Translations under genes and position numbers: made by a program
Source of the DNA: Patescibacteria group bacterium
GTDB lineage: Bacteria > Patescibacteriota > Saccharimonadia > Saccharimonadales > UBA4665
Reading direction: 5' to 3'
Length of the DNA: 60,616 nt
NCBI GenBank assembly: GCA_030272735.1
Contig: JARXKL010000006.1
Location: forward strand, 1-60,616
Shown: one piece after another, positions 1-60,616 of the stretch
Layout: every line of letters starts with the position of its first letter
How positions within the stretch are numbered: position 1 is the first letter of the stretch
Notes under the pieces: model-generated
Told to the model about the DNA's origin: nothing
Database searches by the model: none
The model's input: the letters and a program-made list of their open reading frames with translations, nothing else

Positions 1-317
1 GTTATCGCAATGGCGAGTCCAAGCAGTGCGTTAACTATGGTGCCACGAGCTCGAGCAGTTTTCTCTGACTCGCCTTGGCTCACAATGTACGAAATTCCTC
101 CATATATAACGAATCCAACTGCGACTATCGCAGATAGTTTGAGCATTATTTCAATTATTGCAGCAACGATAAGCCAAACATCATTAAGACCGTGCAACTG
201 CGGTCCGCATAAACCGTTAACTACTTTACCGTCTAAATATTTATACCAATGAGGGAATCCCAAAAAACTACCGCCAGGGCAGGGAGCGGCGAACTGAGTA
301 ATAAGCTGAGTAATCAT
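1..317 (-). CDS. pilin-like (TrbC/VirB2-type) membrane protein, partial
   Basis: The frame opens at the ATG at 317-315 on the minus strand and is still open at the window edge, giving at least 105 residues. The start overlaps the stop of the upstream gene in an ATGA (4-nt) junction, which suggests translational coupling. A short N-terminal part with Cys residues (PCPGG, LCGPQ) is followed by a hydrophobic segment (LIVAAIIEIMLK...), a glycine-rich turn (YGGISYIVSQGES) and a basic helix leading into a second hydrophobic stretch. This two-helix arrangement with a polar loop is the one seen in TrbC/VirB2 pilin-like proteins, and the upstream gene has the same plan. Its role as a surface or pilus subunit of the type IV secretion-like system encoded divergently is inferred. 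Confidence 0.6.
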   Translation of the reverse strand, partial: MITQLITQFAAPCPGGSFLGFPHWYKYLDGKVVNGLCGPQLHGLNDVWLIVAAIIEIMLKLSAIVAVGFVIYGGISYIVSQGESEKTARARGTIVNALLGLAIAI

Positions 318-1087
318 TGGCCTAAGAATCCTGCTGGAATTATGTAGTTTAAGAATGCGTAACCGAATATATAAATTACAAGTGCAATGACTGTGCTTTG
401 AATCCTCTTTGTGGCAATGGCCACTGACTGCGGCTCATCTCGTGAGCCGGCGTACTGTATACCGCCCATAATAAGTGAACCCACGATGACTAAGCCGACA
501 CCGTTAGACAGGAAACGAATGATTGCAAACGCCGCGTCAGTTATAGGATTGCCTTTACCCTTACAGCCTATTGATAGGCTTAGATTAACGGGGTTTTTGT
601 CAGAAGCGCCACACACATCGGCGTGCGACGGCTCATAGCCTTTGGTCACGCTAGTATCTTCGGCTGGCAGATTACCGAAGTCGCCTTTAGCAGGTTTAGT
701 AAGACTATGGCCAGTTGCCTTCAGTACTTTTTGTAACTTTTGGTTGAAATCATTTTCGTTCTTTGGTTGTGGACTGCTGTTAACTGTTTCATCGATGAAT
801 TCGATAGCTTTGTTGGTTAGGCAGCCTGCCTTACTATCCTTAGTATTATTATTGCAGTAGTAAGTAGCGACATTCTTAGTTGTTTTAACGGTGTCTTCGT
901 TACGACAACCGGCTTTAAGTGATGGACCCTCTACTATTTTTAAGCAGTGGGCAAGTACAGGGTCAGTTACCGGGGCCTCGGCATGTACAGTTTTCGTCGT
1001 CCCGATTATCAAAAACAGGAAACAGGCGGTTAGGCCGGTGAGTGTTGCTTTTGTTATGAGTGTTTTGGTTGTGTGTAAACGTGCCAT
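314..1087 (-). CDS. pilin-like (TrbC/VirB2-type) secreted membrane protein
   Basis: 257 aa. A signal peptide or membrane anchor lies at about residues 12-36 (hydrophobic, ending VHAEA). A Cys-containing extracellular region follows with at least six cysteines. Two C-terminal hydrophobic helices (about 185-205 and 230-250) are separated by the polar loop GSRDEPQSVAIATKR. The helix-loop-helix end matches the TrbC/VirB2 pilin-like pattern and resembles the downstream partial gene, so the two are probably paralogues in one operon. It is divergent from the VirB6-like gene at 1190. The long Cys-rich N-terminal domain is unusual for a classical pilin and resembles the Cys motifs of the neighbouring VirB6-like protein. 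Pilus subunit is the best guess; an accessory membrane subunit is possible. Confidence 0.65.
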   Translation of the reverse strand: MARLHTTKTLITKATLTGLTACFLFLIIGTTKTVHAEAPVTDPVLAHCLKIVEGPSLKAGCRNEDTVKTTKNVATYYCNNNTKDSKAGCLTNKAIEFIDETVNSSPQPKNENDFNQKLQKVLKATGHSLTKPAKGDFGNLPAEDTSVTKGYEPSHADVCGASDKNPVNLSLSIGCKGKGNPITDAAFAIIRFLSNGVGLVIVGSLIMGGIQYAGSRDEPQSVAIATKRIQSTVIALVIYIFGYAFLNYIIPAGFLGQ

Positions 1088-1113
1088 AAATAATGTTTTG
1101 AGTGATTAGCTAT

Positions 1114-1142
1114 AGTATGCACTATATGGCCATGGCATACAA
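1114..1142 (-). promoter_or_regulatory. candidate promoter of the pilin-like operon
   Basis: On the minus strand TTGTAT (1142-1137) and CATACT (1119-1114) are separated by 17 nt, about 25 nt before the ATG at 1087. The same stretch carries nested inverted repeats (TATAGT/ACTATA and GTATGC/GCATAC), so a regulator may bind here between the divergent genes. Prediction from sequence only. Confidence 0.4.
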
Positions 1143-1189
1143 ACGCATATCCGTGTAAAGCATGAGCAGCTTGGCTTTCTTGTGGTATC

Positions 1190-3985
1190 ATGAAGACAAA
1201 AGACAGTGAAAAAATGAAGTTATTGCAAAAATATTTTGATTTTATTCGACGACCCCATCCAGCAGGAATATGGGCGCTGTTAGTCATAATTACACTACCC
1301 TTAGTCCTTGGGCTTGTTGCCCCCCTCACCAGTTCGCATGCTTCAGCTGCAGATCCTGGCGTGTTAGCCTGCCAAAAACTTGTGGTGGCTGGCACTGATA
1401 CTGACCCTAGGAAAGTGCCGACTAATCTCCCAATGTACAAAGACTGTAAAACGGGCTACGATGCCGGCTACAATAACCCGAACCAAAATGAACCAGATAG
1501 TCCCGTAGGTCCTTGTAACGATACAATGACGAATAAGGGAATGTGCGAGAATGGCTTCAGACAAGGGAATACAGACAAAAAATCCACTACCAATCAGCCG
1601 AGCAGTGACACTATCGGGAAAGATGGTGCAGCTAAATGTAAGCCTTATCTGAGCGAAAAAGGACTTAGCAAAGATGTTCAGAAATCAAATTATGATGCAT
1701 GCATAACGGGATATAATGGTCAGTTTGCTGGAAAAAATACTGAGGATGCATGCAAATCAGTCCCTGGAGCATACAAAAGCGCATGTTTGGCTGGTCATGA
1801 TGCTGCTATAAACCATAATATAGTGAAACCAGGAGAGGGTGGCCAAGGTGGAGAAACAGGAGCAACACCTGCCAAGACTGATGGGTCTAATAGCGACACA
1901 TCGCCAGACTGTGAATCAGGTGGATTCAATCTCTCATGGATCCTTTGTCCTATTATCAATGGCTTGGCGAGCGCTGTAGACGACATATATAGCAAAATGG
2001 TGCAGCCACTTTTAGTCACTCAGCCAATCGAGCTGCAAAATACTGATAAAGATCCTTCTCATGTCTATGAAATATGGTCAAACTTTAGAATTTACGGAGA
2101 CATTCTATTGATAATAGTGCTGCTTGTAGTGGTCTTTGGCCAATCGATCGGCGGAGGAGTAATTGATGCATATTCAGCTAAAAAAATATTACCGCGTCTA
2201 TTAGCGGCAGCAGTACTCATTAACATTTCCATCTACCTTGTGGCACTAGCAGTTGACCTAACAAACGTCCTCGGAAACGGAATCATAAACCTTATAGAGC
2301 AACCCTTCAAAGATGCTGGTGGGTTTACGCTCAAGCTAAGTGGCGGTGCCGCAGATCTTGGTATGGCTGCTTTAGTAACTGGTGGTATTTTTGGCGCCCT
2401 AACAATAGTGCCTTTATTAGAATTTGTTTTTCTATTTTTCTTAATTCCAGCTTTTTTGACTATGCTAGCCATCCTCGTAACGGTAATGGTTCGGCGAGGT
2501 CTTATCATATTCTTGGTGATGGTTGCGCCAATAGCATTTGCTTTATATTGCTTGCCGAATACTGAACAATACTTCAAAAAATGGTGGGATCTTTTACTCA
2601 AAACTTTGATGGTTTATCCTATCATCGCTGCAATATTTGGCATAGCTAATGTGCTGTCAATTACTATCAATACGACTACAAGCGGCATAAGCCAGTCTGT
2701 AGCTGGTTTAGTCTCTATCATCGCCTTATTTGTGCCGCTGTTTTTAATTCCGTTTAGTTTCAAATTTGCAGGCGGAGTGCTCGGTAAGTTAACGGATGTT
2801 GCACAAGGCATGGGCAAGAAGGCCCATGAAGGTATGAAGGGCAATCCCAACGACGAGAACAGCTGGCAAAGAAAGGCTTCACGAAATCTCAACGCTCAGC
2901 GTGCTAGCAAGAACCTTACTGGTGCTGCACTAGTAAAATCCGTAAGGCCGCAGGATTTCAGTCGAGGTGGTTCAAAGCTGCGCAAAGCAAGGCTTTCTAG
3001 TGTACGCGACGCATATGCAGGTTTTTACGGTAAGCAGGGGATGGCAGCACAGTCTTATGAGCATTTCAAAGAAGACAGTAATGTCATGCAGGACCTTGCA
3101 AGATTCGGCACTGGAGCTGAATCTCGGGCTGCCATAGAGGCTAAATATGATGGTGGAAGGAATAAGGACTTCACTGCTGCAGATAGAGAGCAGGCCTTGT
3201 TCTCTTCTGCAGCTGCTGACCGCATAGGCCGCACCAATTTCATGAGGCGCCAAGCGCTCGTGAATCCAGCGACCGTGGCATACGGAATAGCACCTGGCGA
3301 AGAAGGCTGGAACGAAGCTATGGCCATAAGCCGTGAACTTTCCGGTGGCGAGAAATATGACACTACACAGCCTGCACCCGACGCCTCTGCGCCTCGATAT
3401 GACCCGAAGAGTCCTGCATACCAGCCAGCGCTAACTGGTGATGCAGGAGTCTTCCGGGGACTACAGAACACCTATCAGTATGTTGGCAAGGCAGCTGCGG
3501 GCAGGCACGATCAGTCTGGGGCGACAGATGGCAATATTTACAATGGCTACCGCGCTGCAAGTTCAGTTGGGTTGTACCAAAAATTCAATGGCAAACCATC
3601 TGGAATTACTGGCGAAGGCAAGTACTTTAGGGGCTTGTGGGACCGCGCCAAAGATCCTGCCACAGTAAACCAGCAAGATATACATAATTTTACCTCCAAA
3701 GAAGAGCGCGATGTATTTGATCACCATGATTTACGTATTGCCACAGTTGACAGAGCAAAACAAGCAGTTGCTGTTAACGCTCGAGAAATGGCTAGAGGCG
3801 GGTCAAGTGGAACCGGTGCTGCGTTTGATGAGGGAATGCGGCAGTCACAATTACATATCGAACATGCTGGGAATGCAAGTGATCCTAACAACGAATTGCG
3901 AAGGCTTATGGAAACACCTGAAGTAGTACGCATGACCAGAAGCTATGATCCCGAAGATGCGGAAAGACAACGCAGAGCCCCATAA
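1190..3985 (+). CDS. VirB6/TrbL-like polytopic membrane protein of the T4SS-like system
   Basis: 931 aa. A signal or anchor segment at about residues 25-50 (LLVIITLPLVLGLV) is followed by an extracellular region of about 200 residues with repeated Cys motifs (CKTGYD, CENGFR, CITGYN, CLAGHD). Residues about 300-540 hold five to seven hydrophobic helices of the kind seen in VirB6/TrbL channel subunits. The C-terminal 380 residues are hydrophilic, rich in Ala, Gly and Arg, and probably cytoplasmic. An in-frame ATG at 1214 (MKLLQKYF) is an alternative start; neither has a clear Shine-Dalgarno. The stop overlaps the PrgI start by 1 nt (TAATG). The assignment rests on topology and on the PrgI and VirB4 genes immediately downstream; the primary sequence alone would not prove it. 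Confidence 0.7.
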   Translation: MKTKDSEKMKLLQKYFDFIRRPHPAGIWALLVIITLPLVLGLVAPLTSSHASAADPGVLACQKLVVAGTDTDPRKVPTNLPMYKDCKTGYDAGYNNPNQNEPDSPVGPCNDTMTNKGMCENGFRQGNTDKKSTTNQPSSDTIGKDGAAKCKPYLSEKGLSKDVQKSNYDACITGYNGQFAGKNTEDACKSVPGAYKSACLAGHDAAINHNIVKPGEGGQGGETGATPAKTDGSNSDTSPDCESGGFNLSWILCPIINGLASAVDDIYSKMVQPLLVTQPIELQNTDKDPSHVYEIWSNFRIYGDILLIIVLLVVVFGQSIGGGVIDAYSAKKILPRLLAAAVLINISIYLVALAVDLTNVLGNGIINLIEQPFKDAGGFTLKLSGGAADLGMAALVTGGIFGALTIVPLLEFVFLFFLIPAFLTMLAILVTVMVRRGLIIFLVMVAPIAFALYCLPNTEQYFKKWWDLLLKTLMVYPIIAAIFGIANVLSITINTTTSGISQSVAGLVSIIALFVPLFLIPFSFKFAGGVLGKLTDVAQGMGKKAHEGMKGNPNDENSWQRKASRNLNAQRASKNLTGAALVKSVRPQDFSRGGSKLRKARLSSVRDAYAGFYGKQGMAAQSYEHFKEDSNVMQDLARFGTGAESRAAIEAKYDGGRNKDFTAADREQALFSSAAADRIGRTNFMRRQALVNPATVAYGIAPGEEGWNEAMAISRELSGGEKYDTTQPAPDASAPRYDPKSPAYQPALTGDAGVFRGLQNTYQYVGKAAAGRHDQSGATDGNIYNGYRAASSVGLYQKFNGKPSGITGEGKYFRGLWDRAKDPATVNQQDIHNFTSKEERDVFDHHDLRIATVDRAKQAVAVNAREMARGGSSGTGAAFDEGMRQSQLHIEHAGNASDPNNELRRLMETPEVVRMTRSYDPEDAERQRRAP

Positions 3986-5055
3986 TGGCGTCATATAAAT
4001 TAATACAAGATATCGAGGCAGAGGATCACATTTTGGGTCCGCTTTCACTACGGCAATTTATATATGGGTTGTGTGCGGCTGCAAGTTTTTACTTATCGTT
4101 TTTGTTATATACCCAAGGCGTGCCATTTTTGATACTACTCAGTCTGCCCCCAGGGCTATTTTGTGCTTTTTTTGCCTTCCCGTTCGGTAAAGATCAGTCG
4201 ACGGAAGTATGGGCATTAGCTAAATTACGCTTTTGGTTTAAGCCTCGCAAACGAATCTGGGATCAAAGTGGCGTTAAGGAATTAGTTACGATTACGGCGC
4301 CAAAAAAAGTGGAGCGTATCTTGACCAACGGCCTCGACCAAGAACAGGTTCGGAGTCGTCTAAACGCACTGGCCAATACTATCGACAGTCGCGGATGGGC
4401 TATAAAAAATATAAACGTAAATGCGTATACCCAGCCAGATTTTGCCATAAACACTAACTCTGACAGGTTGCTTAATGCGTCAAGCTTTCCCCAAGATGTT
4501 GCTAGCATTAGCGTGCTCGCTTCAGACGACATAATGGACGCAACGAGCAACCCAATCGCACAGCAGTTTGACCAAATGATTAATCAGTCTGCTCAAGCGC
4601 ATCGACAAGATATTGTCGATCAAATGAGCAGCACTGCGCCAGCACAATCACAAGTTACACCAGCAGATTACTGGTTCATGAATCAAGCGCCTGGCGCGAC
4701 AGCAAATGCACCAACGTATCAGCCCCACATCGAACTTGCTGCAGCAAAAAACGCAACGCCAGAAGAAGAGGCAATCGCCGCGCATGCCCATGCCGAGAAT
4801 TTGTCTAAAGATGTTTACCATAGCCACTTACGGACTCTTCAGCCGACAGCACCAACGCCGGTGGTAAAACATGCCAGTACCGGCGTTGTTAGCGCAAAAG
4901 ACAAGCCTCATACCGCGGTGACACCACCCCCAGACCCTGCTATACTAGCATTAGCAAATAACAACGATTTGAACGTTTCGACAATCGCTCGAGAAGCCTC
5001 AAAAGTTAAAGGGGATGACCCCTCGGATAACGAAGTTGTTATATCGTTGCGCTAA
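3985..5055 (+). CDS. PrgI family membrane protein
   Basis: 356 aa. The N-terminus (IEAEDHILGPLSLRQFIYG) and the two closely spaced hydrophobic helices at about residues 28-70, followed by an aromatic and basic segment (LAKLRFWFKPRKRIW), are typical of the PrgI family. PrgI proteins sit between VirB6-like and VirB4-like genes in Gram-positive and Patescibacteria conjugation loci and probably act as inner-membrane scaffold (VirB3-like). The remaining 250 residues are hydrophilic, Ala/Gln/Pro-rich and low in complexity, much longer than in a minimal PrgI of about 110-150 aa. The start overlaps the upstream stop by 1 nt. Confidence 0.85.
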   Translation: MASYKLIQDIEAEDHILGPLSLRQFIYGLCAAASFYLSFLLYTQGVPFLILLSLPPGLFCAFFAFPFGKDQSTEVWALAKLRFWFKPRKRIWDQSGVKELVTITAPKKVERILTNGLDQEQVRSRLNALANTIDSRGWAIKNINVNAYTQPDFAINTNSDRLLNASSFPQDVASISVLASDDIMDATSNPIAQQFDQMINQSAQAHRQDIVDQMSSTAPAQSQVTPADYWFMNQAPGATANAPTYQPHIELAAAKNATPEEEAIAAHAHAENLSKDVYHSHLRTLQPTAPTPVVKHASTGVVSAKDKPHTAVTPPPDPAILALANNNDLNVSTIAREASKVKGDDPSDNEVVISLR

Positions 5056-5108
5056 GTACTTCGCGTTGAGCGAAAGAAAAAGCGGAAAATAAAGGTGGGC
5101 AGCATATA

Positions 5109-6125
5109 ATGAATCCTTCAGCACCAAATCAACCAAACCCTCCTGCCGGTGGGCAGACCGCTGCTAACCCAAACCCAGGCTATATCTCTCCGGCTGGCGG
5201 CGAGCCACAGCAAAATTTTAATGTTCTCCAAAATCCAGATGTGCCGCAGCCGCTGCCACCACAAGCCTATGTGCAGCCTCCAGCTTCAGGAGCTATGCCT
5301 CAACCGCTAGCGCCACCCGTGCCAGTCGGAGGCGTAATGCCCCAAAGACCAACTACTATTTCTGGGGAAATGAATGGGGCGCCGCCGAAACCTGCCACCA
5401 ATACGAATAGTACCCAAAACACTCTGCAAATTGCTGAGGTCCGTGACGGCATTGTCATAATGAACGACGGTTCATTTAGGTCGGTGATCATGGTAAAAAG
5501 CATAAACTTTGACCTCATGAGCCAGCAAGAACAAGAGGCAGTGGAATACAGCTACCAGGGCTTTTTGAATTCACTGTATTTTCCGATTCAAATCTTCACG
5601 CGCTCCCAAAAAGTTGACCTCGGGCCCTACATTGAAAAGCTTGATAAAATACGCACCGAACATGACAATATGCTCCTTGCCTTATTAATGGAGGATTACA
5701 TCGGCTACATGGATGCTCTCAGTGAACAAACAAACATTATGGACAAAAAGTTTTATGTCATTGTACCGTTCTTCCCAGTTATAGATGCGCAAAAGGCCTT
5801 AACCCAAAGCAAGACATTTATAAGTGGCATTAGCAGCATGTTTGTTAAAAAAGAGCAGCATGTAACCATAAATGAAGTAGATTTGGAAAACGCCAAAACC
5901 GAACTGCGCAATCGCGTACAGGCCGCTCTAAATGGTTTATTACAATGCGGAATCCAAGGTTTACCCTTAGACACGCAAGAGCTCATTGAGCTGTATTACG
6001 ACAGCTACAACCCTGATACAGCCACACGACAACAGCTCAAAAACTTTAACGAATTATCCGCCGACATAATAACCAAAGGTCAGGGAAGCGCACTGCAACC
6101 TCATCTACAAAGAGAGATGCAGTAG
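5109..6125 (+). CDS. VirB4/TraC N-terminal-domain-like protein
   Basis: 338 aa. The first 95 residues are a Pro/Gln/Ala-rich linker. From about residue 108 (VRDGIVIMNDGSFRSVIMV) to the end the protein looks like the N-terminal, non-ATPase domain of VirB4/TraC proteins: a small beta domain, then helices and a segment YPVI-like (FYVIVPFFPV). No Walker motifs are present; these are in the next gene, which starts 2 nt after this stop. The usual single VirB4 chain therefore appears divided between two genes. A good Shine-Dalgarno (AAGGTGG, 5092-5098) precedes the ATG. The protein probably pairs with the ATPase below at the cytoplasmic face of the secretion channel. Confidence 0.7.
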   Translation: MNPSAPNQPNPPAGGQTAANPNPGYISPAGGEPQQNFNVLQNPDVPQPLPPQAYVQPPASGAMPQPLAPPVPVGGVMPQRPTTISGEMNGAPPKPATNTNSTQNTLQIAEVRDGIVIMNDGSFRSVIMVKSINFDLMSQQEQEAVEYSYQGFLNSLYFPIQIFTRSQKVDLGPYIEKLDKIRTEHDNMLLALLMEDYIGYMDALSEQTNIMDKKFYVIVPFFPVIDAQKALTQSKTFISGISSMFVKKEQHVTINEVDLENAKTELRNRVQAALNGLLQCGIQGLPLDTQELIELYYDSYNPDTATRQQLKNFNELSADIITKGQGSALQPHLQREMQ

Positions 6126-6127
6126 TC

Positions 6128-8056
6128 ATGGCACTTGGAAGAAAGAAGCAGCAACCGCTTGACCCTGTAGCAATAGCGCAAGCCCAGAGAGCTCGCGAGG
6201 AGCAGGAAGTACAGGCCGCTTTCCAAAAAGGCGTGACTGCACTCCGTGACTTTATTGCGCCAAGTTCACTCGAGTTTAGCAGCACACACTTCCAGCTCGG
6301 CACACGCTACGCGCGCACTTATTACGTCTACGGTTATCCACGACAGCTCTACACCGGCTGGCTCAGCAGTATGGTAAACCTCGACGAAGTCATGGACATG
6401 AGCATGTATATTTACCCGGTCGAAAGCCAAGTGGTCTTAGAAAATCTTAAGAAAAAAGTTACGCAGCTCGAGGCAGGCATTCAAATTGATGGTGAGCATG
6501 GCCGCGTCAGAGACCCGGGCAAACAAGCGGCAATATTAGACGCCGAAGAAATGCGCGACAAATTGCAAGTAGGCGAAGAGCGTTTTTTCCGTTTTGGCCT
6601 GTACTTCACAATCTATGGTGGCAGCATGGAGGAACTGGAGTTTGTTAGCCATAAGGTCGAGTCTATGCTTGGCCAACAATTGGTATATAGCAAGCCGGCG
6701 ACTTCACAACAAGAACAAGGGCTCAATAGCAATGTACCTCAACTCGTAGATCAGCTACAAATCAGGCGCAATATGAGCACTGGTGCATTGAGCACGAGCT
6801 TTCCATTTACGAGTGCCGATCTTACCCAAGATAATGGTATTTTATATGGCATAAATATGCATAACTCGGGGCTCGTAATTTTTGACCGGTTCTCTCTGGA
6901 AAATGGTAATTCCGTGGTATTCGCTAAGTCTGGAGCAGGCAAGTCATTTACCGTGAAGCTTGAAGCGCTGAGAAGCATGATGTTTGGCACAGAAATATTT
7001 ATTATTGACCCAGAAAACGAGTACCAGCGCATGTGCGAGGCTGTTGGCGGTGCGTACGTACGCTTGAGCTTGAACTCGGCTACGCGCATAAACCCTTTTG
7101 ACCTGCCGAAAGTTATCGATGTTGAGGAATCTGACAATGCCTTGCGTACTAACCTCATCACTCTGCACGGACTACTTCGCTTAATGATGGGTGGGGCACA
7201 AGCACAGATGCAAGGTGGCGGTGGTGTTACTATGCCCGCATTAGCACCATCCGAAGAAGCTGACTTAGATGCGGCCCTTATCGGCACGTACGCAAAAGCC
7301 GGGATAACCAACGACCCGCTTACTCACACTTCACAACCTCCTACTATTAGCGATCTTTACGATACTTTATTACATATGGGTGGGACGGGTCCCCAGCTAG
7401 CGCAGCGGTTACGTAAATACACGAGTGGAACCTTCGCCGGCATATTCAGCCAACAAAGCAACATTAATATCGATAACCCGATGGTGGTATTTAACTTGCG
7501 CGATCTTGAAGATGAGTTGCGTCCGGTAGCAATGTACATTGTGCTTAATTATATTTGGAATAAAACTAAATCCGATATCAAAAAGCGCTTGTTAATTGTC
7601 GACGAAGCATGGCAGCTCATGAAATACGAAGACTCAGCTAACTTCTTATTCAGCCTCGCTAAACGGGCACGTAAATACAACCTTGGCATAACCACCATCA
7701 CTCAAGATGTGGAAGACTTTATGGGCTCTCGTATGGGTAGGGCAATTGTCGCGAATGCATCAATGCAGTTCTTGCTTAAGCAGTCTTCAAGTGCGGTAGA
7801 TGTGCTGAGCGATGTGTTCAAGCTAACGAGCGAAGAAAAGAAGCGTTTGAGCCAGTTCCCCGTAGGGCAAGGCCTGTTTTTTGCTGGCCAAAGTCATGTG
7901 CACATTCAGGTTATAGCCAGTCCCACCGAAACAGGACTTATAACGACAAACCCCAACCAAGTACAGCAAATTAATGCGGCTGAACAAGCCGGAGAATTTA
8001 GCCAACCCCAGGGAACTATTGACCTGAGCAACAGACTGTATCCCGGTAACGTTTAG
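6128..8056 (+). CDS. virB4: VirB4-like conjugative transfer ATPase
   Basis: 642 aa. Walker A is SGAGKS at residues 268-273 and Walker B is LLIVDEAW with D492-E493, both in the arrangement of VirB4/TraC ATPases. The motif FIIDPENEY after Walker A and the Gln-containing ITQDVEDFM segment after Walker B are also typical. The N-terminal 260 residues contain a second copy of a VirB4-like N-domain. VirB4 enzymes power pilus assembly and substrate passage in type IV secretion. The gene lies 2 nt after the separate N-domain-like gene and in the same operon as the VirB6-like and PrgI genes. No VirD4 coupling protein or relaxase is visible in the window, so transfer of DNA is not shown. Confidence 0.9.
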   Translation: MALGRKKQQPLDPVAIAQAQRAREEQEVQAAFQKGVTALRDFIAPSSLEFSSTHFQLGTRYARTYYVYGYPRQLYTGWLSSMVNLDEVMDMSMYIYPVESQVVLENLKKKVTQLEAGIQIDGEHGRVRDPGKQAAILDAEEMRDKLQVGEERFFRFGLYFTIYGGSMEELEFVSHKVESMLGQQLVYSKPATSQQEQGLNSNVPQLVDQLQIRRNMSTGALSTSFPFTSADLTQDNGILYGINMHNSGLVIFDRFSLENGNSVVFAKSGAGKSFTVKLEALRSMMFGTEIFIIDPENEYQRMCEAVGGAYVRLSLNSATRINPFDLPKVIDVEESDNALRTNLITLHGLLRLMMGGAQAQMQGGGGVTMPALAPSEEADLDAALIGTYAKAGITNDPLTHTSQPPTISDLYDTLLHMGGTGPQLAQRLRKYTSGTFAGIFSQQSNINIDNPMVVFNLRDLEDELRPVAMYIVLNYIWNKTKSDIKKRLLIVDEAWQLMKYEDSANFLFSLAKRARKYNLGITTITQDVEDFMGSRMGRAIVANASMQFLLKQSSSAVDVLSDVFKLTSEEKKRLSQFPVGQGLFFAGQSHVHIQVIASPTETGLITTNPNQVQQINAAEQAGEFSQPQGTIDLSNRLYPGNV

Positions 8057-8097
8057 GGGTATACTAGAGGGTGAAAGTGAGTTAGGAAAATACCCAA

Positions 8098-11052
8098 ATG
8101 GCGTTGCAAACACCTGGTTATGATACCGAGTCTGAAGACCAGGATTTCAGGCACCCCCTTGATGATGCAAGAGGCCACAAAGGAAGTCTAGCCGATGCAG
8201 AGCAGCGTGCAGCTGGTGACTCATCCGACCCACGTGGGCCTGACGACAAGCCCGCAGGCAAATCATCTGACCCTCGAGGCGATGTTGCCAACAAAGAAGG
8301 CTTATTTAATGCTGACGGCGACAAGAGTTTGGGTAAAGGCGGCTTATCGAGCGCTCCGTTAGCCGGTGCAGCTAGTATCATAAAGGGTGGTGGGGTTTTA
8401 GGTGCTGCACGTGGACTTTTCAGAGGCAGACGTCGAAAAGCGGCCGGCGGTGGAATAGTTGCGACTATTATTGGGGCTGTTATTTTTGCAGGTACAATAG
8501 CCTCTGGGCCCTTACAGCTTGAGCACTTATCAATGATATTGCAGACATTTGGCCACCAACACGAAAAAGACACAGCATCACGCACTAAAGGCCTGTACCG
8601 TTTTGCACGAACTGGCGATGTAAATGAGACTAGTGTTGGTTACTTTGGAAGTAGAAGCGCTAACAGGTCTATTAGCACACTAAAAGAGATGGGCATAGAT
8701 GTTAATACCCGGTCAACATTCGGTAGTATTAAATCTATAACCTATGATTCGGCAAAGCTGTCCAAAGCGTATCCGGAACTGAAAAATGCGAGCCTTGCAG
8801 AAACTAAAGCCTTTTTGTCAGAAAAGCTTGGAGTCCCAGTAAAGTCATTTGGCAATCTCGGAAGTGGAAGTGACGTTGGAGGGTATAAGGTGTCTATAAA
8901 CCGTTCTAATAACAGTTCGGCCGAGAATTATAGACTACTCAGAGAGCATGCGAAACTTATACCTAATGGGCGGGTAGCTAATGCCTTAAAACTGCCGCAG
9001 GACGGTAAGATCATGATGGCGATTAAAATGAGGCCGTTAGCAAAATTCTATGGCGTTCCCTCAATGTGGCACCCAATAAAAAAACAGACCGTAAAGATAA
9101 CCAATAAATTAGATATCAAGATCGATCGACGCAAAGCAGCAAAAGCCAGAGAAACTGCTCGCGCAAAATTACGAGCACCCGCTGAATCTTCGCGATATAT
9201 AGCAGCCAGAGAAAACATGAAAAGTAAGATTAATGGTATTCAAAGCAAAGTCGGTGGAGCATTACTGATAACAGGCGGCATGTGCGTCATTCGCAGCGTA
9301 GCCACCGATGTACCAGAGGTGAACAGGGGGGCTATAGTGGTTCCTTCTGTGCTTGAAGCTGCTGATAAAACAGCTGTAGGCTCTCAAAATATGTCCAATA
9401 AGGACATTGCTATGGAAGACGACGCAGCAATAGTTGAAACATTTACAGACGATAAGGGGGCCTCTATTTGGCAGTCACGTGCGCTACAGGCAATTTCCAA
9501 CCCAACTTATGCGGGCGGGCAAGATATAGATACAAAATACAAACAAGCGTTTTTGAAAGACACAACAGCAGAAAATATAAAATCTACTTTTGGTGGTGGA
9601 AGCTTCGGAGCTGCAGCCTGTAGCCCGCTCGGCAGTGTTGTACAGCTAGCTGGCGGGCTTATCTTGATTTTGGGGGCAGTGCCAACTGACGGAGGGAGCT
9701 TGGCAGCATTTGCAGCAGCGAAAGGCGCTTCAGTGGCAGCCTCTGCGGGAGCTATCTACTTCTTAGAAAAAGGTGCAGTTGACTACTTTAAAACTAACAA
9801 AGCTGTACCAGAAATATTCGCAGGCCCCGAAGGCGGCAACCTACTAGCTTATGGCGCTAAAGAAGCTGCCAATATTAGTAGTCGGTCTGACGGTGGAACT
9901 GCTCGGAACAATACTCAAACTGCTGCGCTAGAAAAACAGGCACAATTTGCAAGCCAAAAACAGTTTCGGACTAAAAGCTTATTTGCGCAGATTTTTGACG
10001 TACATGATTATCGAACACCGGCAGCTAAATTCACCGACCGCTTAACGAGCAACCCGGCCAAAAACATAGCCATGATGACAAATAGTTTCCTAGGCGCGCT
10101 GCCTTCATTGATTCCACACGCTATCTCAACACTCATACCCACATCTCATGCGGCAATTGAGAAAAAGCCATACGATTGGGGATTCCCCGATTACGGTCTT
10201 CCTTCCGACTTACTAAAAGATAAGAATTATGAGGACCCTTACGACAACGCCGATAAAGTCGCTGCAGTACTGAATGACACAGCTAACCCGGATTATGCTT
10301 CCGGCCTGAAAGATAGGGCCAGTAAATGTTTTGGTGTAAAAATAGATAATCCAGACGGCCGTTGGGGCGCCGTATCAGAAAGTGAAACCAACCCTAATGG
10401 TGAGGATTATCTGAGCGCTCACTGCGATGATACAAGCGACCCCAACTGGAAGCGGATGATGCTGTTTGTCTTTGACACACGAACTATGTCATCAATAGCT
10501 TGTTATGAAGGCGAGGAATCAGCCTGCGCCGACTTTGGTATCGGGGGAGCGGCCAACTCCGAAACGGCTACCGGTAGTGCTGCGTCAACTGATGACGGCA
10601 ACTGTAATGGTGGCAAGAGTCTCGGCGCGCAAGATGCATATGTAGCCGGGCAGAAATCCTCCGTAAAGATTTGTGCAATGCCTGCGGCAAATGGAACTAC
10701 TATAGATGTTGCGTCTGAAATAAGTAGCAATGTAAAAGACCTTCTTGCAGCAGCAAAGAAAGACAATATTGAATTCGGTGGCTCGGGCTTTAGGTCTATG
10801 TCTGGTCAAGAAAGCGCGTACGCAGCTTACCAAGCAGGTACCGGTGCTGAAGCTGCAAAGCCTGGATACTCCAATCACCAGAGCGGCCTAGCTATTGACT
10901 TCAGTCTAGGTGGGCAAACGCTCTGCTATAGAAATCCAGCGTCTGCATGCTTCGGCAACAAGGGGTTTGATTGGCTTAAAAATAATGCGTCAAAGTATGG
11001 ACTGAAGAATTACCCTAATGAAGCCTGGCACTGGTCAACAACGGGTAATTAA
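8098..11052 (+). CDS. large membrane protein with C-terminal VanY-type (M15) peptidase domain
   Basis: 984 aa. The N-terminal 110 residues are hydrophilic and acidic, then a membrane segment follows at about 117-137. Further hydrophobic stretches occur near 384-400 and 510-560. The C-terminal 100 residues match D-alanyl-D-alanine carboxypeptidase/VanY M15 enzymes: SGFRS near residue 895, SNHQSGLAIDF near 924 (His and Asp zinc ligands) and EAWHW near 974 (third zinc ligand). This predicts trimming of peptidoglycan stem peptides outside the cell. The gene follows virB4 by 41 nt with a Shine-Dalgarno TTAGGA. Its place suggests local wall opening for the secretion apparatus. The 700-residue middle part is unrecognised. 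Confidence 0.8.
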   Translation: MALQTPGYDTESEDQDFRHPLDDARGHKGSLADAEQRAAGDSSDPRGPDDKPAGKSSDPRGDVANKEGLFNADGDKSLGKGGLSSAPLAGAASIIKGGGVLGAARGLFRGRRRKAAGGGIVATIIGAVIFAGTIASGPLQLEHLSMILQTFGHQHEKDTASRTKGLYRFARTGDVNETSVGYFGSRSANRSISTLKEMGIDVNTRSTFGSIKSITYDSAKLSKAYPELKNASLAETKAFLSEKLGVPVKSFGNLGSGSDVGGYKVSINRSNNSSAENYRLLREHAKLIPNGRVANALKLPQDGKIMMAIKMRPLAKFYGVPSMWHPIKKQTVKITNKLDIKIDRRKAAKARETARAKLRAPAESSRYIAARENMKSKINGIQSKVGGALLITGGMCVIRSVATDVPEVNRGAIVVPSVLEAADKTAVGSQNMSNKDIAMEDDAAIVETFTDDKGASIWQSRALQAISNPTYAGGQDIDTKYKQAFLKDTTAENIKSTFGGGSFGAAACSPLGSVVQLAGGLILILGAVPTDGGSLAAFAAAKGASVAASAGAIYFLEKGAVDYFKTNKAVPEIFAGPEGGNLLAYGAKEAANISSRSDGGTARNNTQTAALEKQAQFASQKQFRTKSLFAQIFDVHDYRTPAAKFTDRLTSNPAKNIAMMTNSFLGALPSLIPHAISTLIPTSHAAIEKKPYDWGFPDYGLPSDLLKDKNYEDPYDNADKVAAVLNDTANPDYASGLKDRASKCFGVKIDNPDGRWGAVSESETNPNGEDYLSAHCDDTSDPNWKRMMLFVFDTRTMSSIACYEGEESACADFGIGGAANSETATGSAASTDDGNCNGGKSLGAQDAYVAGQKSSVKICAMPAANGTTIDVASEISSNVKDLLAAAKKDNIEFGGSGFRSMSGQESAYAAYQAGTGAEAAKPGYSNHQSGLAIDFSLGGQTLCYRNPASACFGNKGFDWLKNNASKYGLKNYPNEAWHWSTTGN

Positions 11053-11054
11053 TA

Positions 11055-12998
11055 ATGTCTCTGACGATTTTTTCCTGCATATCTAAAAAGTTTATGTCAA
11101 AAGCAGTTTGTGTTATTCTCTTGTTTTCTTGTATAGTTTCAGTTTCTTCCGTTACCGTATTGGCTTTGAGTGGTGAGCAAAAACTCATTTTTGACCAGGG
11201 CATCAACTATTTCGACGCCGAATCTTGTGGAGCATTCGCTACTTCGACGGGTGCTGCTACGCATACTGATGCAGAGGGGAGCGCCGATGCCAAAGCTAAT
11301 GCGCTGGTAATTTATACTTTTCTAACATCTCACGGTTTAACAAAACCCCAAGCAGGAGGCATTTTAGCCAATTTATACTATGAGTCGGCTGGCCTAAATC
11401 CAAAAAAGGTACAGAATGGGGGTGATGCTGAGGAAATCACAGTAGACAATTTTACGGGGTACGGATTGGCCCAATGGACTTCTCGAAACCGGCAACAAGG
11501 GCTTAAAGACTTGGCTGCTAGTAGAAATAAAAAATCATCGAACCTAGGATTACAGATAGATTACTTATGGAAGGAGCTTACTGGAGGGTATAAACAAGCG
11601 TTATCTAATTTAAAGAAAACTACGGACTATAGTTCCGCGATTTATGTAATTATTAATCAGTTTGAAGCCCCACAAGATCGAAATCAAGTACAGTCTCGAG
11701 GTGATGCGTTTAAGTCTATATATGATTCATTGCCCGAAGCAGCAAGTGCCGCTGACTCATCTGCGTCAAGTGCCTCGGGTGATACTAGTGGTGTACAAAA
11801 TTGCATGTGTCCGGCTCCTTCGGCCGATCCAGCAGGCTCTAACGGGAAAACAGTAGCTATTGATCCGGGGCACGGTCCGAGTGCAGTCACGGTAGATTCG
11901 AAAACAGGACTTAAACAGGTTGAGACAAATAATCAACCTGAGGGTAAAAATGTATGGGATGTAGCTCAATTAGTAAAGAAAAGCCTGGAGGCCGACGGAT
12001 ATAAGGTTGTAATGTTGAAACAAACAGAAGATGAAAGTGTGACTTTTAGGCAACGTGCAGAGCGTGCAGATCAGGCCAATGCGGACATTGCGTTAAGTAT
12101 TCATACCGACTCTACCTTAGGAAATGACGGTCAAATATATCCTCAAAAAGTAGGACTTTATAGAGGCTCTGGTGCGAATAAGACCACATTTACCGACGCA
12201 AAAACAGCAGAAACAAGTCAAAAATATTCAGACATATTTAAGTCTGAACGACAAAAAACAGAAGGTTCCGACATTGTCGTTAAGTACAATGATTTCAATG
12301 GCAGGCAAGGCTACGAGCCTGGCGATATACAAATGGTTCAGTTATTTTCGAAAACACCGTGGATATACAATGAGGCCAAAAGTTCTGATGTTGCTAAGTA
12401 TGCTAAAGGCCTAATAAGCGGGGTTGAGAAATCTTTAGGGCAGTCGGGTGATACACTCAGCACGCAAGCTGACGCCACCACCTGCGCCAATGGCGGCGTC
12501 AGTAGCGGCAATGGGTCTATCGACGATATTTATGCCACAGCGCTGAAGTACGCTTGGTCTGATTACACAAACCCTAATCCTACCCCAAAGCCAAGCTACA
12601 AGTTCGCTTACGATTCAGGTAAGCGCAAAGGCGATTATCCTGGGGGCGGATATACTGATTGTGGAGCTTTTATAACGAGACTCATGATAGATAGCGGTGC
12701 TGACCCCAATTATAATAGCAAAAAACTAGCTACGTCTGGCCAGATTACACAGCTTAATACAGACAGTAAATACGAGAAAATTGGTAATGTTACAAATGTA
12801 GGCCAGCTGAAACCTGGCGACATAGCTGTCAGTGACAGCCACACCTATATGTATGTTGGTAAGCACGCTGGTTTGAAGAGCCAGTATGACTCAGTTTCGG
12901 CTTCTTTAGCTGTTAGTTCACCTGGACGAACGCCAATGGCAAGCAACTCTTATGATTTGGGTAGCTGGCATTGGTATAGATTGAAGAGTATAAATTAA
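11055..12998 (+). CDS. three-domain secreted peptidoglycan hydrolase (lysozyme-like, amidase_3, CHAP/NlpC-like)
   Basis: 647 aa. A signal peptide covers about residues 1-38; an in-frame ATG at 11094 is an alternative start. Residues about 80-225 resemble the phage-tail lysozyme domain (AGGILANLYYESAGLNP, GYGLAQWTSRNR) with a likely catalytic Glu in YYESAG. Residues about 265-457 are an N-acetylmuramoyl-L-alanine amidase_3 domain (AIDPGHG, NQPEGKN, LSIHTDS supply the zinc ligands). Residues about 490-647 are a CHAP/NlpC-P60-like cysteine peptidase with C536 (TDCGAF) and H596 (SDSHTYMYVG). One chain could thus cut the glycan strand, the muramoyl-alanine amide and the stem peptide. It sits 2 nt after the VanY-type gene, in the same operon. 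Confidence 0.85.
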   Translation: MSLTIFSCISKKFMSKAVCVILLFSCIVSVSSVTVLALSGEQKLIFDQGINYFDAESCGAFATSTGAATHTDAEGSADAKANALVIYTFLTSHGLTKPQAGGILANLYYESAGLNPKKVQNGGDAEEITVDNFTGYGLAQWTSRNRQQGLKDLAASRNKKSSNLGLQIDYLWKELTGGYKQALSNLKKTTDYSSAIYVIINQFEAPQDRNQVQSRGDAFKSIYDSLPEAASAADSSASSASGDTSGVQNCMCPAPSADPAGSNGKTVAIDPGHGPSAVTVDSKTGLKQVETNNQPEGKNVWDVAQLVKKSLEADGYKVVMLKQTEDESVTFRQRAERADQANADIALSIHTDSTLGNDGQIYPQKVGLYRGSGANKTTFTDAKTAETSQKYSDIFKSERQKTEGSDIVVKYNDFNGRQGYEPGDIQMVQLFSKTPWIYNEAKSSDVAKYAKGLISGVEKSLGQSGDTLSTQADATTCANGGVSSGNGSIDDIYATALKYAWSDYTNPNPTPKPSYKFAYDSGKRKGDYPGGGYTDCGAFITRLMIDSGADPNYNSKKLATSGQITQLNTDSKYEKIGNVTNVGQLKPGDIAVSDSHTYMYVGKHAGLKSQYDSVSASLAVSSPGRTPMASNSYDLGSWHWYRLKSIN

Positions 12999-13010
12999 TA
13001 TGGAACGATT

Positions 13011-13682
13011 ATGATGAATTTATGGACATTCAATAAGAAAATACTACTGCTTGTTTTAATATTATTTGTCTTGCCTCTACTAATTGTTGCTTTCTCATCG
13101 TTATCGAAGATTGGAAAAGTTGGAATAACAGTAAACGTTGCGCCGAGTACTGCCAAGCTTTATGTTGATGCCCGTAAAGTTTCTCCTGGCGATGTATATG
13201 TTCGTTCAGGTCATCACCGACTCGAGGCTAAACTTGATGGGTTTAACGCTTACTCAAAGGAGTTTGATACAGATAATTCGCCTAAAAAGGTGGTTTACGA
13301 TGTATTGCTCAGCCCTAAAAATACTTACGGACAGTCTATTCTTGACGACAATCCCAAATTACAACAGGAGCGAGAAAACATGGGCGGTGCAAAATTCAGT
13401 CAGAATAGCCAAGCGCTGAATGTTAAGTATCCTTTTTTGAAAGATCTACCTCTTGAGGGGCAACGGTTCACGGTAAATTATGGCGATGCTGTTGAGAGTA
13501 AAATAAAGGACGGTGATGTTGCAATAGCACTGTATGTAAGCGTCACTGATCCATCCGAAAAGCGTAATGCAATAAGGAGTATTACCGAGCAACTTGGGGT
13601 AGAACCAAGCGACATTGAAATCATTTTTACAGACTACTTTAATCCTATTACGGTGAAGGGTAATAATGAATCATCGAACTAA
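13011..13682 (+). CDS. membrane-anchored protein with PEGA-like domain
   Basis: 223 aa. An N-terminal anchor lies at about residues 11-32 (LLLVLILFVLPLLIVAF). Residues about 40-85 resemble a PEGA domain (VNVAPSTAKLYVDARKVSPGDVYV, then the GHHRLEAKLDGF turn), a small beta domain of surface proteins. The C-terminal half is mixed alpha/beta and unrecognised. ATG ATG gives two adjacent start choices (13011 and 13014). The gene follows the hydrolase by 12 nt and overlaps the next gene by 17 nt, so it is probably expressed with the secretion and hydrolase operon. Function unknown; a wall-facing accessory subunit is possible. Confidence 0.65.
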   Translation: MMNLWTFNKKILLLVLILFVLPLLIVAFSSLSKIGKVGITVNVAPSTAKLYVDARKVSPGDVYVRSGHHRLEAKLDGFNAYSKEFDTDNSPKKVVYDVLLSPKNTYGQSILDDNPKLQQERENMGGAKFSQNSQALNVKYPFLKDLPLEGQRFTVNYGDAVESKIKDGDVAIALYVSVTDPSEKRNAIRSITEQLGVEPSDIEIIFTDYFNPITVKGNNESSN

Positions 13683-14328
13683 CAAGCGAGCCCTAATTAC
13701 TATAGTTACCTTAGCGCTGATATTTGTCATCGGTTTATCTTTTATTGCGTACAGATCTTCTCAGACCAAGCTATCCATACAGCCTAGTGTTCCTTCGGAT
13801 ATAGCCCTATACAAACCTACTGTTGACGAAAATGCTGATTTGAGCAAAGAGAAACCTGTGTATGTGTCGGTAATGGGGATTTTTGATACAAGGGTAAGTC
13901 CCGGCACATATACCTATGTCGTTGCGCCAAGAAATAAAACTTATGAAACCCAAATATCACCATTAGACGTTACGGGTAAATCAATGAAATTAAAAGTAAC
14001 ACTCGTTTTGAAACAGAATCGATTGGCAGAACTTTCTAGCTTACAGCGGCCACTAATTGAGCAAAAACTCAGGGAAACTTATGCCAGTACGCTAAAAAAT
14101 TTTACTGTTGCTGATGTTAAGGCTTTTGGAGATGGCTCGTGGTACGGAGTTCGGTTAAATCCACTTGCAGGAGAAGTAGATACTTACATAAGCATAGTGC
14201 GCATCACTGGGAAAAATAATGTCGAAATAGCTGCACCACCATCGCTTACTTTAGCGGCTCCAATATACCCTAGCATTCCGAAAGAAGTCATTATAGGTAC
14301 AAATTTAATGATTAAAGATTTGTATTAA
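13666..14328 (+). CDS. membrane-anchored hypothetical protein
   Basis: 220 aa. A single N-terminal membrane helix (about residues 8-27, ALITIVTLALIFVIGLSFIAY) is followed by an extracellular domain with a pattern similar to the previous gene: a beta-rich part (VSPGTYTYVVAPRNKTY) and then a helical part with YASTLKNFTVADVKAFG. It may be a diverged paralogue of that gene. It starts inside the end of the previous gene and ends 3 nt before the convergent recF, with no terminator between. I do not recognise a family. Confidence 0.6.
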   Translation: MNHRTNKRALITIVTLALIFVIGLSFIAYRSSQTKLSIQPSVPSDIALYKPTVDENADLSKEKPVYVSVMGIFDTRVSPGTYTYVVAPRNKTYETQISPLDVTGKSMKLKVTLVLKQNRLAELSSLQRPLIEQKLRETYASTLKNFTVADVKAFGDGSWYGVRLNPLAGEVDTYISIVRITGKNNVEIAAPPSLTLAAPIYPSIPKEVIIGTNLMIKDLY

Positions 14329-14331
14329 TTG

Positions 14332-15390
14332 CTAGTCGCCACTCAGGGCGATGACGGTGCAGTTTTCGGCAAAGTGTTGGACTACGACGTCGGCGTCGGT
14401 GGTAGTTATGAAGGTTTGATAGGCAGCTAGGTAGTCAGTGAGGGCATGGCGGCGTTTACCGTCGAGCTCTGAAAAAACGTCGTCTAAAAGTAGCAGTGGG
14501 GTGACACCGCGAGCAGCTTCAAGCACGCGTAGTTCAATTATTTTTAGCGCCAATACGGCGGTGCGGGTTTCACCGCGCGAGGCGCTTGCGGAAGTCGAAT
14601 GTCCCTCAAATAATAACTCCATATCTTCGCGGTGTGGGCCACTTGCGGTAAAGCCGCGCAACCGGTCAAGCTCAATACTGGCTTCTAGTTTTTTGAGCAA
14701 ACTGGTTTCGTAGGTTGCGACCGATAGGGGTGTGCTGTAGCTAACCGTCACTTTCGTCGCTGTTTTTGATAGCGCGATATAAAGTTCACTGAGCTCTTCA
14801 GCAATTCTATTCAATAATAGGCAACGGGCTTTTACAATTTGTCCAGCTAACTGACTCAGCCTAACATTCCACGGAAATAACTGTGAATCGCTGGCGCCGT
14901 GTTGTTTTAGTAAGGCATTTCGCTGTGCCAAGGCGCGCTTGTATTGTCGGCGAATCGCACCATAACCGGGCGTAGTTTGCTCGAGCAAGTCATCGAGATA
15001 GTTGCGGCGCCGCTCAGGGCCACCGGACAGTAGCTGCAAATCGTTTGGCTCAAACAAAACGACTGGTAGGCTGGTTTGTAAACTGAGCCGCTTATACTGC
15101 CGCTCGTTGATCTCGTAGGTCTTGGTAGGTTTTGGTTCAGTAACAAGCTTGATAGTCCGCAAGCCGCCTTCAGAATTGTGTGCATCGAGCCGTGCCCAGG
15201 GCGCATCAAAACTGATCAAATCCTGATCGCTGACACGATATGATCCGCCGCGCGCCAGTACCAAGAGTGCTTCAAGGAGATTTGTTTTGCCACTAGCATT
15301 CGGGCCAACCACTATATTTACACCTGGACCAAACTCAAACGATGCATCCTCGTATGAGCGGAAGTTCTGCAGACGCAAGTCGGTTATCAT
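14332..15390 (-). CDS. recF: RecF, DNA replication/repair ATPase
   Basis: 352 aa, normal length for RecF. It opens with MITDLRLQNFRSYEDA and Walker A GPNASGKTN at about residues 29-37. The C-terminal part has the ABC-like LLLDDVFSELD Walker B/D-loop. RecF loads RecA at gapped DNA with RecO and RecR. On the minus strand TACAAT (15402-15397) ends 6 nt before the ATG, and no Shine-Dalgarno is present, so the mRNA may be leaderless. In most bacteria recF follows dnaN directly; here a toxin-antitoxin pair on the opposite strand lies between them. Confidence 0.95.
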   Translation of the reverse strand: MITDLRLQNFRSYEDASFEFGPGVNIVVGPNASGKTNLLEALLVLARGGSYRVSDQDLISFDAPWARLDAHNSEGGLRTIKLVTEPKPTKTYEINERQYKRLSLQTSLPVVLFEPNDLQLLSGGPERRRNYLDDLLEQTTPGYGAIRRQYKRALAQRNALLKQHGASDSQLFPWNVRLSQLAGQIVKARCLLLNRIAEELSELYIALSKTATKVTVSYSTPLSVATYETSLLKKLEASIELDRLRGFTASGPHREDMELLFEGHSTSASASRGETRTAVLALKIIELRVLEAARGVTPLLLLDDVFSELDGKRRHALTDYLAAYQTFITTTDADVVVQHFAENCTVIALSGD

Positions 15391-15413
15391 CTGACAATTG
15401 TACCTGTTTTAGA

Positions 15414-15452
15414 TTGACAAACATAATAGTGTGTATTACAATGTGTATTATG
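15414..15452 (+). promoter_or_regulatory. promoter/operator of the toxin-antitoxin pair
   Basis: A perfect -35 TTGACA (15414-15419), a 17-nt spacer and a -10 TACAAT (15437-15442) predict transcription starting at or next to the ATG at 15450. The inverted repeat CATAATA (15422-15428) / TATTATG (15446-15452) and the direct repeat GTGTATTA (15431, 15443) overlap the promoter, as expected for an operator bound by an autoregulating antitoxin. Confidence 0.7.
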
Positions 15453-15689
15453 AGTAGCATAAGAATGAACATCACCTTACCCAGAGAACTTGGTCTCAAA
15501 GTAAAGGCCTCTAAGAATAGTAGCGCGCTGATAGCAGAGTCGCTACAAGAAAAGTTTGACCGTCAAGATAAAGAGTCGCTGAATAAAAAGCTCGAGATAG
15601 CCTATGCAGATGCCGCCATGTCGAATGAAGACCAGGGACTCTGGGACACAACTATAGGAGACGGTTTGAATAGTAAAGGAACTAGTTAG
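15450..15689 (+). CDS. antitoxin (MazE-like, ribbon-helix-helix type)
   Basis: 79 aa. The short N-terminal strand RMNITLPRELGLKVK followed by a helical region is the pattern of ribbon-helix-helix DNA-binding antitoxins (type II, MazE/EndoAI group). The C-terminal half is charged and probably wraps the toxin. I chose ATG 15450 over the upstream in-frame ATG at 15441 because the -10 box TACAAT overlaps that one and the transcript should begin at about 15449-15450. The gene ends 1 nt before the MazF/PemK toxin. It should neutralise the toxin and repress its own promoter. Confidence 0.8.
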   Translation: MSSIRMNITLPRELGLKVKASKNSSALIAESLQEKFDRQDKESLNKKLEIAYADAAMSNEDQGLWDTTIGDGLNSKGTS

Positions 15690-15690
15690 C

Positions 15691-16050
15691 GTGAGTGCTG
15701 TAGGGTCAAATATTCTGCGCGGGCATATTTACTGGGTCACCTTCGACCCCACAGTTGGTTCTGAGATCCGTAAAACAAGACCAGCATTGGTGATATCCAA
15801 CAATGTAGCAAATAGGTATGCAAGCACCGTGACGGTTATTCCACTTACCTCCAACACTAGTCAAGTAAGGCCGTTTGAAGTTCTGATAACTGCGCCAAGT
15901 GGAGGTCTTGATAAAGATAGTAAGGCCAAAGCCGATCAAATTCGAACCGTCGACAAGCAGCGACTCAGCACCGAGCCACTTGGCGGCCCTGTTAGTAACG
16001 AAATACTCGTAAATCTAACAGAAGCGCTAAAAATCCACCTCGATATCTAG
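15691..16050 (+). CDS. mazF: MazF/PemK family toxin (endoribonuclease)
   Basis: 119 aa. The start is GTG at 15691, with AAAGGA (15675-15680) as Shine-Dalgarno inside the end of the antitoxin gene. The sequence RGHIYWVTFDPTVGSEIRK, then RPALVIS and TVTVIPLTSN, is the conserved MazF/PemK core; the Arg and Thr/Ser residues in these blocks form the active site in the family. MazF enzymes cut single-stranded mRNA at short sites and stop growth. The last 4 nt overlap the convergent dnaN stop. The pair occupies the slot between recF and dnaN. Confidence 0.92.
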   Translation: MSAVGSNILRGHIYWVTFDPTVGSEIRKTRPALVISNNVANRYASTVTVIPLTSNTSQVRPFEVLITAPSGGLDKDSKAKADQIRTVDKQRLSTEPLGGPVSNEILVNLTEALKIHLDI

Positions 16051-17138
16051 GATTTCAGCGGCATAATAATATGCTGGTAGTCTTTTGAGGCTGAATCTTG
16101 AAGCAGTGTTGGTTCGAGTTTGCCGTTGAAACCAAACAACACTGATTCGCCACTGAGAGCATTGAGCGCATCAAGTAAATAGCGTGAGTTAAGTGTGATA
16201 CTGCCACTTCCCGTAACTTGAGCTGTCGCGGTAGCGGTGTTTTCACCGAGTTGCGAGGCGACAGAGCGAATACTCAGCTCACCTGAGGTTTCGCCTACTT
16301 CAATTGTTACACTACCAGCACTTTCACGAGCAAACAAACTAGATACCTTCGTGACGTTAACAAAATCACTGCGCTTCAGTACCGCTTTGGTTGCAAACGA
16401 GGCTGGAATTAATTTTCGGTAGTCAGGATATTTACCTTCAACTAAGCGGGTTACGAGTTCTACGTCGCCAACCTGGAATAACACTTGTTGATCATCATGA
16501 GTAACCGATACTTTTTCAGCGCCATCGCCAAGTACACGCAACAAATCCTGCATAGCTGAAGCTGGAATAAGTAGTCGTACCTCTTCGCTATTCGCGCCGA
16601 GTTGTTTTTCGGCTAAGCGGTAGCTGTCGGTAGCAGCAATGTAGAGCTTGCCGTCAATAACCTGGAATAATACCCCTGTTAATACTGGTCGGGTTTCATC
16701 ATTCGAGGCAGCAAATACAACTTGCTGTAAACCTTTTTTAAATAAAGCACCGTCTACCGTCCACTGTTTACCGGTAGTTATTGCTGGCATGGAAGGGAAG
16801 TCGTCTGCGACAATACCGTTGACGACAGATTTATATTGCTCGGTTGAAACGTGCAGCTTTGTTTCTTGCAAGTCGAGTTCAATAACGCCGGAAGGTAAGC
16901 TACTCACAAAGTCTTGCATGAGCCGGGCGGGCACGGTAATGGACCCTTCTTGGGAAACTTTAGCTCCAATGTAATGTGTAATTGCTATGTCTAAATTAGT
17001 AGCCGCAATACTTAAGCGGTTATTACTGGTGCTTATTAATACGTTGGCAAGTATGGGTAAGGTGCCTCGTGTATTAGCAACGCGAGCGACTGCATTAAGG
17101 GCTTTCTGTAAGTTTTCCTGGGTGACCTGAAGTTTCAT
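16047..17138 (-). CDS. dnaN: DNA polymerase III sliding clamp, beta subunit
   Basis: 363 aa, normal clamp length, with three repeats of the clamp fold. Family features include MKLQVTQENLQKALNAVARV at the start, a central ATDSYRLAEKQ block and the end LQDSASKDYQHIIMPLK. The clamp encircles DNA and holds the polymerase. TAGGAG precedes the ATG. The gene is transcribed in the same direction as dnaA, 265 nt downstream of it. Confidence 0.96.
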   Translation of the reverse strand: MKLQVTQENLQKALNAVARVANTRGTLPILANVLISTSNNRLSIAATNLDIAITHYIGAKVSQEGSITVPARLMQDFVSSLPSGVIELDLQETKLHVSTEQYKSVVNGIVADDFPSMPAITTGKQWTVDGALFKKGLQQVVFAASNDETRPVLTGVLFQVIDGKLYIAATDSYRLAEKQLGANSEEVRLLIPASAMQDLLRVLGDGAEKVSVTHDDQQVLFQVGDVELVTRLVEGKYPDYRKLIPASFATKAVLKRSDFVNVTKVSSLFARESAGSVTIEVGETSGELSIRSVASQLGENTATATAQVTGSGSITLNSRYLLDALNALSGESVLFGFNGKLEPTLLQDSASKDYQHIIMPLKS

Positions 17139-17403
17139 ATGTGCTCCTACTAATAACTAAGTTAATTTAAATTTAATTTTTTCGTTGTCTTTGTAGGTGG
17201 TGTGGATTGTGGGTAAAAACTGTTGGTTTACAGATACGGGGACTGCAAAAAAGCCGTGGAAAGACCGCCGTAAAGATGCCTGCAAGCACTGGTATAACTG
17301 CCTAGGTTTATCCCCATGAACAATATGTTGCATAAAAACTGTGTACAAATTAGCAGTTTTTCCGAGTACTTTTCCAGACGTGTCCACAGCTTGCCCCCAG
17401 ATT
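17139..17403. other. dnaA-dnaN intergenic region, candidate oriC segment
   Basis: 265 nt without a gene. An AT-rich run (17158-17183) next to dnaN could serve as unwinding element. DnaA-box-like sites are TTATCCCCA (17308-17316, 8/9), TGTGGATTG (17201-17209, 7/9), TGTGTACAA (17340-17348, 7/9) and GTGTCCACA (17380-17388, 7/9). The position is typical for a bacterial origin, but the matches are imperfect. Confidence 0.5.
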
Positions 17404-18801
17404 TTACGCATACAAATGCTCCTTAATTTCGGAAATAGCATTTCGCAAGCTGGCGTCAACTTGTGATTCTTTTTGGATTTTGTCGACAGAATGAATTGCC
17501 GTTGTGTGGTCTTTGCGACCAAGCTCTCGGGCAATTTTAGGAAAACTTAAGTGCAGTTCATTACGCAGCATATACATTGCAACCTGGCGGGGAACGACAA
17601 TATCTTTATCGCGCTTAGGCCCGACAATATCCTCCATAGGAATCTGAAAGTGGCGCGCAGTGCGTTCAATGATTTGCTTGGCGCTCAAATGTTTTGGACG
17701 TGCCTTGCTCACATTCAGTAAACTTGCGGCAATCGCCATGGTTGGCTCGATACCGCGCATTTCACACCAGGCCAGTAGTTGGTTGAGCGCACCCTCAAGC
17801 TCGCGAATGTTAGTTTGGCCGTTTGTTGCGAGATATTCTATTACTTCATGACCAAGTTCAGTGCCGTGGCTTTGCGCCTTTGTGCCTATAATAGCGCAGC
17901 GGGTCTCAAAATCAGGAACTTGCATATCGATACTCATGCCGCCGCCAAATCGTGACTGTAGCCGCGCTTCAAGAGGAGTAATTTCTTTTGGCGGCTTATC
18001 CGAGCTCATAATGATCTGTTTGTTTGCCTGATGCAGGGTGTTAAAGGTATGGAAGAATTCTTCCTGCATCTTGTCTTTGCCGGCAATGAACTGAATATCA
18101 TCGACGATCAAAACGTCAGCTGCTCGGTAATAACTGGCAAAGGAAGCAGTGTTACGTTGGCGCAATGCTTGCACAAACTCGCGTACGAATTGCTCCGTTG
18201 AGATATAAAGGATTTTTAATTTAGGATCGCGCGTTGCAATGGCATTGCCAACAGCTTGAATAAGGTGCGTCTTGCCGATGCCGACGCCTCCATATAAAAA
18301 GAGGGGGTTATATTTGGTTCCTGGCTGCTGCGCAATTGACTGGCAAGCAGCAAAGGCGAGCTCGTTGCCGTCGCCAACTACAAAGTTGTCGAGGGTGTAG
18401 CGCTCATTCAAGCCTTGGCCGTAGCCATGGGACAGTACATCTTTTGCTGGAGCGCCGAAAACGTTTTGCGACGAAGGAATGTCGGATGACAAAGATGAAA
18501 GCTTTGGTTGGTCACCATGATCGGTCTGTTTTTCTGGCTGAGGAGTACGCGGAGGGCCGGCAACAATTCGGTAGTCGACTTGCTGTACTTTGACGCCATT
18601 TTTTTCAAGCGTCTCTTTAATTATGTCTGTATATTTTTTTTCAAGCGTCTGCTTAATAAAAATATTGGCTACACCAATAACAATACTGCCTTCTTCTTGC
18701 TTTTGTAGAGTAGTGTTCTTGAACCAGGTCACAAAGTTACCCCTTGAAACCGTCAATTCAATCTCACCGAGTACTGCTTGCCACAGACTGTCTTGCTGCA
18801 T
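17404..18801 (-). CDS. dnaA: chromosomal replication initiator DnaA
   Basis: 465 aa. Domain I (about 1-80) is followed by a short linker, the AAA+ domain with Walker A GGVGIGKT (171-178) and Walker B VLIVDDIQF (about 229-237), and the C-terminal DNA-binding domain with the DnaA signature around GRKDHTTAIHSVDKI. I chose the ATG at 18801 (MQQDSLWQ) because AAGGAG lies just upstream; a longer frame to 18852 has no family similarity and would include the promoter. DnaA binds boxes at oriC and opens DNA. Confidence 0.97.
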   Translation of the reverse strand: MQQDSLWQAVLGEIELTVSRGNFVTWFKNTTLQKQEEGSIVIGVANIFIKQTLEKKYTDIIKETLEKNGVKVQQVDYRIVAGPPRTPQPEKQTDHGDQPKLSSLSSDIPSSQNVFGAPAKDVLSHGYGQGLNERYTLDNFVVGDGNELAFAACQSIAQQPGTKYNPLFLYGGVGIGKTHLIQAVGNAIATRDPKLKILYISTEQFVREFVQALRQRNTASFASYYRAADVLIVDDIQFIAGKDKMQEEFFHTFNTLHQANKQIIMSSDKPPKEITPLEARLQSRFGGGMSIDMQVPDFETRCAIIGTKAQSHGTELGHEVIEYLATNGQTNIRELEGALNQLLAWCEMRGIEPTMAIAASLLNVSKARPKHLSAKQIIERTARHFQIPMEDIVGPKRDKDIVVPRQVAMYMLRNELHLSFPKIARELGRKDHTTAIHSVDKIQKESQVDASLRNAISEIKEHLYA

Positions 18802-18822
18802 TACCGCTCCTTGTGTATCACT

Positions 18823-18851
18823 AATATACCTGAGAGAGACACAGTTTTCCA
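18823..18851 (-). promoter_or_regulatory. dnaA promoter overlapping a DnaA box
   Basis: On the minus strand TGGAAA (18851-18846), a 17-nt spacer and TATATT (18828-18823) lie just upstream of the Shine-Dalgarno and ATG of dnaA. The -35 hexamer lies inside the DnaA-box-like site 18845-18853, which would let DnaA repress its own gene. Confidence 0.55.
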
Positions 18852-19072
18852 CACCTATTTACGTGTTCTACACAACACCCTTAGGCTTTTTAGCTCAATT
18901 TGACGAAACGGGGGTACATTTGTACACACGCAACTTGCTCATCTGTAAAGCTGTGGATATAAAGACAGTTAAGGTGGATAACTTTTCAATTTCCGTGGGA
19001 ATGTATTGTCAAAACTACCCCAAACTTGCGTTGTCAGACCGGTATTCTTCAGTATGCAGGGTAGGCTAACAC

Positions 19073-19101
19073 TTTACAAAAGCCCTCATAACAGATATAA
19101 T
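19073..19101 (+). promoter_or_regulatory. promoter of the rpmH-rnpA-yidC-jag operon
   Basis: TTTACA (19073-19078), a 17-nt spacer and a perfect TATAAT (19096-19101) predict a start near 19108 and a leader of about 38 nt before rpmH. Confidence 0.75.
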
Positions 19102-19145
19102 CGTGTGAACGTTAATACAATCTTGAATCGAAGTTAGGAATAGTT

Positions 19146-19283
19146 ATGCCCAAGCGAACCCACCAACCAAAAAAGCGCTCACGCGCCCGCGAACACGGCT
19201 TCTTTAAGCGTATGGCAAGCAAAGCAGGCCGCAATGTGCTCAAGCGCCGCCGCTTGAAGGGTCGCGCTAAGCTCTCAGCTTAA
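19146..19283 (+). CDS. rpmH: 50S ribosomal protein L34
   Basis: 45 aa, highly basic. The start [19 protein letters not shown] and the following [19 protein letters not shown] are unmistakable L34. The N-terminal motif is MPKRT instead of the common MKRT. It is the first gene of the rpmH-rnpA-yidC-jag operon, conserved in this order next to the origin in many bacteria. Confidence 0.97.
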
Positions 19284-19297
19284 GTCGGTGCGCTCCT

Positions 19298-19711
19298 ATG
19301 CTCTCGCGCAGCCACCGCTTTCACGGTTACGGTAGCCTCAAAGGTACGTATAGCCGTGGATCTACGGTGCGCTCACCACTCATCACGATAAAGTATCTCA
19401 ATAGAAGCCCCGATAAGCCCTACCGGGTAGCAATTGTGGTGAGTAAGAAAGTCGCCAAGTCGGCAGTGGTGCGTAATCGGATTCGTCGGCGGCTGTATGC
19501 AGCCACTCGCGAGCAATCTGCACTTATCGCACCAGGCACCGATTTGGTTGTAACAGTTTTCAATGCGGAAGTCGCTGTGATGCCAGCTGAGCAATTAGTA
19601 ACTACTGTCTCGGGGTTGTTACAAAAAATTGCTAAGCCGGCAAATAACAACGGTCAAACTGTACCGCGTGCTATAGTTAAACCAGATATATCCGCAAAGG
19701 GAGAGAGATAA
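19298..19711 (+). CDS. rnpA: ribonuclease P protein component
   Basis: 137 aa. The RNR motif region (VVRNRIRRRLYAATRE) and the N-terminal LSRSHRF identify RnpA, the protein subunit that helps the RNase P RNA mature tRNA 5' ends. It starts 14 nt after rpmH and ends 5 nt before yidC. The C-terminal 25 residues are a hydrophilic tail longer than in most homologues. Confidence 0.95.
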   Translation: MLSRSHRFHGYGSLKGTYSRGSTVRSPLITIKYLNRSPDKPYRVAIVVSKKVAKSAVVRNRIRRRLYAATREQSALIAPGTDLVVTVFNAEVAVMPAEQLVTTVSGLLQKIAKPANNNGQTVPRAIVKPDISAKGER

Positions 19712-19716
19712 AACTT

Positions 19717-20697
19717 ATGTTTACGACGTTTATTGTTCAGCCGCTGTTCAACCTGTTGGTGTTAATTTACGCAATTTTACCGGGCCACAACTTTGGCCTG
19801 AGCTTGATCATTTTCACGATTATTATTCGGCTGCTCCTTTGGCCACTGGTTAAAAAACAGCTCCATCAGGCCAAAGCGATGCGCAAAATGCAGCCGCAAA
19901 TCAAAGAGATCAAAAAGCAGACCAAGGGCAATCGCCAAAAAGAATCTCAGATGCTCATGGAGCTCTATAAGGAGCGGGGCATTAATCCGCTTGGCGCCTT
20001 CCCGACACTTATCGTGCAGTTTATCGTTTTGATTGGACTGTACAGTGGTCTGCAGAAAATTATTCGTAATCCGCACAGTATTGTTGATTTTTCGTACCCA
20101 GCCATTCAGCATATTGGTTGGATCCAAAACCTGAGCCACGACATTCACAAATTCGATAACACTCTTTTGGGTATTATCGACCTCGGCCGACCTGCTGTAG
20201 GGCCAAAAGGCTTTTACCTCGGTGCGTTCTTGCTCGTTGCCGGAAGCGCAATTGCCCAGTATTTCCAAGCGAAACAACTTATGCCCGACAACAAAGATCA
20301 GCGTAGTTTACGCGCTATTTTGAAGGGTGCGGGCGAGGGCAAACAGGCCGATCAATCCGAAGTAAACGCAGCAGTCGGCCAAACTACACGTTATCTTATA
20401 CCAGGCATGATCTTTATCTTTACGATTAACCTCGCTGCAGCACTCAGTTTGTACTGGTTAGTTGGTGGACTGGTTGCCTATATTCAGCAGTCTATCGTGC
20501 TCGGCAAAGATGAGAAGGAAATGGAAGCCATCGGCGATAAGCCTTCTAAAAAAGACATTCGGGCAATACCTGAAGCTGAAGTCGTCAGCTCGCCATCCGG
20601 AAGCGCTGCTGTTTCAGGCGCGCCAGCCGCGACTACTCGGCAGAAAGCTGGCAAGAAAAAGTCGGCAAAGGGTAAAGCTAAGCGGAGGAAGAGGTAA
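19717..20697 (+). CDS. yidC: membrane protein insertase YidC/Oxa1 family
   Basis: 326 aa. The hydrophobic helices and the conserved block QPLFNLLVLIYAILPGHNFG, then LLLWPLVKKQLHQAKAMRKMQP, match the short Gram-positive-type YidC, which lacks the large periplasmic domain. The C-terminal tail is very basic (KKKSAKGKAKRRKR), fitting ribosome contact. It inserts membrane proteins alone or with SecYEG. The stop overlaps the jag start by 1 nt (TAATG). Confidence 0.95.
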   Translation: MFTTFIVQPLFNLLVLIYAILPGHNFGLSLIIFTIIIRLLLWPLVKKQLHQAKAMRKMQPQIKEIKKQTKGNRQKESQMLMELYKERGINPLGAFPTLIVQFIVLIGLYSGLQKIIRNPHSIVDFSYPAIQHIGWIQNLSHDIHKFDNTLLGIIDLGRPAVGPKGFYLGAFLLVAGSAIAQYFQAKQLMPDNKDQRSLRAILKGAGEGKQADQSEVNAAVGQTTRYLIPGMIFIFTINLAAALSLYWLVGGLVAYIQQSIVLGKDEKEMEAIGDKPSKKDIRAIPEAEVVSSPSGSAAVSGAPAATTRQKAGKKKSAKGKAKRRKR

Positions 20698-21197
20698 TGG
20701 CTGACACTTTGAACGACTCCCTGAACAATTCTATGGAAGAAGCAATCGTCTACGGTAAAAAATACCTCGAAGATCTCTTGAGCTTTTTCGGCCTCAACAC
20801 TGAAGTGCAGGCGACGCACGATGAAGAAGTCATTCAATTGAACGTTCCTAGTACACATTTGAACGGCTTTTTGATCGGCCAACACGGCGACAACATGCGC
20901 TCACTCCAATACCTCACGAGCACCGCGCTCAAAAACAACGGTTTCGCGCATACCCGCGTTAATGTTGACATAGCAGATTATAAAAAACAGCGCGCAGACC
21001 GCTTACGCGAAAAAGTCGAAGTCTGGGTAAAGCAAGTCAAAGACAGCGGCGAACCAATGAGCCTCGACCCCATGAACCCCGCTGACCGCCGGATAGTCCA
21101 CCAGGTGGCCGCCGAATACGGCCTTTTGAGCGAATCCGCAGGCGAGTTCCGCGAGCGGCATGTAGTGCTGCAGCCAGCAGCTGAAACTGAAGAGTAG
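20697..21197 (+). CDS. jag: Jag/KhpB-type RNA-binding protein (KH-R3H)
   Basis: 166 aa. A KH domain with the GxxG loop IGQHGDNM (about residues 61-68) is followed by an R3H domain with RRIVH (about 128-132). Jag (SpoIIIJ-associated, KhpB) binds small RNAs and mRNAs in Gram-positive bacteria and is regularly co-transcribed with yidC. The N-terminal Jag-N extension found in Firmicutes is short here. Confidence 0.92.
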   Translation: MADTLNDSLNNSMEEAIVYGKKYLEDLLSFFGLNTEVQATHDEEVIQLNVPSTHLNGFLIGQHGDNMRSLQYLTSTALKNNGFAHTRVNVDIADYKKQRADRLREKVEVWVKQVKDSGEPMSLDPMNPADRRIVHQVAAEYGLLSESAGEFRERHVVLQPAAETEE

Positions 21198-21208
21198 ATA
21201 GCGAGGCT

Positions 21209-22297
21209 CTATTCGAGCGCTTTTTCGTAAACCCGTAGGGTTTGCTCGGCCATACGCTGCCAAGAGTACTTTTCGACCTGCAATTTGCCGTTTTTGATGA
21301 GCTTTTCACGCAATTCTTTATCTGTTAACACTTCATTTATGGCGTCGGCCATGCTCTCGACGTTTTCTGGGTCAAAATAGTGAGCGGCATCCCCGTAAAT
21401 CTCGGGTAAGCAGGTGGCATCGCTACTCACCACCGGTGCGCCGTTTAGCATGGCCTCGAGGCCCGGCAAGCCAAAGCCTTCGCTGAGTGAAGGGAAGACA
21501 TACGCTTCGCAATTTTCATATAACCAGCGTAGTAAGCCTTCGCTCGCAAAGCCGGTAAACACCACATTGTCTTTGTATCTATCGGGAACGCCTGTGGCAA
21601 TTCGCTCGTAATTGGCGTCTTGCTTGCCAACGAGGACTAACTTTAGATCGTAGTGCTGAGCGAGCAGGTGAGTGTAGGCCGCTATTAATCTCACCAAATT
21701 CTTGTGAGGCGTCGGTCTGCCAACATACATAATAAAACGTGATTTTTGCAAATCGGGGAGGGGAGTCGGGGGATCCTGTATGGGGTCGGCCGATTCATAT
21801 GTTACGGTGACTTTGTTCGGGTCGATATGGCTGAAATTGACGAGGTCAGACTTGGTAAACTCAGAGATGGCTATAACGGCCTTTGACTTTTTAACAGCGG
21901 CCTTTATGACCCGGTCGTAAATTCCCTGTTTAATTATAAAAACTGTTCGCTTTTTGTCCGGGTTATGAAAACGGAGGGTCGTAAGGTCATGAATCGTCGT
22001 AACCGTTTTGCCGCGGTATGTAATGGGCTGCTGCGGAAATGTAAAATGTACGAGATCTGGTTTTAGCTGCTCTAGTTGCCTCTTAAATCCGATTTGCTCA
22101 GCAAAACTAAATTCCTTATGAGGACACGCAACTTTTGTAAAATTCGGATTACTGGGCTGCCAGCCAGCCATATCTTGAGGCTTGAGCAGGACGCTGTACT
22201 GATGCGGCGATTCAAGCTGCTGAAGATAGTGGAGTAGGCGCTCCACATAGCGGCCGCTACTGGTCCTGAGCTCTCGGGCGTCTATGGCGATGTGCAT
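21209..22297 (-). CDS. family 4 glycosyltransferase
   Basis: 362 aa. GT-B fold with the GT4 features MYVGRPTPHKNLVRLI (nucleotide-sugar binding strand) and the EX7E-like SEGFGLPGLEAM near the C-terminus. It begins IAIDARELRTSSGRYVERLL, close to mannosyl/rhamnosyltransferases of polysaccharide loci. I chose the ATG at 22297, which overlaps the upstream stop by 1 nt (TAATG); a longer frame would extend 11 residues into the upstream gene. Acceptor and sugar cannot be read from sequence. It ends 11 nt from convergent jag. Confidence 0.85.
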   Translation of the reverse strand: MHIAIDARELRTSSGRYVERLLHYLQQLESPHQYSVLLKPQDMAGWQPSNPNFTKVACPHKEFSFAEQIGFKRQLEQLKPDLVHFTFPQQPITYRGKTVTTIHDLTTLRFHNPDKKRTVFIIKQGIYDRVIKAAVKKSKAVIAISEFTKSDLVNFSHIDPNKVTVTYESADPIQDPPTPLPDLQKSRFIMYVGRPTPHKNLVRLIAAYTHLLAQHYDLKLVLVGKQDANYERIATGVPDRYKDNVVFTGFASEGLLRWLYENCEAYVFPSLSEGFGLPGLEAMLNGAPVVSSDATCLPEIYGDAAHYFDPENVESMADAINEVLTDKELREKLIKNGKLQVEKYSWQRMAEQTLRVYEKALE

Positions 22298-23313
22298 TAT
22301 TGGGCCCTTCGAAATGTTAGTTTCCACCAAATAGCTCGTAGTTTACGAAGCGCATGGGCATTCGGCGGCAGGTCGTGTACCATCATCGACCAGATATATT
22401 CATCTGACACTTTTTTATTTCCCTGGATCTGTTTACGTTTTTTGAACCCAGTAAATAATAATTGAGTGCCCTTCAGGTCGCCTTTGAGGGCGATCCAACC
22501 CTGTCCGCGGCTAACCGCACGTAAGAAAAAAAGCGTATGAGCCAACGTAAAACGCCACCCGACACTAAACAAGTATCTTCTTGGTACGTTTTTGAGCAAT
22601 AACAAGGGTTGGTTCTTCATAGTCTGATATGTGGTGAAACCTTTTACTTTGCTGCTTGTTGCGCCAATCTGATGGTGCACCTTCGCCTCAGGAAAATAAG
22701 CCACTTTCCACCCAGCAAGCTGGGCGCGGAAACTAATATCGACATCTTCGTAATAGGCAAAAAAGTCTTCATCAAACAGTCCAATTTCCTCGAGCATACT
22801 TACGCGATATAAACTAGCCCCACCGCTGGCGCTAAACACTTCAGTCATTTGGTCATAAACTTTTACGTCGTGCTCGCCCCTACCACGAGGATACGGCAGC
22901 CCCCAATTAGTGTAATAATCTCCAGTGCTATCTAGTTGTGAACCGTCTCCATTTAAAATTTTCGATGTGGCTATTCCGTGTTGCTGTTCAGTCGCTAGTT
23001 TTTGTTGTAAGTTCTCTAGCCATTTGGGGTCAGCTACCGCGTCATTATTAAGCAATGCAACATATTCAAACTTTTGCTCGATTGCGCTCCGAATGCCGCA
23101 ATTAACTCCACCAGCAAAACCTAAATTAGTTTCGTTAACGATTATCTCAACGGAGCTATAGTTTTTATGTAGGTATTCTAACGAACCATCAGTGGAGGCA
23201 TTCTCAACTACTATTACGTGGCAATCCTCTGACTGTATGAGTAGGGCGTCAAGGCAAGCACCAATCTCGGCCATACCGTTCCAATTTGGTACAACTACCG
23301 CTATCTTACGCAT
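22297..23313 (-). CDS. family 2 glycosyltransferase
   Basis: 338 aa. GT-A fold: VVVPNWNGMAEIGACLDAL at the start, then VIVVENASTDGS and the Asp motif LLNNDAVADP; the region YYEDVDISFRAQLAGW is typical of rhamnosyltransferase-like GT2 enzymes (WbbL/RfbF group). With rmlABCD in this window, rhamnose from dTDP-rhamnose is a reasonable donor, but this is inferred. The C-terminal 80 residues are basic and may lie on the membrane. It is divergent from the Wzm gene. Confidence 0.85.
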   Translation of the reverse strand: MRKIAVVVPNWNGMAEIGACLDALLIQSEDCHVIVVENASTDGSLEYLHKNYSSVEIIVNETNLGFAGGVNCGIRSAIEQKFEYVALLNNDAVADPKWLENLQQKLATEQQHGIATSKILNGDGSQLDSTGDYYTNWGLPYPRGRGEHDVKVYDQMTEVFSASGGASLYRVSMLEEIGLFDEDFFAYYEDVDISFRAQLAGWKVAYFPEAKVHHQIGATSSKVKGFTTYQTMKNQPLLLLKNVPRRYLFSVGWRFTLAHTLFFLRAVSRGQGWIALKGDLKGTQLLFTGFKKRKQIQGNKKVSDEYIWSMMVHDLPPNAHALRKLRAIWWKLTFRRAQ

Positions 23314-23352
23314 CGACTTGAATTCATTCTTCCTCTATAATACCCCATAACA

Positions 23353-24153
23353 ATGCGACAAATTATGACAAAGCAAAACCGGGCGCTTCTAAGCGAACTG
23401 GTCCGCACAGACTTTAAGCTTCGCTACCAAGGCTCCGCACTTGGATATGCTTGGTCGTTACTTAGCCCACTGTTGATGTTCGCAATACTTTATGTTGTAT
23501 TCGTAAAATTCCTCAGACTGGGTAATGGTGTACCCCACTACCCTATCTATTTGCTACTAGGCATCGTTATATGGAACTTCTTTTTAGAAATGACTATGCA
23601 AGGCACTACGGCTATCGTAGGCAGAGGCGACTTAATTAGAAAGATTCGTATACCTAGGTGGATGATTGTGTTCAGTACGAGTCTATCAGCCCTTATAAAT
23701 CTAGGCCTGAACCTAGTCGTCGTAGCAGCGTTTATGATATTTAATAAAGTTGGTTTTTTAGATACATTGCCGCTACTCATATTTCCGTTATTCGAGGTAT
23801 ACGTACTGGCATTAGGAATGTCATTATTGCTGTCTGCTCTTTTTGTAAAGTATCGAGACGTAAGCTATATATGGCAGATTATTTTACAAGCAGGGTTTTA
23901 CATAACGCCAATAATATACCCATTATCGCTTATAACAAACGTTACACTTCAAAAACTAATTATGATAAATCCTGTTGCCCAGGCAATACAAGATGCACGA
24001 TATGCAGCAATAACGCATGCTACAACTACTGGATCGAATGTTTTCGGAGGCGGATACTATAAATACACCCCTTTCTTGATAGTAACAGCAGCTTTCTTCG
24101 GGGGTTTAATGTACTTTAAGTCACAATCAAAATATTTTGCGGAGAACATATAA
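23353..24153 (+). CDS. wzm: ABC-2 type polysaccharide exporter permease (Wzm/TagG)
   Basis: 266 aa with six hydrophobic helices. The cytoplasmic N-terminus LVRTDFKLRYQGSALGYAWSLL is diagnostic for Wzm/TagG permeases of O-antigen, teichoic acid or galactan export. TATAAT (23336-23341) lies close to the start with no Shine-Dalgarno. The ATG at 23365 is an alternative start. It overlaps the Wzt gene by 1 nt and forms the export channel with it. Confidence 0.92.
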   Translation: MRQIMTKQNRALLSELVRTDFKLRYQGSALGYAWSLLSPLLMFAILYVVFVKFLRLGNGVPHYPIYLLLGIVIWNFFLEMTMQGTTAIVGRGDLIRKIRIPRWMIVFSTSLSALINLGLNLVVVAAFMIFNKVGFLDTLPLLIFPLFEVYVLALGMSLLLSALFVKYRDVSYIWQIILQAGFYITPIIYPLSLITNVTLQKLIMINPVAQAIQDARYAAITHATTTGSNVFGGGYYKYTPFLIVTAAFFGGLMYFKSQSKYFAENI

Positions 24154-25322
24154 TGTCTGATGATATTGCGATTAAAATTGAGGGTATCAGCAAGACATTT
24201 AAGCTGCCTCACGAGAAAGCCGGTTCTATAAAAAATACGTTGATTGGCTTTGCCAGGCGAAAGCGTGGATATGAGCTGCAAGAAGTACTTAAAGATGTGA
24301 CATTTGATATTAAGAAAGGTGAATTTTTTGGTATTGTTGGCAGAAACGGATCAGGTAAATCTACGCTCCTCAAACTCATTTCTGGAATTTATACCCCCTC
24401 GAATGGATCAATAACCGTAAATGGTAAGCTCACACCATTCATAGAATTAGGAGTAGGATTTAATCACGAACTTACAGGACGCGAGAACGTATACCTGAAT
24501 GGAGCACTGCTAGGCTTTAGTCGCTCCGAAATGGAGTTGTTATACGATGACATCGTTGCATTTGCAGAGCTAGAAAGATTCATGGATCAAAAGCTAAAGA
24601 ACTATTCTTCAGGTATGCAGGTGCGATTAGCATTCTCAATCGCAATTCGTGTAAAAACCGATATCTTAATCCTTGACGAAGTACTGGCTGTAGGAGATGA
24701 AAGTTTTCAACGTAAATGTCTCGACGTTTTTGAAGAATATAAGAGAAATAAAAAAACTATAGTGCTTGTCACTCATGATATGGCGACTGTACGACGTTTT
24801 TGCACTAAGGCTGTATTGATTCATGACGGAAAGTTAATTTCTGAAGGAAAAACAGAAGAAGTAACCGAAGGCTATACAAAGCTCAACCAAGAAAGTATTG
24901 ATAACCAGGTGCCTCAAATACAAGACCACGAACCATCAGATCTAGTCATAGCACTTAAAAACACCGAAAACAAAAATACAAAAAGATTTGAATACGGAGA
25001 GGATTTAAGAGTAGAGTTAAGTTGGCCTAAAACAAAAAAAGTCAATGCTGCAGGTGTTACAATTAACACGAGTATGGGTGAATGTGCCTATGCGACTAAT
25101 ACTTTCATTGATAAACAAAACGTTACTACTAACAAAATTATTTGCAGCTTCAAACTAAATCTCGGGGCAGGTAAGTACTACATTATGGCCGGTACTTTTT
25201 TAGACCGGCCTGAATCCCAGGTAGATTTTGTTACACACGGACCATCGTTTTTTATAAATCAGGAATCACGCATTAAAGGTGAAGGGATAACTAGACTTGA
25301 TCATGAATGGAGGCAATCGTAG
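24153..25322 (+). CDS. wzt: ABC exporter ATP-binding protein with C-terminal Wzt-like domain
   Basis: 389 aa. Nucleotide-binding domain: Walker A GRNGSGKST near residue 66, signature YSSGMQVRLAF, Walker B ILILDEVLAVGD. Residues about 265-389 form an extra beta-rich domain like the Wzt C-terminal domain that in E. coli O9a recognises the modified non-reducing end of the glycan. Such a domain predicts export of finished, capped chains, and two methyltransferase genes follow directly. Confidence 0.92.
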   Translation: MSDDIAIKIEGISKTFKLPHEKAGSIKNTLIGFARRKRGYELQEVLKDVTFDIKKGEFFGIVGRNGSGKSTLLKLISGIYTPSNGSITVNGKLTPFIELGVGFNHELTGRENVYLNGALLGFSRSEMELLYDDIVAFAELERFMDQKLKNYSSGMQVRLAFSIAIRVKTDILILDEVLAVGDESFQRKCLDVFEEYKRNKKTIVLVTHDMATVRRFCTKAVLIHDGKLISEGKTEEVTEGYTKLNQESIDNQVPQIQDHEPSDLVIALKNTENKNTKRFEYGEDLRVELSWPKTKKVNAAGVTINTSMGECAYATNTFIDKQNVTTNKIICSFKLNLGAGKYYIMAGTFLDRPESQVDFVTHGPSFFINQESRIKGEGITRLDHEWRQS

Positions 25323-25324
25323 AT

Positions 25325-26002
25325 ATGGCGCATAACCCACTTGAAGAATACTTTCGCAAAAATGATGGCAAACTAATACACAAATGGTTGCATTACTTTG
25401 AGATCTACGACCGACACTTCAATAAATATCGCAACAAGCCCGTAACTATATTAGAGTTTGGAGTATTTCAAGGTGGCTCACTGCAAATGTGGCGACATTA
25501 TTTTGGTAAGAAAGCCCGGATTATCGGGGTAGATATTAATCCAAAATGTAAAGAACTTGAAGAGAAGGGTATCGATATCCGTATAGGTGACCAGGAAGAT
25601 CGCGATTTCTTAAAAAAACTAATGCGAGATATAGGACCTGTGGATGTTGTTATCGAAGACGGTGGGCATACAATGGCGCAGCAAGTAAATACTTTTGAAG
25701 AAGTATACCCATACGTAAAAGATGGCGGGGTATTTCTTATAGAAGACCTACACACAAGCTACTGGTCAGATTATGATGGTGGCTACCGTAAAAATAGTAG
25801 TTTCATTGAATATTCCAAAAATATTATTGATGATATCAATGCTTGGCATTCCCATGACCAGGAGAGTTTTAAGGTGAACAAGTATACAAAGTCAGTTGGA
25901 GGTATGCACGTTTACGACAGCATAATAGTGTTTGATAAAGCATTAATTTCAGAGCCATCTCATAAAATGACAGGCAAAAAAACAATAGGCTGGGATGAAT
26001 AG
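25325..26002 (+). CDS. MycE/ElmMI-type sugar O-methyltransferase
   Basis: 225 aa. The SAM-binding motif ILEFGVFQGGSLQMWRHYF, the IIGVDI strand, GDQEDRDFLKKL and the metal-site motif VIEDGGH, then FLIEDLHTSYW, closely follow the mycinamicin/elloramycin deoxysugar methyltransferase family, whose members methylate rhamnose-type hydroxyls. I chose ATG 25325, 2 nt after the wzt stop, with GGAGG upstream; an in-frame ATG at 25307 lies inside wzt. It probably methylates a sugar, perhaps rhamnose, of the exported glycan, possibly the terminal one recognised by Wzt. Confidence 0.82.
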   Translation: MAHNPLEEYFRKNDGKLIHKWLHYFEIYDRHFNKYRNKPVTILEFGVFQGGSLQMWRHYFGKKARIIGVDINPKCKELEEKGIDIRIGDQEDRDFLKKLMRDIGPVDVVIEDGGHTMAQQVNTFEEVYPYVKDGGVFLIEDLHTSYWSDYDGGYRKNSSFIEYSKNIIDDINAWHSHDQESFKVNKYTKSVGGMHVYDSIIVFDKALISEPSHKMTGKKTIGWDE

Positions 26003-26053
26003 CAACATGAATTCTTTTAACCCACATACTATAAGCAAGTAGATATTAAGATT

Positions 26054-27016
26054 ATGTCACAGTATTCTCAAAACAAATTCGTTGAATCAGACAATCACTC
26101 TTGGAGCCTACTTTATAAGTATATTAACGATAATGCCAAAGTACTCGACATAGGGTGTAGTAGCGGGTCTTTTGGCGCGGCATTAATAACTTCAAAAAAC
26201 TGTACAGTCGATGGCATTGAAATCTTCCATGACGATGCAGTAGCTGCCAGCAAACAGTTAAGGAACGTATATGAGGTTAACGTTGAAGCAGATCAGCTAA
26301 CCGAAATAACAGATAAATACGATTTTATCGTTTTTGCTGATGTATTAGAACACCTCATAGACCCCGTACTAGCTTTGACCAACGTGAAAAAGCTCCTAAA
26401 ACCAAATGGTTCGGTCATCTACTCAATTCCTAATATGGCACATATTTCGATTCGCTTAGCATTACTTAAAGGCGACTTTGATTACACCGAAACCGGGCTA
26501 TTAGATGAAACGCACATACATTTTTATAATCAGAAAAATATTGAACGCATTTTTAGTGAATCTGGCTATGTCATAAGTGACCAAAAGTATACATATGCCA
26601 ATTACCCAGTTAAATTTATTGAAGAAACGCTCGGTAAGTCAGGACTTATAGTCCAAGATAATGATATTTTTGATAAAAAAATGTCTGACGTAGACGCTCA
26701 AGCGTTTCAATTCATAGGACAAGCGCTCGTTACAACACATACAAAGAGGCACACCGTCATCAAATCCTTGCCACACAAAATGGACACTAAAGAACTAAAT
26801 AAAATACTGACCATATACGAAAAAACTGTTAAAGATGACAGGGAGGCATTAAAAGCGCAAACTGAGCAAATTGATCAATTAAATAACGCACTATTAGAAA
26901 CTAGCAATACTCTTACTAGTTTGCACAACTCGTTGTCTAGAATACAAAATTCGTTATCGTGGAAAATTACGAAGCCGCTACGTTTGGCATCAAGATTATT
27001 GCATAAAATCAAATAG
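26054..27016 (+). CDS. class I SAM methyltransferase with C-terminal coiled coil
   Basis: 320 aa. SAM motif VLDIGCSSGSFG at about residues 35-46, then FIVFADVLEHLIDP and the Methyltransf_23-like block SVIYSIPNMAHISIR. From about residue 235 a coiled coil follows, ending in SWKITKPLRLASRLLHKIK, a tail common in glycan-modifying enzymes of polysaccharide loci. It could help cap the exported chain, and the coiled coil could set chain length as in WbdD; both are analogies. It lies downstream of the MycE-like gene. Confidence 0.75.
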   Translation: MSQYSQNKFVESDNHSWSLLYKYINDNAKVLDIGCSSGSFGAALITSKNCTVDGIEIFHDDAVAASKQLRNVYEVNVEADQLTEITDKYDFIVFADVLEHLIDPVLALTNVKKLLKPNGSVIYSIPNMAHISIRLALLKGDFDYTETGLLDETHIHFYNQKNIERIFSESGYVISDQKYTYANYPVKFIEETLGKSGLIVQDNDIFDKKMSDVDAQAFQFIGQALVTTHTKRHTVIKSLPHKMDTKELNKILTIYEKTVKDDREALKAQTEQIDQLNNALLETSNTLTSLHNSLSRIQNSLSWKITKPLRLASRLLHKIK

Positions 27017-27127
27017 TTAGTGAAAACGGTTTGTTAATTCTGGCAATAAAACTCTTTTTGGATTAAGTTTTTTGCTTAATCTCAGTTTCGCATAAGCACA
27101 AACGTGTTATAATTATAGGCGAGATTG

Positions 27128-27133
27128 TATAAT
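27128..27133 (+). promoter_or_regulatory. -10 box for the 27141 gene (predicted leaderless)
   Basis: A perfect TATAAT ends 7 nt before the ATG at 27141, so transcription should start at or 1 nt before the codon. Another TATAAT at 27108-27113 could give a longer leader. No Shine-Dalgarno is present. Confidence 0.5.
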
Positions 27134-27140
27134 AAAAACT

Positions 27141-27689
27141 ATGCCACAAAAAAAACTATTACATCGCCGCTCATCTTTTTTGCTGCTGACAGGAGCTGTT
27201 ATTACCATCTCTTTATTAGCCTTAGGCCTACATCAAGCACTTAAACAACCAAAAGCTGTTTCCGGGCCGATCAAGACCATTGATGGCCAATCCGAGAGCC
27301 CCGCGAAAAAATCTAACACTGTGGCAGAGCAAAACAGTTCTATAAACCAAAAGCCAACTACAGTAAATCCAGTCAGCCCAAACAATGAGCTATCAGCTCC
27401 TTACGGCTCGTTTGTGAGCAACCATAAGCCTGGCCAAAACGGTTCGAACCTCACTGAGCTCTCGCAGTGTACTACTACGCCAGGCGCGACATGTTTAATA
27501 AAGTTTACACAAGGTGATGTGGTTAAAACACTGTCCCCTAAACTAACAGCTTCTGATGGAACTGTATTCTGGGAATGGAATGTAAAGGACGCTGGCCTTA
27601 CTGACGGAAAATGGGTTGTTTCGGCCGTCGCCATGCTCAGTGATCAGTCCAAAACCACTACCGATGCAATAGAATTGGAAATCCAGTAA
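27141..27689 (+). CDS. membrane-anchored protein with Ig-like C-terminal domain
   Basis: 182 aa. An N-terminal membrane helix (about residues 11-31) is followed by a Ser/Asn/Pro-rich linker (about 40-85) and a C-terminal beta domain with two Cys (LSQCTTTPGATC) and repeated strand patterns ending TDAIELEIQ, like bacterial Ig-like folds. It overlaps the ricin-lectin gene by 1 nt (TAATG), so the two are probably made together and may act at the same surface site. No family assigned. Confidence 0.6.
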   Translation: MPQKKLLHRRSSFLLLTGAVITISLLALGLHQALKQPKAVSGPIKTIDGQSESPAKKSNTVAEQNSSINQKPTTVNPVSPNNELSAPYGSFVSNHKPGQNGSNLTELSQCTTTPGATCLIKFTQGDVVKTLSPKLTASDGTVFWEWNVKDAGLTDGKWVVSAVAMLSDQSKTTTDAIELEIQ

Positions 27690-29908
27690 TGAAAATTAAA
27701 ATTTTTTTAGGCATAGCTGCAATAAGCTCTGTTATCGCCATACTATTCACGCCTCATTTAGCCTCTGCTGCCACGAATTACGGAAATATTAATATTATCA
27801 ATGATGCTGTCATGAACAATACCTCGAGTATGACGCCCGCGCAAATCAATAGTTTTCTGAATGAATTCACCGGTACATGCCTAGGGACCAATAGTGCCTT
27901 TTCAACACCAGACCCTCAGGGGTATGCCAATGGTGCATATCAGTACGGTGGAAGCGTCGATGCAGGAACCGCTTTACGAAATATTGCAGTGCGTTATGGC
28001 TTAAGCCCGCAAGTGTTATTGGTTACGCTTGAAAAAGAACAAGGCTTAATTAGTCGAAACGGCAGCTGTGCATATGCCAATCCCTCCCCTGCCCCTGAAG
28101 GCGAAAGTTGTGGCAACCCCAATGGAACTGGGCCAAACTATTGTTCTTTTGCCTGTCAAAACTCACCTGTAGGAGGGTGCGTAACGGTCGCCGTCGGATA
28201 TGGCTGCCCGGGTTATTGCAGAAGTGATTTTAACGGCTTCAGCAAGCAAATGAGTGGCGGTGCGTGGATTTTAAGATTTGCAGAGGCTCGGGCTTACGGG
28301 CAACTTACGGGCTACACGGGATTTGATCCAGGGGATGAATATGCTTGTTATGTAGGACCAATGACCGCCGGATATAGACAGCGTTCAAACAGTCCTAGCA
28401 ACTGTAAAGGTTTCCCAGGAAATCAGTCTATATACTACGATGGATCATATACGGATGTAGATGGAAATACCATGTATGTCGCTAATGGTTCAACTGCCAG
28501 CATGCTCAACTACACACCATTCTACGCGCGTTCTTATACTGACACCAAGCTCTTTCACACAAGTTTTACAAAATGGTTTGGTAATCCAGCATACCCATCC
28601 AGCAATATTTTTATGCCAGACGGAACCTATAATATTAGAGGCATTGGTTCTGGAAAGAGCATTGACGTAAGTAATAACTCCTCGAGCAGCGGTGCTAGTT
28701 TGCAGCTATATAGTAACAATGGAACTGGGGCTCAGGAGTGGGTTCTCAAGCGTGACACCGAAGGGTACTATACTATACAAAATAAGTCCTCAGGGAAGTA
28801 TATGGACGTAGCCGCAGCCGGCATTCAGACAGGCACGCGCATTCAAATATGGGACGGAAATGCATCCTGTGCACAAAAGTGGGCAATTCAAAAAGTGGGC
28901 AATGGGTACACTTTTTATAATACTTGTTCAGGTTTAGCCTTGGATGTGAATGGTGGCAGTACAGCGAATGGTGCGCCCCTCCAGATATATACCCCAAACT
29001 CTACGCCGGCGCAACAATGGAACATTGTATCCCTAGAGCCATCATCAGTATCGACTGGTCTATATAATCTGCTAAGCTCTGGTGGTACGGCCCTCGATGT
29101 ATCAGGAGGCTCAACAGCCGGGGGGACTCCTCTACAAGTATTTTCAGTTAATGGTACGGAATCGCAGGCATGGATAGCAATTAGACTAACTAACGGGCTG
29201 TATAAAATTTTGAATCCTAAGAGCGGTAAATATCTTGATGTAGTAGGCGCTGGTACTTCGGTCGGCACCAAAACACAAATTTGGAATGATACGGGTTCTT
29301 GTGCGCAGGAGTGGGCGATAAACTTAAGTAGTGATGGTACATATGGTTTTACTTCCTCATGTTCCGGCCTTAGTCTCGATGTTTATAATGGCGCTGTGTC
29401 GACCAATGGTACTCCAGTGCAGATTTATACAAATAATGGTACGAGTGCCCAGAAATGGACCCTCCGTGCTGCTGCTCGTACAGTGGCTGATAATACATAT
29501 AGTCTTTTGACAAGTGCCGGAAAAGCACTCGATATAGCCAACGGCAGTATTAAGTCGGGTACCCCGACACAGATTTATGCCAATAATGGTACGGGCGCGC
29601 AGAATTGGATGTTTAAAAGACAAAGTGATGGGCTGTACCAACTACTAAATCCTCAAAGCGGAAAGTATTTGGACGTTATTGCTGGTAGTACTACTCAGGG
29701 TGCAAAAACCCAGATTTGGGACGGCAACAGCAGTTGTGCTCAGGAATGGGCAATTGCTTCAAATAATGACGGCACTTATAGCATTACGTCATCCTGTTCT
29801 GGTTTAAAGCTCGATGTCTCTAATGGCGCGGTGTCAACCAATGGTACTGCTACACAAATATACACAAGCAATGGCACAGGGGCGCAATCATGGATGTTAG
29901 CCCTATAG
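27689..29908 (+). CDS. secreted protein with three ricin-type beta-trefoil lectin domains
   Basis: 739 aa. A signal peptide (1-25, ending ASAA) precedes a Cys-rich module (about 25-305) containing VLLVTLEKEQGL, VAVGYGC and a C-terminal WFG; I have seen similar modules in secreted actinobacterial and Saccharibacteria proteins, without being sure of the family name, and a lysozyme-like role is possible. Three tandem trefoils start near residues 311, 454 and 598, each of about 143 residues and three QxW repeats (nine in all: AQEW, AQKW, AQQW, SQAW, AQEW, AQKW, AQNW, AQEW, AQSW). Repeats 1-9 predict galactose- or N-acetylglucosamine-type glycan binding. It is probably released or anchored via the gene just upstream. 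Confidence 0.85.
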   Translation: MKIKIFLGIAAISSVIAILFTPHLASAATNYGNINIINDAVMNNTSSMTPAQINSFLNEFTGTCLGTNSAFSTPDPQGYANGAYQYGGSVDAGTALRNIAVRYGLSPQVLLVTLEKEQGLISRNGSCAYANPSPAPEGESCGNPNGTGPNYCSFACQNSPVGGCVTVAVGYGCPGYCRSDFNGFSKQMSGGAWILRFAEARAYGQLTGYTGFDPGDEYACYVGPMTAGYRQRSNSPSNCKGFPGNQSIYYDGSYTDVDGNTMYVANGSTASMLNYTPFYARSYTDTKLFHTSFTKWFGNPAYPSSNIFMPDGTYNIRGIGSGKSIDVSNNSSSSGASLQLYSNNGTGAQEWVLKRDTEGYYTIQNKSSGKYMDVAAAGIQTGTRIQIWDGNASCAQKWAIQKVGNGYTFYNTCSGLALDVNGGSTANGAPLQIYTPNSTPAQQWNIVSLEPSSVSTGLYNLLSSGGTALDVSGGSTAGGTPLQVFSVNGTESQAWIAIRLTNGLYKILNPKSGKYLDVVGAGTSVGTKTQIWNDTGSCAQEWAINLSSDGTYGFTSSCSGLSLDVYNGAVSTNGTPVQIYTNNGTSAQKWTLRAAARTVADNTYSLLTSAGKALDIANGSIKSGTPTQIYANNGTGAQNWMFKRQSDGLYQLLNPQSGKYLDVIAGSTTQGAKTQIWDGNSSCAQEWAIASNNDGTYSITSSCSGLKLDVSNGAVSTNGTATQIYTSNGTGAQSWMLAL
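28620..29905 (+). repeat. triplicated ricin trefoil coding repeat
   Basis: Three copies of about 430 nt encode beta-trefoils, each built from three QxW subrepeats. The repeat motifs LDV and QIW/QIYxNNGT-AQ recur at regular distance. Internal duplication explains them; no mobile element is involved. Confidence 0.85.
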
Positions 29909-29945
29909 GCTCAAACGTGTTTCTGCTAAGCCATAATCCGCTCAA

Positions 29946-32573
29946 CTATTTTATAAATATATTCTCGATATCATCGATTATTGAGTAATCTCTTTTTGTA
30001 GCTCTCCTGGCAATTTCATTAGATCTCGCCGACATTTCAACTAGTTCAGCATCGGAAGTCTTCTTCTTGCTAAGCATTTTTTCTATCACCACTACTAGTC
30101 CCGCAAAGTCTGAACTCGAAACAGCATAACCATTTTTGCCATCAATCAATTGCTCTTCTCGTCCGGCGCTTTCATTCCGTATAATCGGATGACCTGTTGC
30201 CATGCCCTCATACACAAATATTCCCAATGCTTCAAAGAGTGAATAGCAAATAGTTACATTGGCTGCTTCAATCATTTCTATGGCCTTTTCATGAGACATA
30301 CTTGGAGTGATCTTGAAATGACCATCTAATCCTGAAGCCGATAAATCGACTTGCTTCTTAATATTCTTAACATGATAAGCGGCCTGCGAACCTAAGTCGC
30401 TTTTTTCGTAGGCACCTATAAACTCTAACTGAAAATCACGATAAATTTTAGGTGCTTTGAGGTAGTAATTATGATAGAAGTCTAAAAATGCGTATAAGAC
30501 AGGATATTGGCCTTTACGCATGTCCATCAGGCTGCCCGTCGTTATAAATCGCAAAGAGCGGAAGTCTTCAGGAGCCCTCACGTTAAATTTTTCAGATGGA
30601 AATAAGAAAGGAAATGGCATTTTTTCAATATTCTTCGGAGAACCAAAAAATTTGATATATTCACGTAAAGTCGATTCTGATACCGCGTAAATCCTTGCCT
30701 TATCTAATTTCAAGTAAGCCTTGAGTTCACTTTTTACATCTGGTTGTATAAATCCATCTGGGGAATGTTCATGGCCATACCAAAAGAGCTTAGTTATATT
30801 CCCGTCTTTGAGAGCGTTTATTGCTGAAAGAGCGGTTGTGTGCGAAATTGCGAAAGTGTTAAATACCACCACGTCACCTTTGTTAAACTCCAGCCGTAAC
30901 TCCCTGTTTGTATAAACTTCCACATCAACACCGTCTCGTTTAAGTTTTACTATATTAGCCGGTTCAATCGGAGTGAAGGCAATGAACTTTATACTACTAA
31001 TTAGTTCAGGATACTTCAGTTTCATCTTGTGCACTACATCCATGATTACAAATGGCGCCCCAGTGTTGTTGAGTTGATTAGACACTATGACTATTCGCGG
31101 TTTCCCGGTCGTTGCTTTAGGCACCCTTTTGCGGTATTCATAAACAGCTCTTCTGCGAACTTTGCTACCCACAATTATGTAAGTTGCATGTATTCCATCG
31201 CTCTGCGTTTTCCGTACAACCTGTCGCGCCATAGATTTTACCGTACGAGTCCTATGCGCTGGCATTTCAACCGGCAATGTTGTCTGCGTGATGTTGTTTA
31301 GAAGACGGAATTCCTGCTCAGCACTATACGGTTTCGATTGTGATTTAATTTCTTCTGAAAGTTCTTTTGTTACATTGCCCCAATAGTATTTCGGCTGAAG
31401 ATTTCTCATCTGCTTGCTGGCGCGCGCTAGCTTCGAAGTGTCTTTTACTAAATCATTAATAATTGCCGCAATGGTGTTTTCTTCTGTACCGTCAACTTTG
31501 AAAGCCGCTCCTACATCAACTAATTCATCCGATAACGGATCCCCGCCATTTGTAATCAGCGGAGTAGTACTGCCCACATAATCCATGACCCTCGTTCTCC
31601 AAGAATATACATTTTCCTTACTTGCCCGATTCAAGCTGATAATAACATCTGCGTGTTCGTAGTATTTTCGTCGTGTAGCGTAGTCGGCCCAATCAATGAG
31701 AACAGTTTGATCTGTTAAGCCATTTTCTCTTATATAGTCGACAGTGTCATAGTAGTGTTTGATGAAATCTGGATGCTGATTTTGGGGATTATTTCCACCT
31801 ACAATGACGAATTTTAAGCGTTTATTCTTATTGCTCTTCAGAGTATCAAGAATCTCGGTAATATCGAACCATGGATATAGCCCTCCAAACCACAATAATA
31901 TGAAATCTTTTTCGCCTATTCCATACTCTAAATAGGGATTTTCTAGTTTTTGTTTTGTATCAGGTTCATCAATGCCAAATGGTACACTGAGTAACCTTTT
32001 AGTATGGTACGAGAATTGGTTTATTACACCGAGAGTTGATAATACCCCGGTGTAAAACTTTTCCTGAGCATCGTTCGCATATAAGAAATAGTCGCCCCTT
32101 ATCATCACTGTATTAAATACATCTTTAACTGCACCGAGATTTCCTATGTATGTTCCCACCAAATCTTTTGGATCCCTTGCTAAGTTCTCTATATATGCTG
32201 GACCATAAGCATCTATGATAACTTGAGTCGTTTCAGGTAAATTCCGTGCGATAAACGCAGACCCATGAATAGTATAGTTAAAGATAACTGTATCGTATTG
32301 AGCTAGCTTGTCTATAAAATTATCATCAAAATCGTAATTAAAAAGTTTTATCCCATTAACTTCGTGTACATCTAGAGGGTAAATTGTTCCCACGCCAATA
32401 GTAATGTCTTTAATGCCGTTAGCTTTTAAGCCATTTGCTAGCCCAAAAAAACGCTGCCCGCTGCCCTCTATTTTTTGATATTTCGGAGTTGGAACTGGAG
32501 ACCATGAAACTATAAGGACTTTTGCGTCTTTTTTGATTTCACCAGACATATCTTCAAGTCTAACACTGACCAT
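29946..32573 (-). CDS. tandem-domain glycosyltransferase (two GT-B modules)
   Basis: 875 aa, about twice a normal GT4 enzyme. Residues about 18-410 form one GT-B module (VLIVSWSPVPTPKYQ at the start, FILLWFGGLYPWFD in the nucleotide-sugar half). Residues about 490-875 form a second (PRIVIVSNQLNNTGAPFV, SLFEALGIFVYEGMATGHP, the GT4 acidic motif). An in-frame ATG at 32549 (MSGEIKK) is an alternative start; the 32573 ATG has no visible Shine-Dalgarno. It may add two sugars in sequence or polymerise a disaccharide. Donors unknown. The 425-nt gap upstream separates it from rmlA. Confidence 0.75.
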   Translation of the reverse strand: MVSVRLEDMSGEIKKDAKVLIVSWSPVPTPKYQKIEGSGQRFFGLANGLKANGIKDITIGVGTIYPLDVHEVNGIKLFNYDFDDNFIDKLAQYDTVIFNYTIHGSAFIARNLPETTQVIIDAYGPAYIENLARDPKDLVGTYIGNLGAVKDVFNTVMIRGDYFLYANDAQEKFYTGVLSTLGVINQFSYHTKRLLSVPFGIDEPDTKQKLENPYLEYGIGEKDFILLWFGGLYPWFDITEILDTLKSNKNKRLKFVIVGGNNPQNQHPDFIKHYYDTVDYIRENGLTDQTVLIDWADYATRRKYYEHADVIISLNRASKENVYSWRTRVMDYVGSTTPLITNGGDPLSDELVDVGAAFKVDGTEENTIAAIINDLVKDTSKLARASKQMRNLQPKYYWGNVTKELSEEIKSQSKPYSAEQEFRLLNNITQTTLPVEMPAHRTRTVKSMARQVVRKTQSDGIHATYIIVGSKVRRRAVYEYRKRVPKATTGKPRIVIVSNQLNNTGAPFVIMDVVHKMKLKYPELISSIKFIAFTPIEPANIVKLKRDGVDVEVYTNRELRLEFNKGDVVVFNTFAISHTTALSAINALKDGNITKLFWYGHEHSPDGFIQPDVKSELKAYLKLDKARIYAVSESTLREYIKFFGSPKNIEKMPFPFLFPSEKFNVRAPEDFRSLRFITTGSLMDMRKGQYPVLYAFLDFYHNYYLKAPKIYRDFQLEFIGAYEKSDLGSQAAYHVKNIKKQVDLSASGLDGHFKITPSMSHEKAIEMIEAANVTICYSLFEALGIFVYEGMATGHPIIRNESAGREEQLIDGKNGYAVSSSDFAGLVVVIEKMLSKKKTSDAELVEMSARSNEIARRATKRDYSIIDDIENIFIK

Positions 32574-32998
32574 ATAGACTTGGCTATAGCATCATCATGT
32601 TAAGGGCATGCAAGATTGGCTTTTGGGCTATTTTGCTACCATAATACACCGCCCATATAATGATGTGCCTTTTCACGCTATCAGCGATTGACGTTTATCC
32701 ACTTAAATATGGAGACCTAACACCCTACTGCACAATTTTAATTTTGTGTCATAGCTAATTAACAGACTTTTATGCGCTACACATCTACTGATATTAATAT
32801 TGTTTAAACTGGGCAGACGCTGGAACATACCGCGGCACAGGCGGTCTTGAAGATCATGCGCCATATACTAATCATTATCCAGGAGTTAGTACGCTATTTT
32901 TTTGAAGTGCTGCAAAGCGCCGCCATATTACTGAAAAAATTGTAAGCTTGTTGAAATTTTGCAGTTCAACCCAATGTTCACAAAAATAAATAAAAAAA
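32574..32998. other. 425-nt intergenic region, no gene supported
   Basis: AT-rich spacer between rmlA and the tandem glycosyltransferase, both leftward. No open frame of convincing length, tRNA or known RNA motif was found. It contains a small inverted repeat ACCGC/GCGGT (32829-32845), a possible stem GTTGAA/TTCAAC and several poly-A/T runs. It should contain the rml operon's end and the promoter of the glycosyltransferase. I could not place either. Confidence 0.5.
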
Positions 32999-33853
32999 TT
33001 ATAACTCTAACAGGTATTTACCGTAGCCACTCTTTTTAAGTGGCTCAGCGATAGTTTCGAGCTGGCCTTTACTAATAAAACCTTGTTTGTAAGCAATTTC
33101 TTCAATGCAGCCAATTTTAATGCCGGTGCGTTTTTCGACCACTCGGATGTATTCGCTGGCGTCGTTCATGGATTCAAAGGTGCCGGTATCGAGCCATGCG
33201 GAACCCCGTTCCATGGTTTGAACTTTGAGGCGGCCACGCTTGAGATACTCTTCGTTGACAGTTGTAATCTCGAGTTCGCCACGGTCGCTTGGCTCAATAT
33301 TTTTGGCAATTTCAACCACATCGTTATCGTAAAAGTAGAGTCCTACAACTGCGAAATTTGATTTAGGATTAGAAGGTTTTTCTTCAATCGACACTGCATG
33401 GTTAGCAGAGTCAAATTCGACAACGCCATAACGTTCAGGATCAGAAACCTCGTATGCGAAGACGATGCCGCCTTCAGGGTTCGAGCAGTTTTCTAAACTT
33501 TTACCAAATGCTTCGCCATAAAAGATGTTATCTCCAAGTATTAATGCAACCTTATCGTCACCAATAAAGTCCTCACCAATAATAAATGCTTGGGCTAAGC
33601 CATCTGGCGAAGGCTGGGCGGCATACTCTAGATTTACGCCTATATCAGAGCCATCTCCAAGCAGGCGCTGGAACTGTGCTTGGTCGTCAGGGGTTGTAAT
33701 TATGAGGATATCTTTGATACCGGCCTGCATGAGTGTACTCAGCGGGTAATAGATCATTGGCTTATCGTAAATAGGCATGATTTGCTTTGAGATACCTTTT
33801 GTAATGGGGTACAGGCGTGTTCCTGAGCCTCCTGCTAAAATAATGCCTTTCAT
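32999..33853 (-). CDS. rmlA: glucose-1-phosphate thymidylyltransferase
   Basis: 284 aa. Starts [19 protein letters not shown], the nucleotide-binding signature, followed by [17 protein letters not shown]. First enzyme of dTDP-L-rhamnose synthesis (glucose-1-P + dTTP to dTDP-glucose). It is the last gene of the leftward set rmlB-nudix-rmlC-rmlD-rmlA and overlaps rmlD by 4 nt (ATGA). Confidence 0.96.
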
Positions 33854-34704
33854 CGTATCAACTCCTTTTTAACATATGTTTCTAGGTCTGTTTGCCAGTC
33901 GTTCATGACAATTCCTGTCGCCTCAAGCTTACTCAAATCAAAAGTGCTGCGCAAGGGGCGACGAGCGCTACCTGGCTTATCTGCAAAATATTGATCGGTC
34001 GATATGTCAGTAACTTTCAGCTCAATACCAGCGATAGTAAATATTGCTCTTGTAACATCCGCCCAGCTAACGGTTTTTCCGCCATTGCTGACATTGTAGA
34101 CGCCGTAAGTTGATTGTACAGACAGCAAGTGCTCAATTGCCCGGACTAACTCGTTCGTAAATGTAAGGCGTCCAATTTGATCTCCAACTACACTAGGCGA
34201 AATGCCTTTTTGGCCCAAGCTGATCATCGTTTTAACAAAATTTTTGCCATCACCAATTAACCACGAAGTGCGTACTATGTAGTGTTTTTGCGTCGACTGC
34301 GCAGCAATCTCACCTGCAGCTTTCGAAGCGCCATAGGCTGATAATGGACTGAGTGGTTCGCTCTCAGATTGTAATTCATTAGTGCCATCAAAAACATACT
34401 CAGTAGAAACCTGCACGAGTGTCAGGTTGTGCGCCGTTGCTGCTTTAGCAAGATTGGCGACGCCCTGAGCGTTCACTCTCCATGCTGCTACCCGGCCTTC
34501 TTCGGTTTCTGCACCATCTACATTTGTGTATGCAGCTGCATTGATTACGACCGTTACACCAGACCAATTGTATGAAGCAACTGAATCAGCGTCAGTGATG
34601 TCGAGAGTGCCGCTGTCGGCTGCGCGCGCGTTCGGGTATTTTTTTTGTAGGGCAGTGCCCAATTGTCCGTTTGCGCCAACGATAAGTATGCTTGATTCGT
34701 CCAT
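33850..34704 (-). CDS. rmlD: dTDP-4-dehydrorhamnose reductase
   Basis: 284 aa. Rossmann motif GANGQLG at about residues 10-16 and the SDR catalytic YGASKAAGE (Tyr, Lys), with the RmlD-type STEYVFDG. Final NADPH-dependent step to dTDP-L-rhamnose. The ATG lies 1 nt after the rmlC stop. Confidence 0.95.
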
Positions 34705-34705
34705 A

Positions 34706-35257
34706 CTATACCTCCATTGGTGTTACGTCAGCGAGCGGAGGATGCTGAACGTCTTTGTCGGAAATGATTGAGTCTGCTTGAGGGATCGGCCATTCAATGG
34801 CTAGGGCAGGGTCAAAAAGATTTACAAAAGTGTATCGAGCTTCGGGCGACCAATGCTCATTTACGAGATAGGTGTAGACGGTGTTTTCTTCGAGTGCCTG
34901 GTAGCCATTGGCGACACCGCGCGGCACGAAGACTGCCTTACCTGGTGTGATCTCGATGGATAAAGTGGTGCCGAAACTATCGCCTTTACGTAAGTCTACC
35001 CAGGCACCAAAAACACTGCCATACGCTACAGAAATAAACTTTTCCCAAGGCTCTGCATGAAGACCACGGGTGACACCCTTCTCGGCGTTATATGACATAT
35101 TGTTCTGCACAATATCAAAGTGAGGTAAGCCTAATGCCTCCATTTTTTCGAGCTGGTAATTCTCTTTGAACCAGCCTCGACTATCGCCGTGAACGACAAG
35201 ATCAATTTCATAAAAACCTGGTATGGCAGTTTCGTGGACGGCAAGCTCGTTAGACAT
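34706..35257 (-). CDS. rmlC: dTDP-4-dehydrorhamnose 3,5-epimerase
   Basis: 183 aa, normal length. The cupin core RGLHAEPWEKFISVAYGSVFGAWVDLR and the RGVANGYQALEE loop match RmlC, with the His base in RGLHAE. I chose ATG 35257 (MSNELAVHETAIPG), with a GGGAG upstream, instead of an 18-residue longer frame that begins in the Nudix gene. It overlaps the Nudix gene end slightly (35250-35257). Confidence 0.92.
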   Translation of the reverse strand: MSNELAVHETAIPGFYEIDLVVHGDSRGWFKENYQLEKMEALGLPHFDIVQNNMSYNAEKGVTRGLHAEPWEKFISVAYGSVFGAWVDLRKGDSFGTTLSIEITPGKAVFVPRGVANGYQALEENTVYTYLVNEHWSPEARYTFVNLFDPALAIEWPIPQADSIISDKDVQHPPLADVTPMEV

Positions 35258-35795
35258 TATGTTTCTCCCTGTACAGTTTAAACAAATACAACGCAGATAG
35301 TACAGACGCATCTGTTACGTGCCCCTTTTGGACGAGTTTTTCAAATTCCTCAACAGGCATAAACTGTTGTTCGCTGAGCATTTCTTCATCGTCACATGAT
35401 TCGGTTACTTTATGAGCATTTTGGGCCCAAAAGATTGTGCCAGGCATGTTGCTCGTGCCGGTAGCAGAATAATAATTGCCAAGCTCGACCCACTTTTCAC
35501 TGGTTAGTCCTGCTTCTTCTAATAGCTCCCGCTTGGCCGCTACTACGGCATCTTCGCCATCTGATCCACCGGCTGGTATATCCCACAGTGCTTTACCAAC
35601 GGGGTAGCGGAAGTTTTTCTGGATAAATAGTTCGCCCTGCTCATTCGTAGCAATGACATTTACCGATGGGTGCTGTAACGATATGACACTAAATGTTGTT
35701 TCCTGGCCTTTGTGGTTTAATGCCTGATCGCGCCGGACTTTAATCCAGTGCGTTTCGTAGATTGTCTCCGAAGAAAGTGTTTGCCAATCTGACAT
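35250..35795 (-). CDS. Nudix hydrolase (ADP-ribose pyrophosphatase-like)
   Basis: 181 aa. The Nudix helix region reads GGSDGEDAVVAAKRELLEEAGL: the RELLEEAG core is intact but the first loop is one residue shorter than the canonical GX5E spacing. The flanking sequence (WIKVRRDQ, NFRYPVGKALWDIPAG) resembles the ADP-ribose/nucleoside-diphosphate-sugar pyrophosphatase group. It is embedded between rmlB and rmlC, an unusual position, so a role in nucleotide-sugar turnover is a fair guess. It abuts rmlB with no gap. Confidence 0.85.
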   Translation of the reverse strand: MSDWQTLSSETIYETHWIKVRRDQALNHKGQETTFSVISLQHPSVNVIATNEQGELFIQKNFRYPVGKALWDIPAGGSDGEDAVVAAKRELLEEAGLTSEKWVELGNYYSATGTSNMPGTIFWAQNAHKVTESCDDEEMLSEQQFMPVEEFEKLVQKGHVTDASVLSALYLFKLYREKHNV

Positions 35796-36836
<1,041 letters not shown>

Positions 36837-36854
36837 TTAAAGAGGTCCATATTT

Positions 36855-37709
36855 ATGAATTTACAGGACAAGCTGGACCAATTAGCCGATCACATAGGTA
36901 GTTTCAAGGACACTCCAAAAATATCTGATGACGAATGGCTGAAATTTGCTGAAAATACGACTGTAGCGCTAATGGCTGGTGGCGAAAGTTCGCGCTTTGC
37001 AGCTGTTTTGCCCGGGGAGAAGATGCAAAAAAACGCCCATGAATTGCCGAATGGCGACACCATGATCGAGATGGCAATCCGTCAGTACCGTGACGCTGGC
37101 ATAAAAAAATTTGTCGCACTGGTCTACCATAGCGCGTTCGCCGTTGAGCAACGTCTTGGTGACGGTTCCTCGCTAGGGGTTTCAATAACCTATTCTCAAG
37201 ATCCTGAACCGCCTGCAGGCAAGGGTGGTGCAATTCGTCATGCTATTGAGCAAGGTTTTATAACTGAGAGCGACAATTTGATTGTCTGCAATCCGGACGA
37301 TGTCATTATTAATTTTCCAGGGTCGTATGTGCGCGATTTTGGCGAAGCTCATATCGACGGAACGCGGCAGGGCATGCTAGCTACCGCAGTTTTAGCCAAG
37401 GGGCAACCCTATGCAGCAACTGGCATGATGGTGCAAGACAATAAAGTTATAGACACGACTATGTATCCGCTTATTCCTGTACCAGCGCATGTTGGCATAA
37501 CTTTTTTTGCGCCAGAGATCCTGCCGCGATTCCGTGAATTGTTTGACCTGACTAAAAAGAATGACTTCGAAAATATTTTATTCCCACTTCTTGCTCAAGA
37601 AGGTAAACTTTGGTCCGTGCCACTTACAGAAGGCACGTGGATAGCCGTGAACGACCTAAAATCGTATAATCAATTGATACAGTTATTGCCAAACAAGGAG
37701 ACCACATGA
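36855..37709 (+). CDS. nucleotidyltransferase (NDP-sugar pyrophosphorylase-like)
   Basis: 284 aa. The signature TTVALMAGGESSRF and the Asp-containing LIVCNPDDVIINF belong to the NTP-transferase fold that activates sugar-1-phosphates. I chose the ATG at 36855, with AGAGG at 36841-36845, rather than an ATG at 36798 that lies in the promoter area. It overlaps the HAD gene by 4 nt (ATGA), and the two are likely a pathway pair: if the HAD enzyme makes mannose-1-phosphate, this protein could form GDP-mannose. Substrate not proven. Confidence 0.75.
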   Translation: MNLQDKLDQLADHIGSFKDTPKISDDEWLKFAENTTVALMAGGESSRFAAVLPGEKMQKNAHELPNGDTMIEMAIRQYRDAGIKKFVALVYHSAFAVEQRLGDGSSLGVSITYSQDPEPPAGKGGAIRHAIEQGFITESDNLIVCNPDDVIINFPGSYVRDFGEAHIDGTRQGMLATAVLAKGQPYAATGMMVQDNKVIDTTMYPLIPVPAHVGITFFAPEILPRFRELFDLTKKNDFENILFPLLAQEGKLWSVPLTEGTWIAVNDLKSYNQLIQLLPNKETT

Positions 37710-38479
37710 AAAAGCTAATAGCATTTGATCTAGACGGAACATTGGCGCCTAGTAAATCGACGCTACCCGGCCGGATGGCTGAGCTTATGAATCAGCTTTT
37801 AAAATCTCATCAGGTCTGTATCATCTCTGGCGGAAAATACGAACTTTTTCAAAGGCAAGTGCTGAGCCAATTAAGTAAGAACGCGAGTTTACTCACTAAC
37901 CTCCATCTGATGCCCACGAGCGGGACTCGCTACTACTCATACGATGCCAATGCTTCTGACTGGAAATTAAATTATGCAGAAGATTTCACCGCGGAAGATA
38001 AGCAACAAATTATTACTGCCTTGCAAGAAGGTCTCGACGAATCAGGCTATGCAGTGGACAAAACGTATGGTGAGACTATTGAGGACCGAGACAGTCAAAT
38101 TACGCTATCTATTCTTGGCCAGGAGATTGTTGCGGAGCTCGGCGAAGAGGGCGTTCGCATTAAAGAAGCATGGGACCCGGATGGTTCAAGAAAGCTCAAA
38201 ATACGAGCTATTATCGCCCCTAAAATTCCCAATTTTGAAGTACGCGCTGCAGGGGCTACTTCTATAGATGTTACAAAACCCGGAGTAGACAAGGCATATG
38301 GCATGAATAAGTTGATGGCCGCGACTGGCTTAAGCATGGATGAAATTTTATTTATGGGCGACAAGATTATGCCTGGCGGCAACGACTACGCAGTTGAGCA
38401 AATGGGAATTGAGAGTATTCCGGTTCGCAGCTGGGAAGACACTTCTTATGCAATCGAAGCGATCGTTAAAACAGCTTAG
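37706..38479 (+). CDS. HAD-IIB phosphatase/mutase, eukaryotic-type phosphomannomutase-like
   Basis: 257 aa. DLDGT with catalytic D8 and D10, the cap-side motif IEDRDSQITLSILG and the C-terminal GDKIMPGGNDY closely resemble eukaryotic phosphomannomutase (PMM), including the GGNDY box and VDKAYGMNKL. That would convert mannose-6-P to mannose-1-P and feed the coupled nucleotidyltransferase. A sugar phosphatase role remains possible. It ends 18 nt before convergent glmS. Confidence 0.78.
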   Translation: MKKLIAFDLDGTLAPSKSTLPGRMAELMNQLLKSHQVCIISGGKYELFQRQVLSQLSKNASLLTNLHLMPTSGTRYYSYDANASDWKLNYAEDFTAEDKQQIITALQEGLDESGYAVDKTYGETIEDRDSQITLSILGQEIVAELGEEGVRIKEAWDPDGSRKLKIRAIIAPKIPNFEVRAAGATSIDVTKPGVDKAYGMNKLMAATGLSMDEILFMGDKIMPGGNDYAVEQMGIESIPVRSWEDTSYAIEAIVKTA

Positions 38480-38497
38480 ATAGCAAGTTTGGCGAAA

Positions 38498-40324
38498 CTA
38501 TTCGACGGTGACGGATTTAGCGAGGTTACGCGGTCGGTCGACGTTTAAGTCTTTCGCCACGGCGATGTAGTAAGCAAATAGTTGGGTTGCAATTGCTTCG
38601 AGTAGCGGTTGAGTCTGCGCAAGAGTCGCAGGAATGTATATTACATCGTCGCAAAGTTTGGCAATGGCTTTGTTGCCGACAGTTGCAACAGCAACGACAG
38701 GACCTTTTCGTGCTTTTATTTCTTCGATGTTTGAATATGTTTTATCCAAAAGTACAGAGTCTGTGGCTAGGGCAAATGTAGGGAAATGTTCGTCGATCAT
38801 CGCTAACGGGCCGTGCTTCATTTCGCCTGCGGCATAGCCTTCGGCGTGGATGTACGAAACCTCTTTTAGTTTAAGGGCGCCTTCAAGTGCGCTCGGGAAA
38901 CTATAGCCTCGCCCTATAAATAAAAAGTCTCTGTGATGCGCATATTTTTCGGCTATTTTCTTAATTGAGGGCGCAGTATCGAGTACCTGTTGGGCTTTAG
39001 CTGGTAAATCCTCGAGCTCCTGCAGTAACGGTTTAAAGAGCTTATTAGACGGCGAGCCAAGGCTCAGGGCAATTTGTGCTAAAACCGTCACCTGGGCAAT
39101 AAAGGCTTTGGTGCTGGCCACTGCCTGCTCGGGCCCGGCGTGGCAATACACGCCAGCGTCAGTCATGCGGGCAATTGTGCTGCCGGTGGCATTCACAATA
39201 CCTATGCGCAACACGCCATAGTCTTCGACTTTTTTGAGTGCTGCAATGGTGTCCGCCGTCTCTCCAGACTGACTGATGGCCAAAAGGGCTGTACTGCGCG
39301 AAAACGGCTCGTTGCGGTATTTGAACTCGCTCGCTAGTTGCACCTCAACGGCGATCCCGGCAATTTCTTCGAGCAAATATTCGCCGACAAGACCAGCATA
39401 ATACGATGTGCCGCAAGCCACGATTACGATCCGGTCGATGTATTTGAGCTGTGCAATAACACTCTCGAGGCCGCCTAGTTTTACAATATTTTCGGCAGCT
39501 TTTACTCTACCCAACGAAGCAGATCTGATTGTTGCCGGTGCTTCAAATATTTCTTTGAGCATAAAATGCGGAAAATCCCCGAGGCTCGCTTGCTGGCTAT
39601 CATAGTCCAATAATTCGGCAACGGGCTTAGAGGACTTTTCTTGCTTAAGATTATGCACCACGCAGCCGTCTGCAGTGATTGTAGCGACGTCAAAATCATT
39701 CAAAAAAATCACTTCTTTGGTGTAGTCCATAACGGCGCTCGGGTCTGACGCTAAGAAATATTCACCTTTGCCGACACCGACAACTAGAGGGCTCGACAAA
39801 CGTGCCACGAGAATTTTGTTTGGCTCGTGAGTACTAACTACGGCAATGCCATATGCGCCCTGTAAGTCTTGCAACGCCTGCCTAAAAGCCAGGGTGAGGT
39901 CATTGCTAGCGCGGTAATAATAATCTATTAAATGAGGGATAACTTCAGTATCAGTTTGCGATACAAACGTATATCCCTCGGCTTGCAGCTTGGTTTTTAT
40001 TGCTTGGAAGTTTTCGATGATGCCGTTGTGAACCACCATGATTGTTTGGTCTGTATTGCTATGCGGATGGGCGTTTGCGGTTGTCGGAGAACCGTGCGTT
40101 GCCCAACGCGTGTGTCCTATAGCAACGTGTGAAGTATGAGTGTTTTTGGCGACAGAATCTTTAAGCCCCGATACGCGACCTGCCTGTTTTGTTATGAACG
40201 CGCTACTATCTGAAATTTCGGCAATGCCAGCAGAATCATAGCCGCGGTATTCCAACGATTCTAGGCCCGCTACTACGATTGGCGCAGCTTGCTGTTTGCC
40301 GATGTATCCAACGATCCCACACAT
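38498..40324 (-). CDS. glmS: glutamine-fructose-6-phosphate aminotransferase (isomerizing)
   Basis: 608 aa, normal length. N-terminal glutaminase starting MCGIVGYIG with catalytic Cys2, then two SIS isomerase domains (IDRIVIVACGTSYYAG, AISQSGETADT). It makes glucosamine-6-phosphate for peptidoglycan and surface sugars. A strong Shine-Dalgarno AAGGAGG precedes the ATG. No glmS ribozyme is visible in the 12-nt upstream spacer to the next gene. Confidence 0.96.
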   Translation of the reverse strand: MCGIVGYIGKQQAAPIVVAGLESLEYRGYDSAGIAEISDSSAFITKQAGRVSGLKDSVAKNTHTSHVAIGHTRWATHGSPTTANAHPHSNTDQTIMVVHNGIIENFQAIKTKLQAEGYTFVSQTDTEVIPHLIDYYYRASNDLTLAFRQALQDLQGAYGIAVVSTHEPNKILVARLSSPLVVGVGKGEYFLASDPSAVMDYTKEVIFLNDFDVATITADGCVVHNLKQEKSSKPVAELLDYDSQQASLGDFPHFMLKEIFEAPATIRSASLGRVKAAENIVKLGGLESVIAQLKYIDRIVIVACGTSYYAGLVGEYLLEEIAGIAVEVQLASEFKYRNEPFSRSTALLAISQSGETADTIAALKKVEDYGVLRIGIVNATGSTIARMTDAGVYCHAGPEQAVASTKAFIAQVTVLAQIALSLGSPSNKLFKPLLQELEDLPAKAQQVLDTAPSIKKIAEKYAHHRDFLFIGRGYSFPSALEGALKLKEVSYIHAEGYAAGEMKHGPLAMIDEHFPTFALATDSVLLDKTYSNIEEIKARKGPVVAVATVGNKAIAKLCDDVIYIPATLAQTQPLLEAIATQLFAYYIAVAKDLNVDRPRNLAKSVTVE

Positions 40325-40336
40325 GGCGTGTCCTCC

Positions 40337-41449
40337 TTATGTTTCGAGAAATTCTTTGATAGTCTCGCGCATATTCTTACGGAATGATGCTACAGAGTAA
40401 GTCTGAGCGTGCTCGGCAATGGCTTCGTAGTTGAAGTTTTTAGTCATTGCTGTTTCGAGGGCGGCCGTTAGGCTCGGCACCGTTTGTTTGGTAAAGAATA
40501 GGCCGGTTTTGCCCTCGTTTATATAATCGAGGGAGCCACCGCGGTTGTAGGCGATTACTGGTGTGCCAGAGGCGAGCGCTTCGACCGCGACAATGCCGAA
40601 ATCGTCCATATTGGGCATTATTAAGCCTAGGGCGGATTGGAAATGTCCGGCAATTTCGGCATCATTTACGTTGGACAAGAAGGTTACGTTACGGCCGGCT
40701 AGTTTTTCGAGCCGCTTATGGTCTGGCCCGTCACCAATAACGACTAGCGGCACCTTGAGGTCTGTACAAGCCTGCACAGCCAGGTCGAAGCGCTTATACG
40801 GTGTTTGGCGGCCAGCAACCACGAAGCCGTGACGTAATGGTGCTACAGGAGGAAGCTTAAAGCGATCAATTTCGACTGGCGGGAATACCACGGTGGAATC
40901 ACGCCGGTAAAACTTTTTGATCATAGCTTGTGTGTGCGACGAGTTGGCGATCATATAATCGGGCTGCGTCGCGGCGTGTTTATCCCAGCGCTTCAAGGGA
41001 CCAATCAACGTCCTAAGGCCAAGGCGTGCTAGCCAATTAAGGCCTGTAGGGAAACCAGGTTTAGCTAGATATTCATCATGACGGATCCAGTAATAATGAG
41101 TGGGTGAATGGCAGTAGCAAATATGTGTTGTGTTTGGCCCAGTACGGACCCCCTTAGCTTCGGCTCCACTCGCTGAGATTACCAGGTCGTATTCACTTAA
41201 GTCGAGCCGGCTAAAGGCGTAGGCCCGCAGCAGGGGTAGAAACTTTTTAAGCCTATTTGGGAGGCGCTGTAGCCATAACGTTCGGACATCGGCATCGGCA
41301 AACCAGGGTATTTTTTTGGGATCGTACTGAGACGTATAAATTGGGGCATCGGGGTACAACCGATGCAGCTCTAAAACAACTCGCTCGGCGCCACCTAAGC
41401 CGGTAAGCCAATCACAAACAATGGCTACCCTGAGCTTTTTTGCACTCAT
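40337..41449 (-). CDS. family 4 glycosyltransferase (WbaZ/MtfB-like)
   Basis: 370 aa. Start KLRVAIVCDWLTGLGGAERVV, then CYCHSPTHYYW and the C-terminal GIVAVEALASGTPVIAYNRGG are typical of WbaZ/MtfB-type mannosyltransferases of O-antigen loci. It overlaps the sugar transferase gene by 4 nt. Donor probably GDP-mannose, in line with the phosphomannomutase-like gene, but inferred. Confidence 0.85.
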   Translation of the reverse strand: MSAKKLRVAIVCDWLTGLGGAERVVLELHRLYPDAPIYTSQYDPKKIPWFADADVRTLWLQRLPNRLKKFLPLLRAYAFSRLDLSEYDLVISASGAEAKGVRTGPNTTHICYCHSPTHYYWIRHDEYLAKPGFPTGLNWLARLGLRTLIGPLKRWDKHAATQPDYMIANSSHTQAMIKKFYRRDSTVVFPPVEIDRFKLPPVAPLRHGFVVAGRQTPYKRFDLAVQACTDLKVPLVVIGDGPDHKRLEKLAGRNVTFLSNVNDAEIAGHFQSALGLIMPNMDDFGIVAVEALASGTPVIAYNRGGSLDYINEGKTGLFFTKQTVPSLTAALETAMTKNFNYEAIAEHAQTYSVASFRKNMRETIKEFLET

Positions 41450-42888
41450 CCGCGCGTGCCTTTATGAAACAGCACCACCCAGATAGTTTTAACCAATATG
41501 ACGATGTCATTTCGGAAGCTCCAATTCTGCACATAATATAAGTCTAGTTTGCGGCGCTCTTCAAAACTTAAATCGTTAACTCCCGATATCTGAGCCAGGC
41601 CGGTTAAGCCAGATTTAACGCTCAATATTAGGTTCTTTTGTGCGTAGCGATCAAGTTCGTACGCCACGAGTGCACGCGGCCCAACAAGGCTTATATCGCC
41701 ACGAACAACATTGATAAGCTGCGGTAATTCGTCCAGGCTCGTGCGGCGAATAAACCGACCAACCGCTGTAACGCGTGGATCTTTCGGCAGGCTGTCACCG
41801 TTGGAGCGGTATTCTTTAATAAGTTCGGGCTTGCCCATTTTTGTAAAAGCCTCTTCGGGGTTTAGGCCGTTGTAGCGGAGGTTATTTGAGCGGAATTTAA
41901 AGATGCGCACTGGCTGGTCGTACCGGCTCAAACGCTCCTGACGGAAGAATATAGGGCCGCCGTCTGTTGCCTTCACGAATAAGGCTACCACCAGCATTAT
42001 TGGCGAAGCTATTAGTAATAAAAATCCACCAAATACCACGTCGCTTACGCGTTTGACCACTTGCCCCCAGCCGATTAAAGCAGTTTGGTGGACGGCAATA
42101 ATTGGCACTGAATGGAATAAATCTACTTCAATATTACCGACAAATAACTCGCTATTGCCAGGTACGAAACGGTAAGCCACATGATGTTCCTGTGAATACG
42201 TTAAAATCTCGTCGTTCTTATCCATTTCCGGGTAGAATTCAGTCTGGATAATAGTGTGAATTTGTTTGCGCTCCAGTTGTTCAACTGCTTCGGCAAAGCT
42301 GCGGTACTGGGTGTAAGGTGCATCTTTTTTGAGCTGGTGCTTAACGCCGCCTACGACTCCAAATAGGCGGTAGCCGGTGACTTTTGTGTTGCCGAGCGCA
42401 TCTATGAGACGTTGCGTGGTCGGTGTGTCGCCGACAATTAATGTGTTGTTAATGCCGTAGCCGTAATTGAACAGTTCACGGCGAATGCCGCGGGCGATGG
42501 TTCTGAATAAAAATACAAATGAAAATGCCAAGCCAAAACCGTAAATAGTCACCAGGCGAGCCGGGAAAATAGGCGTATTAGAAACATAACTGTAGCTAAT
42601 GACAAACAATATCCCAATAAATGACCCGACTAGTAAGCGTCCGAGCTCACTAAAACGGTTATCGTAGACACGCGAACGGTACAGGCTCAAGAGGCCAAAA
42701 ATCAGAATCCAAAAAGGTAATAAACTAACTAGGGCTTTGAGGTAATTATATGAGGTGACGGAAGCGCTGATTGGTTCATGGTTGACGGTCACGCGCAGGA
42801 TGTACGCGGCCACGAAGGCGGCGGTGATCGCCAGGGCATCGCCGATGACGAGCGCAACATTGTAGACCGTAGAAGTGTTATTTTTCAT
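41446..42888 (-). CDS. polyprenyl-phosphate sugar-1-phosphate transferase (WbaP/WcaJ-like)
   Basis: 480 aa. Four to five N-terminal membrane helices (about 8-130), a CoA-binding-like Rossmann region ([17 protein letters not shown]) and a C-terminal bacterial sugar transferase domain with [43 protein letters not shown]. This is the full-length polyisoprenyl-phosphate hexose-1-phosphate transferase layout that starts glycan synthesis on the lipid carrier. It is divergent from the O-antigen ligase-like gene with a 38-nt gap. Confidence 0.92.
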
Positions 42889-42926
42889 GTATTTTCTTCT
42901 GAAACGATATACTAATCATACCACCT

Positions 42927-44261
42927 ATGAGAACTTCAGCCCTTAAGTACGCAGTTTTGTCCGCAATCAGCAAAATTGGCATGTTGATGTTGGCCCTTAT
43001 GCCGTTCCACGCCTTCCTTACTGTTTGGATATCAACAGGGGTAGGTCACTACACGGCTGTCCGACTTTGGAAAGAAGTCCTGCTGGTTATTATCGGCATC
43101 GGCGCTATATTTTTGGTGACTTTGGACAATAAGATACGCGACTATACTTTGTCGCGGAGATTAGTTTGGTTTATTCAGGCCTACGCTGTGGTGGTGATTC
43201 TCCGCGGAAGCATTGCCTGGCTGCATGGCGATGTAACCAACAAGGCCTTCGGCTATGGCTTGATAGTCGACTTAAGATATTTGGCGTTCTTCCTTATCAT
43301 GTGGTCGGTGGCGGTGCGTGCTACTCGGTTGCGGACTCATTGGAAGCGCCTCGTTATCTGGCCGGTGATTGTTGTGGTAGCTTTCGGATTATTACAGGCT
43401 TTTGTACTGCCGAACGATTTCCTCAAACACTTTGGCTATGGCTCGGCAACCATTCCGCCGTTTGAAACGATCAATAGCAATAGCGACTATATGAGAATTC
43501 CATCTACTCTGCGCGGCGCTAATCCGCTCGGTGCCTACATGATTCTGCCCATTAGCGTCATGGCTGTGTTGCTGGCTCGTTCATCGACGCGACGAAACTG
43601 GCACTATGTACTGCTCGCTGCATCTTACCTCGTGCTGTTCTTGAGCTTTTCCAGGAGTGCATTTGTGGGAGCGGGACTTGCTACGCTCATAGTGCTCGCT
43701 ACACATATTAATTTCCGTAAAGTTCCAAAACACATGTTGTACGCCAGCGCGGTACTTTTTATAGTCTTTCTCGGTGGACTTGTTAGCCTTCGGCATAATA
43801 GCCGGTTTGAAAATATTGTGTTTCACACCGAAACTAACTCACAAATTAAGACCACCTCAGATGCCGGGCACTTTTCAGCGGTGCGCGATGGGGTTAAAGA
43901 TATTTTGCACGAACCATTTGGCCACGGCGTCGGTACGGCTGGGCCAGCCAGCGTCTACAATGAAAAACCGGCGCGTATTGCCGAAAACTACTACATTCAA
44001 ATTGGCCAAGAAAGCGGTTGGGTCGGCATGGCCTTGTTTATTGTAATAACATTGGCCGTCGGCTACTTACTATGGATTCGTCGTACCGACAGCTTGGCGC
44101 TGAGCCTATTTGCGGCATTTGTAGGCTTGGCATTTGTAAATATGCTGTCACACGCCTGGACCGACGACACGCTGGCGTATGTGTTCTGGGGACTTGCTGG
44201 TATCGCCATGGTGACGGATGTCGGTGGCCAAGATACGCACCCGAGAGCCCCAAAAGAATGA
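42927..44261 (+). CDS. O-antigen ligase/polymerase-like membrane protein
   Basis: 444 aa with about eleven hydrophobic helices and a large external loop (about 300-345: HFSAVRDGVKDILHEPFGHGVGTAG, then ENYYIQIGQESGWVG), the arrangement of WaaL/Wzy_C proteins. The family transfers or polymerises lipid-linked glycans outside the membrane. It ends in a 4-nt ATGA overlap with the GtrA-like gene. Whether it is a ligase or polymerase cannot be decided from sequence. Confidence 0.82.
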   Translation: MRTSALKYAVLSAISKIGMLMLALMPFHAFLTVWISTGVGHYTAVRLWKEVLLVIIGIGAIFLVTLDNKIRDYTLSRRLVWFIQAYAVVVILRGSIAWLHGDVTNKAFGYGLIVDLRYLAFFLIMWSVAVRATRLRTHWKRLVIWPVIVVVAFGLLQAFVLPNDFLKHFGYGSATIPPFETINSNSDYMRIPSTLRGANPLGAYMILPISVMAVLLARSSTRRNWHYVLLAASYLVLFLSFSRSAFVGAGLATLIVLATHINFRKVPKHMLYASAVLFIVFLGGLVSLRHNSRFENIVFHTETNSQIKTTSDAGHFSAVRDGVKDILHEPFGHGVGTAGPASVYNEKPARIAENYYIQIGQESGWVGMALFIVITLAVGYLLWIRRTDSLALSLFAAFVGLAFVNMLSHAWTDDTLAYVFWGLAGIAMVTDVGGQDTHPRAPKE

Positions 44262-44671
44262 ATCAGAATGTAAAGCAGTTTGCCAAATATATGGTTGGCG
44301 GCGGCGTCTACTTTTGGACAGGCTATGCGGTGTTTGCCATCTGTTATTCCGGCTTCCACTTAAAATGGTTACCGTCTAAAATTGCTGCTGATGCAGTCGG
44401 CTGGACGCTCAATTATTTGGTGCAACGCTACTGGGCGTTCGCTAGCGCTGCCAGTGGGCATAAAAAGCTCAGCGAAATGCAACATGTCGGGCGTTACATA
44501 TTTATTGAGAGCATCGGTTTCGTACTCGACTATATGATAATCGGGGGATTAAACCATATTGGTATCACACCGTATATTGGCTTCTTTTTCTCTGCGGCGT
44601 TCTTTACGGTATGGAGCTATTTCTGGTACAAATATTGGGTCTTTCCCGAACAACACAAAACTGTGGCATAA
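44258..44671 (+). CDS. GtrA-like membrane protein
   Basis: 137 aa with four hydrophobic helices. The motif FAKYMVGGGVYFWTGYAVF and the LNYLVQRYWAF segment match GtrA family proteins, small membrane proteins implicated in flipping lipid-linked sugars. I chose the ATG at 44258, overlapping the upstream stop (ATGA); longer in-frame extensions lie inside the upstream gene. Likely part of the glycan assembly group. Confidence 0.85.
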   Translation: MNQNVKQFAKYMVGGGVYFWTGYAVFAICYSGFHLKWLPSKIAADAVGWTLNYLVQRYWAFASAASGHKKLSEMQHVGRYIFIESIGFVLDYMIIGGLNHIGITPYIGFFFSAAFFTVWSYFWYKYWVFPEQHKTVA

Positions 44672-44678
44672 TACCAGT

Positions 44679-45146
44679 ATGGATAAGCAAGATGGCGGTT
44701 CCATCCGTCCAACTAAAAAACAAAAAGAACTCCTAGCGTATATTGAGCAATTTATAGGCGAGCACGGCTATAGCCCGAGCTACCGTGAAATTATGCGCGG
44801 CCTTAACTATACTTCTGTGGCTACCGTAGCACTGCATGTCGGCAACCTCATTAAGCGTGGTCATTTACGCAAACGTGATAATTCTGCCCGTTCACTCGAA
44901 GTTATCGAATCAACTGAGCAGGCAAAAATCACCACCAACGAAGTAAAACCAAGTGAAGAAAAGTGGCTCGTCGAAAAAGTCGATCACGCCTTTGCGCAAC
45001 TTGAAACTCTTGGCGGCGAACTCAAGGAAACCAGCATTGACCATTTGTATGTCTTGCTGGGTGCGCTCAAAGTTCTCGGACTTGAAGGAGCGGCGCAAAG
45101 CTTTATGCCACGCCTGACTGAACTCAAGCAGCGCCAAGAAGCCTAA
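44679..45146 (+). CDS. LexA-type winged-helix DNA-binding protein without peptidase domain
   Basis: 155 aa. Residues about 10-70 match the LexA N-terminal DNA-binding domain (RPTKKQKELLAYIEQFI, GYSPSYREIMRGL, VGNLIKRGHLRKRDNSARSLEV). The second half is acidic and helical and has none of the LexA Ser/Lys peptidase motifs, so RecA-induced self-cleavage is not expected. It could be a repressor with another switch. CATAAT (44667-44672) ends 6 nt before the ATG, so it is probably leaderless. Its function in the SOS response is doubtful. Confidence 0.8.
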   Translation: MDKQDGGSIRPTKKQKELLAYIEQFIGEHGYSPSYREIMRGLNYTSVATVALHVGNLIKRGHLRKRDNSARSLEVIESTEQAKITTNEVKPSEEKWLVEKVDHAFAQLETLGGELKETSIDHLYVLLGALKVLGLEGAAQSFMPRLTELKQRQEA

Positions 45147-45159
45147 TGCAGGCAGTCCA

Positions 45160-45846
45160 ATGTATGTAGCGAATAAAAAAGGTAAATCGGCCCGGCGCAA
45201 ACGCCTCGTTTTATTTATAATTTTGTTACTTCTTATCGGTGCTGGCTTCTATGCCTACGGTGTTATTAAGGAAGCTCTTAAGCCGCAAACGACCATTTCA
45301 CAGTCAAAAGCAGTGCAGTCCGTCATCCGCTACGACAATAAAATGAAGCATTATGACGAGCCAGATTTTGGCATAGATTTACCAGCGAATTGGCAGCCGG
45401 TAGCCCGCGAAGCAGGTGCTTACCAGACGTATACCTGGCAAGTAAGTGACCGCGGCACTGAGGGCCAGCAAATTATGATTTTTGAAGATACTATTCCTCC
45501 AAATGCCACCGTAAACCGCGCTTTGGTTGTAGCCGGAGAAGGCGATCACCTGACCCTCAACGGCGAAGTGTCTGACGATTGCACGACGTTCACGAAGAAC
45601 ATAGCCACCACCAATAACAGAGTCAGCGTGCCTGCAAAATGGATGGGTATAGACTTTTTGTGCGATGGCTTTACGCAGGACCGTAATGTAACCGGGACAA
45701 GTTCGAGCGACGGCCTGAACACGGTAATTTTGCGAAACCCCGGCACCGGCCAGAGCCATAAATTCTTTTTTATGTACACCACGCACAGCAAAAACCCGGA
45801 TTACACGACGTTTTACGCAGCGCTGCGTAGCCTCAAAATGCAGTAA
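45160..45846 (+). CDS. membrane-anchored hypothetical protein
   Basis: 228 aa. Basic N-terminus, one membrane helix (about residues 17-36, LVLFIILLLLIGAGFYAYGV), then an extracellular domain of about 180 residues with two or three Cys. The pattern FGIDLPANWQPVAREAGAYQTYTW resembles small secreted domains of unknown function seen in Saccharibacteria. I do not recognise a family. It follows the LexA-like gene by 13 nt, and the riboswitch-like leader begins just after it. Confidence 0.55.
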   Translation: MYVANKKGKSARRKRLVLFIILLLLIGAGFYAYGVIKEALKPQTTISQSKAVQSVIRYDNKMKHYDEPDFGIDLPANWQPVAREAGAYQTYTWQVSDRGTEGQQIMIFEDTIPPNATVNRALVVAGEGDHLTLNGEVSDDCTTFTKNIATTNNRVSVPAKWMGIDFLCDGFTQDRNVTGTSSSDGLNTVILRNPGTGQSHKFFFMYTTHSKNPDYTTFYAALRSLKMQ

Positions 45847-45900
45847 TAACTACTATATCTAGCGTATCGATCGAGTGCTACAGTACTATATACAGTAATA

Positions 45901-46040
45901 ATTGAGCTGGAATCCTGTGCAATTCAGGAACTGTGCCGCAACGGTAAGGGTTAAAACCCAAGTCCGATACAGCTTCGTAAAGACTCTCGAGCAAGAGCAC
46001 TGGCGTAAGGCCACCCTCCCGCTCGACATCTGAGGGCAAA
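45901..46040 (+). ncRNA. cobalamin-riboswitch-like leader (class II type)
   Basis: The conserved blocks GGAATCCTGTGCAATTC, ACTGTGCCGCAACGGTAA and AAGTCCGATAC occur in the order and spacing of the cobalamin riboswitch core. Supporting stems: AGCTG (45905-45909)/CAGCT (45970-45974), TCCTG (45913-45917)/CAGGA (45925-45929) and GGGT (45948-45951)/ACCC (45956-45959). Downstream, the Shine-Dalgarno GAGGG (46032-46036) can pair with CCCTC (46014-46018), and TCGAGC (45987-45992) can pair with GCTCGA (46021-46026) in that hairpin's loop, around the hairpin TGGC/GCCA (46001-46013). This predicts translational control of the gene at 46041. A large P1/P2 and the long peripheral extensions of class I are not obvious. 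Confidence 0.85.
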
Positions 46041-47462
46041 ATGGCCGTAGCAGCCGAAACACTTAATTGGACATTTGAAGAAGAGCTTGAATATGTTCGT
46101 TCTCCTAAAGAGGAAACGTATGGCCGTTCGTTGACTACAATCTTCAGACTTGGGCGCTTGATGGTCGAAAATTCAGTAGCAGATGTAGCGCATAGTCCTG
46201 AGGCCGAGCAGACGAGAGCAGAATTTTATACTTCGGTGGAAGAGGGTTTCGGCACTGATAAAGAGTTAGGCGGCGGGCTGCAAGTTCGCGACTTTGACCT
46301 GAGACCGGTTATTGATGGACGAGTGATGGCTAAAGATCTTAAAACTGCAGTTTCAGAGATGACGCAAGCTGGTCTTATCTGTGCACGAGAAACTGCAGAT
46401 AAGGACAAGCGATTTCTCCCGCAGCTGACGCGATCAAAATGGGACCATCAGAACGCCTTGATAGTCGACAAAATGGTGCAAGGTGAGACTGGCTACAACA
46501 CGCGGATTATAGTTAGTCCATTCCCGGAAGAGGCGGCAGCCAAAAGTGGTAATAAATTCTGGCAGGATATAGGCTACGTACCTCACCTTAAGCGTGCATT
46601 TGTTCAGCTTTATCACGTAAATGAAGAAGGACTTCTAGCTGGCTCATTATCATTCGACGGAAGCGAGAAAGAAAAGATCCGTGAAGTACTGCATCGTCTC
46701 GGTGTCGAAATACCACTTGATGAGATCACAGATAACTACCTGGGATATGCATACATGGATACCTTGCAAGTGGACGATGCCAAGGCTTTAGGCTTAGCAG
46801 TTGCCAACGATGCGGGTGATGCTAAATATAATAAGACTACTAACACAGTTGATTTGACGCGCCAGCACCGTGCCGCAATGGAGGCGGCGTTTAATGATTC
46901 GTATATTCATGCTTGCGAATCGCATGCACGAGGAATACAGACACCAAAAACACGCCAGTTGATTATGAGTTTGGCTCACGAAGCCGGGCATTTCAACAAG
47001 CGTTATGCCAGCGCACTCTACAAAATGAGAGAAAATGAAAAGCAATTTACTGATGACGACATGGCAGTTATCCATGAGCTGCTTGTTTTTTCAACTATTG
47101 AAATGATGCGTGCCGTTCACCTTAAAGAGCCGGCACCAAATTTTGTCAGCAGTGGCGCTAGTGCAGTAGTCATGTTCAATCAGGCGCACATTGAGTCAAT
47201 GAACGAACAAGAATTCCAAAAAGTCCTGAGTGGTTTTGGCGCGACCGGTGCAAGAGAAAACCGGGTCTATTCAGCCTGCGGACTATCAATTTCACTCGGG
47301 GGTGAGCCAGGGAATGATGACCCACAAAGTGCCTTTGGTGGGTTGAGCAGCAAAGAATTATCGTGGCACGGTGGCTCTATAAAAAAAGGCAAATGTGTCA
47401 ACTGCCATAAAGACACCGATGTGGGAGTAAAAAGCTGGTGTAAAAAATGTATCAAATGTTAA
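46041..47462 (+). CDS. unrecognised protein with HEXXH motif and C-terminal zinc ribbon
   Basis: 473 aa, soluble, no signal peptide. Residues H313-E314-A-G-H317 (LAHEAGHFN) form a zinc-peptidase-like HEXXH motif, followed by acidic residues (VIHELLVFSTIE) that could supply a third ligand. The C-terminus has C452, C455, C467, C470 and C473 (CVNC, CKKC), a four- or five-Cys zinc ribbon. The remaining sequence matches no family I know. Translation should be governed by the cobalamin-like leader directly upstream, whose SD (GAGGG) ends 4 nt before the ATG. A protease or a B12-linked enzyme are possible; function is open. Confidence 0.75.
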   Translation: MAVAAETLNWTFEEELEYVRSPKEETYGRSLTTIFRLGRLMVENSVADVAHSPEAEQTRAEFYTSVEEGFGTDKELGGGLQVRDFDLRPVIDGRVMAKDLKTAVSEMTQAGLICARETADKDKRFLPQLTRSKWDHQNALIVDKMVQGETGYNTRIIVSPFPEEAAAKSGNKFWQDIGYVPHLKRAFVQLYHVNEEGLLAGSLSFDGSEKEKIREVLHRLGVEIPLDEITDNYLGYAYMDTLQVDDAKALGLAVANDAGDAKYNKTTNTVDLTRQHRAAMEAAFNDSYIHACESHARGIQTPKTRQLIMSLAHEAGHFNKRYASALYKMRENEKQFTDDDMAVIHELLVFSTIEMMRAVHLKEPAPNFVSSGASAVVMFNQAHIESMNEQEFQKVLSGFGATGARENRVYSACGLSISLGGEPGNDDPQSAFGGLSSKELSWHGGSIKKGKCVNCHKDTDVGVKSWCKKCIKC

Positions 47463-47529
47463 TGAGCCATTCGGCCTCAGGAGTATAATAAGAACAGCTA
47501 CAAACAACAAAGATGGCTGAAAGGTGACT

Positions 47530-48126
47530 ATGGCAAACAGGCGAGTTGGGGTCTATGCAGGTACGTTCAACCCGGTGCACGCCGGGCATATTGCCTTTGC
47601 GCTGCAGGCGCTCGCAACAGCCAAACTCGACGGCATTTATTTTTTGCCCGAGCGGCAGCCGCGCTACAAAAAAGGTGTTGAACATTTTGCGCACCGTTTA
47701 GCGATGCTTGATCGCGCCCTAGAGCCACATCCTAAGTTGCGAGCATTAGATTTACCAGACATAAACTTCACTGTGCAACGCACCTTGCCGAGGCTCCAAA
47801 AAATACATCCGGACGACCAGTTAGTCTTTTTAGTGGGTTCTGAACTGTTAGCGACGCTGCCAGGCTGGCCATATAGCGACCAGTTACTGAAGCAGGCCGA
47901 GCTGGTGATCGGACTCCGAGGATTCGATACCGCCGAAGACGTAGACAAAGAATTATCAGTATGGAAAATACAGCCAAAATTCACTCATATCGTGCAGAGC
48001 TACGCGCCGCGGATTTCTTCGACGGTTATTCGGGACGCGCTGCGACGCAAACAGCGGGTACAGGGCTTATTACATAGTGTTGAGCGCTACAGCGACCGAC
48101 ATTGGCTGTATGTGTCACTGGCGTAG
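47530..48126 (+). CDS. nadD: nicotinate-nucleotide adenylyltransferase-like protein
   Basis: 198 aa. The (H/T)xGH motif is FNPVHAGH and the ISSTxIR motif is PRISSTVIRD, the two signatures of NadD. It adenylates nicotinate mononucleotide in NAD synthesis. I chose the ATG at 47530 because AAAGGTG (47520-47526) is a good Shine-Dalgarno; a GTG at 47524 lies inside it. The spacing and fold fit NadD rather than CoaD. Confidence 0.9.
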   Translation: MANRRVGVYAGTFNPVHAGHIAFALQALATAKLDGIYFLPERQPRYKKGVEHFAHRLAMLDRALEPHPKLRALDLPDINFTVQRTLPRLQKIHPDDQLVFLVGSELLATLPGWPYSDQLLKQAELVIGLRGFDTAEDVDKELSVWKIQPKFTHIVQSYAPRISSTVIRDALRRKQRVQGLLHSVERYSDRHWLYVSLA

Positions 48127-48168
48127 ATATTTCCTAATAAACCGCAAGCAGTATAAGCTTGTAACAGT

Positions 48169-49263
48169 ATGACAACATTCTTATATGCACTTATTTTCTT
48201 AGCCCTGGCTCTCGGGGGTGTGATTGTTCGCAAAACGTATAACTACAAGCCCTTGCATGAACTAAAGCGCATGGCTGCCAAAAAAGATCTAGTGGCCGTA
48301 AAACTGTACCCGACGGCAGCGTATCAGAGCAGTTTGCGTGCCTTGCTCGTTGTGTATATTGCTGTAACTGGCGCGACTGGCATCGTGCTATTAGCCCGCA
48401 GCACCACAACGTTCGTGAGTATTATTGTGGTGCCGATTTTGCTGTGGGCAGCTTTTATATGGCTCCCACTGAGCAGAACAACCGCTATAGGCATGAAACT
48501 GACGCTTGCTGTAAACCCAGCAATTATGTGGCTGCTCGGCTATTTGTATCCTGTGCTGAGTCGTGCGGCTCATCTGTTGCACCGTGAGCATGATCACTTG
48601 GCGCATCCAGCAGCCCACACGGGAGTATTTGAACGTCAAGATTTTATTGCGCTTATCGAGCGCCAGCAGCACCAACCAGATAACCGGCTTAGCTACGAAG
48701 AGCTCGAAATTGCAAGGCGGGCGATGAGCTTTGACGACTACACAGTGAGCGACATTGTCACGCCGCTCAAGAAAATAAAATCTGTTTTAGCGGAGGAAAT
48801 GCTCGGGCCAATTTTGATAGACGAACTCCATAAAAGTGACCAGAATCACGTATTAGTGCGCGAATCGAAAAAAGGGCCGTTTGTTGGGACTTTGGACTTT
48901 AAGCACCTCGATCTGTTGCATACGGGCAGCGTGCATGAGGTCATGAATCCTAAGGTGTATTATCTGCATGAACAAGACGCTTTGAGTGACGCTTTGCACG
49001 CGTTCTTTATCACAAATCACCCGGTTTTTATTGTTGTTAACAGTTTTGAAGAGTATATAGGTATTATTACCATCGAAAATGTGTTGAAGCAACTCTTAGG
49101 ACACATTCCCGGTGATGACTTTGAACAGTACGCCAACATCTCTGCGGTAGCTGCGCGCCACAATAAAGTTAAAGAACTTTTGGCAGAGGTAGAAAATGAT
49201 TCTAAGGTAGAGTCAGAATCAACATCCGAAGCTAGCGCAACAGATGCCAAGCTGTTAGAATAG
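48169..49263 (+). CDS. CNNM/CBS-domain membrane protein (CorC/hemolysin type)
   Basis: 364 aa. Three to four hydrophobic helices (about 1-20, 55-75, 85-105, 115-130) followed by a cytoplasmic CBS pair (about 190-315), with FVGTLDFKHLD and YIGIITIENVLKQLLG. This is the CNNM/CorC layout of magnesium or divalent-cation transport. The C-terminal integrin-like CorC_HlyC domain is missing or replaced by a short Ser/Glu tail. It ends 5 nt before aspS. Confidence 0.8.
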   Translation: MTTFLYALIFLALALGGVIVRKTYNYKPLHELKRMAAKKDLVAVKLYPTAAYQSSLRALLVVYIAVTGATGIVLLARSTTTFVSIIVVPILLWAAFIWLPLSRTTAIGMKLTLAVNPAIMWLLGYLYPVLSRAAHLLHREHDHLAHPAAHTGVFERQDFIALIERQQHQPDNRLSYEELEIARRAMSFDDYTVSDIVTPLKKIKSVLAEEMLGPILIDELHKSDQNHVLVRESKKGPFVGTLDFKHLDLLHTGSVHEVMNPKVYYLHEQDALSDALHAFFITNHPVFIVVNSFEEYIGIITIENVLKQLLGHIPGDDFEQYANISAVAARHNKVKELLAEVENDSKVESESTSEASATDAKLLE

Positions 49264-49268
49264 GCCAG

Positions 49269-51023
49269 ATGCGAACACTTACTAAAGACACCGTCAGCAG
49301 CATTGGGCAAACTGTAACCGTAAAAGGCTGGGTGCAATCACGCCGCGATCACGGCGGTTTGATATTTATTGATGTCCGCGACCACACCGGCATTGTGCAG
49401 TTAATTATTGTCCCTGAGGATGCTGACGCTTTCGCCGTTGCCGAGCAACTGCGTGATGAATTCGTGATTACTGCCACCGGCCAGGTTCGCGAGCGCAGCG
49501 ACGAACTCAAAAACCCAAAACTAGAAACCGGCAGTATCGAAATTAAAGTAGAGCAGCTAAGCATATTGAACAAATCTCAACCCCTACCAATTCAAATTTC
49601 TGGCGACGCCATGGCCAACGAAGACCTGCGTTTGAAATACCGCTATCTCGACCTGCGCCGACCGAAAATGCAGAATATGCTGAAAAAACGGGCAGCACTC
49701 AACACCTACATGCGCACCTATATGGATGACCACGATTTTACTGAGGTGACGACGCCTATTTTAGCAAACTCAAGCCCGGAAGGCGCCCGCGACTTTTTAG
49801 TACCTTCACGTAATTACCCTGGTAAATTCTATGCATTACCCCAGGCTCCGCAACAATTCAAGCAGTTACTGATGGTCGGCGGCGTACCGCGCTATTACCA
49901 GCTTGCAACGGTTTTTCGCGATGAAGATCCACGTGCCGACCGTTTGTACGGCGACTTCTACCAGCTCGATCTTGAGATGTCGTTTGTCGAAGACGGCGAT
50001 GAAGTGCGCACCATGATGGAGCCGCTCATCAAAAACATGGTCATCGATTTTGCTGGCAAAAAATTACTGAGCGAAGACATTCCGCGAATTGGTTTCGAGG
50101 AATCTATGGACCGTTTTGGTACCGACAAGCCTGACCTGCGCTTTGGTATGGAGCTTATTACGCTCAGTGAAGAACTAGCTGGCAGTGAGTTCGCAGTGTT
50201 TGCTAACCCGCTAAAAAGCGGCGGAGTCGTTAAAGCAATTTGCGCCAAAAATGCCGCAGGTTTAAGTCGTTCACAAATAGATAAATTTACCGACATTGCG
50301 AAGTCTGAAGGTGCCGGCGGACTGGCGTATATTTCATTCGTAGACAACGAAGTAAAATCGCCGATTGCTAAGTTCTTGAAGCCGGAAGAACTAGCGGCAA
50401 TTCAGCAAAAAACTGGTGCGCAGGATGGCGATATTGTGTTCTTTGGCGCCGATACGCGGAGCACTGTGAACAAAGTACTTGGACGCCTGCGTAATGAGTT
50501 GGCCGATCACTTCGAACTGCGCGACCCAAATGTGATAGCCTTGGCCTGGATTGTAGATTTCCCATTGTATGAACTCGACGAGAAAACCAAAAAACTTGAT
50601 TTTGCCCACAACCCGTTCTCTATGCCAAAAGGCGGCGTTGAAGCATTGAAGCGTGAGGATAAATTGTCGATTATTGCCGACCAGTACGATATGGTCATGA
50701 ACGGCTACGAGATCTGCTCGGGCGCAGTGCGGAACCATAACCCAGAAATTATGTACGAAGCATTTGGCGCTCTCGGTTACAACACCGACCATGTTGATGC
50801 CAAATTCGGCGCTATGATAAATGCTTTCAAATACGGTGCACCACCGCATGCCGGCTGTGCCTTCGGTATCGACCGTATATTTATGATCCTGCTCGGCGAA
50901 AGTAATATTCGCGAAATTGTCGCTTTTCCAAAGAACGGTTCTGGCATCGACACCATGATGAATTCACCAAGCACTGTCGACGACATTCAGCTCAAAGAGC
51001 TCAACATCAAACCGCTGCAATAG
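49269..51023 (+). CDS. aspS: aspartyl-tRNA synthetase
   Basis: 584 aa, the long bacterial type with the GAD insertion domain. N-terminal OB fold (VTVKGWVQSRRDHGGLIF), class II motif 2 FRDEDPRADR, and motif 3 GCAFGIDRIFMI. It charges tRNA-Asp (and possibly tRNA-Asn if non-discriminating). No Shine-Dalgarno is seen; the gene is probably co-transcribed with the CBS protein. Confidence 0.96.
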   Translation: MRTLTKDTVSSIGQTVTVKGWVQSRRDHGGLIFIDVRDHTGIVQLIIVPEDADAFAVAEQLRDEFVITATGQVRERSDELKNPKLETGSIEIKVEQLSILNKSQPLPIQISGDAMANEDLRLKYRYLDLRRPKMQNMLKKRAALNTYMRTYMDDHDFTEVTTPILANSSPEGARDFLVPSRNYPGKFYALPQAPQQFKQLLMVGGVPRYYQLATVFRDEDPRADRLYGDFYQLDLEMSFVEDGDEVRTMMEPLIKNMVIDFAGKKLLSEDIPRIGFEESMDRFGTDKPDLRFGMELITLSEELAGSEFAVFANPLKSGGVVKAICAKNAAGLSRSQIDKFTDIAKSEGAGGLAYISFVDNEVKSPIAKFLKPEELAAIQQKTGAQDGDIVFFGADTRSTVNKVLGRLRNELADHFELRDPNVIALAWIVDFPLYELDEKTKKLDFAHNPFSMPKGGVEALKREDKLSIIADQYDMVMNGYEICSGAVRNHNPEIMYEAFGALGYNTDHVDAKFGAMINAFKYGAPPHAGCAFGIDRIFMILLGESNIREIVAFPKNGSGIDTMMNSPSTVDDIQLKELNIKPLQ

Positions 51024-51045
51024 CCATGAGAGTACTACTATTTAT

Positions 51046-51165
51046 ATGATTACGAAAATTATACAAATCGGCACCAGCTTAGGCGTAATAATTCCTAAAA
51101 AACTACTCGAAGACATGGGATTGGCGGTTGGTGATGAAATCGAAATCACTGTCACAAAAATTTAG
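51046..51165 (+). CDS. orphan MazE/AbrB-like DNA-binding protein, 39 aa
   Basis: 39 aa: a swapped-hairpin AbrB/MazE/SpoVT N-terminal fold, with the pattern TKIIQIGTSLGVIIPKKLLEDMGLAVGDEIEI. Length and motif are those of MazE-type antitoxins trimmed to the DNA-binding hairpin. No toxin gene is seen within 150 nt on either side, so it is either a solitary regulator or a relic of a toxin-antitoxin pair. The start lies 22 nt after aspS, with no evident Shine-Dalgarno. Confidence 0.75.
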   Translation: MITKIIQIGTSLGVIIPKKLLEDMGLAVGDEIEITVTKI

Positions 51166-51200
51166 CTGATAGATAATTGATTAAGGCATCATCATAAGAC

Positions 51201-51833
51201 TTAGGCGGGAGTGTTTTCCAGGGAGCGCCAAATGTACCAGCTGGCGACGGTTTCGTAAGGGTGCCAATGGTTGCCTTGGGCTACATGAGTCACTTCAGCT
51301 GGCGTGGGCGCGTGGTCAAAACCGTAGAGATCACGTATGCCGTTCCTTACTCCAAGGTCACCGACCGGTAGCACGTCGAGCCGGCCGACGCAGAACATCA
51401 AGAACATATGAGCTGTCCATTCGCCGATGCCTTTGACGTCGGTTAAAGCGTTGATTATTTCTTCATTCGACTCAGTTGAAATATCGCGGAAGTGCAAACG
51501 TCCGTCGAGTACATGCTCGGCGAGGTCGCGAACGTATAGTGCTTTAGCGCCACTGAGGCCGGCGGCGCGGAGCTCATCTATAGATTTGCTCAAGATTCCC
51601 TCAGGCGTTGGTACATTGCCGCCGAACATATCTTTGAAGCGCTGCTTTATGGCAGCAGCAGCCTTCACGCTCAATTGCTGACCGATTATGGAGTTCACTA
51701 GTGCGGCATAGTAATCGGTATGCGGCACAAACTCGGGTTTTTCTGTCTTTGCAATTACGTTAGCCAATAATGGGTCGTGCGCTCGTAAATGTTTAACAGC
51801 CTTAGCCAGGTTTGCGATTGATGCTAATTCCAT
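51201..51833 (-). CDS. DNA-3-methyladenine glycosylase II (AlkA-like)
   Basis: 210 aa, HhH-GPD superfamily. The helix-hairpin-helix is LTDVKGIGEWTAHMFLMF and the catalytic Asp region is PVGDLGVRNGIRDLYG, as in AlkA. It lacks the N-terminal AlkA domain, as is common in short bacterial enzymes. It removes alkylated bases. Convergent with the small AbrB-like gene. No FeS cluster is expected in this family. Confidence 0.9.
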   Translation of the reverse strand: MELASIANLAKAVKHLRAHDPLLANVIAKTEKPEFVPHTDYYAALVNSIIGQQLSVKAAAAIKQRFKDMFGGNVPTPEGILSKSIDELRAAGLSGAKALYVRDLAEHVLDGRLHFRDISTESNEEIINALTDVKGIGEWTAHMFLMFCVGRLDVLPVGDLGVRNGIRDLYGFDHAPTPAEVTHVAQGNHWHPYETVASWYIWRSLENTPA

Positions 51834-51939
51834 AGTTTTATTGTATCGAAGCTAGTGAACGAATATCTAGAATAGTTTACAGCCACGGTCCAAACCGATT
51901 GTTAGAGTGGATATAACGAACTCAAGATAAGGAGAATAT

Positions 51940-52917
51940 ATGCAAACACGAATACTCGGTGGTGATTTAACGGTTTCAGCGATAGGGCTTGGCTGCATGG
52001 GGATGAGCGAATTTTATGGCGCTTCCAATGAACAAGAAGCCATAGGAGTTATTAATTACGCGCTGGATAACGGCGTGAACTTTTTGGATACGGCAGATAT
52101 GTACGGGCCGTTCACTAATGAAAAGCTCGTCGGCAAAGCTATAAAAGAGCGGCGCAGTGACGTCGTGTTGGCTACAAAATTTGGCAATGAACGCAATCCG
52201 GACGGCTCATGGGTTGGCGTAAACGGGAAGCCGGAGTATGTCAAAAAGGCTTGTGAGGAGAGTTTACTACGGCTCGGCGTTGATCACATCGATTTATATT
52301 ATCAACACCGCGTTGATCCGGACGTGCCGATTGAGGACACTATTGGCGCAATGAGCCGATTGGTTGAAGAAGGCAAGGTTCGCTACCTTGGGATGAGCGA
52401 AGCCGCAGCCGCTACTATTCGAAAGGCATCAAAAGTACATAAAATCACCGCACTGCAAACTGAATATTCTTTGTGGACGCGCGATCCGGAAACTGAAATT
52501 CTCGACACCGTGCGTGAGCTCGGCATTGGATTTGTAGCCTACAGTCCACTCGGTCGTGGATTTCTGACTGCGAGCTTTAACTCGCCAGAAGAAATTCCAG
52601 AGGACGATTTTCGCAGGCGGAATCCACGCTTTCAGGGCGATAATTTTTATAAGAATATGGAGCTGGTCGAAAAAGTGAAAGAAATTGCCGAAGAAAAAAG
52701 CGTCAAGCCAGGCCAGCTGGCATTAGCATGGGTGCTGGCGCAAGGCCAAGATATTGTGCCTATTCCTGGAACCAAACATCTCGAATATTTGAAAGAAAAT
52801 ATTGCCGCCGCCAGCATTGAGCTGACCGAGGACGACCTAAAAAGATTAGACGAAGCCGTCCCTCATGGCGCAGCGGCCGGTGACCGCTACGAAAACATGT
52901 CGACTGTAAATAAATAG
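51940..52917 (+). CDS. aldo/keto reductase
   Basis: 325 aa. TIM-barrel enzyme with the catalytic tetrad visible: D in [10 protein letters not shown] in the same block, K in VLATKFGNE and H in YYQHRVD. The C-terminal [13 protein letters not shown] binds NADPH. Closest to the AKR13/YajO-type reductases of broad specificity. AAGGAG lies 6 nt before the ATG. Physiological substrate unknown. Confidence 0.93.
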
Positions 52918-52968
52918 AAACTGCTCGGTGTTATTGAAGCCTGCTGTTGTAGAAAGGTATGCCAGGCG

Positions 52969-52997
52969 TTGACCAAGCATCACGACAGGGTTACCAT
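52969..52997 (+). promoter_or_regulatory. candidate promoter before a 23-aa reading frame
   Basis: TTGACC (52969-52974), a 17-nt spacer and TACCAT (52992-52997) would start transcription near 53004, 29 nt before the small frame at 53033. Confidence 0.35.
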
Positions 52998-53032
52998 AAG
53001 CGTACTTAGTCTTAACGAAATAAAGAGCAAAA

Positions 53033-53104
53033 ATGAAGTTCTACCTAGTACAAAAGAAGCGAATTAATGCCTTTGCCCTCGGTTTATTGCAGCGCTTAGC
53101 ATAA
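53033..53104 (+). CDS. possible 23-aa small protein or leader peptide
   Basis: A short frame, MKFYLVQKKR at the N-terminus and an amphipathic, Leu-rich C-terminus (NAFALGLLQRLA), preceded by AAAGAG and a plausible promoter. It lies 21 nt before the gene at 53126. It is basic and could be a leader or membrane-active peptide, but may be chance. No homologue known to me. Confidence 0.25.
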   Translation: MKFYLVQKKRINAFALGLLQRLA

Positions 53105-53113
53105 ACGGTTTGA

Positions 53114-53119
53114 TACAAT
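53114..53119 (+). promoter_or_regulatory. -10 box for the 53126 gene (predicted leaderless)
   Basis: TACAAT ends 6 nt before the ATG at 53126, placing the start of transcription at the codon. No Shine-Dalgarno; the -35 region is weak. Confidence 0.5.
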
Positions 53120-53125
53120 AGGCCT

Positions 53126-53728
53126 ATGTCGCACAAAAAACCTGACAGTCAGCCGTCCAACGACGAGCAAGTGCTTATTGACCGCGTCGACGCCATGATG
53201 GATATTAAGCGCACCGATGCCGCGCCCACTCCTGCCGTAGCCCAAACATCTGCCGCAAGTCAGCCGATTGATATTTTTAAAGGTCTCAAATTAGCACCAC
53301 CCGTCGAAGATATTGTGGAAACAGATCCAGAACCGAAATCAGAACCTGAGGCTCAGCAAGAGCCATCAGCTCCGAAACTTTCTGATGAACAAGAGAACAA
53401 TTCTGAGCCAGAAGAAATACCAGTGCCGGTCAAAATTGAGCTCGAGCCAGAGGTTAAGCCTGCTCACAAGGCAAAAAAACAAACTGCTGCCGCCAAACCT
53501 CAGCCAGTTATTGATAAAGAACCAGTTGCTAAGGCAGCTGATACGACTCAACAGAAATCGTCATCAACGCTCAAAATATCAGTTATTGATGATGATGAAA
53601 CCGATAAAGCAGTCGACGATATAATTATTGCTGAAGGTGACGATTTGCTCGCGGCAGAAGACATCGCCGGTACTGTCGCTCCGACGGTGAAGCAGCAGAA
53701 AAAAGGCTTCGGCAAACTATTTGAGTGA
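53126..53728 (+). CDS. acidic low-complexity hypothetical protein
   Basis: 200 aa rich in Glu, Pro, Lys, Ala and Gln, with a disordered middle (EPEAQQEPSAPK, EPEVKPAHKAKK). The ends are slightly more ordered (QVLIDRVDAMMDIK at the N-terminus; KKGFGKLFE at the C-terminus). No membrane helix. It resembles flexible scaffold or linker proteins, without a known family. Its last 12 nt overlap the convergent LssY-like gene. It is preceded by a -10 box placed for a leaderless mRNA. Confidence 0.55.
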   Translation: MSHKKPDSQPSNDEQVLIDRVDAMMDIKRTDAAPTPAVAQTSAASQPIDIFKGLKLAPPVEDIVETDPEPKSEPEAQQEPSAPKLSDEQENNSEPEEIPVPVKIELEPEVKPAHKAKKQTAAAKPQPVIDKEPVAKAADTTQQKSSSTLKISVIDDDETDKAVDDIIIAEGDDLLAAEDIAGTVAPTVKQQKKGFGKLFE

Positions 53729-54592
53729 GTTGCTCTTGAGCGTCACGATGGCCATTTTGCCATCCGAATGAAGTGAACCGGTCCATACGCGGTTGATCAA
53801 ACGATAGGGCTTATCAAGCTTGATAGTCGCAACTTTGCTTACTAACTTGGCTGCTTGCAGTTTTTGGACAATCAGTTCTCGCTCGGCGTTGGTATCTGGA
53901 TTTATCATATGGGTTAACTGCAAATTGTGGCGAATGACGCCAAAGCCAGTGTCACGTGAGGCCGCACCAACCCATAGCAAACTATCGCTGCTGACGTGTT
54001 TTTTGCGGTTGTGCCAGTGAATGGTATTGAAACTTACTTTCTGACCACTTTCATATGTTGTAGCCCAAAACCGCACGTGATGACGATTTCCGCTACCGCC
54101 ATCAAGTGGTATTTCGAATCCAACATCGTGTTTGCGGCCAAACAAGTACAGATTACTCATAGGCGCAGTAGCGTACTCTCGTTCAAAGAAAGTGCTCAAC
54201 AAATGTTTTAGTAAGTAGCGGCCGTGGTGAGGGTCAGCAACGAACCAGCCACTTTTCTCCATAGATTGAATGAGCTCTAAGCGAGTACTGATAATACCAA
54301 TATTAAGCGGATCAGACGCAAAACCATCAGGGGTAACACAGTAGAGCGGCAGGTGTTTGGCAGGGACGAATATTCGGTACAAACGAATGAGTGCCGGCAC
54401 CAGAACGTATGCACCAATGACGTAGGTAGTAAATACAGCGAAGCCAAGCGGCAGGCGTTTTTCAAAATACGGGAAAACTTTATCGACCGAGAAATAAGCA
54501 ATAATTAGGCCGGGCACGAGTACGGCAATACGTTTTGCGGGGCGGACAATATGCATGATCATCGAGATTACATAATACAATAGAAGTCGCAT
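53717..54592 (-). CDS. LssY C-terminal-domain membrane protein
   Basis: 291 aa. Two N-terminal hydrophobic helices (about 22-40, 50-70) precede a cytoplasmic or surface domain resembling LssY_C: LIQSMEKSGWFVADPHHGRYLLKHLL, then GRKHDVGFEIPLDGGSGNRHHVRFW and SLLWVGAASRDTGFGV. LssY_C proteins occur with PAP2-like phosphatases and in membrane proteins of unclear role. An in-frame ATG at 54562 (MIMHIVRP) is an alternative start and would remove the 2-nt overlap with the divergent MutY-like gene. Confidence 0.72.
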   Translation of the reverse strand: MRLLLYYVISMIMHIVRPAKRIAVLVPGLIIAYFSVDKVFPYFEKRLPLGFAVFTTYVIGAYVLVPALIRLYRIFVPAKHLPLYCVTPDGFASDPLNIGIISTRLELIQSMEKSGWFVADPHHGRYLLKHLLSTFFEREYATAPMSNLYLFGRKHDVGFEIPLDGGSGNRHHVRFWATTYESGQKVSFNTIHWHNRKKHVSSDSLLWVGAASRDTGFGVIRHNLQLTHMINPDTNAERELIVQKLQAAKLVSKVATIKLDKPYRLINRVWTGSLHSDGKMAIVTLKSNSLK

Positions 54593-55418
54593 GATACTTG
54601 AAGATGACCAACGGCAATTATTTCAAGAAACAGTCTGGGCGCATTATTCTGAACACGCCAGACACGATTTACCGTGGAGGCAGCCAGATTTAGATGGTAC
54701 ATTTGACCCTTACAAAATCATGGTCAGCGAGCTAATGCTCCAGCAGACACAAGTACAGCGCGTGATCCCGAAGTATAAAACTTTTCTCAAAAAATTCCCG
54801 AACGCAAAAGCACTGAGCAGGGCGGCACTTGGCGATGTGCTGCGCGAATGGGCAGGACTTGGCTATAACCGGCGTGCAAAGTACCTCCACAATGCAGCTC
54901 AAATGATAGCAGATGACTTTGGCGGCATATTTCCTCAAGATCAAACCACGCTCACAAAGCTTCCAGGCGTAGGCATAAACACTGCCGGCGCTATCGCTGC
55001 TTATGCCTACAATCAGCCCGTCGTGTTTATTGAGACAAATATTAAAACAGCGCTCATTCATCATTTTTTTGCTGACCATACCGACGTGTCGGACAAGGAT
55101 GTACTAGCGGTAGCAGAACAGGTGCTAAACACCGAGCAACCACGTGAATGGTACTGGGCGCTGATGGATTACGGCAGTCACCTTAAGCAAACTGTCGGCA
55201 ATGCTAATCGGCAGAGCAAAAGCTACACTAAACAGTCCTCGTTTAATGGTTCGAAGCGCCAGATACGAGGGCAGGTTATAGCGTTGCTATCAGGCCAGAC
55301 TCAAAGCCTGAACGCTTTGCAGCAGCGCATCCCAGATGACCGACTACAAAATGTCGTATCTGATTTACTCAAAGAAGGTTTAATAACTGAGACAAAAGAC
55401 GGCAATCTGTCTCTGTAA
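54591..55418 (+). CDS. MutY-like adenine glycosylase lacking the FeS cluster
   Basis: 275 aa, HhH-GPD superfamily with the MutY-type N-terminus (LPWRQPD, VSELMLQQTQV with Glu47) and helix-hairpin-helix LPGVGINTAGAIAAYAY. The usual catalytic Asp of the family motif VDTNI/LDGNV is Glu here (FIETNI, E148), and the C-x6-C-x2-C-x5-C cluster ligands after the catalytic domain are absent, as is the MutT-like C-terminal domain. The last 50 residues resemble a small winged helix. FeS-less MutY proteins are known in some bacteria, so activity is possible, but the Asp-to-Glu change makes it uncertain. TACAAT (54576-54581) precedes the start. Confidence 0.82.
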   Translation: MILEDDQRQLFQETVWAHYSEHARHDLPWRQPDLDGTFDPYKIMVSELMLQQTQVQRVIPKYKTFLKKFPNAKALSRAALGDVLREWAGLGYNRRAKYLHNAAQMIADDFGGIFPQDQTTLTKLPGVGINTAGAIAAYAYNQPVVFIETNIKTALIHHFFADHTDVSDKDVLAVAEQVLNTEQPREWYWALMDYGSHLKQTVGNANRQSKSYTKQSSFNGSKRQIRGQVIALLSGQTQSLNALQQRIPDDRLQNVVSDLLKEGLITETKDGNLSL

Positions 55419-55451
55419 GAACGCTTATGTTTTCGTGTTACAATGCATGTT

Positions 55452-55886
55452 ATGGAACCAACACCAACGACCCCTGCAAACCCTCCAGTAGCCCCAACAA
55501 GTCCGCCAGCAAATCCTGCACCAGCAGTTCCTGTTGCTTCGGCAACGCCCAATGCTGCAACTATTCCACCTGAAGCCCAGGTACCTAGCGCAGTTTCAGA
55601 AGCACCATCAGAAACACCTCCCGAAGCACCAACAGAAGCACCTGTTGAAGCCCAAGCAGCAGCGCCCGATGCAGAAGGCGTTGTGCAAGCGCCAGAGCCT
55701 ACAGAGGACGAAGCTGCTTCTTCCGAGCCAGCAGAAACCGAAGAACAACAGAAGCCTGAAAAGGCGCCAAAAACTCCACGAACACCTCTCGATAAGAGCA
55801 CCGTCACCGTTATAACCATCACAGTAGTAATTGTCGTTCTCCTTTCTGCAGTGGCAGTTTTTGCCTACCTCAGCAGCAAAAAATAG
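55452..55886 (+). CDS. Pro/Ala/Glu-rich protein with C-terminal membrane anchor
   Basis: 144 aa. About 110 residues of Pro-Ala-Glu repeats (PPEAPTEAPVEAQ) are followed by a C-terminal membrane helix (TVITITVVIVVLLSAVAVFAYL) and SSKK. A tail anchor would leave the acidic linker in the cytoplasm. I chose the ATG at 55452, because TACAAT (55439-55444) ends 7 nt upstream and overlaps the earlier ATG at 55443. Function unknown; extracellular spacer or wall-facing linker are both possible. Confidence 0.5.
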   Translation: MEPTPTTPANPPVAPTSPPANPAPAVPVASATPNAATIPPEAQVPSAVSEAPSETPPEAPTEAPVEAQAAAPDAEGVVQAPEPTEDEAASSEPAETEEQQKPEKAPKTPRTPLDKSTVTVITITVVIVVLLSAVAVFAYLSSKK

Positions 55887-55918
55887 CCGAGACCTAAAAC
55901 TTGTGCTATAAAAGTGCT

Positions 55919-56479
55919 ATGTTTTCCGACGCCACAACCGAGTTACATGACGGCCACATAGGTGTTCTGCCAACAGATACCGTCTATGGAGTTGTAGCCT
56001 GCGCCTCTAATAAAGAGGCAGTTAAACGCCTGTACCAACTTAAGCATCGTGAACATAAACCCGGAACGGTTATTGCAGCTTCGATTGAGCAACTCGTTGA
56101 CCTTGGCATTAAGCGCCGCTACCTTAAAGCTGTTGAGCAATATTGGCCAGGAGCAGTCAGTGTTGTTGTTCCATGTGCAAATCCTGAGCTAGAGTACTTG
56201 CATCAGGGGAAAATGAGCTTGGCTGTTCGTATTCCTGACGATGCTTCAATTCAAGAATTATTGAAGCAAACGGGACCACTCATAACTTCCAGCGCAAATT
56301 TGCCAGGAGAAGACCCGGCCACGACTGTGCAAGCTGCCCGCGAATACTTCGATGATGAGGTGGATTTTTATGTAGATGGCGGCGATTTATCGGATAGCCA
56401 GCCGTCAACAATCTTAAGAATTGTCGATGACGCAGTTGAAGTACTACGTCAGGGTGCAGTAAACGTGAGCAATAGTTAG
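55919..56479 (+). CDS. tsaC: L-threonylcarbamoyladenylate synthase (TsaC/Sua5/YrdC)
   Basis: 186 aa. Single YrdC domain: GVLPTDTVYGVVACA, RLYQLKHREHKPG, PGAVSVVVP, and the SLAVRIPDD and ITSSANLPGED blocks. It makes threonylcarbamoyl-AMP for t6A37 of tRNA. I chose the ATG at 55919, where TATAAA (55907-55912) ends 6 nt upstream; a frame from 55901 has the first Met before the -10 box. Short TsaC type, without the Sua5 C-terminal domain. Confidence 0.9.
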   Translation: MFSDATTELHDGHIGVLPTDTVYGVVACASNKEAVKRLYQLKHREHKPGTVIAASIEQLVDLGIKRRYLKAVEQYWPGAVSVVVPCANPELEYLHQGKMSLAVRIPDDASIQELLKQTGPLITSSANLPGEDPATTVQAAREYFDDEVDFYVDGGDLSDSQPSTILRIVDDAVEVLRQGAVNVSNS

Positions 56480-56483
56480 CTGC

Positions 56484-56489
56484 TACAAT
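56484..56489 (+). promoter_or_regulatory. -10 box for the MazG gene (predicted leaderless)
   Basis: TACAAT ends 6 nt before the ATG at 56496; no Shine-Dalgarno is present. Confidence 0.5.
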
Positions 56490-56495
56490 ACAGCC

Positions 56496-56828
56496 ATGAC
56501 TTTTGAAGAATACGAGAAATTAGCGCTGACCTCGGTGTTATCTACCGGTGATCCGTTCAAAGATTTGCTCCATTGGGTGCTCGGACTCAACGGTGAAGCT
56601 GGTGAAGTCGCCGAAAAAATGAAAAAGATCATACGCGACAAAAACAGCATTATCACCGAAGAAGACAAAGCAGAAATGGCCAAGGAAATTGGCGATGTAC
56701 TTTGGTACTTGGCGGTATTTGCACATGATCTTGGCATTCCACTGGAATCGATTGCGCAGCAAAACCTCGATAAGCTCAAAAGCCGTAAAGAACGCGGGGC
56801 CCTCGGCGGCAGCGGCGACAACCGCTAA
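56496..56828 (+). CDS. MazG-like nucleotide pyrophosphohydrolase
   Basis: 110 aa. All-alpha NTP-PPase of the MazG type: GLNGEAGEVAEKMKKIIRD and EIGDVLWYLAVFAHDLGI supply the acidic residues that bind magnesium. It hydrolyses non-canonical or excess NTPs/dNTPs. The stop overlaps the Nudix start by 1 nt (TAATG), and the DNPH1-like gene lies convergently, which suggests a nucleotide-cleaning group. Confidence 0.88.
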   Translation: MTFEEYEKLALTSVLSTGDPFKDLLHWVLGLNGEAGEVAEKMKKIIRDKNSIITEEDKAEMAKEIGDVLWYLAVFAHDLGIPLESIAQQNLDKLKSRKERGALGGSGDNR

Positions 56829-57289
56829 TGCCTGAATCAGCCTTTGGTAGTGCAATGCCCCACATTGCAGCCTATGTTATCTTTCGCAAAGAAGGTAAAG
56901 TCGCATTTGTCATGCGTGCAAATACTTCCTGGATGAACGGCTATTACGGTTTACCATCGGGTAAAGTCGAGAACGACGAAACGTTTACACAAGCAGCAAT
57001 TCGCGAAGCAAAAGAAGAAGTTGGCGTAAATATAAATCCAGAAGATCTCAAGTGTGTTTTGATCGCTCATCGTAAAAGTAAAGATATTAACTGGGTCGAT
57101 GCCTGTTTTGAGGCTAGTAACTGGGATGGAGGGCTTACAAACGCAGAGCCGCACATTCACTCTGAACTGGCTTGGCTAGACCCGAATAACTTACCAGAAA
57201 ATGTTATTCCGTCGGTTCGTCATTATATCGGGCAAATTTCAGCAGGCAATTCTTATACTGAATTCGGCTGGGTCGGCGAACGCGACTAA
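56828..57289 (+). CDS. Nudix hydrolase
   Basis: 153 aa with a canonical Nudix box GKVENDETFTQAAIREAKEEVGV at about residues 45-67 (G, E, R, EE and G all at the expected spacing). The N-terminus AAYVIFRKEGKVAFVMRANTSWMNGYYGLPSG is a MutT-like strand-helix arrangement. Probably hydrolyses a nucleoside diphosphate derivative. Its last 4 nt overlap the convergent DNPH1-like gene. Confidence 0.9.
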   Translation: MPESAFGSAMPHIAAYVIFRKEGKVAFVMRANTSWMNGYYGLPSGKVENDETFTQAAIREAKEEVGVNINPEDLKCVLIAHRKSKDINWVDACFEASNWDGGLTNAEPHIHSELAWLDPNNLPENVIPSVRHYIGQISAGNSYTEFGWVGERD

Positions 57290-57705
57290 GCGAGCGCTTT
57301 TATAAACAACTTAATGGCCGCCTCGGCTTGTTCGACATCATTGTAGTGAACGACTTGTACGTTGGGGTCGCCATCAATCATGGCTGATAGTCGCTTTCCT
57401 TCTTGATTTCGGTATAGTGCCAGAACCGGCTTACCCCATTGCTCAGCCTTGGCAATTTCGTACCCGACGCCGAGCGACGGACTGCTAACTTCGGCAATAA
57501 CGGCATCTGATTGCTCCACCCATGCCAGATCCTGAGTATAAATATCGCTGCTTTTGCCTGCGCTGCCCATGGCAGTGAGCTTTCCGTCGGCAAATATCTC
57601 GGTCAACAAATTTGCATGTTGTTTGATTATAGCCACGAGTTCAGCATAGCGTTCGGCGTCATCTCGGCCGCCGCGAATGGAGCAAGCAAAATATATACTA
57701 GGCAT
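57286..57705 (-). CDS. DNPH1/Rcl-like 2'-deoxynucleoside 5'-phosphate N-hydrolase
   Basis: 139 aa. Sequence blocks IYFACSIRGGRDDAERYAELV, EQSDAVIAEVSSPSLGVGYEI, and LALYRNQEGKRLSAMI closely follow the DNPH1/Rcl subgroup of the nucleoside 2-deoxyribosyltransferase family, with the family's catalytic Glu probably in GVGYEI. I chose ATG 57705 (MPSIYF); the longer frame to 57750 adds 15 non-conserved residues inside murC. It would cut the glycosidic bond of dNMPs, including modified ones, and thus complement MazG and Nudix enzymes next door. Confidence 0.85.
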   Translation of the reverse strand: MPSIYFACSIRGGRDDAERYAELVAIIKQHANLLTEIFADGKLTAMGSAGKSSDIYTQDLAWVEQSDAVIAEVSSPSLGVGYEIAKAEQWGKPVLALYRNQEGKRLSAMIDGDPNVQVVHYNDVEQAEAAIKLFIKALA

Positions 57706-58993
57706 CGAACTCTTTGTGGAGCCAGTCGTCGAGGCTGTTGCCACCGCCACCGGCCATGCAGACTACCATATCGCCGGCATCGAGATGCTTTTGGATTGCA
57801 GATTTTAGTGCAGCGTCGCGTTCCATGGCCGTAGCAATGCTAGGGTCAGACAAATGCTCAATTAGTTCGGATGGCGGAATAATTCGTTGGCCAGGATCTT
57901 CACGGGCGAGGTAGCTGGGGATCCAGTAGAGCTGGGTGGCGCCGTCAAAGCAATCTATATAATCGTCGAGCATGTAATGTTGGCGGCGGTTTGTTAGTGG
58001 TTCGTAGACGACGACCAAGTTTTGGCCTGATTCGGCGGCCATTTCGGTGGCGACGCTCATAGCCCCTCGTATTTTCTCTGGTGTATGGGCGTAGTCACTG
58101 TACAAACTAGGCCGCACAAGCTCCATACGGCGCGACAGGCCAGGGAAACGGCTGGCAATGGCCACGAGTTCATCGAAGGGCGCACCGGTAGCCTGGTGGA
58201 CTGCCTGAATTGCCAGCCATGCGTCGAGCCGATTATATTGGCCCAGTAAGCTGATTTTGCCAATGTGCTCATCGGCGCTATCCAAAATAGTAACTTCGTC
58301 GCGGTCTTCGAGGCCTAAATAGTTAGCGTCTTCCTCCCACACATAGGTGTGGAGTGATTGCTCGATGAAATCATTAAACGCGGCTTGGTAATCTTCGCGA
58401 GTCGGAAAAATTTCGTGGTGATCCCAGCTAACTCCTGTAATAACGCTGATTGCTGGTTCGTAGGCCAAAAAGTTACGGTCAAATTCGTCGGCTTCATATA
58501 TGAAATATTCGCTCTCGGGCGTGAACGCACCCATCTCGGCAAAGGACGTTTTGGCAGGCAACAGGTAACTGATTGGAGTCGTGAGCTCGCTAAACAACCA
58601 CGTCGTGATAGCGGTAGTGGTGGTTTTACCGTGTGTGCCGGCGACAGCGAGCAACTTCAAGCCTTTATCTTTCAAAATTACATTGAGCAGCTCATCGCGT
58701 TTGCTCATTTTTATAGATTGCTCTTTGCAGAACAGTAGTTCCGGTGCATTCGGGTTTTCAAGGGGCAATGCAGACGTATATACAAACCAGTCAATAGGAT
58801 GCCCGTCATGCAAGTCGCGAATTTCGGAGTCAGTCTGACCGATGTGAATATTGGTAATACCGTGCTTGCGTAGGTAGGTGATATAGCTTGAATCTTGCTT
58901 GTCAGAGCCTGAAACGGTGTAGCCAGCTTGGTAGGCAATTTGGGCTAATGGGCCTATTCCAGCGCCGCCAATACCTGAAAAATAGATGTGCAT
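57698..58993 (-). CDS. murC: UDP-N-acetylmuramate--L-alanine ligase-type Mur ligase
   Basis: 431 aa. MurC-type N-terminal Rossmann motif FSGIGGAGIGPLAQ, ATP loop VAGTHGKTTTT, the EADEFDRNFL and VITGVSWDHHEIF blocks and C-terminal NRRQHYMLDDY. It attaches L-Ala to UDP-MurNAc. The sequence is divergent enough that an Mpl-type recycling ligase is possible. It overlaps the DNPH1-like gene by 8 nt, both leftward. Confidence 0.87.
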   Translation of the reverse strand: MHIYFSGIGGAGIGPLAQIAYQAGYTVSGSDKQDSSYITYLRKHGITNIHIGQTDSEIRDLHDGHPIDWFVYTSALPLENPNAPELLFCKEQSIKMSKRDELLNVILKDKGLKLLAVAGTHGKTTTTAITTWLFSELTTPISYLLPAKTSFAEMGAFTPESEYFIYEADEFDRNFLAYEPAISVITGVSWDHHEIFPTREDYQAAFNDFIEQSLHTYVWEEDANYLGLEDRDEVTILDSADEHIGKISLLGQYNRLDAWLAIQAVHQATGAPFDELVAIASRFPGLSRRMELVRPSLYSDYAHTPEKIRGAMSVATEMAAESGQNLVVVYEPLTNRRQHYMLDDYIDCFDGATQLYWIPSYLAREDPGQRIIPPSELIEHLSDPSIATAMERDAALKSAIQKHLDAGDMVVCMAGGGGNSLDDWLHKEFDA

Positions 58994-59056
58994 ACCTATA
59001 GCGTACCGCGAGGTTGCAGCAGCGTCTAGGTGTTATCGTATATAATCAGTAACAAC

Positions 59057-59662
59057 ATGAACAACCAGCCGCTACAGCAAGCAGGTAATGCCTTCCAAAA
59101 AATCAAACCCGTTACGTTCCTGATCTTAGCGGGAATTAGCACGATCGTGGCGATTTTTGCGCTGCGAGCCAACAACGAGCACATGATAGAGCTCCGTCAA
59201 AAGGTATATACCGCCGATGAAAAGGGCACTGACGTCCAAAAACCGCTCAAGGATTTGCAACTGTACGTTATAAGCCACATGAACACTGACTTGGGGGCCG
59301 GTCCAACTCCTGTATATCCTCCGATACAGCTCAAATACACCTATGACCGACTGGTCCGAGCCCAAGGTGATGCTACCGCAAAAGCCAATACTGAACTGTA
59401 CACGGCGGCGCAGGCCTACTGCGAACAGCAAAACTCGCACGACGTGTCTGGCCGCAACCGTATTCCATGCATCGAGCAGTATGTGCAGCAGCACAATCCA
59501 CAAAAAATAAAGCAAATCCCTGATGCCTTGTACAAGTTCTCGTTCATAACCCCGAAGTGGTCGCCTGACTTAGCTGGTTGGAGCATTGTTATAGCCGTGG
59601 TGAGTTTTATAGCTTTCGTTAGTAGCTTTGCAGTCCAGAAGCTAACCCGCAGAAACGCCTAA
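59057..59662 (+). CDS. membrane protein of unknown function
   Basis: 201 aa with hydrophobic helices at about 18-37 (VTFLILAGISTIVAIFALRA) and 172-192 (GWSIVIAVVSFIAFVSSFAV); between them a mostly alpha-helical, probably extracellular region of about 130 residues with two Cys (YCEQQNS, IPCIEQY). I chose ATG 59057, shortly after TATAAT (59041-59046), which would leave a 4-nt leader; a longer frame from 59030 would contain this box. It ends before a bidirectional terminator. No family recognised. Confidence 0.6.
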   Translation: MNNQPLQQAGNAFQKIKPVTFLILAGISTIVAIFALRANNEHMIELRQKVYTADEKGTDVQKPLKDLQLYVISHMNTDLGAGPTPVYPPIQLKYTYDRLVRAQGDATAKANTELYTAAQAYCEQQNSHDVSGRNRIPCIEQYVQQHNPQKIKQIPDALYKFSFITPKWSPDLAGWSIVIAVVSFIAFVSSFAVQKLTRRNA

Positions 59663-59672
59663 AGCACAAAAA

Positions 59673-59696
59673 AATACCCCTTCGGAAAGGGGTATT
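59673..59696. terminator. bidirectional rho-independent terminator
   Basis: AATACCCCTT/AAGGGGTATT forms a perfect 10-bp stem around a 4-nt loop (CGGA; the central C-UUCG-G also fits a UUCG tetraloop). On the minus strand it is followed by a run of seven T (from the A run before 59674), so it ends the 59716 gene strongly and probably also stops the 59057 gene. Confidence 0.9.
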
Positions 59697-59715
59697 GATT
59701 CAAGTTTACCGGTAA

Positions 59716-60378
59716 CTACGGAGTAGTTGTGGTTGGCTTGGTTGTCGCGCCTGGAGTAGCAGGTGCAGTGTTAGTGTTTGGATTAGCACTTTGAACACTG
59801 TTGCTTGAGTTTGTGCCAGCGCTGGAGCTCTGGTCAGAACACTTCTGGCCACTTGGGTTCTGCTTAACGAAGGTCTTAACTGCTTGTGCAACTTGACCGT
59901 TGTCTTGTAGGTTTTCCCAGAAAGTAACCTGGTCGCGGTTAATGACCATTTGGTCATATGGTTCGTGCAATTCACAACCAAGCTTCACGAGTGAAACGCT
60001 GGTGTTAGTGCTCGCGGTTGAACCGGTTGCTGCTCCGCCAGAAGTCTGGAGGTAGTAGATGTTAGAAACAACAAAGTACTTGCTGTTCAAAGTCTTAATT
60101 TTACCGAAGTACACTTGGCCAGTATTCAAGAATACGGCTTGTAGCTTGGTGCTATCAACATACTTTTCTTCTTGGCTGTTACCGCCCTTTGATGCCATTG
60201 CAATGACACCGACGAGTAGTATAGCTGCTAATGCTGCTGCTACTACGAAACCGACGCGGCCGATTTTGCTGCCGCCATTATTACTGTTTGATTTACGTGC
60301 GCCCCCTGCAAGTCCTGTAGCACTTGGTGCTGGATGTCCTGCAGTTTGTGGTTGCGCGTTGCGATTAGAAAGATCCAT
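59716..60378 (-). CDS. membrane-anchored hypothetical protein, Saccharibacteria-type
   Basis: 220 aa. A cytoplasmic N-terminus (about 40 residues, Pro/Gly/Asn-rich), one membrane helix (about 43-62, VGFVVAAALAAILLVGVIAMA) and an extracellular domain with FLNTGQVYFGKIKTLNSKYFVV, CELHEPYDQMVINRDQVTFWENL, ending in a Ser/Thr/Pro-rich tail (TKPTTTTP). The YFGKI and INRDQVTFW pattern is one I associate with conserved TM7 proteins of unknown function. RBS: AAGAGGTGGAG about 10-20 nt upstream. Confidence 0.6.
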   Translation of the reverse strand: MDLSNRNAQPQTAGHPAPSATGLAGGARKSNSNNGGSKIGRVGFVVAAALAAILLVGVIAMASKGGNSQEEKYVDSTKLQAVFLNTGQVYFGKIKTLNSKYFVVSNIYYLQTSGGAATGSTASTNTSVSLVKLGCELHEPYDQMVINRDQVTFWENLQDNGQVAQAVKTFVKQNPSGQKCSDQSSSAGTNSSNSVQSANPNTNTAPATPGATTKPTTTTP

Positions 60379-60424
60379 ATAGATTCTTGCTCCACCTCTT
60401 TATTACTTTTATGGTTACCGACTC

Positions 60425-60453
60425 AGTGTAGTACACCACTGTAACGAAGGCAA
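60425..60453 (-). promoter_or_regulatory. promoter of the 59716 gene
   Basis: On the minus strand TTGCCT (60453-60448), a 17-nt spacer and TACACT (60430-60425) predict a start near 60418 and a 40-nt leader with a good Shine-Dalgarno. Confidence 0.5.
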
Positions 60454-60510
60454 CTGTAAAATGCTCATGGCTATCCACAGTTTTTATCTAACACCTCTAA
60501 TGGAGAGGCA

Positions 60511-60532
60511 CAATTTTTTAAGATAAAAATTG
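60511..60532. repeat. AT-rich inverted repeat
   Basis: CAATTTTT (60511-60518) and AAAAATTG (60525-60532) form an 8-bp stem with a 6-nt loop, extended after a 2-nt bulge by AGG/CCT. It lies just before the rightmost promoter and may be an operator or a leftover terminator. Confidence 0.4.
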
Positions 60533-60541
60533 CCTAAGGGG

Positions 60542-60571
60542 TTGACAAGCAAAAACTGACAAGAGTATGTT
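60542..60571 (+). promoter_or_regulatory. promoter of the rightmost partial gene
   Basis: A perfect TTGACA (60542-60547), an 18-nt spacer and TATGTT (60566-60571) lead to the frame that opens at 60609. Confidence 0.5.
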
Positions 60572-60608
60572 AGGGGTACATCACTAATGGATAAGAGAGG
60601 GGTCAGAG

Positions 60609-60616
60609 ATGGCATA
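60609..60616 (+). CDS. start of a truncated gene
   Basis: Only ATG GCA TA is inside the window. The strong GAGAGGGG (60595-60602) at the right distance and the promoter upstream support a real start. Nothing can be said about the product. Confidence 0.4.

Follow-up and report, generated by a model that had tools for sequence, protein, structure and literature searches.

What does a type IV secretion system (T4SS) do in an epibiont when no relaxase or coupling protein is found in its locus but cell wall hydrolases are? The role of the essential T4SS in these epibionts has been called "completely unknown" (PMC11665869). We analyzed a stretch of 60,616 nucleotides (the window), which is the entire contig C3 of a 92.8%-complete genome assembly (840,746 bases in 24 contigs). 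Positions 1 to 14328 carry a T4SS locus of Saccharimonadia (Patescibacteria), truncated at the contig end, with the following features.

3 to 317, minus strand: VirB2-like pilin, position 5 of the usual array of six, truncated by the contig end (PF18895 T4SS_pilin, E 1.6e-4; pilin profile of the relatives, E 7e-12)
314 to 1087, minus strand: VirB2-like pilin, position 6, with a signal peptide (PF18895, E 5.7e-5; 26.6 bits in the genome search)
1190 to 3985, plus strand: VirB6-like polytopic membrane protein of 931 aa (about seven hydrophobic spans; orthologue matches to TrbL/VirB6)
3985 to 5055, plus strand: PrgI/VirB3-like membrane protein (PF12666 PrgI, E 2.9e-9, above cut-off)
5109 to 6125, plus strand: TrsD-like protein, the N-terminal portion of a split VirB4 without its ATPase, 338 aa (NCBIfam TrsD, E 9.5e-7)
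6128 to 8056, plus strand: VirB4 ATPase, 642 aa (TraG P-loop, E 2e-27; CD1110-family VirB4, above cut-off)
8098 to 11052, plus strand: slot 1, a membrane-anchored body with a C-terminal LAS/VanY peptidase, 984 aa (VanY, E 1.8e-13; fold; motifs)
11055 to 12998, plus strand: slot 2, a secreted lysozyme with Amidase_3 and NlpC/P60-like domains, 647 aa (Pfam domains; active-site residues)
13011 to 13682, plus strand: slot 3a, a single-span protein with a PEGA-like domain and, at the C terminus, a small conserved domain (PEGA, E 0.03; the family recurs here)
13666 to 14328, plus strand: slot 3b, a single-span protein with a transthyretin/CNA-B-like sandwich and a helix-and-four-strand domain (AlphaFold2 [AF2] model)
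14332 to 18852, minus strand: recF, dnaN, and dnaA, constant neighbors and context outside the machine (Pfam; same in relatives)

The pilin-like proteins, VirB6-like protein, PrgI, VirB4, VanY-type peptidase, and multi-activity hydrolase named in the original prediction were all recovered by Pfam, NCBIfam, and orthologue matches. The almost gapless array that it described was found as well: genes overlap or are separated by at most about 50 bases, except at a 102-base gap (1088 to 1189) from which both pilin genes diverge on the minus strand and the VirB6-to-slot-3 genes on the plus strand. The two single-span proteins of slot 3, absent from the earlier list, are also members of the array. On one side the locus is flanked by recF-dnaN-dnaA, with no mobile element; the opposite side lies past the contig end. 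Promoter and terminator scans of the locus gave no excess over shuffled sequence.

VirB4 scored 349 bits against the NCBIfam CD1110 family (cut-off, 325 bits) and matched the solved VirB4 4ag5 with an E value of 1.7e-46; its Walker A and B motifs can be read directly. The protein covers positions 179 to 733 of the CD1110 model, and the TrsD-like protein matches positions 2 to 72 of that model and 99 to 233 of another VirB4 model. Of the "VirB4 pair" proposed previously, the ATPase was confirmed, while its partner proved to be TrsD-like and to match VirB4 models at their N-terminal end only. Judged by these profile matches, the pair is a single ATPase with its own N-terminal part as a separate protein, a split VirB4 of the kind already published for Patescibacteria (PMC12102498). 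VirB6 has no Pfam match by itself, but 5 of 25 orthologues matched TrbL/VirB6; a profile search of the PDB for its identity returned chance matches only. Relatives of the second pilin were found in 53 loci by phmmer, and complete pilin arrays of relatives contain six genes in 23 of 26 cases. No further pilins were found elsewhere in the 92.8%-complete genome, and the array is therefore simply truncated at the contig end. With TrsD, PrgI/VirB3, and VirB6 adjoining virB4 and a VirB2-like pilin array present, the locus has the composition of the Patescibacteria (Saccharimonadia) T4SS.

Across an order-wide sample, 107 of 118 genomes contain VirB4, at identities of 66 to 90%. The VirB4 studied here reaches 84 to 90% identity with its counterparts in the order and up to 93% with those of named "Candidatus Saccharibacteria" metagenome-assembled genomes. 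These identities place it, by sequence, in the Patescibacteria VirB4 clade, and because its closest named relatives are "Candidatus Saccharibacteria," the earlier assignment to an episymbiotic lineage is correct at class level. The machine itself is already known, since two studies describe the same system. In Southlakia epibionticum, transposon sequencing revealed that epibiotic growth requires the T4SS SEML1_0006-0019; its pilins were noted, and a coupling protein and relaxase were not recognizable (PMC10633639). A 2025 survey of 3,035 Patescibacteria genomes reported TrsD, PrgI, VirB6, VirB2 arrays, and a location near dnaA (PMC12102498), and essential peptidase and lysozyme homologues lie right after virB4 in S. 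epibionticum (PMC10633639, PMC12102498). The studied locus shares with the "Candidatus Southlakia epibionticum" ML1 system and the Patescibacteria VirB4 clade the proteins VirB4, TrsD, PrgI, and VirB6, a VirB2-like pilin array (about six genes when complete), the peptidase and lysozyme after virB4, the position near dnaA, and a locus without relaxase or coupling protein; we found no difference in kind.

To compare the parts of the machine, we assembled 80 related loci and 15 from other families. The order of pilins, VirB6-PrgI-TrsD-VirB4, slot 1, slot 2, slot 3, and recF-dnaN-dnaA is nearly fixed, with slot 1 directly after VirB4 in nearly all loci; a few deviate, with VirB6 behind VirB4 or the hydrolases elsewhere. 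The same order in dozens of independent contigs argues that the locus is not a chance arrangement. Median pairwise identities, computed from loci that were picked by VirB4 similarity and so favor high VirB4 identity, were 0.82 for VirB4, 0.67 for TrsD, 0.67 for DnaA, 0.61 for DnaN, and 0.48 for RecF; at the far more variable end they were 0.43 for PrgI, 0.26 for the pilin, 0.22 for VirB6, and 0.16 for the slot-1 body, low values that depend on alignment quality. VirB4 is more conserved than DnaA, DnaN, or RecF in the related loci, and even across the order-wide sample its identity does not fall below 66%. The fast divergence of VirB6, the pilins, and the slot-1 body shows a general drift of outward parts, an observation that weighs against the explanation we favor below.

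The slot-1 protein consists of a body of about 700 residues (approximately 100 to 805) and a tail with the VanY-type peptidase at residues 871 to 979. The body has one clear N-terminal membrane span, at least one more near residues 510 to 528, and conserved cysteines. The peptidase motifs are intact (SxHxxGxAxD at 925 to 934 and ExxH at 975 to 978), and in an AlphaFold2 model (mean pLDDT, 72.7) the C-terminal fold is that of VanYB/LdcB (VIA Z score, 11.9). Sequence and fold comparisons of the protein with solved structures matched the VanY end alone, helical matches to the body having untrusted Z scores below 6. A second VirB6 was considered as the identity of the body and ruled out, as the profiles have no similarity. 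The body is present in every slot-1 protein of the related loci; across a sample of the phylum it was found in 9 of 145 genomes, all of the same class, and a search of 72,556 plasmids gave no match to the slot-1 protein.

What follows the body varies. Among 61 complete slot-1 proteins, about 28 tails are LAS/M15-M74-like (27 with the metal-site motif) and 12 are M23 or M23-like; rarer are M14 (3), Amidase_2 (2), and GDSL (1) tails, 3 are unassigned, and 12 proteins have no tail. M23 tails are sometimes preceded by a GDSL, beta-lactamase-fold, or endonuclease/exonuclease/phosphatase (EEP) domain. EEP domains stand ahead of M23 in five proteins, some with two copies, and their N, E, NTH, GDFN, and SDH motifs are largely in place. 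Since these folds are mutually unrelated and sit on one body, the tails were exchanged and did not diverge from a common enzyme. A close relative (L040; VirB4 92% and body 43% identical) carries an Amidase_2 where the studied locus has VanY. Mapped onto a VirB4 tree of 58 loci, tail class changed at least 22 times (minimum possible, 6; shuffled mean, 27.5), a number reached in 1 of 200 shuffles and approximate because many branches are weakly supported; tail class is thus slightly clustered but mostly free. For 21 of 58 loci, tail class agrees with that of the nearest VirB4 neighbor (shuffled, 16.8; P = 0.16), and class differs in 60 of 81 pairs whose VirB4 proteins are at least 88% identical. 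VirB4 relatedness has almost no bearing on which type of enzyme slot 1 carries.

It is this pairing of a near-frozen VirB4 motor with repeated replacement of the slot-1 enzyme by unrelated enzymes that is new. The texts of PMC10633639 and PMC12102498 contain no account of the slot-1 body as a single family that carries interchangeable enzymes at its C terminus, and no description of the exchangeable tail was found in the literature searched (mostly papers outside subscription, without supplements). Polymorphic toxin systems (PMC3482391) likewise join a conserved trafficking part to an exchangeable C-terminal enzyme; unlike theirs, slot-1 tails belong mainly to the wall hydrolases, and slot 1 was not found to be followed by an immunity gene specific to its tail, the slot-2 hydrolase taking that position in most loci whatever the tail class.

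The slot-2 protein had been predicted to be a three-activity hydrolase. Its lysozyme (residues 82 to 225; Phage_lysozyme2, E 9e-30) and Amidase_3 (267 to 410, with the active site extending to E440; E 1e-14) are clear, and the active-site residues E110 (lysozyme) and H273, E290, H350, and E440 (Amidase_3) are present. The third activity is less secure: the NlpC/P60-like domain (about 533 to 620) matched weakly (E 0.0086), with Cys536 and His596 present and homologous domains in relatives. We rejected the idea that the amidase lacks its catalytic Glu, as a W-x-Y-N-E is conserved in the alignment with relatives. The lysozyme is retained by 32 of 41 relatives, and the rest of the protein varies among GDSL, C39_2, M23, glucosaminidase, GH3, SLT, CHAP, and VanY domains. 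In one locus (L078), VanY sits in slot 2 and slot 1 has no tail, which indicates that the peptide cutter can move between slots. Hydrolase domains are commonly shuffled anywhere, and this, like the 12 of 61 slot-1 proteins without an enzyme tail, counts against the favored explanation. The closest solved relative of the lysozyme is phi29 gp13 (E 4e-26 with the family profile), and it is 36 to 40% identical to staphylococcal phage tail lysins; the phage tail lysozymes nearest to slot 2 are of the type that cuts walls from outside. These phage enzymes share with slot 2 the lysozyme domain and with its relatives the pairing of lysozyme and M23, but slot 2 belongs to a cellular secretion locus instead of a virion.

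We suggest that the locus probably encodes a contact-dependent machine that crosses envelopes and whose wall cutters can be exchanged. Its membrane motor and channel would be formed by VirB6, PrgI, and the two parts of the split VirB4 (TrsD and ATPase), and six VirB2-like pilins would build a tip or short pilus. Beside the machine, the slot-1 protein would place its peptide-cutting enzyme on the outside of the membrane, the secreted slot-2 enzyme would cleave glycan strands, amide bonds, and peptides, and the slot-3 proteins would be extracellular accessories tethered to the membrane. By opening peptidoglycan locally, the hydrolases would let the machine through the epibiont's wall and most likely also through that of the host bacterium where the two cells touch. 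We infer that these parts form a single machine, that the host wall is among the targets of the enzymes, and that exchange of the slot-1 enzyme tracks host change. Peptide cutters are swapped while the body stays and the motor is near-constant, which suggests that the substrate changes between lineages, and a changing substrate would fit the host wall better than the epibiont's own. As a further conjecture, to which we give somewhat less than an even chance, slot 1 could be a universal, class-specific tip or collar whose swapped enzyme, like a drill bit, attacks the host envelope and helps set which host walls can be breached, the EEP forms acting in addition on nucleic acids or phosphate esters of the host. 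A motor that stays constant while its wall enzyme is swapped offers a direct handle on the role of the T4SS, and should enzyme class turn out to follow the host, it would serve as a molecular marker of host range in thousands of uncultured genomes.

The alternative that survives best, which we take seriously without thinking it likely, is that the hydrolases correspond to VirB1/PrgK and do no more than open the wall of the epibiont itself for machine building, and that their exchange is ordinary domain turnover and not host adaptation. In Gram-positive conjugation, VirB1-type hydrolases (PrgK, TraG) are needed for nothing beyond crossing the wall, and the enzymes may therefore be explained by opening of the own wall; modular VirB1 proteins with LytM, muramidase, and CHAP domains are known from MPF-FATA systems (PMC12857230, PMC11323569). 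Slot 2 and its relatives fit the description of a VirB1-type hydrolase, a muramidase or SLT with CHAP or NlpC/P60 at a T4SS locus, and many relatives combine lysozyme with NlpC, CHAP, or C39. PrgK, TraG, and CwlT share with slot 2 a muramidase with CHAP or NlpC/P60 serving a Gram-positive T4SS, but slot 2 differs in its phage-tail-type lysozyme, itself a point against an exclusive role at the own wall, and in the inserted Amidase_3; we found nothing among them that corresponds to slot 1. Moreover, the chemistry of the own wall should vary little, and yet the class of the slot-1 enzyme is nearly free of VirB4 relatedness, and simple wall crossing would not need the GDSL, beta-lactamase-fold, or EEP additions of some tails.

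Compared with a contact-dependent machine that breaches host walls, an importer seems doubtful. Here the system would take up host macromolecules (DNA or nucleotides), freed and trimmed by the wall cutters, with nuclease-fold tails contributing in some lineages. The lineage is unable to make nucleotides and comEC is dispensable (PMC10633639, PMC11665869), T4SS-mediated uptake has been proposed (PMC12102498), and five slot-1 proteins carry EEP domains with largely intact motifs ahead of M23. However, EEP is missing from slot 1 of the studied locus and of most relatives, and its substrate may be a phosphate ester and not DNA. We consider it improbable that the hydrolases are housekeeping cell division enzymes merely adjoining the T4SS near the origin. 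Such a position is common to housekeeping genes, and short gaps are no proof of function, but slot 1 keeps its place directly after VirB4, its body was found only within the class (145 genomes sampled across the phylum), and its enzyme class is too changeable for a division enzyme.

Conjugation had already been disfavored in the original prediction, which reported no relaxase or VirD4. Relaxases of PF03432, PF01076, and PF08751 had no match anywhere in the 92.8%-complete genome. No VirD4 or coupling protein was found near the locus, whose neighbors are recF-dnaN-dnaA, and PF02534 had no match in the genome; a VirD4/HerA-like ATPase of 726 aa (PF12696 search; TraG-D_C, E 1e-5) lies far away on contig C1, and its published equivalent is not essential in S. 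epibionticum (PMC12102498). A search for VirB11 returned T2SSE matches on other contigs only, most of pilus-ATPase size, and VirB11 is absent from Gram-positive T4SSs (PMC12857230). The locus shares VirB4, TrsD, PrgI, and VirB6 types and a modular wall hydrolase with MPF-FATA systems (pCF10, pIP501, pGO1; VirB4 of the CD1110 family), but differs in that a relaxase was not found, the locus contains no coupling protein, VirB2 pilins are present, VirB8 was not recognized, and the position is chromosomal near dnaA. As an MPF-FATA conjugation system it would be expected to have a relaxase and an acting coupling protein, but the searches gave no relaxase (three families) and a VirD4-like ATPase on another contig only. 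A conjugation system with relaxase and oriT elsewhere is thus very improbable: the Gram-positive conjugation type of VirB4, TrsD, and PrgI and the VirD4-like ATPase on another contig speak for it, but the three relaxase searches, the chromosomal place adjoining dnaA throughout the order, the plasmid search with slot 1, and published surveys all speak against it. The earlier preference for a host-contact machine over conjugation is therefore supported and agrees with PMC10633639 and PMC12102498, its "envelope-crossing or host-contact" role being an interpretation.

The slot-3 family recurs at the same position in most loci. No sequence match to VirB8, the NTF2-like wall subunit of MPF-FATA systems, was found in slot 3, where the fold search covered the PEGA-like half and barely the C-terminal domain. 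The AF2 model of slot 3b (pLDDT, 91) consists of a membrane helix, a transthyretin/CNA-B-like sandwich, and a domain of one helix and four strands, with VIA Z scores of up to 8.5 for residues 32 to 116. In this model, the helix-and-four-strand domain is a possible VirB8-like candidate.

Across the related type IV secretion loci, the gene order is fixed apart from local rearrangements at loci L088, L094-L096, L108, L110, and L113, where VirB6 and slot 1 (a membrane-anchored body with an exchangeable C-terminal enzyme tail) lie after VirB4, lie before PrgI, or are absent between VirB4 and recF. In relatives at loci L130, L131, L133, L083, and L084, the slot-1 proteins carry one or two EEP (nuclease/phosphatase-fold) domains preceding the M23 peptidase; the EEP motifs are intact, and these EEP-M23 tails reach lengths of 825 residues.

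Approximately 12 genomes of the order (e.g., G090, contig C11; G047, contig C2; G102, contig C1; and G096, contig C1) encode an additional VirB4 that is just 36 to 39% identical and perhaps belongs to a second type IV secretion system.

Three further features are found in the window's own genome:

Contig C1 of G000, 7431-9611: VirD4/HerA-like ATPase (locus L039)
Window 15342-16050, + strand: PemK/MazF-like toxin with a short upstream gene (toxin match, E = 1.7e-30)
Window 27689-29908, + strand: 739-aa secreted protein with ricin-type beta-trefoil lectin repeats (E = 4e-116)

The ATPase gene is distant from the type IV secretion locus and neighbors diacylglycerol-kinase-like and PAP2-like genes. 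The toxin gene and its short partner, likely the antitoxin, sit between recF and dnaN, adjoining the secretion locus. The lectin protein, in which an N-terminal domain precedes the repeated lectin domains, is encoded within a polysaccharide/rhamnose gene cluster and is a candidate host-surface adhesin.

Follow-up and report, generated by a model that had tools for sequence, protein, structure and literature searches.

A cobalamin riboswitch precedes a repeatedly exchanged protein family without assigned function in Saccharibacteria

Cobalamin riboswitches are described by one clan of RNA models (RF00174, RF01482 and RF01689), and genes under riboswitches of this class are switched off when cobalamin binds. 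Saccharibacteria are very small and live attached to other bacterial cells. Elsewhere among bacteria, loci are known at which versions of a gene are exchanged, for example those of pyoverdine receptors and polymorphic toxins. In Streptomyces, the ribonucleotide reductase (RNR) genes nrdABS have a B12 riboswitch in an organism with a B12-dependent NrdJ (PMC4991794), and DUF4430 has been described as the C-terminal domain of transcobalamins (PMC4350170). At the locus described here, which lies in a 60,616-nt stretch of Patescibacteria DNA (contig JARXKL010000006.1; the window), a riboswitch of this class stands before the gene of a 473-aa protein, a member of a new family in Saccharibacteria that we named HVP. 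In the open-licence literature on Saccharibacteria or Patescibacteria together with cobalamin, riboswitches or ribonucleotide reductase, we found the HVP system undescribed.

A cmscan search of the whole window identified RF00174 at positions 45856–45991 of the forward strand (as for all features below), with the core CTGTGCCGCAAC, at 36.0 bits against a gathering score of 31.5 and with an E-value of 1.6e-5. This was the sole Rfam RNA of the window and the only RF00174 match in the 841-kb genome. A preliminary description of this DNA had claimed a conserved cobalamin riboswitch core in the leader and had proposed covariance models as a check, and the match above the gathering score bears the claim out. 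As to the candidate class II assignment made there, the aptamer has 4 nt at the place where the RF00174 model has a long insert of 61, and the best model for the leaders of relatives differs, being RF00174, RF01482 or RF01689. A score of 36.0 against 31.5 exceeds the cut-off only moderately, which would be compatible with a spurious match in a leader without any B12 role; however, a riboswitch with conserved core and platform recurs before homologues across the order, and it also precedes B12-uptake-type and NrdA genes. Because the leader is conserved, we regard this reading as already refuted and a spurious match as very improbable. Judged by its sequence, the RNA of the window is an ordinary cobalamin riboswitch, and it is the controlled gene that is out of the ordinary.

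Overlapping the end of the aptamer match is the CTCTCGAGCAAGAG hairpin (45984–45997), probably P13 of the expression platform; among 71 leaders from relatives, 65 have its motif. The hairpin's CGAGC (45988–45992) is complementary to GCTCG at 46021–46025, and complementarity of the first element to downstream sequence was found in 30 of the 71 leaders, compared with 8.9 expected. This alternative pairing appears in the predicted fold of lowest energy for the window leader, at an unexceptional energy (z = -1.3 and -1.9). Further downstream (46014–46036), CCCTC (46014–46018) can pair with GAGGG (46032–46036), the Shine-Dalgarno (SD) sequence, in a hairpin ahead of the ATG at 46041. An exact 5-bp stem enclosing the SD region occurred in 41 of the 71 leaders, compared with a mean of 7.7 and a maximum of 17 in shuffled upstream sequence; the SD-sequestering hairpin that had been proposed earlier is present and recurs well above expectation. 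We propose that the bound aptamer would favour the 45984–45997 hairpin, leaving the 46014–46036 hairpin free to hide the SD, such that B12, when present, would repress the HVP gene. With B12 absent, the alternative pairing would open the SD hairpin, and the protein would therefore be made during B12 scarcity. The sequence argues strongly for B12 control of the HVP gene; that cobalamin is bound, that B12 represses and that switching passes through two states is what we infer for its mechanism.

Using the window protein as a query against 93 genomes of the same family, we found 11 further homologues with 21–62% identity, and the core motif GCCGCAAC.GT was present upstream of all 11, in 10 cases with recognition by covariance model as well. 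Four homologous contigs that bear organism names are Candidatus Saccharibacteria, the group to which the organism of the window belongs. An RF00174 search of these 93 genomes matched 68, nearly always once each, and the genes behind the matches included 64 coding sequences of common architecture, in which a body of ~300–430 aa leads into a Cys motif, Cys-Gly or Cys-Pro in most cases, and, after a linker, a tail rich in Cys. Sorted by body, the 64 sequences form clusters of 30, 26 and 7 plus one singleton; the two large clusters are homologous (hhalign 98.5%, E 3e-15), while the third (7 sequences) shares, as far as tested, only the layout and the leader. A protein-only profile search of the class matched 56 of 393 genomes, all in one order and 27 belonging to families other than the window's, and among 380 genomes of the phylum matches fell solely within the same order. 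At the 27 loci from other families, a cobalamin riboswitch was detected upstream in 20 at E ≤ 0.02, with a weaker trace in three more (23/27). The loci without a detectable riboswitch were those of G393, G315, G275 and G247; G393 and G315 have the same score and length and are probably one contig, and G247 also lacks NrdJ. Because the RF00174 loci within the family were collected via the riboswitch itself, the unbiased linkage figures are 11/11 and 23/27, and by these the leader travels with the gene, as the preliminary description had suggested checking. Riboswitch and HVP are linked across the order, the main clusters are one family and the riboswitches are homologous.

HVP of the window (46041–47462) is predicted to be cytosolic. 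It matched no Pfam or NCBIfam profile even at an E-value of 10, and on that ground we rejected the idea that it is one of the known genes for B12 transport, B12 synthesis or an RNR, in agreement with what had been said of the gene from its sequence. AlphaFold2 modelled the window protein confidently (pLDDT 83.1, pTM 0.80), except for the last 50 residues, ribbon included, which were modelled without confidence; a cluster-2 member reached a pLDDT of 87.7 and a pTM of 0.80. Foldseek found no PDB match at E ≤ 0.001 for either model, in line with an unrecognised protein, and no match in BFVD for the cluster-2 model. The HVP members have no common PHROG or PADLOC family, and a search of viral contigs yielded no relatives; with these results and the BFVD result, a phage or defence origin was rejected.

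From the models and alignments, HVP appears to have an alpha/beta body of no recognised fold, together with a Cys-Gly motif that is conserved and a zinc-ribbon tail that can be swapped. The motif, Ser-Ala-Cys-Gly, occupies residues 411–414 (47271–47282), and C413 is invariant in 26 aligned members, an alignment with only four invariant columns. The tail, at residues 452–473 (47394–47459), belongs to type T4 of the nine swappable types in our survey. A Cys ribbon had been noted there before, and we indeed found a ribbon-type cysteine run whose C452 and C467 are conserved in relatives. Among the 93 genomes, only G072 has a close match to this tail, and a similar tail occurs in another family (L159). 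All 86 homologues have at least four Cys within the last 130 residues, a count that is partly circular, since Cys patterns were used in picking the ORFs; Cys-rich ends were seen too in complete sequences of a set left unfiltered. The HEXXH assignment made earlier did not survive comparison. HEAGH is literally there at residues 313–317 (46977–46991), which is what would suggest a metalloprotease under B12 control, but it is found in 1 of 86 homologues, which is chance level, and the corresponding position reads ADKAS, ADKAR, ADNAQ or SLKAA in orthologues at 54–61% identity, so it is not a conserved site. As neither a peptidase profile nor a peptidase fold was matched, we rejected the metalloprotease, the chance of which we consider negligible.

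A hydrophobic stretch of membrane strength was absent from all homologues but one, and at the HVP N-terminus we found neither an export domain nor a signal, nor any hydrophobic stretch. MAVAA-like start residues were seen in 15 of 87 HVP sequences, across body clusters. At the other end, 17 of the 87 sequences, which are related to one another, terminate in Ala-Ala (many in LAA or VAA, and also in ALAA), compared with 0 of 133 flanking proteins, and such ends could act as ClpXP degrons. Because of this relatedness, the P value of the contrast is too small.

The upstream neighbour (44679–45146) encodes a LexA-type DNA-binding domain (PF01726, E 4e-14) with a short C-terminal part and without the S24 peptidase half, and the downstream neighbour (47524–48126) a nadD-like nucleotidyltransferase assigned by motif; both positions are kept in most relatives. 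Positions 45160–45846 of the window encode a protein of 228 aa that has a membrane stretch at its N-terminus and could be placed in no clear family, and in several relatives (L011, L055, L058 and L062) a similar gene lies ahead of the riboswitch. At loci from other families (L159, L163–L166, L172 and L173), an undecaprenyl-diphosphatase-like gene, read by eye, lies 5′ of the riboswitch, where it replaces or adjoins the LexA-like gene.

Set against these flanks, HVP is far more divergent, with a median pairwise identity of 24.5%, whereas the LexA-like protein reaches 60.4% and NadD 49.0%; for genomes of a single genus, the values were 27%, 65% and 63%, respectively. When seven version labels, which we assigned from the clusters, were placed on a tree built from both flanking proteins, 19 changes were counted, compared with a mean of 21.8 for shuffled labels and a minimum possible of 6. 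Well-supported sister genomes carried different versions (G087/G088, G026/G027 and G051/G054), and the HVP version shows almost no coupling to the flanking-gene tree. Several of the nine tail types occur on more than one body cluster. The two tail types for which we searched were found at most once per genome, at the HVP locus wherever checked, and tails acting as a general genomic cassette were thus not seen for these two types. For those close pairs that allowed an estimate, dN/dS was ~0.09–0.31, and these proteins are therefore under purifying selection; given this, and given that versions jump on the flank tree, fast mutation is not favoured as the source of the diversity. Versions and tails are exchanged, and most HVP diversity stems from the exchange of old versions: at one fixed locus, other versions replace the HVP gene between lineages.

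The usual RNR of the window's family is the adenosylcobalamin-dependent NrdJ, two tested members passing the PRK06556 and TIGR02504 cut-offs, and an RNR large chain, mostly of ~930 aa, was found in 83 of the 93 family genomes. B12 sensing is therefore to be expected, and the unexpected part is the regulated protein and the swapping of its versions. For this locus, the preliminary description had put forward an undescribed B12-linked role; this stands insofar as the riboswitch-linked gene is of no known B12 class, but with NrdJ as their usual RNR these bacteria are not B12-indifferent. Outside the family, 25 of 27 genomes with HVP had NrdJ, as against 6 of the 21 order members without HVP (Fisher p = 7e-6), where “without” means by that profile (two of the six, G100 and G116, have riboswitch-linked versions of other clusters) and where the co-occurrence is not many-fold independent evidence, because most negatives fall in one family.

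All nine DUF6580 genes above cut-off stand in a riboswitch–DUF4430–DUF6580 arrangement; four of these sets are followed by HVP, four are in HVP's place at the same locus and one lies apart. We take DUF4430–DUF6580 to be a putative B12-uptake pair. The family's second riboswitches precede either this pair or class I NrdA; in G079 (L085) and G024 (L094), a further cobalamin riboswitch lies directly before class I NrdA, alongside a resident class II NrdJ or the like, and there NrdA may be a B12-independent RNR kept in reserve. HVP is associated with B12-uptake-type genes and with NrdJ. At the LexA–nadD locus of L067, L080, L091 and L060, the riboswitch is followed by DUF4430–DUF6580, without HVP. 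In two genomes of other families of the class (L220 and L231), it is followed by two predicted exported proteins; read by eye, the first looks like DUF4430 proteins and the second like a repeat protein of transcobalamin type.

These associations, together with the riboswitch before 11/11 and 23/27 homologues, lead us to favour, tentatively and at slightly less than an even chance, a reading in which HVP is a B12-shortage protein that helps to obtain, salvage or spare cobalamin for NrdJ. HVP would then act in B12 supply; most of these bacteria require B12 for making DNA building blocks, a need that may be the reason why they have the switch and its protein. Direct uptake of B12 by HVP is unlikely because it has no signal peptide or membrane stretch. 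Several observations weigh against a role in supply: HVP has no B12-binding motif and no transporter or enzyme signature, a housekeeping cofactor protein would not usually have its versions exchanged, the co-occurrence with NrdJ is partly one clade effect, and G275 and G393/G315 have HVP without a detectable riboswitch. In addition, the window's own genome (G000, 93% complete) yielded no RNR large chain, and folding support for the alternative pairing is modest.

That the presence of HVP follows NrdJ also fits an intracellular partner of NrdJ or of its cofactor, such as an adaptor of NrdJ, a chaperone for cobalamin or a non-homologous adenosyltransferase making adenosylcobalamin for NrdJ. HVP is cytosolic by sequence, with a conserved Cys and a zinc ribbon, and no PduO/EutT-type adenosyltransferase (PF01923) was found in any of the 93 family genomes, G000 included, though adenosylcobalamin-dependent NrdJ is usual among them. 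This gap may, however, be apparent, the search having covered only the PduO/EutT type, with CobA a further type of the enzyme; moreover, four invariant columns in 26 members are few for an enzyme, and the versions are swapped. We consider such a partner, on balance, unlikely.

The near uncoupling of version from flanking-gene tree, the swapping of tails between body clusters, the identity far below that of the flanks and the Ala-Ala ends would instead suit an effector directed at partners on B12 shortage, which would leave the cell without a classical signal, perhaps via its tail, and act on the host or on competitors, with differing partners explaining the differing versions. Neither a secretion signal nor a toxin-like domain was found, close pairs are under purifying selection, and the adjacent immunity gene that is a feature of polymorphic toxins was absent, the nadD-like gene being next in most loci; we consider an effector rather improbable. 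It is equally doubtful, in our view, that the B12 riboswitch drives a polymorphic, horizontally exchanged protein of new fold, with swappable zinc tails, as a partner-specific factor when B12 is short. Our preferred reading remains that of a protein serving B12 supply.

If true, these findings would amount to a large B12-controlled protein family without assigned function in some 15 families of one order, and to an unusual case of a vitamin riboswitch ahead of a repeatedly replaced gene. They open to experiment the question of how Saccharibacteria, whose RNR depends on B12 and in which no PduO-type adenosyltransferase was recognised, obtain cobalamin from the environment. Were the partner-specific reading true, HVP would be a vitamin-triggered factor of a kind not described before, used in dealings with bacterial partners. 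A review noted that an inducible expression system for these bacteria is still to be developed and named riboswitches as promising (PMC11665869), and the window leader is a candidate native switch for Saccharibacteria genetics.

Compared with known systems, the HVP locus resembles the exchange loci of pyoverdine receptors and polymorphic toxins in its swapped versions, conserved flanks and modular ends, but no receptor, toxin or immunity part is recognised, and the protein is cytosolic by sequence, with purifying selection in close pairs. With DUF4430–DUF6580, a transcobalamin-type C-terminal domain plus a membrane protein, HVP has riboswitch and locus in common, as well as one operon in four genomes, whereas the window protein lacks membrane and exported domains and is unrelated to the pair in sequence. 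The logic of Streptomyces nrdABS, with a riboswitch before a class I RNR, is matched exactly by two relatives (G024 and G079); unlike there, the controlled protein in most genomes here is no RNR. With the cobalamin riboswitches themselves the window leader has in common an aptamer core that scores above cut-off and a hairpin enclosing the SD ahead of the start codon, and the difference lies in what follows: a gene that belongs to no described B12 class and that is swapped while leader and flanks stay.
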